DNA of 64,000 nucleotides from assembly GCA_963281255.1 (NCBI GenBank), contig OY725499.1:62001-126000 (forward strand), given 5' to 3'. The stretch is from Aphrocallistes beatrix. Lineage: Eukaryota; Porifera; Hexactinellida; Sceptrulophora; Aphrocallistidae. The stretch's first letter is position 1, and each line of letters begins with the position of its first letter. Below, in pieces: positions 1-64,000 of the stretch. Below the pieces are notes generated by a model. The model was not told where the DNA came from. It ran no database searches and worked only from the letters and a program-made list of their open reading frames with translations. Position numbers and translations under genes: made by a program.

Positions 1-21
1 CCAGTTAATTATTTTTAAAAT

Positions 22-192
22 TACAGTCAAGGTCGCTTATTGTGAACCACCAGGGGACCAAAAAATGTTCATAATAGAGATACTTCATATTAAGCGAACT
101 TGATTCAATACAAATCCTATCTAAAAAATGAAATTGGGACCAGGAGGTTAGTCATAATAAACGAAAGTTCGTAATAAGCGACCCTGACTGTA
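22..192. repeat. MITE-like element, family A
   Basis: About 170 bp bounded by TA. The ends are inverted: the left begins CAGTCAAGGTCGCTTATT and the right ends in ACCCTGACTG. Further copies lie at 11565-11903 and 36167-36321. There is no coding capacity, so it is a non-autonomous element. The TA flanks and CGCTTA-type end recall pogo/Tigger-like elements, which is inference. Confidence 0.8.
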
Positions 193-295
193 TATTAAAA
201 GGACCCCAGTCATTAATTAACTATAAAAACAAGTGAAATTCTAATTTCTGTTCAAATACAAAATAACTAAAGAATCGAGGAAGGAAATAAGGAAA

Positions 296-712
296 TCAGA
301 TCATTAGCTTCTCAATGACTAACTGTAGTTCTTGTATCTGACTCTTCAGCTGACTGCCCTCGACAATAACGACAGAGCAGGCGACCACAGCTCGCGAAAC
401 CCCGCAAGCGCGTCCTAGCGCCTCTTTCGAGCGAACAAACACAAACGGCACATTCTTGTCCTCGCATAGCAACGGGAGATGCAGGATGATCTCAATGGGT
501 TCGCAATCTGCGGCCATTACAATGAACTCGGACTGTCCTCGGTTCAAACTCTTGGTCGCTTCGTTGGCGCCGCGTTTCAGCTGTTTGTAGTTGTCCGCTT
601 GCTTGAGGAGCTCGAGGATCTTCAGGGTGAGGTCAGGGGCGGCTAGGGGGAACGCTTTCGGACTAATTTCGGACGTTTCCTCTTTTAGACTTGTTTCCAT
701 TGCGGTTGCCAT
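296..712 (-). CDS. SNU13: SNU13 / NHP2-like protein 1 (15.5K RNA-binding protein)
   Basis: An intronless 138-aa protein of the L7Ae/L30e family. Known role of the family: it binds the kink-turn of U4 snRNA in the U4/U6.U5 tri-snRNP and of box C/D snoRNAs, in the nucleus and nucleolus. Nearly the whole length matches the family pattern, including the segments [38 protein letters not shown] and [14 protein letters not shown]. It is about 10 residues longer than the usual 128 aa, all at the N-terminus. The start is the first ATG. It lies one base after a pyrimidine-rich splice acceptor (tttttatcag), so the mRNA probably gets its 5' leader by splicing. The NLR gene follows on the other strand about 2.2 kb away. 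Confidence 0.95.
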
Positions 713-2924
713 TCTGATAAAAAAGTTTGCCTTATATCTACTGGTTCTGTGTAGAAATGAGAGTAGAATTAATGAAGTGAGGTATTTAGAGATTTATTTG
801 GGATGCTTAGTGGGAAAAATTGAATAAAATTTGCTCTAACATGACGTTCCTAAGCATAAACATATGCTATGCGTGGAAACTGGATTGGTTATCAATGAAT
901 TTCACATTTTAATCGTAAATTTGGGCAAACATTACGCATTTATGGAAATATTTCATAACTAGAGTTCACAAAAACGAATTTATTCGTAAAAAACAGAAGT
1001 TTGGTTCAAAATATTATCTCATGTAGCGTATCCTTAGTTTAGAAGTTCAAATAACTTCAATTAGAAGTGGATAAGATTCTATAAACTGACTCCATAAGCA
1101 TTTTAATATTTAATCATTGCTAATAAGATATCTTATGACAATGTAAAGAAATTGAATCTTACTGTAGGCAGAGTTAAAGTATATAAGAGTTTGTATTGTG
1201 AAAATAATTTGAATAAGATCTCGCATCTAATCATTTTCATCTCATACAAACTAACACAAGTGCAATTTAACGAATCTATTCGAGACTATCCATATCTCAT
1301 GTGAGTTGAATTCGTTAATATTAACCGTTAATTAATACTAACACATACTTGCCAACTGTCCCGCTTTTTCCACTCTTCTAATGAGCTAATTTTCACGAGT
1401 GTCCCACTATTACATGCAATTTCTCCATTATGTTCCGCTCTTTTTTTAAATTCTATGTATAGTATCTTTCTATTGAGTCCGCCATGTCCTGCGAAATCAA
1501 CACTGTCCCATTTTTGTCATGGCTCAAGATGGCTTGTAAACTAACAGGTTTACATTTCGCGACTATCGGACACTTTGTATCCACCTAAACCACCCCTTAG
1601 TTATTTTTTTTCACTTTCAATTTTGACTTTTATCGAGAATGTGTCAATGTATTTTGAGTTTTATCTCTGAAATGGTTTGATTATGAAATTCATTCTAGTG
1701 GGGAATGGACTGAGCGTTTAGAGGCAATAACTGCTCTAGCAAAAAATTCAAGATTAAATTAGAAATTGTGATTAAATCGCGAAATTTTTAATTTTTCGCG
1801 GCTCAAAAATTGATTTCACACCTCTAATGTTTTTTTAGAAGTCTGCTACAGCTTGATATTCAATAAAAATTTTTTTGAATAATTTTGATTTTTAAGCATG
1901 TTTTGCGAAATTTGCCAATTCATTGCTTTATACGCAAAAAAACAAGCAAAAATGACAAATATTTATCAGAGACACTATGAAATGCAATATTCGAAATCTA
2001 CATTCTCGAAAATCCCAAATTTACCATTGAAACACATGTCAGAAGCTTCTATGAAAATTAATATGCTTTGTGGTCTATTTAGAAAACAAAATATTTAATC
2101 CTTATTCACTTCTTAATTAGAAATTGTGATTAAATCGCGAAATTCTTACTTTTACGCGATCCAAAAATAGCTTATACCAAGCCAATGTTATTATTGAAGT
2201 CTGCTACTGCTTTCTATTCAATAAAAACAGTTTGAAAAATTTTTCTGTTTTAAGCATATTTTGCCAAAATTGATACTTCATTATTTTTTTAGAAACAAAA
2301 ACATACAAATATTTATCTCGTATATTATAAATCTATTGCTTTGTGGTTATTTTGAAAGCAAAATATTTGTCTTAAAATATCAAAAAACAACATTTTGACT
2401 CGACACCTTTCGAAGACTTAAAATATTCGTTAAAAGCTATTTATTACTACCTCTCAATCGTTCCCGTTTCATGAAATACTTTTGTCCAGGTAGTGTATAA
2501 TAATAAGATGATGACACCGCTTATTTAACAGAACACTTCGGTACCCGATTTTTGTCCGAATTAATAAGCAGAGTTCCTAATTATGCAATTTTGTATTCGC
2601 TTTGATGTTCATGGACACCTTTGTTCCTGTAAATTTGTCCCATTTGAGCGATTTTCCCGATTAATCGGTCTCCTAATTAATTAAATGGAGTCACCTTAGA
2701 ACATACAGGTGACTCCGCTTAATAAGTACACTTTGGTCCCGTTTTTTTTGTCACGATTAAGCGGAGTTCCCAGTTAACCGATGAAATTTAGTATTAACTT
2801 CTATGTATGGAAACAATTCTGTTCCTGGAGACTTGTCCCTATTATGCGGAGTTTGTGTATATTGTTGTTGCGTTTTTCTCAAACTTTTTTTAATTTTATA
2901 TTCCTCTTTTTTAGAGTCTCAAAA
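713..2924. other. Intergenic region with old repeats
   Basis: No convincing gene. At 1346-1560 there is a degraded copy of a repeat starting with tgccaactgtcccgctttt, also seen at about 37566-37750 and 46155-46320. A diverged direct duplication of about 300 bp lies at 1757-2400. It carries the shared phrase attgtgattaaatcgcgaaa at both starts. An old pogo-like element of family B occupies about 2705-2860. Short reading frames here look fortuitous. Confidence 0.6.
1757..2400. repeat. Diverged tandem direct duplication
   Basis: The block beginning at 1757 (attagaaattgtgattaaat) recurs from 2117 in the same orientation. The same order of landmarks follows: gaagtctgctac, attcaataaaaa, ttaagcat, then a tttgcc-type phrase. 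The copies differ by many substitutions and indels, so the duplication is old. No coding function is visible. Confidence 0.65.
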
Positions 2925-5585
2925 ATGGCAAAAAGTTTTGAAGAATTATCAGACCTTATCGAGATAAGTGACCAGCTGTCATCTGAAAATGTCCAGAAAC
3001 TGAAAGCATTACTGAAAATACCAGCTGCAATCGCTGACAAAGTTACTGATGGTACAACGCTTCTAACCACATTGCAAGACTGGGGTGAACATAATCCATC
3101 TCTGTTCTACGATGGAATGAAAGAAATAGGAAGATCTGACCTGTTGGAAATATCCAAAAAGTATCCATGGTTAGCTTCAGGAACTTCCATTGAACGAGAA
3201 AAGGAAACTTCTGTCCAAAGTCTCGTAACAGTTTTGCAAAACGAACTCACTGACAAAGACTGGAACCGAATCAAACTAATGAATCCCACTATTAATGTGT
3301 CCCTGCCATTTGATGCCAAATTGGAATTTCTCCTCCAGAATCGTTACATCGACACTGACCTAACACAGCTAACTAAACTATTATCAACGATTAAACGTGA
3401 AGATATCGCAAATATTGTTCAAAAACATCAGCAGTATTTCACTGAAAATCCTTCCCTGGTGTCAAATTTCGCAAAGCACCTCAACGTTGTCGAGAAGGAT
3501 ATTGCTCAATGGAATGTTTCCCTCAAGAAATACCTAGAACTTCAGAATAAGAAAGTTCAGCAGATGCTAGATGACGAAGAAAAGGTGGATCTCGAATCCG
3601 TATTCGTTCCTTTGACGATTATCAAAGAAGAGCCCAGATTAGTGAATCCAGAGGACGAGACCACCTACAATGAAATCGCATTTATGCGTAAAATCGCAAG
3701 CAAACAAATCGACATCACACCTGTCGATTTCGATGAAGAATTAAAAAAATATTTACCCTCAAATCCTAAAAATCCGAAAATAAAACCACAAATCTGGTGC
3801 CTCATCGGGAATCCTGGCTGCGGCAAGACATTTCTTTGCCATAGGATAGGCCTTCTTTTCGGTCAAAGCAAACTTCCACAATTCTCCTTCGCTGTTTCCA
3901 TTCCTTGTCGGAACGCAGAATGGCACCAAATGGAACAGAGCAAGAAAGTGTCTGTTGGCATCAATACGGAATTCATACAAAACTGGCTCTGCTTATCCAT
4001 GCCAGTCAATGCCAGCTGGCGTTCCGACCTTGCGAAACATCTCGTTGAGTCAGACGGTGAAGGACTTCTCATTATCATTGACAGTCTAGACGAGTACACC
4101 AAAGAAGTTCCCTTCCAACGAACTCTCCTCTTCCTTCTCCTCACGAGAAAAGTCCTAACATCCTCCACCATCCTCGTGACGAGCCGTCCAGGTGCTTATA
4201 CAAACATTTCTTCCAACTTCCAACTCAGCATCGACCGCTTTTATCAAGTCCTCGGATTCTCTCCTGAGAACCGAGACCTCTACTTCCGCATCCAACTTCC
4301 AGAACAGGAGAAACTGGATCAGTTGAAGTATTTAATCCACCTCCATGACGATATAAACCAGCTCTCTCTCGTGCCAGTAAACGCGTCATTATTCGCAGCT
4401 CTTGTTCGTGAAAATGATAATGTGAGCGCCTTCACCCTCACACTCCTCTACACAGAGTTGATCAGCTACCTGATCAGGCGACAACTCTCAAGAATGAACT
4501 TGAAGCACCTGGCCAAGAAACAGTTGTTTCCCCGAATGCATCCAGATGTAGTGGATTGTCTGCATCGCGTCGGCGAGGTAGCCTATCTCGGAGTGTCCAG
4601 TCGAGAACTGACCTCCACGAAGGACATCCTCCTTAACGTGGACGGAGTAGATGAGGCATGCCAGTGCTTGGGCCTGGCAGAAGAGCACATTAAGAAGCTC
4701 CCTCATGGCAAAGTTGTCCGTGTGTGGTGTTTTTCCCACCTGACCATCCAAGAGTTTGTCGGTGCCAACTGGTTGCGCAATTGTTCATGGAGGGACCAAT
4801 GCCTAAGCACTCGCTACATTGTCAACTCCGATGACAACTTTTCAGTGTTTAAGATGGTGGTGAGGTTTGTGTGCGGTTTATTGTCCGACGATGCAGACCT
4901 GATTCTCTCCATCCTGTTCAAATTCATTCCAACCAAGACAGTTGACATGATCCAGATGCCACTGATATGGCAACTCAACTATGACAAACAATTTCTCAAA
5001 TATTCGGGTTGTAAGGAATTTACTCGAGATTTCTTAGTTTTGTCTGAAATGCTTTTTGAATGCGACTCCAAATCGGTTTTAAAATCATTTTCGAAATTCC
5101 GTCGTTTCCTTCCTGAGTCGCTATACTTCTATTTGGATGATTCCATATCTCCTAACGAGTGGAAGTGTTTCTTGAAGTCGCTACGTCTCCTCCGTTCCAT
5201 ACAACTAATATATTTCAATACAGAATACTTCTCTCCGTCTCAGTTCAGATCATTACTGGAGCATCTGCATACTTGTTCCCTGAGATACTTAGCAGTGAGG
5301 TTCGATGACGTAGGCTTTTCCACTTTCTCTTCTTACAGTGAAGTCCTGGAAGAGATTCAGCTACCTCCTGGAACTAAGCTTAGTTTGGAACTTGAAGATT
5401 GTGACCTCATAGACAGTGACTCAGCTGTTCATGTGTCCAATCTTCAGATTCTCAAACTATCCACGAGTTTGTGTTTCGATTATACAGAATTCCCGCCTAA
5501 ATTTCTTAAGCAAATAGGGAATCAATTGAAGTACATTGAGAACTTGCACTTTAGTCCCAGTAACTCCGAAGAAAACGAACTTTAA
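2925..5585 (+). CDS. NLR-type receptor, tandem DED-like domains plus NACHT
   Basis: 886 aa from the ATG at 2925. This start follows a strong acceptor (cctcttttttag) by 10 bases. The 48 extra in-frame residues upstream translate an old transposable element and are rejected. Residues about 3-80 look like a death effector domain: LSS/LK helix pattern and GRSDLL near its end. About 98-180 is a second, more diverged one ending KREDI. The NACHT domain follows, with P-loop GNPGCGKT near residue 295 and Walker B LLIIIDSLDEY near 380, then winged-helix-like sequence. Family knowledge: NLRs are cytosolic pattern sensors that oligomerise on nucleotide exchange and recruit death-fold adaptors. The frame ends in TAA at 5583-5585, but a leucine-rich frame continues directly in another phase. 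The gene is therefore either frameshifted, mis-assembled, or spliced in a way I cannot resolve. Confidence 0.85.
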   Translation: MAKSFEELSDLIEISDQLSSENVQKLKALLKIPAAIADKVTDGTTLLTTLQDWGEHNPSLFYDGMKEIGRSDLLEISKKYPWLASGTSIEREKETSVQSLVTVLQNELTDKDWNRIKLMNPTINVSLPFDAKLEFLLQNRYIDTDLTQLTKLLSTIKREDIANIVQKHQQYFTENPSLVSNFAKHLNVVEKDIAQWNVSLKKYLELQNKKVQQMLDDEEKVDLESVFVPLTIIKEEPRLVNPEDETTYNEIAFMRKIASKQIDITPVDFDEELKKYLPSNPKNPKIKPQIWCLIGNPGCGKTFLCHRIGLLFGQSKLPQFSFAVSIPCRNAEWHQMEQSKKVSVGINTEFIQNWLCLSMPVNASWRSDLAKHLVESDGEGLLIIIDSLDEYTKEVPFQRTLLFLLLTRKVLTSSTILVTSRPGAYTNISSNFQLSIDRFYQVLGFSPENRDLYFRIQLPEQEKLDQLKYLIHLHDDINQLSLVPVNASLFAALVRENDNVSAFTLTLLYTELISYLIRRQLSRMNLKHLAKKQLFPRMHPDVVDCLHRVGEVAYLGVSSRELTSTKDILLNVDGVDEACQCLGLAEEHIKKLPHGKVVRVWCFSHLTIQEFVGANWLRNCSWRDQCLSTRYIVNSDDNFSVFKMVVRFVCGLLSDDADLILSILFKFIPTKTVDMIQMPLIWQLNYDKQFLKYSGCKEFTRDFLVLSEMLFECDSKSVLKSFSKFRRFLPESLYFYLDDSISPNEWKCFLKSLRLLRSIQLIYFNTEYFSPSQFRSLLEHLHTCSLRYLAVRFDDVGFSTFSSYSEVLEEIQLPPGTKLSLELEDCDLIDSDSAVHVSNLQILKLSTSLCFDYTEFPPKFLKQIGNQLKYIENLHFSPSNSEENEL

Positions 5586-6451
5586 TTCCACTTCTCAACC
5601 CTGAACAGGAACGACCGAAGTTCTTTCAAAAAATCAAAAAGTGGTCCAGCCGTAACAGTCCCATCGTCCCTGCTGCTACACAGCTCACCGGTCTACATCT
5701 CTATAAGATTAGAGGATATGAACAGGGATTAGGAACACTACTCCCTCTACTCTCCAATCTACAGGAGATAACATTGTATAGTGGAGATACAAACTCACTA
5801 CTACCTCACCTCTGCAATCTATCCAGACTCACATACCTACGTCTATATCCCTACGACTATACAACTGAAATCACCGTACATAAATATCTACTACGAGTCC
5901 TGAATACTAACAAACACACTCTGAGAGGATTGGAGTTGTCTGATTTAGACACAGTTAGACTAACTCGTTGGGATGAATTCTTCAGCTCAATAAGCACATG
6001 TACCAACTTAGTACTTATTCGACTAAGCGACACTACACTACAACATGATTATGTCACTCTCCTCGGTACAGCAGTGAGTAGACTCAGATCTTTAGTCTAT
6101 TTGGAACTATTTATAGTCCCACTAGATGAAATTGTGTTGTTACATATGTGTAGAGGACTCATCCACCATCCTACTATCCAGTACTTAGGACTAAAGTGGT
6201 GTAAACTCAATTCCAACTGTTGTGATCCTCTCACACACCTCATACCGACTCTACTACAGCTGAAGAAACTATACCTGGAGCAGAATAACATTTATGAACC
6301 AAATCCCGAACCCTTCCTACTTCTTGAACAAACAGCTAAGCTATATTCTGTAACTCTTGAAGTTACAACTCAGGAAGATTGTGAAAAATACCATATTTTT
6401 GATGTTTCAATCTTGTTTACTTTTCTATTTCCTTGTTTACTTAGTTATTAG
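5585..6451 (+). pseudogene. Leucine-rich repeat part of the NLR, in a shifted frame
   Basis: This open frame of about 288 codons directly follows the NACHT frame in a different phase. Its first codons (IPLLNPEQERPKFF) read naturally after the preceding ...SEENEL. It carries leucine-rich repeats of about 28 residues, for example LPHLCNLSRLTYLRLYPY, LRGLELSDLDTVRLTRWDEF and LKKLYLEQNNIYEP. This is the usual C-terminal sensor region of NLRs. No ATG of its own opens it. A one-base insertion or two-base deletion near 5580 would separate it from the N-terminal part. No GT-AG intron that restores the frame was found. It may be a genuine disabling mutation, a sequencing error, or the second exon of a gene spliced in a way I missed. 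The last 15-20 residues are hydrophobic. Confidence 0.7.
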
Positions 6452-6494
6452 TATTTGTTATTAGAAACTATCAAGAATTCCTTTGTGTCTCTGT

Positions 6495-7190
6495 CAGGGT
6501 TGAGTTCAAGTACAATTGTACTTAAGTACATTTTTTGAGTACTTGTACTTGTACTTAAGTACTTTCTTGTTGTCCTTCACTTTTTATATTATAGTACACC
6601 CTCGCTAATACGAACAGCTCTGTTCCAATCATCGAAAAAATCGTTCGGATTAGTGAAATAACACTAATTCAATAGGGCATTAATTATAATACATTTGCAT
6701 TGTTAGAATATTAAGGATATTATTTCGCTATGATTGCTTATTTAACGAGGTTTCTCAATCTTAATGATAAATTTAAGTTTATAAACGTTTATTCAAAGCA
6801 TAGAGGCGAATAAAATTATATTTTGGCTGTTCGAAATTTAAGAATGAAGTGTTCGGATTAACGAGGGTTCGGATTGGCGAGGTTCGGACTAGCGAGGGTG
6901 TACTGTAGTATGAAATGAATACCATCAATATATTTCCAACACAATATTTATTTTTTACTTTGTAGTGATACTTAGTACTATATTAGGATTTTGTGTTAGT
7001 GTCCCGTACTACTTCAACATTCAATTAAATAAATGTGTGTAATATTATTTAAACCATTTTGCACTATTAGTACAAGAGATTTATCATAAGAGCTTGGAAA
7101 GTACTTGTACTTAAGTACTTTCGCATTTTTTCGGTGTACTTGTACTTAAGCACTTACAGAAGTACTTGAACCCAACCCTGGTCTCTGTTC
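6495..7190. repeat. Inverted-repeat element rich in GTACTTAAGTAC, with a nested element
   Basis: The left end (cagggttgagttcaagtac) is mirrored at the right (gtacttgaacccaaccctg). The inside is full of short GTACTTAAGTAC palindromes. A complete family C element (6592-6907) is inserted within it. The element is non-coding. It lies between the NLR and the 3' end of SLC12A9. Confidence 0.75.
6592..6907. repeat. MITE-like element, family C
   Basis: About 315 bp, TA-flanked, with ends AGTACACCCTCGCTAATACGAAC and the inverse GGTTCGGACTAGCGAGGGTGTACT. Other copies are at 14274-14591 (opposite orientation) and 20397-20680. The internal sequence is AT-rich and non-coding. Confidence 0.85.
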
Positions 7191-7451
7191 GTATTAGTTC
7201 AGTTCATGTGTAGTTCTACATAGACACGGGATGGAGCAGAATAGAACAAGATACATGTGCTATTCCTAACATGCAAACCTGTTTCAATTTGTCCATCATA
7301 GTCTGTAGAGTATTCACTCTTGTCCGAACTTAAGCATTGCACAGAATAGAGTTAGGATCTTATTAAACAAACCATTGTACAAACTGAACAAAATATTCCT
7401 ATACAATACCCAATACAGAGAGAGACAGAGTGTGTGTTGAAAACCGCGATT

Positions 7452-10400
7452 TCACTGCGGAGCGTGTATAACTTCCGTTTCCCCGTATATGAGCAGACAG
7501 GGCGGTAGGTCTGACGTCATCTTGTCCAGGTCCTGGAGATAGTCGGTGTAGAGGTCGACATGAGCTGGCGGCTTGGGCAGATAGCAGAACACGACCTTCG
7601 TGTTGAAGAGCCGATCTCGTATCATCTGGTTCAGCCAGTTGAACGGGTGCAGAGTGGGGTTGGGTGGGAGTGTCTGAGTGACAAAGGTGTCCTCTTCCGG
7701 GATGGTGGGTGCTACTGTGCCTAGCGGGGTGTTTGTCAGGACGACCTCCACTCTCGCTCTGATCCTCAGCTCTTCCAGGGCGCGCTTCAACGTGTTGAGC
7801 CAATGCACGCCTTGCTCGTGTGAAAAAGCGCACGTGAACACGCGTAAGCATGCATTCCTCCACCCGGGCACCATCTGTATGATGCAGGCGAACTGTAGCA
7901 TGATGAGCTGTGTGTCGTCCAGGTCTCCTTGCACCAGGGGGTCCTGCACAATGTAGTCAGGACTGACGAGCCAGATGTCGATGTAGAAGTTGGATTGGAA
8001 CAGTCCGCGAGAGATCTTCTCCAGCTGCCAAGCACAAACAGAAACAAGTCTCAAGTTAGAAAGATTCCTTCTAATCCATGGTTCGAATTTGTGTAATCTA
8101 CTAGGTACTCTTGTAGTGGCTTAAAGTGGGCTTTTTAATTTCGGTTTAACAACTTAGTTAACCGTGATGGATTTTGGTAATTTTAAATACGAATATTTTC
8201 CTTTTAGTGGAATTTCTGAATGTTTCGGGATCAAAATAGTTTATAATGATTCGTAACGACCTTTGTATTTTGCTATTTTCAATTTATCAGTGGTGTTTTT
8301 GATAACAAGAAATTGCCATAGGGTATCCACGAGGGAGAAAATATAGAAATAGATTATTCTCATTTTAGAATATTCATAAAAATATCCCCTTCCTCCCCAG
8401 AAAACGGTTATAACCTACAAACGAATTTCCCTTCTAATCCCTGGTTCCAATCAACATCTATGAGTCCTACCTTAGAGAAATGCCTCGCAATACACACATT
8501 CTTTTGCAGTCTGAGTGCATCATTGATGAGCTGGACATACTCCATCTCTGTGAGGTCCTTTTCATGCTGTGAATGCTCATTCAGTGGTAGGAATGTGTCC
8601 ATCAGAAATGAGAGGTGTGTGTCCTTCTCCAGCTTTTCTCTCTTGATCAGCGAGTACAGGGAATCTTGTTGTGGATTCGAATCGTAGAAGCCGAATACGA
8701 TTGTGTTAGGTTTCATTCCTCCCAGACCTGACACCTAACCAAGCAATACACTCGTATTAGCACATGATCTTAGCTTATTAGAACGGTTCCTAGCTCTTTC
8801 TCTCCGTACGCACGATTCTGCGAAATCTGATACTCTGATTTAAATTTTGTATGTAAGGCACCTTTATCGTGTAGATGTGTACCTGATATTTATTTTACTG
8901 AATTTAATCACATCCGGTTCTAAGTTAATACTTATGTATAGAATCTTATTTTTACACCTTCTAGAGGTATGAATGAGAACATGATTTCTAAGGAATTTCA
9001 TTTTATTTTTGCTCACTTACCTCAAAACTAATAAGATTTTAGAGTTAATCAGGCGTATTTTTCCAGAATTTCGTTCACTTTTAACTACATTCGACTCCGC
9101 TTAATAGGGTTACATCGGTCAGAGGACATTTTGCCCCGATTAAGCGGAGAACCTTATTAACCCGAGGATTACTTGGGGTCAAAGGTATAAATAGAAATGA
9201 CCCAGCTTTCACTTTCATTTTCAGTTTACTTTCAATTAACTTTCACTTTCAATTCAACATTCCTGGACGTGCTCGGGTTAACCGAAAATATTTTGTATTA
9301 GCTTCTATGTGTGAGAGCTATTCCGGTCCTGCCAAAAGTGCTCCGATTAAACAGTGGCCCTATTAAGCGGACTCGACTGTATATACTATTCATTATTATT
9401 TATTATTCTTAGTACTTAACCTTCTACTTCTTTACTAAGATACAAATTCCTAGCATAACTACGGTCGGAGTACCTGTATGAGAGTGTTTATCGCATGCGA
9501 CATGGAAGGAGATATGGTCACTTCTACGAAAGCTTTCACTTTGGCCAAATCCACGAGTTTAAGCCAAGCCTGATACGTCGTATGGTAGTTCCCTACCAAC
9601 ACATCATCCTCCATGGACCCCTTCAGCACATGTCCCAGTATGTAGAGGCCCGACTTCTTCATCTGATTCATGAACTGGATCAGCTGGACGGAAGAGCGAG
9701 GGTTGGAGACGAGCAGGAGCAGCTGAGGTCTCCAGTACTTCACATGGTCTTTACGGATGTCCAGCATCAGCAAGTACTTCCTCACCTGTCAGGCAGGCTT
9801 CAATGCAAACTTTCTATTCATTTATTCATTCATTTTAGTGCTTTTCTAGCAAAGTTTTTCAATAAATTTAGACGAATTCAGCTTGCTTCAAACGTTAAAT
9901 CGAATTAACTGAATAGAATAGTTACTCTTAAGACATCCAAGTCCATATTGTATTGGGTTAAAAAAGGATTTTTTTCAATAAATGACTGAAAACTGTACTT
10001 TTAAATGATGTCCAAAATTTCAGTTTTTGGTCATGAAAAGGACAAAAAAACTGGAATTTCGGACATCATAAATAAAATAAACTAAATTTGCACATCCTTT
10101 TATCCTGGACATTTGCCAAAAAACTGGATTGTCCAGAGCAAAAGGTGTAATCTGGTCCCCGTAATGATAGACTACCTGATGGAAGATGAGCGCCTGTGTG
10201 ATATCTCCCCATGAGGTCGGGGTTTTTCTGTAGTGTATGATGACGATGAGAGAGAGGTAGAGGATGATGGCGATTCCTGCGAAGAGAGCGTTCACTACGA
10301 ACATCATCACGAGGCAAGCGAGGAAACCGAGGAGAGCTGTTGTCCAGTGGAAGTACTTGAAAGTTGGGCGGAAATTGGGTGCTGAAGCCCATTCCAACGC

Positions 10401-12809
10401 TAAACATGACAAGTTGACGTTAGCATATGAGAGGAGGAATAGAATGGCGACAAGAGGCGCGATTGTGTTGAGTTTCCCTGCGAAAAGGACCAACTGCGCT
10501 ATGAACCAAGAGAGAAAAACCGCAGGAAGAGGGTTACCCCCTTTTGTAGCCCATTTAAACGGCTTCAAAAACACACCGAAAATCTCATCTTTAGCTACAG
10601 CCCAAAGAATGCGACTGGACCCGATGAAATTAGACAAACTAGCAGAGAGAGTAACCACGAGAATTCCAACAACGACAAGAGGTGGAAGGAAATTTATATG
10701 CACCATGTACGTGTAGTCATAATGGAGCAGTTGCCTTGTACAAGTGTAAGCAGTCAAGAATGCAACGATCAGATAGATTAGGAAGGTGAAACCGACCGCT
10801 TGGAGGGTTCCCCAGGGGATCGATTTACTCGGCTGCTTCAAATCCCCACTCATGTTAGCTCCGGCCATTATCCCGGTGCACCCGTTGAAGAGAATCGCGA
10901 AAATAGTCGCAAAGGTCTGTGCAGTTCCGGTTGTTATATCAGTAGTGTAGTGTGCGAAAAAATTTTGCTGCATGAGTTCGTTTGAAAAACCGAAAAATGA
11001 TAGTGTCAAGTTCTCCATGCCAGCATATGGTAAGTGAATGTCATAATTCTGAGGTGGATGCCAAAAGCTGATAATAACCGCAACCAACGAACTCATGACG
11101 ATTACGAAAATAATTAAAGTGGTTTTCGCAAACATTCCAGCGCCCACAATACAGACTATAAGCCCGAAGAAGAGAGTGACGGTTCCGTATAAATAGTCCA
11201 GGACATAGCTGGTTGGGAGAGGATGGGCAAGAGAGTCGGCAAAAGTTCCCGACGCACCGAAGTTGCTGATTAGCACTTCTTTAAGTCCGATCACGTAGAG
11301 AGCACAGCCGAATACGTTAGCGATGTAGAAGAGTAGACCTATCGCTCCTCCCAATTCTGGACCTAGTTGAGGGAGACAGCTGTTGAAAGTTTATTATTAC
11401 AGTCACATGGCCGGCGCCATGTTTTATCGGCAGTGGGTGTCCTAAGAGGGATTTGCCTGAAAGTCGGTGTCCATTTATGGAGGGATACATATTGTACAAT
11501 ATGATAAAACAGGACGCAGTGGGTGTCTGGACACCCAGGACACCCCAGGTGGCGCCAGCCCTGAGTCAGGGTCGCTTATTATGAACATTCGTTTATTATG
11601 AACTAACCTCCTGATCCCAATTTCATTTTTTAGATAGGATTTGTATTGAATCAAGTTCGCTTAATATGAAGTACAGTCAGGGTCGCTTATTGTGAACCAC
11701 CAGGGGACCAAAAATCTGTTCATAATAGAGATACTTCATATTAAGCGAACTTGATTCAATACAAATCCTATCTAAAAAATGAAATTGGGACCAGGAGGTT
11801 AGTCATAATAAACGAATGTTCATATTAAGCAACCCTGACTGTATCTCTATTATGAACAGATTTTTGGTCTCCTGGTGGTCCACAATAAGCGATCCTGACT
11901 GTACAAATAATTCATTTACATTTTCAACATTTTATAATTCGACTCTATTTCAGTACAAGCGACTTTATAACATGAACTATTCTTATGAGTAAATTGGATC
12001 TTAGAAGTCGAATATTAACCCGCCAAGATCTCTCATCAAAATTTCTACGTCATAGTCCAAGTGGGGCCCAAATGGACCCCAGAGATTTTCAATGTCATCA
12101 TAGTCGCAGTGGGGTACAAATGGACCCCAATAAATATATATATATATGACGTCCTGGTCGCAGTGGGGTCTAAATAGACCCCAAAAATTGTATGTCGTGC
12201 TAGTCTTAGTGGGGTCTTTTTGGACCCTAGGGTGTCATTGGTGGTTTTAATGTACTAGAGAGTCAATTTCTAGCTTAGAAGCAAGGCTATATGTTTTAAA
12301 TCGCGTTTTTCACACCTACCTAACGCCCTGCTGATCATGTAGTAGGCTCCTCCCGCTTTAATCACTTCGTTCGTAGATATCGCACTCAAACTGAGCACAG
12401 TGAGTGCTGTGACGAGATAAGCCAGGATTAACATAGCGATAGTCTGTAGCAACCCGGCCTGGCCTACTATCATCCCGATTCTGAGGAAAAGAATGACAGA
12501 AAACATGCTTAAAATGCATGGAACAATGACTCCAACAAAAGTCGATAGTTTTGTTGGTCCGGCTTTAAAGAGTTTTCTATACACCCAAACTGTCCAACCC
12601 CAACAGGTTCGCGACCCAGGTCTCTCCTCTGCATCCTCTCCCTTCACGACTTCTTCCGGTTCCAGGACTGTACTCGTGACGAGAGAATTCTCCAGGCAGG
12701 TCGCATCCTCACTTTTGCCTCGGAAATATGAATAGTTCGTTTGGGATACGTTGATGTGTGGGGCCTCCATTAGTGGCTGATTTTCCAGGTTGTGTTTTTC
12801 CGCTGTCAT
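7452..12809 (-). CDS. SLC12A9: SLC12A9-type cation-chloride cotransporter family protein
   Basis: Five exons joined by GT-AG sites with consistent phases: 12320-12809, 10176-11362, 9474-9785, 8471-8734 and 7452-8024. Together they make 2826 nt, 941 aa (human protein about 914). Membrane part: the first helices ([21 protein letters not shown]) are in exon 1 and the rest of the APC-type transport domain is in exon 2. That exon includes the family-typical [20 protein letters not shown] and [16 protein letters not shown] (first letters approximate). The long cytosolic C-terminal domain carries [20 protein letters not shown] and [16 protein letters not shown], diagnostic of SLC12A9 rather than NKCC or KCC. 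The transported substrate of SLC12A9 is not well established; related family members move Cl- with Na+ or K+. The ATG is one base after an acceptor (tatttctag). Introns carry family A and B elements. Confidence 0.95.
9089..9382. repeat. MITE-like element, family B, with internal insertion
   Basis: Ends CGACTCCGCTTAATAGGG and the inverse AAGCGGACTCGACTGTA. This copy carries about 110 bp extra in the middle, containing repeated ctttcactttcaatt-type phrases. It lies in an SLC12A9 intron. Other copies are at 31315-31490, 32840-33002, 40283-40459, 47615-47787 and 48242-48415. Confidence 0.8.
11565..11903. repeat. Family A element inserted into another family A element
   Basis: An inner full copy (11672-11843) is bounded by TA. 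It interrupts an outer copy in the opposite orientation (11565-11671 plus 11844-11903). All four expected ends (CAGTCAGGGTCGCTTATT and ATCCTGACTG types) are visible. The element lies in the first coding intron of SLC12A9. Confidence 0.85.
12045..12240. repeat. Degenerate tandem repeat with GTGGGG...GGACCCC units
   Basis: Four units of about 58-60 bp. Each contains a CAGTGGGGTCTAAATGGACC-like hairpin core, in which a GGGG run pairs with a CCCC run. One unit is interrupted by a TA run near 12137. The array lies in an SLC12A9 intron. Confidence 0.75.
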
Positions 12810-15455
12810 TCTAGAAATATCAGAAAATAATTACGCGATCCCTAGGACGGGTGAGAGAGAAATTCACAAGATTCAAATAAAACATTGCTGTGTAGTGCCT
12901 TTTAAAGATTTCCAAAATATCTATTCAAACTATTTCTGTTCAATTTCATGGTTAAAATTTATAATAAATTCTCCTAATAATTTGCTCAGCTATGAAACGA
13001 GATAACTAGTTCAACGCTAAATTATTCAAGCCTGCTAATTTTCAAATCTACTTGATAGTGGACTGCAATAGCAATATAACATCAAACAGATAGAGCCTAC
13101 GTGTAGGTTATGATGGCAAGCAATTGAGTGGAAAGGATTCAGCCATTCTAATGCTTCTATCCTTATATCCGAGTGAATTGCTTCATCTCTTCACTCGACT
13201 GATACTTTAAAAGCAAAGTGAAGAGAGCCAAAATTGCTGGAAAGATTACTTTGTATGTTACCATTACGTTATGAATACATCTAAAGACGTAATTATTGGA
13301 ATTCATAAACTGTAAAGGCCTGAAGACCAACTATTTAGTTAATGCTTTCAATTTCCTATCTATCTAATGTACATATCTCCATATTTAGTTGTATCTCAAC
13401 AAAAATCCCACTAATCTAGATACACTTTTATATCCCAACAAGAGCACCGAACTTTGGGAATTATTAGCCGATTGATGGGGTTTCTAGGAGAAGAATATAT
13501 TTTGAATTTTGATCAGAAAACGAATGTAGAACTTAGATCAGAAAGGTGGAGTTTCTATACAATTCCAAATTTAGACCAGAGTCCTACATTTATTTTCTGA
13601 TCAAAATTCTACATAAATTCTGATCAAAATATACAATCTCCTCTAAGGCCATAAGGGCTCACAAATATTTTGTATTGTGTATATGCACCATTTTCGAATC
13701 CAAGGGGGCGGGGTCCTGGATTCGAAAATGGTGACTGTCTGTTGATTCCCAAAAGTTATCTAATTTCTCTTTAGCTACAATGTTATTGTAATGTTATTTA
13801 TTGATTTATGGATATGAAATGTATGAACTTGATATCAAGGAGGGAATCCTGCTTCTATCCATTTATCCTAAGGACATAAATACGTATATAGACATCACAA
13901 TTAATTATTAACAGAATATTGCATGAAAAAGACTTCACTTGGTTAGGGTAATTGGATATTGACAAAAGGACATCAGGAGAAGGAGGAAAACATCTATAGT
14001 TTAGACTGGTTGCTTACTACGTTAATACTCTTGTGCAGTTTAGTTGTGTTTCCAACAAAAGCAAAATTGTACACATAGTTTAGTGTATATTTATGACGCC
14101 AATATAACATGGAAGTCATTGCTAAGATAAAGTTACCAATTTGCTCAATGCTAGCTAAATTGCTGCAACTTATCTATGTAAGAGATTTATTAAGAAAATC
14201 ACAAATACTCCCCTGATTTGTTGTAAAAACGGGAGTATTTATAATATTTCTATTCTGGAAAGCACTTTTTTGATACAGTACACCCTCGCTAGTCCGAACC
14301 TCGCCAATCCGAACCCTCGTTAATCCGAACACTTCATTCTTAAAATCCGAACACCCAAAATATAATTTTTTTCGCCTCTATGCTTTGAATAAACGTTTAT
14401 AAACTTAAATTTATCATTAAGATTGAGAAACCTCGTTAAACAAGCAATCATAGCGAAATAATATCCTTAATATTCTAACAATACAAATTTATTATAATTA
14501 ATGCCCTATTGAATTAGTGTTATTTCACTAATCCGAACGATTTTTTCGAACATTGGAACAGAGCTGTTCGTATTAGCGAGGGTGTACTGTACCGGCATAC
14601 AGGATTGTGCAATAGAGTTTTTCATGTGAGAGTCACAGAAATCTATTTCTAACACTGTGGGGCTTGCAGGTGTTGATTTAACATTCTATTTGTATTTCAT
14701 ATACACGTACATTCACCTCTTAGAAATTCGATGACTCTATGAATAATTGAATTCAAATAGAGAGATACCATTTCGACAATTAACAAAGTTGCAATTGGCT
14801 AAATGATATCTATTCACTAGAACATAACCTCGACTGCAACTTAGATGATACTCGTGAATAAGGACTTGTTAGCTTGTAATTGGATAATCGGAGCTATCTC
14901 TGGGGACAGTTGGGAGCATCCATACCAGTCTGATAAGTAGAATTGTAATTCAGTAAATATGTACTGTTATATGGTTTAAAACATTATTCTCATTGAACCA
15001 TGTTAAACTGTATAATACATATTAATTCAGTCTACGAACTTGAGGAGAGCAACATGTACAGACAATACAATGTATAATTCAGGAATGGAATACTCAAAAG
15101 TTCTGATCTATTTATACCCAATGAATCTACTAGTTAAATACCCCGAGTTTGGATTCTGTACGCATATATCTCGCGCACTTTAGATAGTTAATACCACCTG
15201 TCTATAAGCACAGGTGTTGCCACTTTGAAAGGAACAGGTGTCATTCATTGAGTATAATGGAATTTAAATAAGAATAAATTAAGCAAAAGGCTACAGGCGC
15301 AGAATAAAGTACAGAATATATAAATATACAGTCAAATGCATATGTGCGCTTAGCAGTTTGTACATTGAATATGTACAGAACATTGCAATAAATAATATAA
15401 AATTTTTTTTGAAATAAGTTAATTATCAATAACATTCCATTTATTCAAGTTCTGG
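12810..15455. other. Intergenic region, repeats only
   Basis: No supported gene. A weak inverted repeat at about 13490-13640 is built around ttttgatcagaaaa. A short palindrome at about 13680-13730 pairs accattttcgaatcc with ggattcgaaaatggt. A family C element is at 14274-14591. The remainder is plain AT-rich sequence. Confidence 0.6.
14274..14591. repeat. MITE-like element, family C
   Basis: Begins TACAGTACACCCTCGCTAGT and ends GCGAGGGTGTACTGTA. Internal sequence is close to the copies at 6592 and 20397, so these copies are fairly recent relatives. Confidence 0.85.
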
Positions 15456-18400
15456 TTATGCTTCTTCTTTTCTGTCTTCAAGTGAATGCTCGTACGTACG
15501 TTTCGGACGTGGGAGGGTACGACTCCCATTACTGTTCGGTGAGGGTGAAGGGTGTTTAGTGTGTTTAAAAACAGGTGCACAACTATCATCATACGAAGTG
15601 TATGAAGAGGTAGATGAAGAGGAGGAAGTATGGCGTCCAGGAGGCGTCAGTTTAGAATAAGATCGTCTATCTTTATCCTGCGGACGAGGGATAGAGGACA
15701 TGGGATTAGGGAGATTGTTATGAGAAACCAAACCGTGATTTGGGATGGAATTGGAGAGTCGAGAGTGGCTTTCAGATTTCTTTATATTATTATTATTCTC
15801 CTTTAATTCGAGTTGCTTTATAAGTGTATCTTTCTTCGAGTTGACTTCTTCCATTATTTTCATTTCAACTAGAGGGAGATTGTTGATATGTAAAATATCT
15901 TTGTGTATCTCGAAAATTCTTTTTAAATAAAAATGCAGGTCGACAGACCAAAAGTGCGCCTGCAATATTTTCCCTATGTACGTACGTCACACGCAGTCCT
16001 ATATAATATCTCCTAAAGTTGTACTAAAACCTACCCTTGAGACCAGAAATCTCTATTCTTAGCGCTTTAATGAGGTCATCGGCTATGGCAGAGGCTTCCA
16101 ATGATGCTTGATGTGCGTTGGAGTCCCCATTAGTCCCATTTCGATATTGTTCCAATTCCCGTTTTAGAGAATCGACCTGAAGTGCTTTAGACTCTAACTT
16201 ACTGAGCCGTTCTATTTCTCGATTCTTCTGCTCTATTGTTGTAGTCAAACTTTCTTTCGTTCGGATATATTTCTCTCTCTGCATTTTCAATTCTTTATCA
16301 AGGTTGCTGTAATGCGATATCTACATATAAAAGTTAAAGAGTAGGTAAGCAGTATCATAAAATAACAGGTGTTTTTTTATTCCAGGTGTCAACACTTGTC
16401 TGAACTATGATGCTGCTTTTGATATGCATACGGAATATCAAGTAATATTAAGTAATATTAATATTAATTTAGTATATATTAGTTGCAAAACCTGTCCAGT
16501 TAGATCTTTGAAAGCTTCGGTCAGATCTTTTTCAGTATCTTCGGCTTTTCTCTTTTCATCAATCGCTTTCTCTCGCTGACATATAAGACGATCTACATCG
16601 TTTCTACTTTTCTGATAATCAACTTTTAGCTTCTCATTACGTATCTGAAATGCATCTACCTGCTCCAAAGCTTCTTGTAAATCCTGGTAAAGGAACTATG
16701 GTAATCATTTCGGTGTGTCTAAACATCATTGCATCATATACAAATTTGATTACAATTTGATAAGATCTTGAAAATTCATTTTACACAATTATGCTTACAT
16801 AGCCACTTACATATGAACGCTATTAAACCATTGTTGTAATTTATTAGGACAATATTGATTACAGACATATACTACATATGTAAATTGAACAAGTTAACCC
16901 CAAATTAAATGACAAATGGTTACAACTGCTAGGGTTAGAAAAATAACTTGAATTTTAATGCATACAAGCTTATGTAACCATTTTCATTGAACGTATGAAA
17001 TTCCATTCATATTACGTGAAACAATCAAACACATTTTTAAAATAATCAAAAAATTCCCAAAAGGAAAAAAACTAGTAAAAGGATTGTAAATATTTTACAA
17101 TAGACCTTTCCCCTTAGATATGGACACGAGAACTCACATTTTTTGCGATACTCAATTCAATTTCCAAATTCATGATTCTATCATTCGAATCAACCGTGAT
17201 TGGTTGTTCCGGGCTGCACCACTGAGAGAAAAGCGATTCTGTATTCAGTAATTCTTTCTGTAATTTCTTGAACTTTTTCTCTAAAATGCTATATCTGTTT
17301 TGCAACAATACCACCTGCTCTTCGGTATCTATATTCCCGGCTGCGGGAGGTTGCTGTATTTCCTCCAGCTGTTTGCGTAGATTCATTATTTCCATAGAAC
17401 AAGTATTGAGCTAAAAAGATAATTGGATAGCATTTAGTACGCACTGGATGTGGTGGCTAGACTCGATAATTTAAAGCCACCGCATCATAAACCTCCAAAT
17501 CACAGCAATGCTAAAGAATGACATTGCATGCCATTTAGATTTACTGAACCATCTTTATATTCAAGTCAAAGGAAAATCTAATTGAAACACTCAAATGTCA
17601 ATTATATTTTATTAGGACAAAAAATTGCTCTACAAACTTACTCTATCCTCTCGTTCCGAAATAGCCATTTCCATATGTTCAATGTCCTTGCTATGCTCCA
17701 TTCTTATTGTCTCTCTCTCTGCCACTAACACATTTTCTATTTCATCCCTGTTCTTGTTTGCATTATCTAACTCTTGATTAAGATCTCGATTTCTTTGTTC
17801 CAATTGCTGTATTCGATTCTCACGAGTTGTTACTATTTCCTTCAGCTGACGGCTAGAGGTAAATCAAATATTCAAATTTAATATTTCCAAAATTTACCTG
17901 CTAGAGTGCTAGTATATGTACAAATAAGAGAACGAAATGGACCAGGGGTCTTATTCACTAAAATTCTTAAGAATCGCGAATAAATTTTTAGAATCCGTTA
18001 AGAATTCTTAATCCTGAAATTCTTAACAAATTTAGACAAATTCTGATAATTTGGGCAAAATCTAAGAAAAATTCTAGAATCTGACTTAAGAATTTTAGTG
18101 AATAAGGCTCTCAATACCCATGGGGGATCATACCCAATAGTCGATGGCATTCGTACCAGCTAAATATTGTTATGTATTTTGTTCTTTAGCAAATCAGGAA
18201 CATATAAATCAGGATGCGGATTACCATTCTTATTGGATCTCGTAAGATATAAGAAGGGTCGAGATCAATAACCTCGACCCTTCTTATATCTTACGAGATC
18301 CAATAAGAATGGTAATCCGCATCCTGATTTATATGTTCCTGATTTGCTAAAGAACAAAATACATAACAATATTTAGCTGGTACGAATGCCATCGACAATT

Positions 18401-21362
18401 GGGTATGATCCCCCGACTAGAATAAGCCAAACCCTGTGAGTTACATTTACAAGTACATACCGTTGATCTTTCAGACGTTTGAGTTTATCTTCATAGTCAA
18501 TGGAAGGTGATGGGGTTGGAGATAGTGTATTATTGCTATTAGGCCGCCCAGGTGAAACTGGTATTACTGGAAATGGAGCATCTAGATTTTTCAGTGAGTC
18601 AATACTTTCCTGGCTAGATTTAGAGGGTGATATAGTGGGTAATTTTGGCTGCTGAAGACCTTCTTCATGACACCGCTGCAGCTCAACTTCCAACTCTCTG
18701 ACTCTGCGAGTCTAAATAGATAAAAATCATAATTTAATAAAAATCGACAAAAATTTGTCATAATTATGAAGAATTGAAAAGCAATCATCTTCAAGTTTGG
18801 TGAAAACGATCTTTATATCCATAAAGTGAACAACCTTGATTATGCGAATGTATATGAATAGGCAATGACACCTGTTCAATGAATTAACACAGGTGACGCA
18901 GCTAAAGGTTAAATGCTATAATTCAAAAGATTTGTAGTACAGTAGAACTCGGCTAGTACGTACTCGGGAAACAACGTACTTCGGCTTAGTACGTACTCAT
19001 TTCTGTGAACCAGAATTAATTTATTATATAGATTCTTATGTAATATCAACTCGGTTAGTACGTACTTACGGATAGTACGCCCGCTTCCCGGAGGGGTACG
19101 TACTAACCAAGTTCTACTGTATTTAACAGAAAGTGTTAGAATCCTGTCTAGAATATGAAGTTTAAAATATAACTTTTAAAGCAGTGCGAATAAAATTACC
19201 AGTTCGTGTTCTTTATTAGAAATCACTCGAGGTGGTAAAATTGGGTTGAATGAGCTACCATGCTTTTCTCCCAGCTTGCTGACAATCTCAAGTTGCCTCT
19301 CCAATACTTCTTTCTCATTCTGGTACATCATTATTTTACTGCGGAGCATGCTGACTTCGCTATCTCTGTCATGAGCGTATTGTTCCATTGCCCTGAATCG
19401 TCTGTACTCTTCGGCAGAATCATGTTTCGCAAATTCGCTCATATTCTTTAAGACCTAAATATCAGAATTACTAAAATACTTCAAAAAATCCATAGAATAA
19501 GACATTGAGGTATATAATTTTTTTATAAATTTTTAAAATCGCCAGTATATAAATTCCGGGATATAAGAAGGTATATAAATTTTTTAAATCGCCTTGTACG
19601 ATACCTTATCATGGCTATAATGCAACTCTTTGATGGTGTTAGCCTTTTCTAAATCAGCTCTTCGGATTACAGAAATTCGCTCTTGCAAACTTTCCTTCTC
19701 CTTACTCAGTATAGCTATCTCTTTAGTTAAACTATCTTCACGAATTCGAGAATCTTCTATGTTGTTAGTAAGAACACTTCGATACCTCTCTTCTGTGTTT
19801 GCTTTCGCTACGCGAATAGCATTTTCCTTTTCGAAATCTGTAAAAAAAGGAAAAATAAATCAAAATCAAAATGTTCGATGCCAAAATGTCTGAGAAATAT
19901 ATCGTCAAATATCAATTTTGCAACGTATAGGTGTTAAATTATATTTCAATAAGAGTTTGGCCAGCAAATTTACCACTAAATGTAAATAATTGTATTATGA
20001 TAATTCTCGGCTAATTTAATCAATTCAATTTTTGAATACCACAGTCTCATACATATTTAATTGTGCAGCGATAGCGAATACCTTTATAAGCCGCAGGATA
20101 AAGATGTAATTTTGAGAAAAATGTTTAATTGATAAATCAAAACTGATAAGTTATGAAGCATCAGCAAGATAATGCTAAATCATAGGAAATGAGATTTAAC
20201 CGTGTCCTATCTAGTCTGACTAATCACATTTTTTGCATTCAAAATAAATTGTTCAAGAATACGTCAGTAGCACCTGGCCCAGAGTAAATGCCTACTTAAG
20301 ATCGACGTCAAATCGATTTGTATTGCAGCTATGATGATTTTGGTTTCTGAGGGGTCTCACAACATTTATGCTATTTCTAGACCAAATAAATCATTATACA
20401 GTATACCCTCGCTAATCCGAACACTTCATTCTAAAATCCGAACACCAAAAATATATATTTTTTCGCCTCTATGCTTTGAATAAACGTTTATAAACTTAAA
20501 TATATCAATAAGATTGAGACATAGCGAAATAATTTCCTTAATATTCTAACAGTACTAATTTATTGTAATTAATGCCCTATTGAATTAGTGTTATTTCACT
20601 AATCGGAACAAATTCACTAATCCGAACGATCTTTTCGAACATTGGAACAGAGCTGTTCGGATTAGCGAGGGTGTACTGTATTTCATTTCTAAAATCCACA
20701 TGCAACTTACTCATGTCGTCTCTCATTCGTCTTATTTCCCTTTCCTTTTCGACTAAGCGATTATGGATTTCTTTATCTTTAGCCAAGTGTATGCTGGTCT
20801 CTAGGGTGAGGTGCAATTCTTGCCTCTCCACTTCCCATTTCTTTTTGTTACCATCTCTTTCCACCTGCAGACAATTAAGAAAATATTTGTAAACGGATTT
20901 AACCATATATGATATAATTTCAGGAAAAATCGAAACCTGCATCAGGTAATACGAGTAAAATTGATAACACTTGTTAAATTATTTAAAGGGTAGCAGGTGT
21001 TCACACTTGTATGGAATGAGTAGTAGTTTGCAGGTGTTGCAACTGTATTTCAATGAATATTAAATTCCATTAGAAGATATTTGCAGGCATGTAAGTGCTT
21101 ATCAAATTCTTATAAAATGTTCAAATAATTATGTCTTCCATTAATTTCTCGAGCAAAATATAGCATTGCAGTATAAGGTAGTCGAGGAAACAACTTCAGA
21201 CAAGAAATAGTAATTTTGACTTACAGCTAGTGTCTGTTCCCATTCTTTAGTGAGACGGTTGATTGCCATTTTCTTTTCATGGCTAGCATCCATTAGTTTA
21301 CGGCGATTGACTTCGACTTCTTTCTGAAGCTTTAAAAACTTGCTTTCTGTCATTTGTGTCAT
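15456..21362 (-). CDS. Coiled-coil protein, unrecognised
   Basis: Ten exons with matching phases: 21225-21362, 20711-20864, 19605-19837, 19200-19454, 18461-18711, 17642-17852, 17138-17410, 16492-16683, 16035-16320 and 15456-15868. They total 2406 nt, about 801 aa. Nearly all of it is charged heptad coiled coil, for example WEVERQELHLTLETSIHLAK, ERYRSVLTNNIEDSRIRE and LEQRNRDLNQELDNANK. It is broken by a Pro/Ser-rich linker near the middle (PTISPSKSSQ...SPTPSPS). The tail is low-complexity Ser/Pro/Arg (RHTSSSSSTSSYTSYDD). The composition resembles centrosome, cilium or scaffold proteins, but I cannot assign a family. The first ATG used is 4 bases after an acceptor (taaatacag); further 5' coding exons cannot be excluded. 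Introns hold palindromes and families C and D. Confidence 0.75.
17945..18112. repeat. Fold-back element
   Basis: About 165 bp with inverted ends: cttattcactaaaattcttaag on the left and cttaagaattttagtgaataag on the right (20-base cores shared). Internal sub-repeats of attcttaa occur. It lies in an intron of the coiled-coil gene, directly beside the large palindrome. Confidence 0.8.
18121..18414. repeat. Near-perfect 290-bp palindrome
   Basis: Two arms of about 140 bp, reading from gggggatcataccca on the left and mirrored to tgggtatgatccccc on the right. Only one mismatch is visible between arms (gactatt against gacaatt). The centre is near 18268 with a few unpaired bases. It lies in an intron of the coiled-coil gene, so the pre-mRNA would carry a long hairpin. 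Confidence 0.92.
18938..19121. repeat. MITE-like element, family D
   Basis: TA-flanked, about 184 bp. Left end ACAGTAGAACTCGGCTAGTA, right end CTAACCAAGTTCTACTGTA. CTAGTACGTACT-type phrases occur internally. It is the only copy noticed in the window and lies in an intron. Confidence 0.8.
20397..20680. repeat. MITE-like element, family C
   Basis: Begins TACAGTATACCCTCGCTAAT and ends TTAGCGAGGGTGTACTGTA. It is shorter than its relatives by an internal deletion and has an extra 'cggaacaaattcactaat' duplication near the right end. It sits about 30 bases from the donor side of the exon ending at 20711. Confidence 0.85.
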
Positions 21363-22039
21363 TGTACTGTATTTAAAATTTTTGCTATCTGATTCAGTAA
21401 AACTAATGTTTGATAATTGCAAATTTTTTAAATACATTCAGAGAGCATTTGGCTTATATATAGATCTCTACGGACTGTTGCTAACTATTATTAGAAAAAG
21501 GGTCTTGTAAAGCTAGGTGCATTATTTCGAAAGTTGAAGTTTAAATTAATCGTGATTAAAAATATTTGTGATAATTATGAGATATATTGTCTTTACATCA
21601 AAAGTAGAAGAACCAAGTGAATAACTGAAATATCTATCTTCACATATAACTATTCTTCCAAAGTCATTTTCTACTTACTATTTGTAACCTAGCATATAAA
21701 GCCTACATTTACTCACAGCAGAAACAAAGGATATAATATTCTACCTCGTAGCGTCAGGAAATTATTTATAAAATTATCCCTAACTAAATGCTACGCATTC
21801 AACAACTCGGCAATTTTGCGAAGAAATAATTAACTAAACTAATAACTAGAAATTTCTCGACACTATTTTGATTGAAATACCTTAGAATGCCAAGCACATT
21901 TCAAGGTATAAAATTGGACATTCAGGATAATCACATATATGACTCAATATTATAAATTTATAATGATAACTCCGTTTATCGGGACACCCGGCAAATGCCC
22001 GGTGGGGCAGTACAAACGGTATACACCTGTATGAAAGAA

Positions 22040-22965
22040 TTGATGCCATTTCGCCTACTAATAGTATAATAGTGCCATTTCGCCTACTCAATGGAATGCA
22101 TTGTTTAACACACATTTTTATGTTTTCAATAATTACAAGCGCGCTTCGCTTGCTTGCGCTGCGCGGCTGGCGGACACTTTGTGTCCGCCGGAGGCTCCCT
22201 TCGGTCGCCTGGAGGTGACATTGGTTAATTAAACGGGATATATCATCTCTAAATATGTCCATCTTAGTTTTAAAATCGATATCTCGAAAAAACACCAAAT
22301 TTGTCAATTTTTAAAATCTTGATGAGTAATGATGATGTCATAGCAAAGTGATGAGTCATCATTTTTTAATGATAGTTGCATCATATGTGAGACGTGTTAA
22401 TATACAGATTCTATCAAAATTTCAGCCTTATATCTCCTATAATGGCTGAGTTATGCCCGAATAACTGTATTGCTTAACTTTTAAAAATGTGACAATGACG
22501 TCATAATTCCATGATGAGTCGACATTTTGCTCTGAGCTCAGAACTTACTGGAGCCATAGCCAAAAATCAGCTTTTTACGCTTGGCAGTTTCTTCAATCAA
22601 TTCGTTACAGATATATATATATATATATACACAAACAAACAAACAATAATCGAGTTTTAATAGTAAGGATTTAAATGCCTTAAATCACTTTCAATTTCAC
22701 TTTGTTCTTACACTGATTCTAACAGAAAATACCTCGTTTCGCTCTCATTTGGCACCATTTCAATCTCAAAATGTCACTGGACCCTCCCACAGCGAAGAGA
22801 AATGCATAAACATGTCAAATAACCCATTTCATTGAGCAGGCAAAACCATACAAACACATAAAACATAACAATGCGTGTTAAACAATGCATTCCATTGAGT
22901 AGGCGAAATGGCACTATTATACTATTAGTAGGCGAAATGGGAGTAGGCGAAATGGCACTAACCCG
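22040..22965. repeat. Inverted-repeat element split by a second repeat
   Basis: The left arm (about 22043-22125) carries gccatttcgcctactaatag and tcaatggaatgcattgttta. The right arm (about 22855-22962) carries the inverse order. A family I repeat (22126-22673) lies between them. The parts are non-coding. Confidence 0.75.
22126..22673. repeat. Interspersed repeat, family I
   Basis: About 550 bp, also at 51207-51780 in the same orientation with only scattered differences. The 5' part has a GC-rich run containing gctggcggacactttgtgtc, which folds with ggacacaaagtgtccgcc-type complement. The 3' end is a TA microsatellite followed by ttttaatagtaaggattta. No coding frame was recognised and the class is unknown. 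Confidence 0.8.
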
Positions 22966-24319
22966 TATGAAATATGAAATAATGAATTAAATTAATGGTG
23001 CTGAGAGATTTTTCGCTAAAGCTATTTTTAATGAGATTTTATTATTTCAATTATAAATTATAATGATTAATGATATAAATTAGTTTCTTAGAATAAATAC
23101 ATTTTCGGGTGAGGATATTATTGCCTTTTTTACAAACATAACTTCTACACTCAGCAGTCAAATTTCTCAATTCTATTGATTGGACACATTTTTTTGTTTT
23201 TAATTAAAAAAAGGCGAATTAATGGTTAGAAAATCGCCATAACATCAAAAAATGCTTAATCAGCATTTTTAATAGAAATTTATTCCTTTTAAACACTAAT
23301 TATATACCACACCTTAAAGTGTTGTGCATTAAGTACGTTATTATATGTTGTAGGCCGAATTGAGTTTCAGACAGTAGTATGATCTCCACCTTTATTTGAT
23401 AATCAATTTGGCCTGTAACATAACCACGTATGAATATCTTCATTATTTAACTTTTTATTGTTTGAGAGAACATCTATTATAAGGCAATGCAAACAAAAGA
23501 GTTTATATTTTCTTTTTATCCAATTCGGTTTCTCATCCATAGTTTGTTGCCCACAAACAATTATGTCTAAATATATACGTAAATAGTAATTTAAATCGAA
23601 GATATTATACCCATTATCTTTTAGATAATATCATAATTTGAATTTCAATATGTATTTTATTACTTATTGAAAAAGCAAATATTAAAACTATTTGTTGTAA
23701 TTACCATCTTAGCAGATGCATAAGAGTATACAATAACTCACCACTAAGGTGTATCCACTGTGATCACAGGCTAATAAAGGTGGAAAGAAATTTATGGAAT
23801 GTTACGTTGGGGTTGTGATGGAGTGAAATTGTGTGGGATTTGTCTAACAAGGGGCTCGATATATCATTAATTGAAGAATGCTGATAGTATGTACTTTCTA
23901 TTATTAGAATTATTTTATATGATTGTGCAGAGGTACGTATCAAAGAGTTTACTATTACACAATTTCTATTTTTCACTGATCGATTATGAGTGAATCAAAA
24001 AAGTGAGTAAAATATAGCTTTAAACAACTGTTCTGATTCAGTTATAAGTCTATCGATGAAAGAATAAGTTCAAATAAGTCGAACCTGCTATTTATAGTAG
24101 GAGAGTTATCATAGCGGTAGATGCCACAGGTGTTTCTGAATGTTACACTGTCAAGATATTCACAGCCGCACGCATGTAATTATTTAAGTATCAAACAAGG
24201 AGACATACAAAGTAACAGGACTAATGAGAAAAGACACTGTGAGTATTTTAACTCTAACAAATGGGTAAATGAGGTTAGTACAATAGAGGGGAAGCAGCTA
24301 TAAAATTACTCTAACTACA
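22674..24319. other. Intergenic region, little structure
   Basis: Apart from the right arm of the split element up to 22965, this stretch is AT-rich, with no frame, RNA gene or clear repeat that I can support. Confidence 0.5.
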
Positions 24320-27001
24320 CTACCATGCAACTGGCGCCGAGGGTGTCGGGCTACCATCCCTAAGTTGCGTAAGCACAGGTGCGTTTGGTGGGACGTTATG
24401 AGAGAATCGCTTCATTTCAAAGCTTTCGTCTGGTGTTGAGTAGACAGGTGGAGGTTGGTCTGGGATGCCCGTCGGTTGGTTCGCAAATACATACGGTTTC
24501 TGTTCAGAGCTTACAATACGTGGGCCTACAGGAACAGGGACAGGTTCTTCATGATCACTTTCGAACCATGTTTCATGATCGCGACGTACGCCATACCTAG
24601 CCACGACAAAAGAGAAGATAGACGATATGACGAGGAAAAAGAGTGCCCAACCAAGACAGAACCAGTACACATTAAAATTGCTGATAATCCCACGACACGT
24701 CACATCTGTAAATGCGTCATAGATTCCAGGGATGAAATTGCACCGTGGAAAATTGTCTCGAATATAATTCGTGTAGATAATCACGTTGGTATCCAACGTC
24801 GCGATAGAATCGTTAATCAAGGAGTCAGTAAGCCTGGAAAGGTTGGCAGCGAATTGGTTGACAGTATTCGAAGCCTCGGTTAGAGTCATATTAACAGCAT
24901 TCAGTTCATTGTTAATCGTGCTCAGCGATGTTGTCGTTGAGCTGATAAGAGAGTTTGCCTGTGGAATCAAATTATTCATAACGTTATCTAAGTCAGAGAG
25001 GATTTCCACTGCACTTGCTCGCGTTGCAGCTAGACTTGTGCTACCACTCGAATCAATTTGAGAGATTAAATTCATAACAGGTGTTCTCGCCTGCGAGATC
25101 TGTTGAGAAACTTGGGTAGTACTTAACTCAGTTGTTATGTCATTAGCGGCATCAAAATTATATTGTGAAGTATCGTATTGGTTAATTGAAGAGGTATAAC
25201 TGTCTACTATCCCGGCAGAAATAACATTAGGATTGATTTGGTTTCGAACGTCAGAGACTGTGTTGTCTAACAAATCCGTAACATTCATTATGATTCTGTT
25301 CGTCAGGGCTTCAGCTTGAAATGCTTGTAACAGATTCTCGTCATTCTCACACGAGTCAAAGATGCGAGAGATATTCAACTGCAAATCAAAAGTGCCAAAA
25401 CTCCCAACTTGAATATTTGAAAAATTTAAAGGTATACAAGGCGTGATAAACCGTAGAAGAGAACGGTCAACGAGCGGTTGACAAACAGTGCTAGAAATAC
25501 CGCCAAATATGAAAAGAGCAACAAGAATAGGCGCCAAAATCCAAGTTATACAGAAGCCCGCGTAGCCTGAGATAGCGAGGAGCTTAGCAGCGCAATTCGA
25601 AGAGGATTTCCGCATGGAAGGCTGTGCTTCATGATCATAACTGACTAGTGTGATAATCGCACCAACAATGGCTAGAATTATGTTGACAAGAACCACACAG
25701 AAGAGTATTATCGAAATGGCTAAAAGGATCTTGTACGCGATTTCATAGTTACGCGTAAACTCGGATGGAGGAACATTTATCAACTGAAGGAGGCTATTGA
25801 AGTTGCTAAAATTGTTAAAAATTTGTCGGAATGTATCTGTAACTGAACTGATAGCGCTTAAATCAAAAGATCCCAGGACATTCAGATCGCTAAAGTATTC
25901 CATGAGAGTGTTAATCTCGCTGTCAACTCGCGTAGAGATATTCGCTACGAGGCTTGAAATCTCAGTCGTGTTAATATCGTTTAGTGTAGCCACAGAGGAT
26001 GATATATCTGGTATGTTGGAAGCGGATAAACCTGTCGTGACAGAATTCGGAATTGAATTACAGTTTGACAACCCGTTATTATTACATTCGGTTCTTAGAT
26101 TGGACAATTTCGTGCTTACAGACATTGCTTCGCTGTTCAAATTCGTCACAAAATTAGAAGCACTATTGAGTGTGGCATTCAGCATATTAACTGATACAAC
26201 CAGCGCGTTAATTTGATCTATCGTCCCATCCAAGTCACTTGCGAGTGAAACCAAGCGATCCCCGAATGAAGTATTAAAAAGTCGCTGCACTTGAATGATA
26301 GTCGCTTCAAAAGTTGAGTTGAGTTGAGTGTCAATAGTGAAATTCAATTGGTCAACTATGCCGGAAATGGAATTGTTTAGAAAACCGAGAGAAGTGTCAA
26401 CATTGTTTGGTAAGTTGGAAATGTAGTTGTTAAAACTGACATAGGACAAGATCCCGAAAACGCATCCCAAAAATGAAACAGCAAGAAGGAGTAGAAGAAT
26501 CGGGGTCCATATTATAATATTGATCCCGGTACATCCAGGGGTGACGTTCTGAGTATCACTCGCTCCACAGTTCTTACAGAAGACCCTGCAGCAACACACA
26601 ACGATACAAGTAATGCAAATCGACAGTCCACAACACAGACCAAACACACCAAGGATCACAAATCCAACCAGCCAATTGGTGAAGAGAGTGGGACTAGAAC
26701 TTCCTAAGTTTAGAACCATATCGAGATTCTGTATAACGCATGAAGAATTCGTAGCTTCTAGTGCCGCATCGAGGATAGGAGATACACCTTGAGAAACCCC
26801 GAATACGATTCCATCGCTAGCTGAGTAGAGCCATTCCAGGTAGCTTGGGTTGTTGTATGTCGGTAAGCTCGATTGTCCGGTAATACTGTCTGGTGGCGGG
26901 TTTAAGGCAAGGGTGCCATTGGGCAGGATGACGTAGTTCTCCTGGGTTTGTGCAGCAACGATCGATACGAAGCTGACAATGACTATGAAGTGGAGAAGCA
27001 T
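24320..27001 (-). CDS. Prominin-like five-span membrane glycoprotein, intronless coding region
   Basis: 893 aa in one exon. The order of parts matches prominin (CD133): signal peptide (MLLHFIVIVSFVSIVAAQ), a short extracellular stretch, and TM1 followed by a cysteine-rich cytosolic turn (CITCIVVCCCRVFCKNCG). TM2 (IIIWTPILLLLLAVSFLGCV) leads to a long extracellular loop rich in N-glycosylation sites. TM3, TM4 and a second long loop follow, then TM5 (YWFCLGWALFFLVISSIF) and a proline-rich cytosolic tail. Prominins organise plasma-membrane protrusions and bind cholesterol; this is family knowledge. Tweety-type channels also have five spans but are much shorter. The ATG lies 21 bases after a possible acceptor (tatttgcag). 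Vertebrate prominin genes have many coding introns, so one exon here suggests an old retrocopy or complete intron loss. The assignment rests on topology and the cysteine motif. Confidence 0.85.
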   Translation of the reverse strand: MLLHFIVIVSFVSIVAAQTQENYVILPNGTLALNPPPDSITGQSSLPTYNNPSYLEWLYSASDGIVFGVSQGVSPILDAALEATNSSCVIQNLDMVLNLGSSSPTLFTNWLVGFVILGVFGLCCGLSICITCIVVCCCRVFCKNCGASDTQNVTPGCTGINIIIWTPILLLLLAVSFLGCVFGILSYVSFNNYISNLPNNVDTSLGFLNNSISGIVDQLNFTIDTQLNSTFEATIIQVQRLFNTSFGDRLVSLASDLDGTIDQINALVVSVNMLNATLNSASNFVTNLNSEAMSVSTKLSNLRTECNNNGLSNCNSIPNSVTTGLSASNIPDISSSVATLNDINTTEISSLVANISTRVDSEINTLMEYFSDLNVLGSFDLSAISSVTDTFRQIFNNFSNFNSLLQLINVPPSEFTRNYEIAYKILLAISIILFCVVLVNIILAIVGAIITLVSYDHEAQPSMRKSSSNCAAKLLAISGYAGFCITWILAPILVALFIFGGISSTVCQPLVDRSLLRFITPCIPLNFSNIQVGSFGTFDLQLNISRIFDSCENDENLLQAFQAEALTNRIIMNVTDLLDNTVSDVRNQINPNVISAGIVDSYTSSINQYDTSQYNFDAANDITTELSTTQVSQQISQARTPVMNLISQIDSSGSTSLAATRASAVEILSDLDNVMNNLIPQANSLISSTTTSLSTINNELNAVNMTLTEASNTVNQFAANLSRLTDSLINDSIATLDTNVIIYTNYIRDNFPRCNFIPGIYDAFTDVTCRGIISNFNVYWFCLGWALFFLVISSIFSFVVARYGVRRDHETWFESDHEEPVPVPVGPRIVSSEQKPYVFANQPTGIPDQPPPVYSTPDESFEMKRFSHNVPPNAPVLTQLRDGSPTPSAPVAW

Positions 27002-27041
27002 TGACTAGCTGAGGCTATAATGCTGCAAATAAACAAACATA

Positions 27042-27203
27042 TTATCGGTATGGTGGAAATAGTTCGCAAAAAAAAACAAAACGAAAATAGTTCGACTTTC
27101 CAAAAAAGGAAATAGTTTACATGAAAACCACCATTAATCCTAATGCAAAAAAGTCGAACTATTTCCTTTTTCGAAAAGTCGAACCATTTCCGCATTACCA
27201 TAT
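27042..27203. repeat. MITE-like element, family H
   Basis: About 160 bp between ggtatggtggaaatagttcg and the inverse cgaaccatttccgcattacc. The central phrase is accaccattaatcctaat. Copies are at 28652-28814 and 31974-32154. Confidence 0.85.
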
Positions 27204-27800
27204 TATCCCAGATAAAAATTATGTCATTACATAGAAAATATCTCGCAGTCTATCCTACTAGGGATTTTCTATGTAGCAATCATAATTGCTGCATTCTAAA
27301 CAGCCATCTCGGTTGCTATGCTGTAATTTAGAGGATAAGTGGGCATGAAAATACTGCAAAACTAGAAATATTTGGATACATATATTCTAATGCGCGGTAC
27401 GTATACTATATGCCTAAATCTCGTTGACGATAAAGAATCAGCAATGAAATGCATACTATGAAGTAATTACAATATATAGAACACATATGCCATTGTAATG
27501 GATTTAAAAGGTTCAACAATCTGGCTTCAACATGTGAGACACAATATTACCATGTATATGGTTATAATGAGAAATCTTTTTACTATAACATACAAATGGA
27601 ATACATTTAACCTTATAACTTCATATATTCAAATACCCATATATAAAAAGCAGTATTAAATATACAGTTTGAGATGTTAAAATGTATATACACAAGTTCA
27701 TACTGATGAATGGAACAGTGTTTGGGTAAAAATACTAAAAAAAGTTATATAAAAATCCAAATTTTAACACTATATACATACTCTAGGGGAGTGGACATGT
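27204..27800. other. Short intergenic region between prominin and the Notch ligand
   Basis: AT-rich with no coding frame. It holds the 3' end of the Notch-ligand transcript, probably including its 3'UTR. I see no further feature that can be supported. Confidence 0.45.
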
Positions 27801-30800
27801 TCAATGGTCACCGTATTCATTCTCGGCCACCTCGGGGGAATTGTACAAAGAGTGCCTAGGTTCTGGTTCTTTATCAGAAGTCTTTGCTACCTCGTTATAT
27901 ATACCTTTGGTAGCCTGTTCATCTGCTGCTGGGAAATCGCTTATTTCATTATAGGCTGATTTCATTTTAGGAGCTTGAGTATCAAACTCACTAATTTCAT
28001 TATAAGCTGAGTCTATCTTTTGAGTCTGACTAATACTGAGATTTGGGTCAGGGAGGTAGACATTTTCTTCAATCGTAGCTCGCTCGTATTGGGGATTAGA
28101 TGTGACGGCTGTGGCCGGCTTTAAGTCACCAAATTCCATACCAGCGTAAGCAGGGTTATTCGTAACACCTTCGTCTACTTGGAAACCAGGAATCTCTTCA
28201 TAGTTATTTACGTCTAATGATTCATATTGTCCGTCTACATGTAATAATATGATTATAATATACTTGGAAACACAATGATGCAAGGAACAGAAATCATGAA
28301 TTTGAGGTAAATGGATACTTCACAAATGATCTCAACTCGCTTATAACCAGGTGCTCGCAACTGCTGATACAAAAACATTTGTATACTAAGCATACAGTTA
28401 GAGCTGCCAACATCTGCTGATTCGTAATAGTATAAAACGCTGAAGCACAATTACGTATTACATATTTACTTACCTTCTCTGACCTCAACCGTTTTAGTCT
28501 TCATCGATCGAATGATACAACACGCACAGATTAGGAAGCAGAGTAGGATTAAGATGATTAAGACAAGGAAACCACTCACTGGGATGATTATATAGTACAC
28601 AAAGTCATCCAATGGAATTCCTAGAGTTGAGAAAGGTGAAAATAGAAGTAATGCGGAAATGGTTCGACTTTTCGAAAAAGGAAATAGTTCGAATTGCGGA
28701 TTTAGGAAATACTTTTTATCATTAGGATTAATGGTGGTTTTCATGTGAACTATTTCCTTTTTTGGAAAGTCGAACTATTTCTGTGTTTTTTTTGCGAAAT
28801 ATTTCCACCATACCAAAATAGATAACCTTTTAACAGCAACCTCGGTTGCAATATAGAGAATAATCCCATTCGCAATCTAGGTTGCTATAAAAAAATTTTA
28901 AAGATACTTTTGAAAATCCTTAAAATATTAGCACAATTGTCAAGCAAGAAAGAAAAAATTGATTGAGTATGTAATTGGTATGTAAGCATGGCAGCTTATC
29001 AATCAATTACCAATTCAATCATAATAAATCTTTACTTACCCGTGATTGCAGCTAGAGAAAGAAAAAGAACAAATAAGTACAAATTTAGATATATCAGACA
29101 TTTTTAAATCGTGTCCTCTTACCAGATATTGCTGGGTTGCAAGTAAGTGGGTTTAGACCTAAAATACATTTATATCGTTATTATACTATTATACTATAAA
29201 TTTGAGGATACTATGTATGTAGTACCTTTGAAAAAAACTTACCAATCCCTGAGTTGGGACATTGGCAGAAATAAGAACCATCAGTATTGGTACAATTCAC
29301 ATCTACTGGACAAGTATTAAGCACGGGCAGTGAGCACTCGTCAATGTCTGATTCACAATTAGAACCAGTATAGCCTGATGGACAGTTACAGCTGATTGTT
29401 CCCGTCGTCAAATCCACATCCGTGCATGTTCCTCCGTTTAAGCAGGGGTTTGGAAGGCAAGATGTGTTATCTGTAGAGAGAACAATATACACAATACTCA
29501 ATTTTAGAAGTTGGGTTCTCCCCATGGCGTTTTCAGTGATCCACCGATAAGCTTTCGGATACATAGAGTATCGACTAATATTCCTTCCCCAGAAGGACGA
29601 TTAGTCTTTATTATTTCTAATCGAAGGCATATCGGTGATATCTCTTATATTAAAAAATCTTAGGGAGAACATTTAAAAGTATAATTTAACTAACCATGTA
29701 AGCAGATTAGACCTCTCCAAGGATCTGGACAATCGCAAGTGTATTCGTTGCGTCCATCAACACAAATACCACCGTTGTGACAAGGAAACCCGTTACACTC
29801 ATCAATATCTAGATTTTTCAAGTGTAAACAAATATTTGATTTTATTCATCAATTAATTAATCATTAATAACCTAGCGGAAGCAAATTGAAGTGGTACGGC
29901 AAAAATATACGTTGCCATACCAGGAAGACAAATTCTGAAAAAAATTGTACGGCAAAATGTGGTGTTGCAATAGTAATATCATAATTTCCGGGACGGGACC
30001 GTCCCGAAAAATCTAGATACCTAATTTCCGGGACGGGATCCCGTCCCGTCCCGGAAATAAGGTACATTTTCTGTCCCGTCCCGGAGATTAGGCATCTTGA
30101 CTTGTCCCGTCCCGGAAATTAGGTACCTAGATTTTCCGGGATGGTCCCGTCCCGTCCCGGAAAATAGGCATGCCCAATTTTAGAGAAAAGGTGATATGGT
30201 AAATGCCGTACACGCCGTATCGCTTCCGCCGAGTCTGTATATACCCCAATGAAAACTATTTTTCTTGGGGGAAGCAAAAAAATTCGAGAGAGAGGGTTAA
30301 CAGACTCACTGATATCACAACGAAGTCCTGTGAAGCCCGGTAGACATCTACACTCGAATGCATCATCTGTTGCATTTACACATTCCATCACGTTGGATTG
30401 GTTGCAAGGGTTAGTTGCACAGGAAATGCCTAGAAAAACCAATTTGTTAATGTAGAACTAATAAGGATAGTCTATGGTGAATTAATGTACTAACCTTGCC
30501 GGCAATAAGTGCCGGTGTAACGTTCTTCGCAGGTACATTCGAAACCATCTACCAAATCTGTGCATTCACCAAAAGTTCCGCAAACAGAACTTGAGTTTGG
30601 GAAAAGATTCGTGACTGAGATAATCTCTGTGGCACACTCGTTGATCTCGATACTACACTCAATGCCAGTGAAGCCAGGAATGCAGTCACATCTGTGGTCG
30701 TTTATTAAATCGACGCATGTGCCATTTATACACGACACATCAATACAGTCGTTAATATTTTCGCCACAAAATGTACCACGAAACCTAAAAGAGCATTTGA

Positions 30801-33800
30801 AATGACAATAAAATCCAAAATATTGCCATATATTATGCACCCTTTTATCTGATTCTAGTATGTAGAGCTCTGAAAATAGCATTTGGGACACAGTGAAATA
30901 CTCGAGAAGCCGTGAACCAGTGGTGTTTCTAGTTTTCTCAAACTGGAGGGGCAAAGGGGGGAAGGTAAAAGTATGTGTGGACTATAGCCCCCCTTGCTCC
31001 TCCCAGCCTAGATACGCTCCTGCAGGCATAACGCAATCAAGCGAATCATGTCTTATTGCAGATATAAAAGATTATATAGAATTCGTGTCCATTTCGTCAT
31101 TTTTACTTAATCTGTGATCATAATGAATAAATGAGTATAAACCAAGGTTGAAACGGCTTCAACCAAATACCAATTTAACCGAATAATGGTCAGACCAAAT
31201 AATTTGGTCAACCAAATAATTTAGTTAACCAAATTATTCTGTTGTTACAACTAAATTATTCGGTTTTCAACCGAATACCAAATAAAGATATTTGGTTACA
31301 AACCGAATATCAACTACAGTCGACTCCACTTAATAGGGTCACATCGGTCAGAGGACATTTTGCCCCGATTAAGCGGAGAACCCTATTAACCGAAAATTCT
31401 TTTGTATTAACTTCTATGTGTGAGAGCTATTCCGGTCCTGCCAAAAGTGACCCGATTAAACAGTGACCCTATTAAGCGGAGTCGACTGTATTTGCAAGTA
31501 TTATTTGGTTAAACCGAATAATCAACTATCCGTGTGCAACCCTGGTATAAACTTACCCTAACACACACTGACAAGTGTAATTGAATCTGTTATTAATACA
31601 AGTTGCATTATTTAAACAGAAGTTATCCATCGCACAGTAATCCGTGCGATCATTGCAGGCTGGGCCTTCAAACCCAACAGCACAAGTACAGTTGAACCCT
31701 CCTGGAAAGTTGGTACAGTTGCCGTCGTTATTGCATGGACTCAAATTGCATTCATTTATATCGTCCTGACATAAAGTACCTAAATAAAGAAGAAGAATTT
31801 TTGATTTGTAAGTAAAAAGGTACGAAGTGACACAATTGTGTCGCGAGGTGTTCGCTAAAAATCATTACTAACTTCATTGACCCAAAATATTTTTACATCT
31901 TGAGGCCAAACTTCACTTAATTCACTCAATTGGTTTCCCAGGGAGAAAAATTAAAAATTTTAAGGTACATATATGGTATGGTGGAAAAAGTTCGCATAAA
32001 AACCGGAAATAGTTCGACTTTCCAAAAAAGGAAATAATTCGCAAAAAAAACCCACCATTAATCCTAATGATAAAAATCGAACTATTTCCTAAATCTGCAA
32101 TTCGAACTATTTCCTTTTTCGAAAAGTCGAACCATTTCCGCATTACCATATAAACAGATAGCCCATATTGTGAATTTGAGTATATATCCCATTTTCTTGG
32201 TTCTCACCATCATATCCCACTAGACACTGACACCTGAAGCTATTCCCAGGTAGATCGATACAGTTAGCACTGTTATTACAAGGATTCATGGCTGTAGGGC
32301 AATTTTCTTGATTGTCTCCGCAGTAGATGCCGATAAAGCCATTACTAGAAGAAAATATGAATTACTAGAAGAAAATATGAAGAAAATATGATATTAGAAT
32401 GGAAAAGATGAGAGATTTTTTATTTTCCTCCAAGAAAATAAAAAGGTAGTTAGTAGCAAGTAAATTCTACTCTGTCAACTCACATGCAGGAGCAATTAAA
32501 TGGAGGATCTCCAGTGGCATTTGAACACGAAGCTCCATTCAGACACGAGTTAAACTCTGGAGAACAATAATCCGGATTGGGATGATCGATTGCATCTAGT
32601 CAAACAAAATAAATAAGTTCGCTATGAAACATAAGATGAACTGCTTATAATTACGAGTTAACTCACTTAGAGTACAATCCCTCCCAACGAATTGGGCATC
32701 TGTGCATTCACATACGTATCCATTCACGAAGTCAGTACAGTTACCATTATTCCCGCAAGGGTTGATGGCACACTCGTTGATTTCTGTTAAAAAAATAAAA
32801 TAAAAAAATAAAAATGATTTCTGTTAAAAAAAGAAAAAAAAGGTCAGAGGACATTTTGACCCGATTAAGCGGAGAACCCTATTAACCGAAAATATTTTGT
32901 ATTAGCTTCTAGGTGTGAGAGCTATTCTGGTCCTACCAAAAGTGGCCCGATTAAGCGGCTGACCCGATTAAACAGTGGCCCTATTAAGCGGAGTCGACTG
33001 TAATTCGTTTTTCTAAATTAAAAATAGGAAAATGACCATATATAGAATGTCGACTATCATACATTTAATCAAATTCTATATTCAAATAACCAATGAGGTA
33101 CATACAGATATTAAAAGGGTACCAATCATCCACGTATATATATTCGTATAGGGACAGGACATATTAAGGTAAAGGTGTTAAAACTTCAACAAAAGAAGCG
33201 GGGAAATTGCCTACCATCCCATTGAGTTCCCCCTGATACCAATCATCGTTTAACTTCTCCAGGAGATCAATGATTTGACCTGCTTCAAATATCAAATCTC
33301 CGTCTATCCCTTCATTATAATCGAACAGGGCTTTTGCCCTTGGGAGCAAATCGTCGTTCAATTGTGTAACGTTCTTTAAAGGATCGACTTTTCGAGGCGT
33401 TTTCAACGTCTCCGGCGGTGAATCCTGTATTTTTTCGATGAAATTCGCCGGGAAAATCCCTTCTTTCCCTTTCAACTCTCCCTGCAGCCATTCATCACTG
33501 AGGGTAGTTATATTGGTGATGACGTCACCGGTTTTGAAGGCTAAATCTCCTTCGGAACTACCAGGAAAATCGTAGATCGCTTTTCCACTGTATCCAGTGT
33601 CAGATTTCGCAGGTTCACTGGTAACAATGGGAGTTATGGGCTCAGGTTTTTGTTCTTCGACGACAGCTACCTCAGGAAGTGGTTCGACAATTTCGATAAA
33701 GGTTTCCGGAAATATACCCTCATCACCTCCAGTAGGCAAGATACCTTTGTACCATCCATTTCCCAACTTCTCCAATAAATAGACCATTCCTCCTTTAGAC

Positions 33801-36800
33801 AGGGGCAAATCACCCGATTGATCCCCGAGAAAATCGAAGATAACTTTCGCACGTGGCCCTTCCATCGAATCAGCTGGGTCAGGCGGTCCCTCCTCAAGGT
33901 CGGTTACAATCTCAACGTGAACTTTAGGGAACATCCCACGTGCATGCGACTTTTCACACTCCCCTTCCATCCAATCCTTGCTCAGATACTTTATTAAGAA
34001 AATGACATCTCCTTTGGAGAAGTTTAGATCACCTTCTACGCCAGACAAATAATCACTCCTGGCCACTGCGAAAGGTTTATCATCCGAGATCATCTGTCCA
34101 TCTTCATCAGGCAATTTACGAATAACTTTAACATTAGAAACCAGCACCAAACCTTCCTCATCTCCTTCATTAGCACAGAAGTACCAATGCTTGTCTAAGC
34201 GTTCCAGCAACATCAGAAACTCGCCCTTACTCAAGCTGAGCACATCTGGCTGTGTGCTGGGGAAATGTGTGGTGGAGAATCCGTGAGGTTCAGTGCACAC
34301 GTATTTATACAGAGGATGTCCTGGCTCTGGGCGTGGTGGTAGAGCAGGTGCGGTTTGTTTGGCGCCAATTTTTGTTGGGTCGTGGTGTCTCGCAGGTGGA
34401 GCCACCTGTTGTTTCGGGTTCTCCGGTCGTGAAGGTTTTGAAGGTGGGCCAACCGGTTTGGGAGGCGGGATTTTCACCTGGGGTGCTACGCTAGGTTGTT
34501 GCGGTTTTGGAGGAGGAAGTTTTTCTCTCTGAGGTGAGTCTGTGTTAGAAATGGGCACGGGCGGTTTTGCCGGTGAATTCTCAAGTTTGGCGACTGGAGC
34601 GACCGGTCGCTTAGGTGTCGGTTTTGTACTCCCCGGTCCAACGGTGGTGCCGGTATTGACAATAGCCGGTTCTTGTGGAGTGGTTTTCGGTGAGGAATGT
34701 TTGGCGATTGGAGGTGGGGGTGCTTTTCTTGCCGACAACTTTCGTGGTAGGGCAGCTGGCGGTTGAATTTCGGGTGCAGCCTTGTTTGAATCCGTTTCGT
34801 TCGTTACCGGTACAGTAGGATCAGGTAACGGCAAAACTGGTCTGAGTGGAGGTGGGTTTCGTGCCGGTGAAGGTGGTTTTCGTGGGACATCTGTTTCGAC
34901 GTTTTGTTTGGTACTTTTATCTAGAATGTTCGATAGGAAAATGTCAGAGGGAGGAGACGTCGGTCGATTTGGTTGTTTTTCTTCTTTTTTCGCGAAATTT
35001 GGCGGTGCGCTTGGTCGAGAAGGTAAATCCTCTTCTGTCGCTTGTTTATCATCTGACGCAGGTATCTCGAAATTGATATAATTCGCTGGTTTGGGAGGAA
35101 TTGGTTTTGAGGTGGACGCTTTTGCTTTACTCCTAGGCGGGAGAACCTGATCTCCACCACCCACGTCTGTCTCAATGGGGCGCGAAACCAGGTGAAACGG
35201 CTGAGTTTTCGTAATCGGCTGTGCCGAAATAATCGTAATATCTGCATTCGCATTGTGTACAGACGGATTTGGAGGCTTCACCGTTTTCGTGTAAGGTGTC
35301 GGAGCGGACGGAGTGTTTGAACCGTGTGGGGGAGGCTTCGGGGGCGGCGGTCGAGGGTTCGCCGGTTTTCGGGTTGAGGGATGATTGGGAGGTAAGGGGG
35401 GAGGACCCCTCGAAGCTACTGGGGCTCCTTCGTCTGCCATTTACTTGCAATTCGGATTTACTATTGCTAATCGTGTATTATGCGAATGGATTGAATTGAC
35501 TATTATTACAAGTTATAGAGATCAGTTATCATATTGTGTAGATTAAAAACCATGGATTATTACCCCCGGATGCCTTGGGTTTTTTCTATTTATAGTAAAT
35601 ACTCCGAATGTTTATGGCTTCCCCGCCCAAAATGGCTTAAACCGGAATGACGCGACACATTCCAGGAGCAACGGAGGGATTATATATATTATTAATTTGG
35701 ATTATATCTAGGACATGGTCAAATAATATTCAGATGGGGTGCATGCATTGGTCAGAATTTTGAAGTGCTATTTGTCAGAATAAATCATATTTTTGTCACT
35801 TATCAGAATGGAGTTTTGTAACATGTCACTTGTCAGTATTCATTATTGGTCTACAAATACTCCATTCTGACAAGTGTCATTATCATAAAACTCCATTTTG
35901 ACAAGTTAAAGTATTACAAACCCAATTCTGGCAAGTAACAATCTTAAAATACAACATTAATTATTCTGACAAATGCAGCTCCCCATTCAGATAGGCCTCA
36001 ATCAAATTACGTATATTACTCCAAATGTATTAAAATTTTACAATTGTTTGGGGTCCATTCTTTTTATGGCAAAGACCCGTAGCTTATGGTTTCCCCGCCC
36101 AGAATGATTTAACCAGAAATGAGTTAGCAAAATCCTTAGCCCATCGCTGTGTTTAATAAATAATATTACAGTCAGGGTCGCTTATTTATTATGAACTAAT
36201 CTCCTGGTCCCAATTTCATTTTAGGATTTGTATTGAATCAAGTTTGCTTAATATGAAGTATCTCTATTATGAACAGATGTTTTGGTCCCCTGGTGGTTCA
36301 CAATAAGCGACCCTGGCTGTACTAAGGATTAGGATTTTGCTAACTCATCCCGGGTTAAGTCGTTTTGGGCTAAATTTGGGTCTTTACTATAAATAGAATT
36401 ACTCCAAGGCAAATTCGAATATATTAATCGTTGAAACTTGAACTAAAGTAATTTTAAGAATTCGAGCTATTTAAAAGTAAGTAGCGCATGCGCTGCATTT
36501 GAGTAGTGCATGCGCTGTACTACTCAAAAGCAGCGCATGCGCTACTCAAATGCAGCGCATGCGCTACTTACTTTTTAAATATATGAAGAATTCATATCTA
36601 TGCACTTATAAGTGCCATTCTGATTGCTAAGAAACCCATGCAATTCGAAGAAATTTGAAGTATAATAATTATCTTAAAAGGTCGAAGCCTATATAATTGT
36701 TCCCCAAGAGGATATCTAACTAATAAATATTAGTAAATTTCCGTGTGGGGTGAATGTATGCACATATATCAGTACTCACCATTCTCGCAATAGAATCCTG

Positions 36801-39800
36801 TATATCCATCTGAACAGTCACAAGAGAAACTGCCTACCTCATTCTGGCAAGTACCGAAGGAACAGTTGGATGTGGGACAATTATCGATAACTAAAGCAGG
36901 ATAATTTCGAAGTTAGAAACACCACAGGCCGTACCACTGAGCACGTGCTATACCACCAAAGGGACTGGACAAAATTGGCCGTTATACACAGGTGACCGTT
37001 ATATACAGGTGATTGTCTTAATCCCCAAAAGGTATCAACGTAGTGCAATAAATATAAAGTTTTTAGAAATCCATTACTTGAAGTAATTACATGAAACTTG
37101 TTTATCGTTCGTAACAGGTCCTGTAATAAACACATAAAAAGGTGAAAAAGGTGATGGCCGTTATAGACAGTTTTAGGGTCAGTAAGGGACTACAAACGGG
37201 TGGCCGCTGGCCGCGTTGTGCAGGTGACTGCTATACACAGGTTCAATATTATGGAATTTCGGACGGGACTGTTCATTGGTGACCGTTATATAGAGTGGCC
37301 GTTATACCAGGTTGGACTGTACACGTATAAACATTATATATACGCTTTAAACAATACATTAATCTGTCTACCTAATTCACAATTTTTCCCTTCATAGCCT
37401 AATACACAATCGCAGTCATAGTCTGTCATATGATTGATACAGGATCCTCCGTTCTGACATGGACTTGCCGGGACGCAGAGATCAATCCCTAAAATGAAAC
37501 AAAAAGATTTAGATTTATTAACAGAACAGATGGTCACACCTTATCATGGAACTGAATACATATAGTTGCATACATGCCAACTTGAGCTGGTAAAAGCGGG
37601 ACGCAATAGAAAAGTGTTATACATGGGATCTTAGAAAGCGGGACATAAAAGTGAAATTTCATGAAAAAACGGGACACTCGTTAAAATTAGCTCAATAGTC
37701 GAGTGAAAAAAAAGCGGGATGTCCCGCAAAAAATGGGACGGTTGGCATGCATGACACCTGTTGTAAGAACAGACTAAGTGACTACAACTGGTTATAAGAA
37801 CCTACAGGTGACTACACCTGGTTATAAGAATCTACAGGTGACTACACCTGGTTATAAGAACCTACAGGTGACTACACCCGGTTAAAAGAATCTACAGATG
37901 ACTACATCAAGTTATGAAACAGACGATTACATCAGGTTTTAAGAAAGGAGTAGATGACTAGTATAGACTAACTACACCTTGTTATAAGAACGGAACAGGT
38001 TTTCACACTTGGTTAAAAGAATGACAGCCAATTTTTAACAAAAGAGAAGAATTGGGAAAATAATTTTATATGAAGGTATCACAAACCTGTATCACATGTC
38101 ATACCAGTATACCCAGCAGTACAGGTACATTGGTATGAATCAGTTCCAGTATTAGTACAAGCTCCATTGTTGCATATGCCAGGATTGTGATCACACACGA
38201 ACAAATCTAAGAAAAAAGTAAAACATCACATTGGATTCAGTTGATACTATTCATGTTGAGAAAACAGGCTACATACCTTGATTACAAAGGGTGCCAGCAT
38301 ATCCAGAGTTGCAGGTACAGGTGAAAGGAGAAGTACAAAATCCGTTTACCGAATCTAGTGTGTAATACAATTGTAAGAGCGGTCAAGATAAGCCATTCAA
38401 AGGAGAAGAAACCTCACAGAGTAGAAGAAAACCTACCACAACCAGTTAATGGTATACACTGGTCACAAATCGTTCCCATCCATCCATTATCGCAGCTAGT
38501 AAACAATAAAATCGTTTAAATATATCTAGGAAATATTCAAATGGAATCTAGTAATACTCACTTGCATTGATTTGGCACTGTACATCCACCATTTAGACAA
38601 CCAAAAGTACAAATTGCTAGAGGTATATAAGAGTTTAACATTTCCAGATATTTATGCACTACTTTTCATTATTATTAACCATTAACAGAGTTCTCTCCAG
38701 AATTTTTATTGAAGTCTTGTTGCCATCGAAACAAAGGTGTGGCCACCCCAAGGACAAGTAGGGAAAACCTTCTTCCATAGAAAGGAATATCGGTTAAAGC
38801 AGGTATATATGATGTCCCTTTATCAAATTTTGAGTCTAAAACGTCGAATGGTTTAGAGAGAACCGTGTTGATCAAATATTGCACTAGAAACTCACGTGTT
38901 TTGCATTCACTGCCTGTGTAATCAGATGTACACACACGACTCCCATCACTTGGGTTACATGTGTAATATCCGAATTGAGCACTATTTTGCGCTATACAAA
39001 ATACATTGCAGAGTAATCCGTAGTAATTTGCATCGCAAGCTATAGTAAAAGAGATGGTCATTGTGCCACTCGTAACTCCCAGGAAGGTTGTTTCAGCAGA
39101 AAGACTGGAAGTAGATTGGGCGATTATATTCAGTGCAAATCTATCCATTAGATCGTTGTTACCGTCAAAATCTCGATCCCACATTTGGACGAAAAGTTGT
39201 TTATAACCCTAGTGGATTCATATAATCATATAGGTATGAACTTATATCAGAATGTCCTGATTTTAAACATCCTATTCCCCTCTAAGCTACTCTAAAAAGA
39301 GATCAATATTAAAACCTGCGCTTGGCTAAGTGATTTTTTCTATTTATAGTCAGACCCCAAACTTGTATGGCTTCCCCGCCCAAAATGGCTTAAACAGGAA
39401 ATGACGCTACAAAACACCTCGCCAAGCGCGGGTTTTAATTAAGTAGCTTATTTGAAATGTAAGAATTTGATAAATAATTCACACCACTACTTTGAAAATA
39501 TCACTGGACATACCTAATTTATGGAATGTACGGTTCCGGAATTTTAATGCCTAATTTACGGAACACTCAGTAAATTAGGCATTTATAATATCCGTGGAAT
39601 GGAATATTCCGTAAATTAGGCATTTAAAATTCCGGAACCGTACATTCCATAAATTAGGTATGTCCAGTGATATTTAGTTCGTAAATTAGGTATGTCCAAA
39701 TAACCGCATTCATTTGTTTGAGCTACAACATGATATAGCAGTATGCTCTAATAAATAATTATGTAACTAGAGCGTAACTACTGACACAACGTGCAAAAAC

Positions 39801-40712
39801 AGTTACTGTTAACTTACCGTGAAAGCATTGTCTACCCTCAATCCCAGGGGATTCGATACAACACCTCCCGCAAACGTGCTCCCAGGGTTTATTGTATTTT
39901 GCTCTGAATAGTAACCGGAATCAATATATAGATTACCCGGACAGCTTGTATCACTGACAAGAGTTCCAAAATTTCTCCAACAAAAGCTGAAATAGGGATC
40001 ACATGAACAAGCTATATCACAACATGCTCCATTGAAATCTGTACCGCTTAGTTTAGAAAATTGAATTATTTTCACTTGCAATGTCCCGACAGAAAATATC
40101 GGCGGAATCTAGAAGAATATTTTCTAGATAAGTCATGCAAATATAAACTTCTGTCAACGCTTGTGTTTGTTAGAAATGTCCTCTCTATTCGTTTGTTAAA
40201 ATTTATTCTGAAATAAATAATTATAATTTGTAAAAGAATACTCGATATTGATGTCAATATGTTGTATTCCTTTGCAAATTATATACAGTCGACTCCGCTT
40301 AATAGGGTCACATCGGTCAATGAATATTTTGACCCGATTAAGCGGAGAACCCTATTACCCGAAATTATTTTGTATTAGCTTCTATGTGTGAGTGCCATTC
40401 CGGTCCTGCCAAAAGTGGCCCGATTAAGCGGTTGACCCTATTAAGCGGAGTCGACTGTACTTGTTTCTTTCGGAATAAAATTTAACAAACGAATTGAGAG
40501 GACTCTTCTAACTGAACAAAATGTCAATTCAGAAATTTGATTGTAAAATAGTAAAATATTTTAAACCAATGATTTATCAACAAAAGAGGCTATTCAAACG
40601 TAAGAAAAAGGTTAAGTTAAAAAATTTTAATGCTTAAAGTTTGAACAGTCACTTATCGGGTGCTATATCTTACCAAAACTTGAATGATGAATAGAAAAAG
40701 AAGACACTTCAT
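27801..40712 (-). CDS. Notch ligand (Delta/Jagged type) with a tyrosine-rich tail
   Basis: 21 exons whose phases all agree, total 3153 nt (1050 aa): 40674-40712, 39818-40108, 38896-39208, 38562-38616, 38437-38495, 38277-38354, 38087-38206, 37372-37488, 36780-36890, 32667-32783, 32484-32595, 32208-32344, 31557-31779, 30495-30784, 30310-30429, 29695-29808, 29243-29470, 29123-29158, 29040-29051, 28474-28620, 27801-28234. Order: signal peptide (MKCLLFLFIIQVL), MNNL domain (CCDIACSCDPYFSFCWRN), DSL domain (YYGLLCNVFC ... CTSDYTGSECK), about 16 EGF repeats, TM helix, 144-residue cytosolic tail. Family role: cell-surface activation of Notch on neighbouring cells. The EGF number resembles Jagged, but no cysteine-rich VWC region follows. 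The tail has YEEI, NPAY, NPQY, two SAYNEIS and IYNEV. Intron 32784-36779 contains SH3D19. Confidence 0.92.
28652..28814. repeat. MITE-like element, family H
   Basis: Family H copy with ends aatgcggaaatggttcgact and the inverse gaaatatttccaccatacca. It lies just upstream of the transmembrane exon of the Notch ligand, within an intron. Confidence 0.8.
29983..30175. repeat. Repeat family F, GGGACGGGAC palindromes
   Basis: Alternating units of taatttccgggacgggac and its complement gtcccgtcccggaaatta with short spacers (ctagatacc). The whole can fold on itself several ways. A second copy is at 59988-60075. A related but different design (cctaatttatggaatgtacg) is at 39505-39700. It lies in an intron of the Notch ligand. 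Confidence 0.85.
31140..31545. repeat. Inverted-repeat element with a nested family B element
   Basis: The outer element has ends ccaaggttgaaacggcttca and the mirrored gtgcaaccctgg. It is rich in attatttggtt/aaccaaataat phrases. A complete family B element (31315-31490), ends CAGTCGACTCC and GGAGTCGACTG, is inserted near its right side. It lies in an intron of the Notch ligand. Confidence 0.8.
31974..32154. repeat. MITE-like element, family H
   Basis: Family H copy with the longest middle of the three; it contains both the accattaatcctaatgata and the cctaaatctgcaattcgaac phrases. It ends at the donor side of the EGF exon 32208-32344. Confidence 0.8.
32840..33002. repeat. Family B element, left end missing
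   Basis: Starts inside the element at ggtcagaggacattttgacc after a poly-A-rich stretch. It runs to the intact right end GGAGTCGACTGTA. It lies about 160 bases downstream of the SH3D19 stop codon, in the host intron. Confidence 0.75.
33164..35440 (-). CDS. SH3D19: SH3D19-type adaptor, five SH3 domains, nested in an intron
   Basis: 758 aa in one exon. The first half (about 1-370) is proline-rich with many PxxP motifs. LPPRPEPGHPLYKYV then leads into five SH3 domains at about 375-445, 455-512, 530-588, 618-670 and 698-755. The last two are the most typical (ALFDYNEGIDGDLIFEAGQI ... GNFPASFVEVL). Length, order and the LPPRP-PGHPLY-KY junction match SH3D19 (Eve-1/EBP, about 790 aa, five SH3). SH3D19 binds ADAM cytosolic tails and endophilin-type proteins in trafficking, from family knowledge. 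It lies wholly inside a 4-kb intron of the Notch ligand on the same strand. The intronless state suggests an origin by retrotransposition, or intron loss. A possible acceptor (gaattgcaag) precedes the ATG by three bases. Confidence 0.93.
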   Translation of the reverse strand: MADEGAPVASRGPPPLPPNHPSTRKPANPRPPPPKPPPHGSNTPSAPTPYTKTVKPPNPSVHNANADITIISAQPITKTQPFHLVSRPIETDVGGGDQVLPPRSKAKASTSKPIPPKPANYINFEIPASDDKQATEEDLPSRPSAPPNFAKKEEKQPNRPTSPPSDIFLSNILDKSTKQNVETDVPRKPPSPARNPPPLRPVLPLPDPTVPVTNETDSNKAAPEIQPPAALPRKLSARKAPPPPIAKHSSPKTTPQEPAIVNTGTTVGPGSTKPTPKRPVAPVAKLENSPAKPPVPISNTDSPQREKLPPPKPQQPSVAPQVKIPPPKPVGPPSKPSRPENPKQQVAPPARHHDPTKIGAKQTAPALPPRPEPGHPLYKYVCTEPHGFSTTHFPSTQPDVLSLSKGEFLMLLERLDKHWYFCANEGDEEGLVLVSNVKVIRKLPDEDGQMISDDKPFAVARSDYLSGVEGDLNFSKGDVIFLIKYLSKDWMEGECEKSHARGMFPKVHVEIVTDLEEGPPDPADSMEGPRAKVIFDFLGDQSGDLPLSKGGMVYLLEKLGNGWYKGILPTGGDEGIFPETFIEIVEPLPEVAVVEEQKPEPITPIVTSEPAKSDTGYSGKAIYDFPGSSEGDLAFKTGDVITNITTLSDEWLQGELKGKEGIFPANFIEKIQDSPPETLKTPRKVDPLKNVTQLNDDLLPRAKALFDYNEGIDGDLIFEAGQIIDLLEKLNDDWYQGELNGMVGNFPASFVEVLTPLP
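35551..36380. repeat. Repeat cluster in the Notch-ligand intron
   Basis: Three parts. At 35551-35670 there is a family G copy (ctatttatagtaaatactcc ... ggcttccccgcccaaaatgg). At 35745-35990 there is an inverted array of cattctgacaagt/acttgtcagaatg phrases. At 36050-36380 a second family G-like element is interrupted by a family A element (36167-36321). Other family G copies are at 39313-39438 and 41180-41304. Confidence 0.7.
36167..36321. repeat. Family A element inside a family G-like element
   Basis: Bounded by TA, with ends CAGTCAGGGTCGCTTATT and AGCGACCCTGGCTG. It is about 20 bases shorter than the other copies. The host sequences on the two sides (gagttagcaaaatcctta and taaggattaggattttgcta) are themselves inverted. 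Confidence 0.8.
36478..36576. repeat. GCGCATGCGC repeat cluster
   Basis: Four copies of gcgcatgcgc-like palindromes, spaced by ctgcatttgagtagt and its complement, so that the whole stretch is itself palindromic. The start is aagtagcgcatgcgctgcat and the end mirrors it. A related GCGCATGCGC pair bounds the element at 58505-58735. Confidence 0.85.
36960..37322. repeat. Interspersed repeat, family E
   Basis: About 360 bp, repeated in opposite orientation at about 60575-60990. Both carry many short ataacggtcacc/ggtgaccgttat phrases and the shared run gtttatcgttcgtaacaggt (or its complement). Non-coding. It lies in an intron of the Notch ligand. Confidence 0.8.
37762..37985. repeat. 30-bp minisatellite
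   Basis: Tandem units of ctacaggtgactacacctgg followed by ttataagaac. About five units are well kept at 37795-37920, with worn units on both sides. It lies in the Notch-ligand intron between two EGF exons. The phrases caggtg and cacctg make each unit partly self-complementary. Confidence 0.85.
39313..39438. repeat. MITE-like element, family G
   Basis: About 125 bp with ends aaaacctgcgcttggctaag and cgccaagcgcgggtttt. The inside contains cttccccgcccaaaatggct. It is nearly identical to 41180-41304. Confidence 0.85.
39505..39700. repeat. Palindromic taatttacgg repeat
   Basis: Alternating cctaatttatggaatgtacg and complementary phrases around a centre near 39590. The arms pair from acatacctaatttatggaat to attccataaattaggtatgt. 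The design resembles family F but uses different words. It lies in an intron of the Notch ligand. Confidence 0.8.
40283..40459. repeat. MITE-like element, family B
   Basis: Intact copy: TACAGTCGACTCCGCTTAAT at the left and GCGGAGTCGACTGTA at the right. It lies in the first intron of the Notch ligand, between the signal-peptide exon and the MNNL exon. Confidence 0.88.
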
Positions 40713-41179
40713 TCCCGATAATTGATTAAAAATTCAACTCCCAAATATTAGCTCAATACAAAACTCCCCTATATCTATCTATAGTCCTTAATACCTATTA
40801 GAGTAGCTTGCAAATAGTCAGCTCCTATTTCTACTCAGACAGCAGTAATAAAATCACTTATTGGTCATTGTCTGGATGGATCAGATTGATATTCTAAAAT
40901 GAATTGCTGTAGTATAATTATGGTTTATAGTAGTTGGTAATTGAATGATGTGGCTCCGAAAGAAAATGCTGACTCGATGGTCTTTTAATCACTATTCTTG
41001 ACCTGCTCAATATTATAGCAATACGTCAAACTTAAAGTTCTGGATACTATAGCCTTTTTATAGACAGGAATGTGAACAAAAAGAGTGTTATAAATCCATA
41101 TTAATTAATTAAACTCCAACATTTGATAGAGATAACATTTTTTTGGAAAATTTAGGGGTTTATAAAATTTTTGATTTTA

Positions 41180-41304
41180 ACCTGCGGTTGGCTTAGTGGT
41201 TTTTCTATTTATAGTAAGACCCCAAACTTGTATGGCTTCCCCGCCCAAAATGGCTTAAACAGGAAATGACGCAACAAAACACCTCGCCAAGCGCGGGTTT
41301 TAAT
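41180..41304. repeat. MITE-like element, family G
   Basis: Copy of the 39313 element: ends acctgcggttggcttagtgg and gccaagcgcgggttttaatt, with the internal cttccccgcccaaaatggct. Confidence 0.85.
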
Positions 41305-41879
41305 TAATAACTTGAAAAATTTTTGAACATTCTGCGAGATAATCTCTAGACAAGTGAGTCTCATAAATCTTCTGTTTTGTGTTTGGAGCATTTTGAGCCA
41401 ACACAATTCACTATAATTAATAAGTAGCAAATCAACATATCAAATACACTCGCACTTCTATGTCATATCCTTAGATTTATTACATAATTGATGTTAACCA
41501 AAAAAAGAATCAATAGCATCAATTAAATAATAAATATTTGTGGATTTTCTAATTTTGACAAGTTAATTGGACCTTGCATCAATCTTATTATTGTCTTTAG
41601 TGACATAAGATTTGAGTGGTGTCACAATTTTTGTGATGTGAATCTAAACTCTTGATTTTTGAGACTACTCTATTCTTTAGCAATCTCAAAAATCAGTAGT
41701 AATACCTTTCGAATAAAATTAAGAATAAAGGTTGCTCTCTATTCTCTCATTTTATTTGAAAGGAATTCTACTTATAAATCCATATTACTTTAACCTTCTC
41801 TATTATCCAATGTGCTAGTCATTTTTAGTAACTAATAGGCATTAGAAAGCCATTTAGAAAATATACTCACTTCTACAGG

Positions 41880-42290
41880 ACCCTAGCCACTGGTACAGTT
41901 GGTCCGGTTTCAACCGGACCACCTTTGGCCAATTTAATCCAAAAATTGTACGGTCGGACTGATTTCAACCGACCGCCTTTTTGTCCCAATTGGATCACTC
42001 ATGGCCTACTTAATATACGGCTGTATATGTCAACGACTAGGCCTTCAGACAAGAAGGCCAGTTTAACACAGTCAAAATTTAATTAGACCGATAAATCAAA
42101 AACCGCTCCCGATAACATTTGAAATGCCTATCGGGAGCGGTTTTTGATTTATCGGTCTAATTAAATTTTGACTGTGTTAAAACTGGCCTTCTTGTCTGAA
42201 GGCCTAGTCGTTGACATATACAGCCGTATATTAAGTAGGCCATGGACAACTTTAAACTTGGTACCTACGGCCTTGTATTAGAATTATTCA
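41880..42290. repeat. Family L element split by a 243-bp palindrome
   Basis: The outer parts (41880-42000 and 42244-42290) contain ggtccggtttcaaccggacc-type phrases and end in ctacggccttgta. They are related to the element at 49553-49717. A palindrome (42001-42243) with arms of about 113 bp interrupts it. Its arms begin atggcctacttaatatacgg and end in the mirror image, and differ by one indel. Confidence 0.85.
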
Positions 42291-42489
42291 GAGTTTATTA
42301 TTTCATTTTTGAAATTTAGTACACCCCTTCTAAATATAGATTAGATACAGAAAAAATTATTAAGAGTAACCTAAGTTTCATCCCTTATCCCCAACTCTCA
42401 CAAAATTTGAACATTTCTATACAAAATTGCAAAAATAAAGTAAAAGTCAGTCAAAATATCCTTTCAAAACTGGAAAATATATCATACAC

Positions 42490-42816
42490 TTATTCATGTG
42501 TTGGTATCTCCTCAAAGGAGATTGCATCATCACCATTCTTGTCCAGTCGTTCAATCATTTTCCCTGCGATGATGCCCTGAACAAACCATCCATGCCCTCC
42601 ACTCTTCTCGAATAAAACCTTCAATTCTCCACTCACTATCTTCCCATCTCCATCTGTGTCAAGCGCATCAAACATTTTTCTCCAGCTAAAATCATATTCT
42701 TTTTCGAGATAATTCTTCACTTCCATTTTGATTTGCTCTTCTTTATCTCCAATCAAACTCGAAGAAACGCTGAGTACGACGAGGAAAAGAGTGCAGAGTA
42801 ATACGCAGGTGTTCAT
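42490..42816 (-). CDS. Small secreted EF-hand protein
   Basis: 108 aa, one exon. Signal peptide at about 1-19 (MNTCVLLCTLFLVVLSVSSS). EF-hand loop 1 is at 53-64 (DTDGDGKIVSGE) with all the acidic and glycine positions in place. Loop 2 is at 92-103 (DKNGDDAISFEE); its position 6 is Asp rather than Gly, but the ligand positions are kept. It would bind calcium in the secretory route or outside the cell. I chose the internal ATG at 42816 over one 42 bases upstream. It starts exactly at the signal peptide and lies 10 bases after an acceptor (gaatttttctag). The frame ends PTHE. It is not assignable to a named family. Confidence 0.85.
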   Translation of the reverse strand: MNTCVLLCTLFLVVLSVSSSLIGDKEEQIKMEVKNYLEKEYDFSWRKMFDALDTDGDGKIVSGELKVLFEKSGGHGWFVQGIIAGKMIERLDKNGDDAISFEEIPTHE

Positions 42817-42858
42817 AGTGAAATTTCTAGAAAAATTCCTGCTGATTCTATAGTTCAA

Positions 42859-44253
42859 AAAGTGGCAGTAACAGTAAATAATATGGAACTGAAACCGGCT
42901 ACTTAAGTAATTTTCAGTATTTTTAACACGGTTAAAATCAGGCTAGTAAGCAGATTCGCAGGGAAAATGTACTTCTTAATTGAGTAATAACAAAAATAAC
43001 TAGGATAATACGCAAGTCTGGATAAAATCCACGAATCAATTCATATTTCGATGAAAATTTAAGTTAAAGTTCAATTAAAGTGATACTAAATTACCTCCTG
43101 TGGTTTGTCTACAGAATAATGTAATAATTTTGGTGAACTAATTTTTGATAGATGTGCAATCTGTTTTTATGGTTTTGCAAGTGCAGCATGTGCTCAGCCG
43201 ATGTTTGAAAGTTCATCTTGGTTTCGAAACGAGATCCAAATTATGTGGTTGCACAACCAGGTGTATTCCATTCCAAGGTTGTGTGTATTCTGTGGTGTGT
43301 AATTTAATTCTAAGCAACCATTATCAACGAATGTTATTTTGTTATGGGATGTACAAAACTGGTGGTAATGACGTGGGAGCAATTTTGTTACATACTTTTA
43401 TCTAGACCAAAGTTTTCCAAATAGCAGTCATAGCTGTTTGTGTAGGAATATTTAATCAAGATCAAATAAAAGTGCACTGCATTATCAATGAGTGAGGTTA
43501 TAGGAAGGAAACCACTTAATTAGAACATGAATTGAGGAAAAGAATAAATTTATGCGAAAAGGTTAATATATTGATTAATGGTTAATGGTTAATTGGGACT
43601 CGGTTGTATTTGAGTTTGGAAGAAAATGTGTATAGAAATTTGATGAGTAATGCGCGGTGAAAGAATAATTTAAGGCAAATTGGTCAGATTAAACCCGCTC
43701 GGGGATATTGACAGCAAAATTAAAATCAGGTCTCTATTTAATAATTATATCAACTCCAAGGGCAACACTTTACAAAATCCTTTTTACTATGAAAAGCGCT
43801 TTATACAGAACTATATTCACAACAAAAAAAGGACTGAGAAAAGTGACCTGAAAAACAGGTGGCCTTAAATGAAGTGGAAAATTGGGTTACTGCGTTACGA
43901 TGATGGTATCATTTGAAATTTTCGCCTGGATGAACAAGAAATAAATTGGAAATATCACCTTGAAACAAAGGATGAACACAATACGTATTGAATTTATACG
44001 TTTCAATTAACCGTGAATTTAAGAATAGAGCAACCTTGCTAAAACCTTACTTCCCAATTCACTGATTAACAATTAGTCTACCTCAATAATGCAATACCCC
44101 ATCTTAACATTGAATACAATTGTTCACGACAACTCGATATTATTAATACAATACGTTGACATATATTCATCCATTATACATATTAATTGACCGTGATACT
44201 ATACTAAGAAGTCCTTTTATACGATATTGAAACACAGCCATGGCACCAATAAG
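42859..44253. other. Intergenic region, nothing recognised
   Basis: Divergent spacer between the EF-hand gene and the ARF-like gene. Short open frames at 43145-43405 and 43680-43868 have no recognisable domain and no splice context. I see no repeats shared with other parts of the window. Confidence 0.5.
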
Positions 44254-44261
44254 TATAAATA
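44254..44261 (+). promoter_or_regulatory. TATA box of the ARF-like gene
   Basis: TATAAATA lies 73-80 bases before the ATG of the ARF-like gene, giving an expected start near 44285 and a 5'UTR of about 50 bases. This is one of the few genes here without an acceptor next to the ATG, which fits an unspliced leader. Confidence 0.6.
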
Positions 44262-44333
44262 GAAGAGATATGTACAAAAAGCAAATACTACTATTCACCA
44301 CAACAACACATCAGAAATAAGTTTTTTTGCAAA

Positions 44334-44996
44334 ATGGGTAATTACATGGAAAAAGCAATGACTGTTCGTGCATGCTTCACCGTTCCAGAACCAGTGAACA
44401 ATCGTATTTTGATTCTCGGCCTTGACGCCGCTGGTAAAACATCTCTGCTACAACGAGCAATTGCTAAAGAGAATGTTGAGCCGAATTTCGATATTAACCC
44501 GACGGTCGGATTTAACGTCGAAATGTGTCGGTTGGACAACACAAAACGCGCCAATTATGCACTGTGGGACGTCGGTGGCCAGGATAAAATCAGGAGTTTG
44601 TGGAGACATTATTTCGCAGGAGCAACCGGGCTAATTTTCGTCATCGATTCAACAGACGGTGATCGTTTGGAAGAAGCGAGCGAAGAGTTGGAGAAGGTGC
44701 TTAGCGATCAAGATATGAAAACAGTGCCCCTGCTAATTTTCGCGAATAAACAAGATTCAAAACTTGCGATCAAGCTTGAAGAGATCACTGAAAAACTGGG
44801 ATTCAAGGGAATATCCCAAGAACGCCGTAAATGGCATATTCAACCTTGCTCTGCACTGACAGGCGAAGGAGTAAGTGAGGGTTTACAAGAATTCCATAAA
44901 CTGCTTTTGAACAAGCACACCATGGAAAGGAAACAGATTGCCCATCTCAACAAGAATAAACTAAGACAGAGCCTTCGTATTAAACCACGAAAGTAA
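44334..44996 (+). CDS. ARF-family small GTPase with a basic C-terminal extension
   Basis: 220 aa, intronless. N-terminal MGNYMEK supplies Gly2 for myristoylation. All GTPase motifs are present: G1 GLDAAGKT (29-36), switch I PTVGF (56-60), G3 WDVGGQ (78-83), G4 NKQD (138-141) and G5 CSALTGEG (172-179). ARF proteins are usually about 180 aa. Here about 30 residues rich in Lys and Arg (ERKQIAHLNKNKLRQSLRIK) follow. Family role: GTP-dependent recruitment to membranes and control of trafficking or cilia. Sequence identity does not place it in a particular ARL group. A TATA box precedes it and the ATG has no adjacent acceptor. Confidence 0.92.
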   Translation: MGNYMEKAMTVRACFTVPEPVNNRILILGLDAAGKTSLLQRAIAKENVEPNFDINPTVGFNVEMCRLDNTKRANYALWDVGGQDKIRSLWRHYFAGATGLIFVIDSTDGDRLEEASEELEKVLSDQDMKTVPLLIFANKQDSKLAIKLEEITEKLGFKGISQERRKWHIQPCSALTGEGVSEGLQEFHKLLLNKHTMERKQIAHLNKNKLRQSLRIKPRK

Positions 44997-47529
44997 CTTT
45001 TTAGTTGTAAAAATGATGTAAAATGATTGCTATTTATTATTGTAAAGTGAATTTGATAAAATTACTTATTAAAAACAAACATAAAGTAGAACTTCGTCAA
45101 TCTAAACACAGATAATACGAACAGATATTTCATCCTCTAAAGAGGAAAATACATATAAGTCACTTCGGGTAATACAAACAAATTTCGATTGACCCCTTGA
45201 TGTTCGTATCAACGAATTCACGATTAATATGTGGTGTTTTTCATTTTTGGAAATTTGTATTATCATCTCTACTCATCATCATTCACTTAATCTATTCTTA
45301 TGCTGTTACCAATTTGAGTCTTTTTCCAGCACTAAAAACCTATTACGCATTCTGATAGCTAAGTTTCATCAGTATTTCGAATTTTAGTTCCGATAAAAAG
45401 TATGTGTCAAGTACCAAAACGATCGGAAAATGGTCGCAATCCTTTATGAAATTTTGCTCTTGATCGGGATCGCTGATCATATAATCAACTAAGATCGGAA
45501 TCGAGATCTTCTTTTTCACGGTTGAATACTGCCCTAAGTGTGGGGTAAGCCATATTGAGTTGGTTCTTATCGAAATTAGGAAACTTTGCTTAAGGTATCA
45601 TCAATTTAGGGCCAAAGGCTAGGAGATTTATAAATGAAGTGATTCTTTAAATATTCAGATTCTGACAGGATTCCGAATATTTACTTTCGTCTGGGTATTC
45701 AATGATAATTGGTTAATTGACCCGAAAATGTCCGTCTGAAATATTGAATAGGATGACCATATATGGAGTTAACAGACACGAGGAGATGAAGATTAATTCA
45801 TTAAGTGATGCTTAATTTCGTAACAGTTCGAGTAAAGTTTGAAAATCACAAACTTATTGATTATCAACATGTGCATCGGCACGAGTGTTTGCACAAGTTT
45901 TAGTGCAAGATTATGGTTTGGATTAATTCAGGGAAAAATAAACCTATTCCTTAAGTGTAAGTAAACAATAAACAAGTTCTCAACAACAAATCAATGCAAT
46001 AACAAATCTAATATTGTCAACACAGCTTGCAGGTGTAAGCAGAAACATCGCTAGACGATAACATATCATAACATCTGAGGGGGAAAACACAAATTTGTCC
46101 CTCAAAGATCTGCCTACGATATAACACATGTTAAAATTTTGGAGGGGAAAAACCATACTTTCCAACTGTCCCGTTTTTGGCGGGAAGTCCTGCTTTTTCG
46201 GACAAATGTTGAAAGTAATGTCCCAGGAAAGTGTATAGGCTTAATACAAGTATACTATGTCCCGATAAAATACTACTTATGTCCCGATTTTTCCTTGCAG
46301 AAGTTAGCATGTATGCAAAACACAGCTTTATTCTCTCCCGGTATACAAAAGTATTGAAAAATATATAATCCCAAAGTTTTCCCTCATAAAAAATTTTTGA
46401 AAGGACCCGCAATTGAGTAAAATTCTGGACACTTTGGCTCTAGAGAGATTTCAAAAATATCACTGCAAATGCACTTTTTGATAATTAGAAGATCAAAGTT
46501 ATGATAACTATCCTACTCAGCAAAAAATATACAAACGTATTTCATTTTGAAACTTAGAAATGTTCCAGACAGCATTAATTACATTATGTAGATCTTGTAT
46601 TTGACGCACTAAAATATCCCAATGGACAGGTTTGAGAACGTTTACCTTATAAGAAACTACTCAATCTGATTATGCCTTGTTGACATCATAGAGACATCAC
46701 ATCACTGAGTGAGTACAGAATTAACATAAGTTTAGATTGATTGTAGATGTGCATGCTGGCAGTATTACTATGGTAATTTCACCACAATTGTAGAGTCCAA
46801 CCTTTAGAACCACAAAAGATTATGAACTATTAGTTTATAAGCGTATCATTAAGTTATAATACTGAATAAGTTTGTGCTTAAATTAACCTGACAATGATGT
46901 CTTAATTTTTTAAAAACAAATAATACAAAGGTTTTGTATTAATCAACCAAAGTACTAAAGTCTCCTAAATGAAGGTATAATAGGAAAACAATATTCTTCC
47001 GAAGAGAAATCGGATATCAGTTTTAAGGAAGAACTCTATTATAAGCTCAAAACCACATTAAAACAGAAGAGCACGGTACGTGCTGTGTTACATTCTTAGA
47101 GTGGGAGTTGCAAATCATTTCAAACAGCTTAAGACATGAGTAGGTAGTTCAAAAGTCTGGCTCTATACACGCCTTTCCCTCCCTACCCATAATTATACCA
47201 TTCAATGAATATTAAAGAGGCAAATCTATTTGTGAGCAGATGGTGGAATAAATTTGCAATCGGATCGATAAATCATTCTTGAAATTCTCAACAAATTAGG
47301 TTATCACTAGCGACACGAGACTTGCAGGATAATTAAAATTTCAAGAATCGAGTTCATCAAATTGAAAAAAAGAATAATTTCTTACCTAATAAATTTTCCT
47401 AGTTAATTAATCAGTATTTTGGTTATTGGTTGAAGTGTATAGATGACTCCATACGCGCCGTTTTATCGCTCATTACATTCAGATTTGCAGGGTGGGCAGT
47501 TATAGATCCAAGGATCTACACTGTACACT

Positions 47530-48505
47530 GTGAAAAATGATAAAATTCTCTATAATTACCCAATTCCTAGGGCTTAATTATACTAACAATGATCCAGCAA
47601 TTTTAGTATTGAAATACAATCGACTCCGCTGAATGAGGTCACTGTTTAATTGAGTCACTTTTGGTAGGATCGGAATAGCTCTCACACATAGAAGTTAATA
47701 CAAAATATTTTCGGTTAATAGGGTTATCCGCTTAATCGATCCGAAATGTCCTCTGACCGATGTAACCCTATTAAGCGGAGTCAACTATATTAAAAAATTC
47801 GGGGTGAAAATCCTAGAAATCCTGTGAGGAGGCACTAAGATGAGGGAGTAGAGACACTTTTCTGGAAATTTGTGATAGTTACCACATTAGAATGTCCTCA
47901 TAGCTACTAATAAGATTTTGCCAATTACTTCTACAATTGACTAATTAATATATTACACAATGTGAGAATTAATCCTGTATAAAGAGGTGTAGATTCTACA
48001 TCTCTTTATACAGGATTAATTGATTGGATCACCACAACAGTCTCACGTTGTGCAATGTATTAATTAGTGAATTGTAGAAGTAATTGGCAAAAATCTTATT
48101 AGTAGCTATGAGGACATTCTAATGTTAACTATGAGGACATTCTAATGGTTACCTATCACAAATTTCCAGAAAAGTGTCTCTACTCTCTCATCTTAGTGCC
48201 TCCTCACAGGATTTATAGGAATTTCACCCCGAATTTTTTAATATAGTCGACTCCGCTTAATAGGGTTACATCGGTCAGAGGACATTTTGGCCCGATTAAA
48301 CGGAGAACTCTATAAACCGAAAATATTTTGTATTAACTTCTATACGTGAGAGCTATTCCGGTCCTGCCAAAGGTGACTCAATTAAACAGTGACCCTATTA
48401 AGCGGAGTCTACTGTATTTCAATACTAAAATTTCTGGATCATTGTTAGTAGAAATTAAACGCTAGGAATTGGGTAATTATCGAGAATTTAATCATTTTTC
48501 ACATT
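47530..48505. repeat. Palindrome of about 1 kb carrying a family B element in each arm
   Basis: Arms of about 480 bp mirror each other from gaaaaatgataaaattctct at the left to aatttaatcatttttcac at the right. The centre is near 48003 (atccgtataaagaggtgtag-type hairpin with cctgtataaagagg). The arms differ by scattered substitutions, and the right arm has a local duplication of ctatgaggacattctaatg. Each arm contains a family B element (47615-47787 and 48242-48415) in mirror orientation, so the inversion copied or paired them. Confidence 0.88.
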
Positions 48506-49552
48506 ACACCTTATCTTAGCATTATCACTGAACTTTTTCGGAAGCAACAAAATACTTCTCGCCATTTCTTAGTAATGTTCTGATTTCATAATTAGCTATT
48601 CCCTCTCAAAACAAAATGCAAATCACAATATCTTAATAATCAGAACTTGATTGATTCATGCAATAACAGACCATCTTTAATTTCATTAAGAATTGGGAGT
48701 ATTTTGCTAATAAGAGGCGGCACTTGGGAATATCAAATTTAAATTATGGTTTATTCATTATCAAATCAATGCAGATGGCCATCATCTCAGAAGAATTTCA
48801 CAGTACATTCGAGTGCACACATAATGGGATTGGTTATACATAGTTTGTGGCTTAAACTTGTATAATATTCAAGTTTCACATGTATCTAGAGGCTTTCGAA
48901 TTCAATTATCCATATTTTAGAATTGAAATATACATTCGATCCTTCCTTCCCTAGCACGTTAAAAGTTACGTTGAATTTAATTATTATTTAAATAGCTTGA
49001 GTAGACAAACCGAATATTTGTGTGATTCGCGATCATTTTATTCATCTGTATCCTGTAAGGTCATTCATGATGTAATTCAATTCAATGTGTTGGACACAAA
49101 ATTCAATAATTCAGTTGATTATAAGTTTATAGTAGACAGTGGTTATTGGTTATGGTTGGAGATGATTCTATGATACTATCACGTTGAAGAAAATTTCTCG
49201 AATTTGCCTTTAGATTACATTTTTATTGATTTATTTAGATTAGTTGTATCAAAATGCCAGCTGGGATTGTATAAACAGAACGACTATACATCATCTCCAT
49301 AGAGCATTCCCAGTAGCCAGAAACAAGTGTTGATTTCCTAGAAATTTTTCTTGTTTCAAGCCATTTTTGGTCAAACAACATTCTAAGTAATACCAATAAG
49401 ACACTGAAATTATGTACTCTCCTAATTTCAAAGGAACTAAGTTCAGTTGGAGGCTTTTTAGTTCCCTTTTAAATGACCTCAAGACATTTCAGATCAGGTA
49501 TTTAATTAATTATTCAAATTCTTCAATGTTTCACGTAGAATATTAATAAGGT

Positions 49553-49717
49553 ACAGTCCGTAGTCACCAGGTGTGAAGTGGTGCGGTTGAGACTAACAAG
49601 TGGTCATGTTGAAACCAGTCGGTTCGTACAAAATGGTCCCTTTGGAGGCTAAATTAGTCAAAAGTGGTCAGGTTGAAACCCGACCAACCGGACCGATGGC
49701 TACGGCCCTGTATTTTA
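49553..49717. repeat. MITE-like element, family L
   Basis: About 165 bp, TA-flanked, from tacagtccgtagtcaccagg to gatggctacggccctgta. It has internal ggtcatgttgaaacc and ggtcaggttgaaaccc phrases. It is related to the outer parts of 41880-42290. Confidence 0.75.
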
Positions 49718-50731
49718 TAACGGCTTTGCTCTTCAAACTATGTAAGACTTTCACCGCAATTCTACTTTTATTAAACACACCTTGCATAAGGTGGTAATAG
49801 ACCTTCAATAATTGAGCCAAATATACCCTTCTTTGGGCATGTTTCTTTCTAATTTAATTAAACCAGTCCGATTCAACAGAACAAAGCTTTTATTGGAGAT
49901 TTATTTCAATGGATTCCATCTGCACCAACAAACAACTAGTCAGCATGGCTCATCAATTAAATTCAGCTGATAACAGCACCTGATGAATTGATTATTATAT
50001 TCTAATACTTGAGTACGCAAAATAGTGGTAAATAGATGTGTCGGATATATCACCACAACGATAGTTAATATGCAGGAAGAAAATATATTCATATGAGCCA
50101 TCTAGTTTTACTCCATTGAGTCTAGCCTGCACTAGTGCACCTGCGTGTGATGTGATTGCTAAATGTATATGGAATTAGGTTACGAATTGATGTTATACGT
50201 TATAACCGGTTACGAAGGATACGGAATCTATTCGTTACCTGTGCTGGCGCCAGTTTTAATGTAAAATTCCACATGTTATCGAAAGAAACTTGTGGTAAGT
50301 GATTATACCATCTTGTACCACGCATTTCTGAGATAACATAAATGGTTCCATAACGCACATTGTTTGTGACATAATACCATTTTAGATAACAAAATATATG
50401 CTTAGATTCTTTTTTTGCCTTATGCAAAAAATCAAGCCATGTTGAAGGTGATTACAGCGATTTTGTGCAAACATTTTAAAATGAACATACTTCCAGAAGT
50501 AGCGTAATGGATTCATCATCCATCTAACTCAGGTAAAGCCTGCAGTAGAATGGAAATTATGGACTGTGGATGCAATAGTAGCTGGCTTGGTTAAACTAAT
50601 AGATTAGATCGCTAATCATCGTTTTAAGAATGTATTATTAGCATATACCATATACGTATAAATATCGTGTTGATGCGCATGTTCGTTGCAAAAAAATTCG
50701 ATTTTCAATGGCACTTTCTAAAGGCCCCCAT

Positions 50732-50805
50732 ACACGATGCAACAAAGTTGCATGCAAATGTTTCATGCAACTTTGCTGTATCGTGTATGTGGACCTTTTA
50801 TTAGG
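50732..50805. repeat. Short fold-back element
   Basis: 74 bp. The left half (cccatacacgatgcaacaaa) pairs with the right half (tttgctgtatcgtgtatgtg) around gcatgcaaatgtttcatgc. Typical small hairpin transposon remnant. Confidence 0.8.
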
Positions 50806-50954
50806 GCCTTATTTGAGGAAGAGTTAAGATCGTAATTACTATTAATTGAGCTATCTGTCAAACGAAATTGTTTAATGTATGAAAGGTGTGAATTATTTCG
50901 GTTAAGTAGGAAGTACAAAAAGTAGTGTTTATAGAACTATTTTGTATTGTATGA

Positions 50955-51141
50955 GGGTGGGCCGCAACTGGAAGTGAGTGCAATACCAGTGCAACCCGTA
51001 GAAAGGTTTGAGCAAGCTCAAGTGGCCTTTCCTGATGAAAAAAAATATTGTAATAGTTGCCCCCAGTAGGAGGCTATCAGCTATTACACTGATAAGAACA
51101 GTATTTTTCACTTGATCTTAGCCAAAAGGCCGAGAAGCGAT
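50955..51141 (-). ncRNA. U2 snRNA-like gene with altered branch-point recognition segment
   Basis: The 187-nt length equals that of human U2. The 5' end (ATCGCTTCTCGGCCTTTTGG) and the following CTAAGATCAAGTG match U2 exactly, as does CTGTTCTTATCAG further on. Between them the universal UAGUAU, which pairs with the intron branch site, is replaced by AAAAAUA. An Sm-like site (AATATTTTTTTTC) and two 3' hairpins remain: a stem with TTGAGCTTGCTCAA, and GGGTTGCACTGG against CCAGTTGCGGCCC. So the fold is intact but the core function is probably lost. It may be a variant gene or a young pseudogene. I cannot define its promoter elements. Confidence 0.85.
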
Positions 51142-51206
51142 ACTCAAATTTTGTTCATTTCCCCTATAAGCTCACTCAAATTAAGAAATATAATGGTTCA
51201 GTTATA

Positions 51207-51708
51207 ATCAATAACAAGCGCGCTTCGCGCTTGCTTGCGCTGCGCGGCTGGCGGACACTTTGTGTCCGCCGGAGGCTCCCTTCGGTCGCCTGGAGTCACA
51301 TTGGTTAATTATAAGGGAGATAACATCTCTAAATATGTCTGTCCTACTGTGCTAATCGATATCACTCGAAAAATCACCAAATTTGTGAATTTAAAATTTT
51401 TTGATGCGTAATGATGACGTCATAACAAAGTGATGAGTCATCATTTTTTGATGATAGTTGCATCATATGTGAGACATGTTAGTATACATATTCTATTAAA
51501 ATTTCAGCCTTCTATCTCCTATAATGGCTGAGTTATGCCCGAATAACTGTGTTGCTTAACTTTTAAAAATGTGACAATGACGTCATAATTCCATGATGAG
51601 TCGACATTTTGCTCTGAACTCAGAACTTACTGGAGCCATAGCCAAAAGACTCCCACATGCCAAAAATCAGCTTTCTGAGCCCGGCAGTTTCTTCAATCAA
51701 TTCGTTAC

Positions 51709-51747
<39 letters not shown>

Positions 51748-51780
51748 AATAACAATCGAGTTTTAATAGTAAGGATTTAC
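51207..51780. repeat. Interspersed repeat, family I
   Basis: Second copy of the repeat at 22126-22673, same orientation. It starts with acaagcgcgcttcgcgcttg and ends after a (TA)15-like run with ttttaatagtaaggattt. Its start lies about 70 bases upstream of the U2-like gene. A 20-base insertion (ctcccacatgcc region) distinguishes it. Confidence 0.8.
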
Positions 51781-52294
51781 TAAAACTAAGGATATGTGTA
51801 TAATTGACTCTTATTTCCATTATGGCATGCATAGAATCACACCATGGATAACTAATAAACTCACTTTACAGCTTAAATTTATGGAAATATTGCAAATATT
51901 AGTTACGACTGCTAACGATGAGGATGAGGACAAATAGCAAATTTCTGATCCTCCGAAAAGATAAGACTTTTCATGAGTTCTTAAAATGACTATTTCCAAC
52001 CAAAAGTACATAAAAATATATTCCATTTTACCCTTTAAAATAAATAGTCAGACAAAAACGAAGGAAAAGTGTGAAATCTTTAATATTGATGATAAAAGTC
52101 CAAATTAATCGTACACTAAGAGATAGCATTCAAATTCTCATTCATTCGTAAGGAATTAACGGAAATTTACCATCTAAACGCTAAAAATATACCTGCAACA
52201 TTTCATGCACAACTTGAGTGATTTATATACAAAACAATTATAATAAGTGTTTCAGTGCATTCTTCACCGATTGGGTTAAAAAGTACAAACATGG
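51781..52294. other. Spacer between family I repeat and PH-like gene
   Basis: AT-rich, no frame. It should contain the 3'UTR of the PH-like gene. Nothing else seen. Confidence 0.45.
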
Positions 52295-55200
52295 TTAATA
52301 GGTACCCATTTTTCCGAAGAAAAATAATTCTTTATTATCGAGGAAAGATGCACACGGATCGAAAAGTTTTTCTTTACCCTTTTTTCTTCTGAAACTAATG
52401 TTGTAGCATGTGATCGGTGAAAGATTGAGTTTGACACTTCCAGAGCCCATGCTTGATGTTAAAGTTGCGTCCTTTTCCAAACCAAATCCAGTCGCAAAAT
52501 GGCATGATAGATCTAAACTGCGTGTGAAATCAAGTGGATTTGGTCGATAAGGTGTGTTAGTTAGATTCAACGAGTCGGAATTCGATTTGATAGAATTCTC
52601 TTTATATATAGCCGCCAGAGAAAGGCTTGATATCCAACTTTCCATTTCTGAAAACGTCCCGAATGTAATGAGATACGGTTTCCCGTATGCAAGTTGTGGT
52701 GTGAAACTAAGTGTCAGTTTAGACCATGTAGGAACTATTCTGTAGTTTTGTACCCATATGATACCACGAGGGTCTTTGAGCGATCTTTTGTTTTTGTACC
52801 AAACAATGAACGGCTCAACGTTATTGGTAAAAAGAACTAAGTAAACTGAAGTTCCTAAAAAATACAAACCGCTATAAACATGTTGATCATGGTGATACGT
52901 GGTTGCATATATCCATGGTTCAATAATTTGAAACTAATAAGTTGAATGAAAAAAATCGATCTATGTATTTTTAGCAAAAAAACATTTGGAGCTCAAATAT
53001 AACGGCGAATAAACAAAAGCGAAAATAAAGGAAGACCAACACACAGTTAATTAAAACAATATTATCAATAGATTTAATTATACAGTTTCCGCTTACAATG
53101 ATCCCCCAGATTCACAGAAGTAGAATGTAAACAAGATCAGATTCCAAAAAGTCAAATTTCACAATCAAATATGAATGGAATCAGAATGCACAGAAGACAC
53201 ATGCGTATCCTATCAATGCAAAATAGGCAGTGTTGGATGGAATTACCTTCAACAAAAGGGACATTGCACTTGTTAGAAATGTTCAGCTTCACAAAGTGCT
53301 TAGAATCCGTTTTCAACAGATTTTACAGAAGCCTGATAGAGTTTATCTCTTACAACAGTTAACAACCAAAGATTCCGAAAGGAATGTCGTTTAGATCATA
53401 TGGATCTGAGATTAAACAATGCACCTTGCATTATTCGAAATCTTGGGGAGTCAAGTTGATACACAACAAAGTGTAATTTTAACGTTTGTAAGAATTTGAA
53501 CTCATAACAAAGCCAGCTGGTAAAGTGGTACTGTTAAAATTAATACAAAGAGACCATGTGAAGTTTTTGGATATGTAAATTGAATGAGATTTCAAAGCAT
53601 AATTTATAGATCAATGAATTTGTTTTTATCTTAAGTTCAAAATAAATTATTTACTTCAACTAAGCCAGGAGTAATTATGCCCAATACTTGACGCGAAACT
53701 GAACGAATTATGATAATGAATCACATCTGTGATTTGGGCAATTCTAATAAATTTGAGCCTTTATTTTGTTGCTGAGGATGGTGTTTAGAGTGCAGTATTG
53801 ATCTTTAGATGTCAATGGAATTTTGAGAATATTTTATAATACCCTGACGAATTCCTAATTTTTCCTTATGTATCAAAATGTATATACCGTAAGCAAAAAT
53901 TTAACTAATGTGCCTAATGTTTACAGCTAGCTAGTTCACCTGTTTATAGCTAGCTAGTTCACCTGTTTTTATGGTGCAATGAAGTTAATGAGACTAGCTA
54001 TTTCACCACGATAAGAATTATGACGCAATGAGAATAAAAAAATTTAGAATAATTAACATTGATGCAACGGGATGAAGGAATAAAATTATTACATAAATGT
54101 CAAGTTTTACCTAGCGATCGATTGCATAATTCAATTTTTCAAATTTTTATTCCAATACCATCGCATAGTGTTGTATATGTAGCATAGTTTATAAATATTA
54201 GTAATTAGAATCGAACGATTTAATAATCAATTTTTCAAGCCATCAACTGTACGCAAATGGAATTTGTTGATCTAATCAGCGAATCTTCAGTCGACTTACG
54301 CAGAGATGGCTTCAGAAAATCAGGCGATAGCTTTACTTATTTCACAGATGTTAGTAGTTGTAATATTCTCCAAATATATGATGGAGAGCATAAACTATTG
54401 ATATCATTGAAATAAGTAGAAAATAAATGTGATAAAAATGATTAGGATTAAGTTTAGATAATAGGGAAACTTTATTTGGGTACACTAAAATATGTTTATG
54501 ACAATTACACAAAGTGGGCCCTAATCCAAAGGGACCGTTATAAATAAGCAGGTGCAGTGATATACAGATTTATTATAATGGGAAAGTCGACGAGAGCATT
54601 TTTAGGTGGCTTTACCATATTTGTAAATGTTAGTGATAAAAGAGTGTTTTCAAAATATTCAATTCGAATTGATTTATCAATAATTGAGCAGAGTAGGTTT
54701 AAAAGTATTTCATAGTATACATTTATACCATATATAGTCATTTCTTAGTCTAATAAAAGATCCTTATAAGGTAAGATCAAATGATAAAGACTCCGTATTC
54801 TGCTTTGCAACTAGAAATATTTGTAAAATGTCACGAAATGTATCACAAATCCTTAGAAAAAACACGGTTAATGTATGTTTACTCCTGTATACTGGAAAAG
54901 GCATTTTCTCTGATCTATTACAAAAGTTTTTGGAATAGATGACAGAAAATGTCACAGTCAGAATAATCATTATACTACCTGATATATAATACATTTGAAT
55001 ACCCCAATATTGTAAATGGCTCTATCCATGTATTCATGGAGGACAATCAATACGTATAAACTACACCCGATATCAGTTCGTATTTAAAATTAAAATACCC
55101 AGCTAGAAGCTAGGAATTATCAATTATTACTTACAAAGGTTAATTATTATCGCCATATACAGGCTTGTGTCTCCCTATCACCATATTGTATAGTAGTCGC

Positions 55201-55941
55201 ATACAATGTGGTGTTAGGGAGACACAAGTCTGTTATGGTGATGATTATTAACCTGAGAGATAGTTATTCGGTAAAAGCTTCTAAGCTGGGTAAACAGATA
55301 TCAGATCTGCAGTATCAGCCAGATTTGGATGAATTGTCCCCTATGAATCAATAAACATAATTTAGTAGTATTTATGGGGGGGCATATTGGAGGGCATATA
55401 GGGGACTCAGATCTTTATACTATTTGTACAAATGAAATCATTATTTGAACAGTTTCTCATTTCATAAATCCATTAATAAAATATTCTCTTGAAATGAATC
55501 AAGTTTCAGTAAACATAGACAGTCAGTTCTCTTTAAAAGTCCACTAGTTGTCGAAGGGTCAACTAGAGAGAACTTACTGCATGAATAAAACGTTTTTAAA
55601 ATTCATTGTGCTTGAAAAGTAAAAAACCCCTCGATTTTTATAAAATAAAATTCGAAAACAAATTGAATCAAAACTATAATTTTAGCAAATTAAGCTTTTC
55701 AATCTCATATAATAATAAAATGAACAAGGACGTCCCTTTTCATTTAAAATAATGATTTGAACATATCGTGTAACTTACCATTTTTCCGCCGCGTTCGCCA
55801 AAATCTTCTCTTCTCTCGATAGGACGTATCTGGTAATAAATATTCACACTCCAAATTCGCCTTCCCATCTTTCAAAGATACACTCTTATTCACAGAAGAA
55901 AATATTATACTCTTCGTCAGCTCGGAAGCTTTCTCCATCAT
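52295..55941 (-). CDS. PH-like domain protein, two exons, unassigned
   Basis: Exons 55779-55941 and 52295-52854 join in phase (AAT G / GA ACT) to give 723 nt, 240 aa. The join RFWRTRRKNG/TSVYLVLF falls within what looks like a pleckstrin-homology fold. It starts with charged strands before the join, then IVWYKNKRSLKDPRGIIWV, YLITFGTF, and a closing helix with the hallmark tryptophan (EMESWISSLSLA). PH domains bind phosphoinositides or proteins at membranes. The C-terminal 100 residues are Ser/Asn-rich with a basic patch (SFRRKKGKEKLF). The ATG pair follows an acceptor (tcctttcaag) by three bases. I cannot name a family. The single-intron model rests on splice sites only. Confidence 0.55.
53925..53975. 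repeat. Short direct duplication
   Basis: Two units of tagctagctagttcacctgt lie head to tail in the intron of the PH-like gene. Confidence 0.8.
55097..55292. repeat. Fold-back element
   Basis: About 196 bp. The ends are tacccagctagaagct and agcttctaagctgggta. Inner arms include cttgtgtctccctatcacca against tggtgttagggagacacaag, and ttaattattatcgccata against tatggtgatgattattaa. It is diverged, so it is older than the 18 kb palindrome. It lies in the intron of the PH-like gene. Confidence 0.85.
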
Positions 55942-58900
55942 ATTCTTGAAAGGAAATGTATCAACTAAATACTAGCTTTTCTCTATTATATATACTCACA
56001 TGCCTTACCACCATGCACATAGTTAACGCATTGCACATACCATGCAATGGTGATAATAATGATATTGTACGGCTTGTATATTTCTATGGATAATGTGATA
56101 TTTTTAGATTTCGTACTAGTAACGAGTAATTTCAAAGTGATGACGCCAAAAATTATTTTCAAGTGGCCTTTATCAATCATGAATTTACATAGAATATTAT
56201 TTAATTAAATGAATAAATTGTTATTTTGAAGAGCAAAAATGATAATGAAATTTCGATGAGGAAAGCATTATAAAATGAAGATGCTGGAATCGGGACAATA
56301 GGAATTATTGCTATCCAGTAGCCACATGCAATTTCCCAATTAAATGCATAAACACACGAGGATCGAACCATATGCATAGTTTCCAACCAGAGTAATGATG
56401 ACATTATACATATTAAGTCATTTGTAAGAAATATTAATTAACCAAAAATAAGTGGAAAGCTTTAAAAGCTTATAGTAGTAAAAATAAATTCCACTCAGCT
56501 CACATATTTCTTGTACAGGACGCCTAGTATTAATCAAACTGTCCTCAAGGAGATTTACAAAGTATGACAAACATACTTGAGGTAGCATGTGATAGTTGAT
56601 GATTGGATAATGAACCAAAGGAATTTAAAAAAGCAATTATAATCCTGGAGGAATCTAATCGTGAAGGCATCAATCAATTACTACTAATGGTAAATTGAAT
56701 TTGGAGGTCGTTGGTTCGTATAATACTTTTCCAGTTTGTTGAATGCGTTGGACTGTTAATTAATTAATTATTCCTCTCTAGTATTAGTTCTTATGGTAAA
56801 ATAATAATCTGCATTTCTTAAAAATGCTATTTGTCAGGTAGAATGTATTGAATAGAGGTTTCATATAATTGTTATATGGCAATTTAATAATGATCATTTT
56901 ATGGTATTCGAACCAATACTAGTCAATTTCACCCATTTAAATCCTTCGAATATAAGAAAAAGATATTGAAATTAATCTAATTGAGGAAACTAATTTAACT
57001 ACGCGAGTTAAATAAATCATACTTTGTAGTAGTATTTACCTCAAATCACAGTGACTTCTTAGCAATTAACATTATTACTGAAATACTATAATTAAATATT
57101 TCAGTAATTTCCATTATAACCATAAAATTTGAGTCGCCAGATAAACTAAACGAATTGAGTAATCAGTTAGTTATGGCTCACGTGGAATTTGTTGCAGGCG
57201 ATTATCTCAATGAAGCCAGAATGAGATGACTCAATAAACAAATTGCCCAATAATCTCTTCAAATAAGTGCAATATTCAAGTATAATCTATAAATATATAC
57301 GTATATACACGAAACATTATAGGACACACATCACCAGGTGCAAACAAGTGCAGCACAGGTGACCACAGGTGTCACAGAAAAAATGCAATATCTGCGGCCA
57401 CCTGTGTTGTTACATAGTTAAGTACCATTTATTATCGTAGATATAAACTGTATTAAGTAGAATGCGATTCATTTTTCTCATTTATTTCAACTAAAAAGGG
57501 ATTTACAATCCTTTTTCTGTAAAAAATACTCGCAAGATAATACTCCTATTTTTAGTAACATATTATTATAATACAAAACTCTGCTAGCTATCACTATATA
57601 ATATCCCATATTTTAACACCTCGAGAAAGAAAATATCAAAGCCATTTATACGGCATGTATGAGTGAACAATAATATATTATCAATGAATAATATTTGAGA
57701 AAAAGGATGATAGCCATACTTTGCATTCTTTATAATTCTCATAATTTTATTTTGGTTATTCATAAAATAAATGTGAACGCTGCAACTTTGTCCCTAATCT
57801 TTTTGTGAAATCGAATTTGTGGTGATTTTAGGACATTTATGGATTGGGGTTTTATTATCTCTTCGACACTACTTATATGATATGATGAATTTCTTTCACC
57901 AGATGTTAATTTAATACTAAGATTAGGTTGAAATATCGTGGGTTTGAAACCACATATTATAGACTTACCATATCTAAAATCTGTAAAACACTCAAAGACG
58001 ATAATCACAAAGTACAAACACTCGACAATGCGGAATTATTCTAACTGTGGCTATTTATTTGCTTGTATATACATGGTGATCTAAGGGCAATATTGACTAG
58101 GGACAAGAAAACATCAGCATATGATCACCCTACGATAATATTTTGTGTATGCTTCTAAATGGAGTGTTGAGTAAGAGTATTGCATTACAAAAGCAATCTT
58201 GTGTTTCTATGCATTTCTAACATTTCCACATCGATTAGGTCATACATTTTTGAACCCAAAAATGTACTTATGATGATTAGGATGCACAGGTAGGCAGTAC
58301 GTTTACAAAACGATGTCACACTTAGTTGCCACATTCTATCAACTACGTTGGACAATTAGTAGATGTTAAAATTCCGTTGGATATTTCAGTCGATCCAGAT
58401 TCAGAACCAAAAATGAGAATCATTAGCCATTATATAATTCGTTTCCCGGTTTAATTATGTGATGATGCCTAGATTATATTATACCAAGGTTCATATATTA
58501 AAAAGTCCATTGCGCATGCGCAATGTGTCAATTGATCATGCGCAGTGTCAGGGGCGCCGAACTTTTCGAAATTTATGGGCAAATTTGTAGTTCTAGGGGG
58601 GGGGGCTCAGCTCTAAAATTTGTATTGTGTCTATGGGCCATCTTCGAATCCAGGGGGGGGCTCGAGCCTCCCCAGCCCCCCCGGGTTCGGCGCCTATGCG
58701 CAGTGTGACGATTGCGCATGCGCAATGAACTTTTTAATACCTCCAAGGTTGTTAAAATTCAACGTCCAATAATGTTCATAAATTGAGGTGTTCAAAGATT
58801 ATGTGACCAAGTTCCAAAAAATGTACCCCTCCGGTCACGGCCATCCCAACTCCCTCACCACTATAACTACCCCCACACAAATCCTAAGGTTTGGGAGGTT

Positions 58901-58984
58901 GTGTCTTTGCCCTGTAGCTGGCAAGGCCAGAAAGTTAGAATTATTATCTCATTTGATACATATTATATACTAGCTTTTTTAACA
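55942..58984. other. Intergenic region, largely featureless
   Basis: AT-rich with short frames only. A frame at about 57966-58017 ends at a consensus donor (gatatggtaagt), but the surrounding sequence gives no recognisable exon. A composite repeat is at 58505-58735. Confidence 0.5.
58505..58735. repeat. Composite: GCGCATGCGC-bounded element with a second element inside
   Basis: Outer ends aaaagtccattgcgcatgcg and cgcatgcgcaatgaacttttt are inverted. Inside, a separate element runs from aggggcgccgaact to gggttcggcgcctatg and contains long G and C runs. It resembles 13668-13735 (ttcgaatccaggg-type phrase). Confidence 0.8.
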
Positions 58985-60486
58985 ATGTGCCCACTGCACG
59001 GTTTCACTCAACGTGTTCTACGAAATATTCCCAGTAGCCGAACTCAACGCCTCAAGCGCTACGAAGTAAAGAAAAAGAATGCTTCCAACCCTGATTTAGA
59101 ACGGGCTGCGCGTCACAACCAGACAGTTGTACCTGTGGAAAGTATTAATAGGGAATGGTGGAAAACCTCACTATCAGGCAGAAGATCTCATTTACGAAGT
59201 GGTATGTAGAACATATCACGAATTCGAGACACTAAATAATTCTAGAATAAATTGTCGAGTTGAGAACTTTGTACCAAAATTATGGAAATAACTTACCAAA
59301 GTTCATAATTGGGGAATTCTCATTGATAAGAAAAAGATATACTATCCTCTTGATCGAATTTCTCCTTTGGAATGTATCTTAGTTATAAAATGTTAATTCA
59401 AATACAGGGCAGGTGTTCCCTCCTGTTCAAAACAACCCGTGTATAGGACATCTGTCATTCATTGTGTTTCTAGGAATCTACTATGAAATATTTCAACAAG
59501 TATTGCTCTGCGAACCTTACACACCATGGTACAATTTCACTGTCACTTATCCCCCGAATCCTAATCCTCAAATTAAATCGGAAGAATCGCCCACCCAAGT
59601 TGAAAGAGCTGATATTTCCACTCAGGGTGATGAACAAGAGAAAGTCCCTCCCCTTGAACCGACTCCAAATCCAGTACTATGTGGCAACACTCTTCTACCA
59701 CGATCAGCCAGCACTCAACCCTTAGTAGATATCGACTGGTCACAATCTGAAGCGAATTTTGTCACTCTTCTACTCACAAATCCTGACGGTTACATCCTAG
59801 ATCAGAAGTATGAGTTATTACATTGGCTAGTGGCCAATGTCCCACGAGAGAAGGATTTAGCAGCGGGACAGGTTTTGAAGGAGTATTTACAACCTTTGCC
59901 TTTCTATGGAACGGGTTTGCATAGGTTAGTTGTCCTTTGATTTTCCCCAGGAATTGTTCAATATGATTATCTATCTCGTTAGATAAGGGCATGCCTAATT
60001 TCCGGGACGGGACGGGATCCGTCCCGGAAATTAGGTATCTTAACCCGTCCCGTCCCGGAAATTAGGCATGCCCTTAGATAAGGATATCCATCGTAAATGC
60101 ATAGAGCTTATTTTAGGATTTCCAATATTTTGGATCATTTAAATGAACCCAAACTTATATTTAGATACATTTTCTTCCTGATTGAACATAATCAACCACT
60201 CACTTACAGTCAACCCACACCAACAAATATCACTTCCGAATTATGTGATTTAGAAAGACGCATGTTTAACACGTCTCACTTCCTCAATGAAAATAAGGTC
60301 ATCCCATCAGATTCCATCTCATTTCGGTTATTCCTGAGCATATGGGACACCAGTGTAAGCTCTTGCCTTATCAACGATTTGAAAGTTACTGAACCCTATT
60401 ACAAAATCCACAAGAAACTAACCAAAGGACAGAATAAGGGAGTAGTTATTCGGAAAGTCAGAAGTTCTAAGTTTAGAATTGAATGA
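58985..60486 (+). CDS. MRPL38: Mitochondrial ribosomal protein L38 (mL38)
   Basis: Three exons with matching phases: 58985-59201, 59474-59924 and 60165-60486. Together 990 nt, 329 aa (human 380). The N-terminus is basic and suits a mitochondrial targeting sequence. The middle and C-terminus form the PEBP-like fold of mL38: DIDWSQSEANFVTLLLTNPD, LHWLVANVPREKD, AAGQVLKEYLQPLPFYGTGL, then HRYIFFLIEHNQ across the last junction and SFRLFLSIWDTSVSSCLIND. Role: structural protein of the mitochondrial large ribosomal subunit. The protein is shorter than usual mainly at the ends. The ATG lies about 14 bases after a possible acceptor (atatactag). RRM1 follows 650 bases downstream on the same strand. 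The second intron holds a family F repeat. Confidence 0.93.
59988..60075. repeat. Repeat family F
   Basis: About 88 bp palindrome with arms gcatgcctaatttccgggac and its complement. It contains ggacgggatccgtcccg at its left and cccgtcccgtcccgg at its right. It is the clean form of the longer copy at 29983. It lies in the second intron of MRPL38. Confidence 0.9.
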
Positions 60487-60574
60487 TAGGAATGTAGGTA
60501 GATTTAGTATACACTTATTAAATATGTTTCGTTATACGAACGGATGTTTACCTGAGTCATATGCATTCGAACCT

Positions 60575-60990
60575 ACTTAACGGCCACTCTACATAACGGT
60601 CACCTGTCTTTAGCGGTCACCAATGAACAGTCCCGTCCGAAATTCCATAATATTGGACCTGTGTATAGCGGTCACCTGCTCAACGCGGCCAGCGGCCACC
60701 CGTTTGTAGTCCCTTACTGACCCTAAAACTGTCTATAACGGCCATCACCTTTTTCACCTTTTTATGTGTTTATTACAGGACCTGTTACGAACGATAAACA
60801 AGTTTCATGTAATTACTTCAAGTAATGGATTTCTAAAACTTTATATTTATTGCACTATGTTGATATATTTTGGGGATTAAGACAATCACCTGTATATAAC
60901 TGTCACCTGTATATAACTGTCACCTGTGTATAACGGTCAATTTTGTCCAGCTCCTTGGGTGGTCGTTATATACAGGTTCCACCGTATATA
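60575..60990. repeat. Interspersed repeat, family E
   Basis: Inverse copy of 36960-37322, fuller at both ends. It fills most of the 650-bp space between MRPL38 and RRM1. Confidence 0.8.
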
Positions 60991-61136
60991 CATTCGTATG
61001 CAGTTGATTTGATTCCTCGGGAATTTCGTCTTTCCTTTAGAACCCCTGTGAATTGCTCTAACATTACTGGTTATTCTTATCTTATTTGATTTACAAAGTA
61101 GCAACCCGTATAACTTACATTATCATCGTTTCTCCA

Positions 61137-63972
61137 ATGATTGGCGGACTCGGTTCAGAACGTTTGTACGTTATAAAACGCAATGGAATGCGTGAGAATG
61201 TCATGTTCGATAAGATCACTTCCAGGATAAAGAAGCTATGTTACGGTCTCTCAGATAGATATGTGGATCCAGTACAGATTACGATGAAAGCGATCTCTGG
61301 TATGTTAACTAAACTTATAAGTGATGGAGGAAAGATTCCGAAACTTTGTTTATTTGAATTCCGAATTTTGGGGATAACTGATCATTCTTCTAAACATAGC
61401 ACTAGAGTTTTAGATTCCGAAACCATTTTTACATTTTTCCGTTTATCAATTTCCTAATGAACTGGCGGTAATATTTCTAGAAATTTACTTGGAATGAGCA
61501 AATATTGAATTCTAACTAGGCATCTACCCTGGCGTTACTACGAGTGAGCTCGATAACCTGGCTGCAGAGATAGCAGCCACAATGACCACTATACATCCTG
61601 ACTACTCTAAGCTTGCTGGTAGAATTGCAGTATCAAATCTGCACAAAGAGACGGAAAAGGCTTTTTCTAACGTTATAGATATGCTCTACAAACATGTTGA
61701 TGAAAATACAGGTCAGTTTGTGTAATAACTATCTCTTTAACTCCTGGTTTCTTTTTACGAATATCTATTATTAACTAAATAACTATAATTTTTGTACTCC
61801 TAAATGATTGATTCCAACACACAGGTGACCACCTTCCAATGGTGTCAGAGGGCACTCATGAGGTAGTAATGAAGCACTCTGATCAACTGAACTCAGCAAT
61901 GATTTATGATAGAGATTTTGACTTATCTTATTTTGGATTCAAAACGCTGGAGAAAAGCTATCTACTGAGAATTAAGCGCAAAGTCGTTGAGAGGCCGCAG
62001 CATTTGTTCATGAGAGTTGCAGTTGGTATGTTGGATATTTATTACTGTGTTTCTACTATAGACATTTGCTCTCTGATAAACTTACAGGTTTAAACATCAG
62101 GCGATTTCGCTAAATATTAACTAGCGTTTAAAACACCTGGCAATTTTATTAAATCAAACCAGGTTAGAACACCTGCAACTTCGATTCAATCAAGACAGTT
62201 TGAAACACAGGTGTTGTACCCCGTAGGCATTCATAATGATTTAGTCACCTCGAATGCAAGACTACAAATACTTGTAACATTTTTAATCAGGAACGAAAAT
62301 TATTATTCATTAAATGATTTCCCACGCGTTAGAAGTTATACAGTGTCTCGTCAGCATTATGTTCAATTGAAACATTGCGAGAAATAGCTTACGGGCAACA
62401 GTCAATTTCGAACTTTTGATTGGAATAGCTAACCTTTTTGTGGCTCCATGATCACCTTATAAATCAGGCAATTGCTAGGATTTAAGGTTATCTCACCAGG
62501 TATTCACGGAGACAGTGGAGACTTAGACGTAATATTCGAAACATACCGTTTGCTTTCAGAACGATGGTTCACTCATGCAAGTCCTACTCTATTCAACGCG
62601 GGTACCTGCATGCCTCAGCTTTCCTCTTGTTTCTTAGTCGCAATGAAAGATGATAGCATTGACGGAATCTACGAAACTTTGAAGGAATGTGCACTCATCT
62701 CAAAAATGGCAGGTGGAATTGGATTACATGTGCACAATATTCGCTCTAAAGGGAGCTTTATAGCTGGTACGAATGGCACTAGCAATGGCTTGATCCCTAT
62801 GTTGAAAGTTTATAACAGTACTGCGAGGTGAGTTGAAACTTCTTACACACCAAGGTTGTGCATTTCTTCAATCATCCTTTAACTAATTGGATAATTGCTA
62901 TTGCAAATTTAATTCACCATCAAATTAGGTATGTAGATCAAGGTGGAAACAAGCGCCCAGGTGCATTCGCTATCTATCTTGAACCGTGGCATCCAGATAT
63001 ATTTGATTTCCTGGACCTCCGCAAAAACACAGGGAAAGAAGAGAACAGGGCACGTGACCTATTCAATGCCCTTTGGATACCAGATTTGTTTATGAAACGT
63101 GTGGAGGCGAATTCTGAATGGTGTCTCATGTGTCCAAGAAGTTGCCCTGGACTGTCTGATTGTTGGGGTAAAGATTTTGAAGAATTGTACACGAAATATG
63201 AAAGTGAGGGTAGGTACACACGAAAAGTTGAGGCACAGAAGTTATGGTTTGCAATCCTTGAGGCTCAAATTGAAACAGGTAGCTTATTCTCCATTTTTTT
63301 AGAACTTTGAGTTTACTATCCAAGAATTTGTCTCCATTATTAATAATAACCACACAATTTCTGAGGTCATTTATGACACCACTATATTTATAACAGCATA
63401 TAATCTTTGTTTTGACGTCATAGTTATTACAATGAAAGTTTTTATTTGGGCATTCACATCTGATGAAAGTTCTTTTATTTTGCAATTATACGATTACTAT
63501 ATCACTCTTACCCCTTGTGAGTTCAAGTGCGGAAAACCAAACAATATTCATTCAATACGAGTTACAAAATCGGTCAACCATTAAGGTTGTGTAATCGTGG
63601 TTTTCATGACAATATCGTCTAATATTATTGAATTCACAGATAATATTATCTTGCTATTATCATCTGAAAATCGAGAGGTTGATATTTCGATGACAGAGAG
63701 TTCGAAGAGATTATTTTGTGTCTTTAGATATAAAAATTCTATTTTTTAGGCACCCCGTACATGTTATATAAAGATGCCTGCAATCGGAAAAGTAACCAAC
63801 AGAATCTTGGTACTATAAAGTGCTCTAACCTCTGCACAGAAATACTGGAGTACACAAGCCCCGAAGAAACAGCTGTTTGCAACCTGGCTTCTATTGCCCT
63901 GTCTAGATATGTGGAGAAAAATGAAGGCACTCCTAAATTCAATTTCAAAATACTACACAAAGTTACTAAGGT
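61137..63972 (+). CDS. RRM1: Ribonucleotide reductase large subunit, 5' part
   Basis: Six exons in the window, all in phase: 61137-61299, 61521-61711, 61825-62025, 62500-62827, 62929-63278 and 63750 to about 63972. The gene runs off the right edge. The product reduces ribonucleoside diphosphates to deoxyribonucleotides in the cytosol with the RRM2 subunit. The ATP-cone ([20 protein letters not shown]) regulates overall activity. Active-site cysteine lies in PQLSSCF near residue 228. The loop with GGIG and [17 protein letters not shown] (specificity region) follows. Exon 6 holds the catalytic NLCTEI (Asn, Cys, Glu) and the second redox cysteine in AVCNLAS. Similarity to animal RRM1 is high throughout. 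The protein has about nine extra residues at the start. The end of exon 6 is uncertain (possible donor AAG/gttgtt). Confidence 0.95.
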
Positions 63973-64000
63973 TGTTCTCTACATATGAACTTAACTTAAG

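Follow-up and report, generated by a model that had tools for sequence, protein, structure and literature searches.

Do Notch ligands signal into the cell that carries them? This is an old and unsettled question, and it is raised anew by a 64,000-nucleotide stretch of the genome of the hexactinellid sponge Aphrocallistes beatrix (here, the window), in which a sequence-only reading saw a Notch ligand whose cytosolic tail is built of phosphotyrosine docking motifs. Notch ligands have to be pulled into the sending cell, and tyrosine motifs in a ligand tail could in principle serve this step, signalling in the sending cell, or both. Here, we ask whether the gene encodes a Notch ligand, whether the tail belongs to it, and what the tail may do.

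We built the gene model from the genomic sequence, using splice borders, the open frame, Pfam matches, and the frames of paralogues. The ligand gene has 21 exons on the minus strand (40712-27801) that join into a single frame of 1,050 residues with a stop only at its end, and it encodes an MNNL region, a DSL domain, EGF repeats, a single membrane span, and a cytosolic tail of 156 residues, of which 144 come from the last exon and 12 juxtamembrane residues from the exon before it. The features of the gene and of a second gene nested within it are as follows.

40712-40674, 40108-39818, 39208-38896, 38616-38562, 38495-38437, 38354-38277, 38206-38087, minus strand: ligand exons 1 to 7 (GT/AG joins)
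37488-37372, 36890-36780, 32783-32667, 32595-32484, 32344-32208, 31779-31557, 30784-30495, minus strand: ligand exons 8 to 14 (GT/AG joins)
30429-30310, 29808-29695, 29470-29243, 29158-29123, 29051-29040, 28620-28474, 28234-27801, minus strand: ligand exons 15 to 21 (GT/AG joins)
39818..40108, minus strand: first part of the MNNL (N-terminal C2-like) region (Pfam MNNL; aligned to DLL4, 5mvx)
38897..39037, minus strand: DSL domain, residues 168-214 (Pfam PF01414)
28474..28620, minus strand: membrane-span exon, with a single span at residues 866-894 and juxtamembrane basic residues (hydrophobic stretch by eye)
27801..28234, minus strand: tail exon, 144 residues and a stop, DGQYESL...EYGDH (read from the sequence)
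33164..35440, minus strand: nested single-exon gene with five SH3 domains, inside ligand intron 9 and not part of the ligand (Pfam)

The DSL domain scored 37.7 bits in the ligand protein (cut-off, 24.2) and 42.9 bits in the genome search, and Pfam also returned EGF_DL_JAG (74.9 bits), JAG1-like_EGF2 (27.2 bits), and EGF repeats. The MNNL region was just over its cut-off (22.6 versus 22.5 bits) when residues 1-110 were scanned alone and was absent from the Pfam output for the full-length protein at an E value of 0.001. By phmmer, residues 21-278, MNNL region included, matched the DLL4 structure 5mvx with an E value of 4e-32, and the whole or part of these residues also matched structures of Jagged-1, Jagged-2, DLL1, fly-type Delta, and Serrate; the top match of the ectodomain outside the ligand family was fibrillin-1, at 1e-7. 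Given these Pfam domains and the DLL4 and Jagged structure matches, with fibrillin-1 far behind, the gene is identified as a DSL ligand, and the claim that it encodes a Notch ligand is borne out. Within the Delta/Jagged family, Delta-type is used here as a provisional label. Binding and activation of Notch is its predicted role, and a Notch gene exists in the genome (L027; C11:4.177 Mb), with EGF repeats, two LNR, and ankyrin repeats, and with a furin-like RVRR and a span recognized by eye; NOD and NODP gave no match at an E value of 0.1 in the two Notch open frames scanned (3 kb). Two of the four LNR matches, on C16, were set aside as Notch candidates because their frame looks unlike Notch by eye.

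Elsewhere in the window, a 935-residue plus-strand frame at 2778-5582 with a DED-like region (33.5 bits, below the cut-off of 35.9) and NACHT is an NLR-like gene, and a single 894-residue open frame at 24320-27004 on the minus strand encodes a prominin. The ligand introns hold two types of short interspersed repeat, near 32980, 31480, and 40450 (minus strand) and near 32100 and 28730; one type begins AGTCGACTCCGCTTAATAGGG (by eye), and the repeats are probably small mobile elements.

A search of the genome (100.5 Mb, 28 contigs) yielded six DSL matches among 33 candidates: the ligand; two tandem, Delta-like, single-span paralogues of it (C19A and C19B); and three DSL-EGF-FN3 proteins, two on C19 and one on C1 (by Pfam for L012 and L013 and by eye for L010). 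At C19:2383000-2400000, EGF and FN3 repeats come after a DSL exon in L011 and L012, and in L012 a secretin-type seven-span domain with a GPS site is present as well; this is apparently a DSL-containing protein of the adhesion-GPCR-like kind. By word search, the term DSL is absent from an Amphimedon GPCR paper (PMC4302439), and among the papers listed in the literature search none combined adhesion GPCR, DSL domain, and sponge. The C1 protein (L013; C1:751000-760999) has one span and a 199-residue tail with two NPxY and five Yxx[ILVMF] motifs.

The tail exon (28234-27801) joins in frame to the span exon ending at 28474, with a GTAAGT donor and a TGTAG acceptor; the join proposed earlier between 28474 and 28234 thus holds at the level of sequence, and the tail exon is very probably the ligand's. 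More in need of scrutiny is the 4-kb intron 9 (36779-32784), which houses the nested gene. That gene is intronless, has a proline-rich front before its five SH3 domains, and is presumably SH3D19-like; its closest other match in the genome is just 30% identical, so that no close multi-exon parent was found. Because an intronless gene on the same strand lies within intron 9, the two halves of the ligand might be two genes, the 3' half with EGF repeats, span, and tail being a separate gene downstream of the SH3 gene, and exon phases give no discrimination here. Against this stand the paralogues, in which one open frame was best aligned to ligand residues 376-582 (C19A, 152 bits) or 376-607 (C19B, 145 bits) and crosses the exon 9/10 junction (residue 394/395), while the preceding frames are collinear, aligning to residues 258-378 and 261-384, respectively. 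These alignments, made with composition correction and masking off, are from the best 25 of 81 matches at that locus, and their registers are uncertain because EGF repeats cross-match, the next-best registers among the matches listed scoring 136 (C19A) and 140 (C19B) bits. Span and tail sit in one open frame in both paralogues, that of C19B including NPxYAGM. Moreover, if the halves were separate, the 5' one would have no membrane span and the 3' one no signal peptide (by eye). On the collinear frames over the junction we reject the two-gene reading at the level of sequence, and we regard a wrong gene model of this kind as very improbable.

The ten tyrosines of the tail lie in YESL, YEEI, NPAY, NPQY, VYLPD, two copies of YNEI, YNEV, YNSP, and EYGDH. 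The earlier description of the last exon, as 144 residues with about ten tyrosines in named motifs, reads as stated, and the motifs exceed those of shuffled tails. The main elements are the following.

28185..28205, minus strand: NYEEIPG, Src-family SH2-like site (read from the sequence)
28134..28175, minus strand: DEGVTNNPAYAGME, NPxY plus YxxM/Yxx-phi element common to C19B (9/14 identical)
28086..28097, minus strand: NPQY, second NPxY (read from the sequence)
27831..28004, minus strand: array of four YN(E/S) modules, YNEI, YNEI, YNEV, and YNSP, with a spacing of 17-18 residues (sequence and spacing)

The call of NYEEIPG is based on the specificity of Src-family SH2 domains. Relative to 20,000 composition-preserving shuffles of the tail, NPxY (2 versus 0.05 expected; p 0.001), Yxx[ILVMF] (6 versus 1.77; p 0.002), Y[DENQST][DENST][ILV] (5 versus 0.26), and Y-x-E-[IV] (4 versus 0.13) are all in excess, the last two counts being reached by 0 of 20,000 shuffles, and the p-values are optimistic because the motif classes were chosen once the tail had been seen. 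PPxY and Y-x-N have no match in the tail. SAYNEI fits the ITIM pattern, [ILVS]xYxx[ILV], twice as a string of letters, so that the tail resembles ITIM receptors in this respect; an ITAM (YxxI/L-x6-12-YxxI/L) is ruled out by spacing, since the closest pair, YxxI to Y, is 13 residues apart and thus beyond 6-12, and the ligand is not otherwise like an immune receptor. W and C are absent from the tail, 74% of its residues are disorder-promoting, its net charge is -18, and nine lysines among its 156 residues are ubiquitination candidates. It terminates in YGDH, without a C-terminal PDZ-binding motif, and the Neuralized-type motif N-x-x-N is absent from the tails of the ligand, C19A, and C19B and occurs once in the C1 tail.

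Along the tail, the gaps between tyrosines are 8, 18, 20, 10, 18, 17, 18, 18, and 10, and five successive tyrosines are thus separated by 18, 17, 18, and 18. Four consecutive gaps of at least 5 that differ by no more than one residue arose in 0.17% of 100,000 random placements (p 0.0017), and the best self-shift within the last 96 residues is 17 residues (p 0.024). Copies 1 and 2 of SAYNEIS[ED]F are identical at 8/9 residues, with synonymous differences in 4 of the 8 identical codons, and their first eight codons share 20/24 bases. Over 17-codon units, 28/51 bases are identical between copies 1 and 2, 20/51 between 2 and 3, and 21/51 between 1 and 3. The suggestion that the YNEI/YNEV repeats arose by internal duplication is therefore supported at the motif, by the even gaps and the 20/24 bases, and weak outside it. 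An old tandem duplication with the motif preserved would fit, on the strength of nine codons only.

We compared six other tails, those of C19A, C19B, the C1 gene, the C19 seven-span protein, a neighboring seven-span protein on C1, and the prominin of the window, leaving out the gene at C19:2171133. NPxY occurs in four of them (once in C19B, twice in C1, once in each seven-span protein; none in C19A or prominin), and three of these four have four or five Yxx[ILVMF]. Y-x-E-[IV], present four times in the ligand, occurs once each in C19B, C1, and the C1 seven-span tail and is absent from C19A, the C19 seven-span tail, and prominin. The YNE[IV] array is found in none of the six tails and hence in neither Delta-like paralogue. 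Given that NPxY is present in 4/6 other tails, it is unremarkable by itself, and the array is the distinctive part.

The ligand tail and C19B have DxGVxxNPxYAGM[DE] in common (9/14 identical), and their best ungapped 22-residue block was equalled by 0/300 shuffles; in NPxYAGM, 3 of 6 identical codons differ synonymously. In this test, which took in C19B, C19A, C1, the C19 seven-span tail, and prominin and left out the C1 seven-span tail, similarity of the ligand tail to the others was not significant (C19A, p 0.34; C1, 0.19; C19 seven-span, 0.94; prominin, 0.42), nor was that between the tails of C19A and C19B (p 0.55). C19A has DPLFAGTE in place of the NPxY element, which rules out an element common to all Delta-like ligands; with neither NPxY nor significant similarity in C19A, possession of the tyrosine strip varies among the Delta-like ligands of this genome. 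Conservation among the paralogues is therefore partial, with the NPxYAGM block in 1/2 and the YNE[IV] array in 0/2. Protein kept while synonymous sites drift suggests constraint on both the repeat and NPxYAGM, in stretches that are short.

A DNA pattern for NPxY-[AG]-G-M, AAYCCNNNNTAYGSNGGNATG, has three matches in the genome and none in the reversed control: the ligand tail, the C19B tail, and C1:1595301. The last is ruled out as a third tail, being antisense to a 278-residue open frame taken by eye for XPA. A protein search of the genome at E values up to 10 returned only the tail itself (one of two candidates). In a prokaryote contig collection, 49 stretches fitted the pattern and none was confirmed, a weak test of tail relatives because the collection is prokaryotic.

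Potential partners are encoded in the genome. SH2 matches number 62, a count that includes exon fragments of single domains split by introns, and there are eight PID/PTB matches, some partial. At C8:160251-163182, the domain order is SH2-SH2-PTP, which we take to be that of SHP-type phosphatases. Tyrosine-phosphatase domains give 155 matches genome-wide, exon fragments included; dense runs at C15:65915-276551 and C2:51758-86825, many paired and mostly in frames of ~600 to 1,000 residues, are a large tandem expansion. A Mind bomb-like REP-ankyrin gene at C6 has SH3_15 and ankyrin repeats, with a RING recognized by eye, and one Neuralized domain was found in the genome; a single, partial MIB_HERC2 match on C10 was rejected as Mind bomb and looks like HECTD1 by eye. 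In the portion of Gazave et al. 2009 (PMC2770060) on these ligases, nonbilaterians have Mindbomb and no complete Neuralized, and Placozoa have neither complete. With the Mind bomb-like gene, the Neuralized domain, and nine tail lysines, the ordinary route through ubiquitin is available, so that the tail tyrosine motifs need not serve endocytosis.

The reading that we prefer, and to which we give roughly balanced credence, is that the long, disordered, acidic Delta-type tail is a strip of tyrosine sites for docking and sorting, an endocytic and adaptor platform that phosphorylation could switch. NPxYAGM can be read as NPxY, Yxx-phi, and YxxM. The membrane-proximal, partly conserved NPxYAGM would be the endocytic core, recruiting PTB or AP-2-type adaptors and so leading to the ligand internalization required for Notch activation. 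Phosphorylated YEEI, YNEI, and YNEV would bind Src-class SH2 proteins, which may tune retention, turnover, or actin coupling of the ligand, or may signal in the sending cell. Against the docking strip, both NPxY motifs carry a threonine at -5, where many PTB domains favor a hydrophobic or aromatic residue.

The tail could also be purely endocytic, its unphosphorylated Yxx-phi and NPxY motifs serving AP-2 and PTB clathrin adaptors with no SH2 protein involved. Six Yxx[ILVMF] and two NPxY would suit such a tail, and the sole paralogue-shared element found, NPxYAGM, is both NPxY and Yxx-phi. It would also agree with the established role of ligand tails in endocytosis (PMC1965462). The repeated sites, however, carry Asn/Glu-Glu at +1/+2, which is typical of SH2 and not of AP-2 sites, and four near-equal YN(E/S) modules exceed sorting needs. 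We give the purely endocytic tail a modest chance. True reverse signalling would have Notch cluster the ligand, a Src-type kinase phosphorylate the array, and SH2 proteins, possibly including a two-SH2 phosphatase, signal in the ligand-bearing cell in the manner of ephrin-B. YEEI, the YNE[IV] array, the two ITIM-like SAYNEI, and the SH2-SH2-PTP gene are consistent with this, as are the reciprocal events in the signalling cell proposed for Amphimedon Deltas in the discussion text of Richards & Degnan 2012 (PMC3482393). Yet the array is missing from both Delta-like paralogues, and the kinase link is supposition; as a full account we find reverse signalling doubtful. Overall, reverse signalling by kinases is possible, and uptake by way of NPxY/Yxx-phi has at least an equal probability.

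Tyrosine motifs might instead be common in the receptor tails of this lineage, and the ligand tail ordinary, relaxed, and partly repetitive. The frequency of NPxY and Yxx[ILVMF] in the compared tails fits such a genome-wide habit, although the sample of DSL genes, one neighbor, and prominin is nonrandom. None of those tails has the array, and the synonymous drift under protein identity in the repeat and NPxYAGM argues for constraint, over short stretches; we consider the habit an unlikely explanation. A bolder extension of the docking strip would make the ligand also a receptor, with Notch contact leading to Src-type phosphorylation of YNE[IV] and recruitment of tandem-SH2 proteins, in a two-way Notch-Delta signalling of an early-branching animal that bilaterians later lost or reduced. 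We regard this as speculative and rather improbable.

Tail tyrosines of ephrin-B mediate reverse signalling. Like the ligand described here, ephrin-B is membrane-bound and bears tyrosine sites on a short tail; it belongs to another ligand family, and phosphorylation here is a prediction from motifs. Closer comparisons come from Notch ligands. The ectodomain matches structures of human DLL4, Jagged-2, DLL1, and Jagged-1, and the human tails are likewise disordered; in the sections of Pintar et al. 2007 (PMC1965462) on tails, SH2 and tyrosine-sorting motifs are predicted for some of them and bidirectional signalling is argued, and the human ligands differ in depending mainly on ubiquitin and PDZ ends, whereas the sponge tail ends in YGDH and has no N-x-x-N. 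AmqDelta1-5 of Amphimedon, as described in the relevant text of PMC3482393, resemble the ligand in the MNNL cysteine pattern, DSL, EGF repeats (except AmqDelta4), a single span, and tails that diverge from one another and are predicted to carry SH2, PTB, AP-complex, and SH3 sites. There, the ELM predictions comprise SH2 sites for AmqDelta1-4, PTB sites for AmqDelta2-5, and adaptor-complex sites for every AmqDelta except the first; the authors caution that ELM hits have no significance value. That text mentions neither an evenly spaced YNE[IV] array nor a shared NPxYAGM element, and all five reportedly have PDZ-binding sites, unlike the YGDH end here. The gene set seen here, with Delta, DED-NACHT, and a Notch without NOD or NODP matches, is sponge-like. 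Notch and MNNL-DSL proteins are reported in choanoflagellates as well, in the account of Richter et al. 2018 (PMC6040629).

The sequence-only reading knew of no Delta or Jagged tail organized as an SH2/PTB platform; with the predictions in the cited parts of PMC3482393 and PMC1965462, uniqueness is not upheld, and, given the AmqDelta tail predictions, the principle of an SH2/PTB tail is not new. No ligand tail like this one is described in the listed titles and abstract openings on Notch-ligand NPxY endocytosis, Jagged1 SH2 reverse signaling, and sponge Delta, a scope that mostly falls outside subscription journals. What the analysis adds is a gene model, statistics on the motifs, the regular spacing of the array, and conservation of part of the tail in a paralogue; the proposed mechanism is plausible. 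A dense and regular set of tyrosines is a clean object for separating sender-cell from receiver-cell effects, and the YNE[IV] array together with the sister-gene element makes this ligand a good test case for signalling into the ligand-bearing cell. It could also reveal what drives internalization when a tail is without the usual PDZ end.
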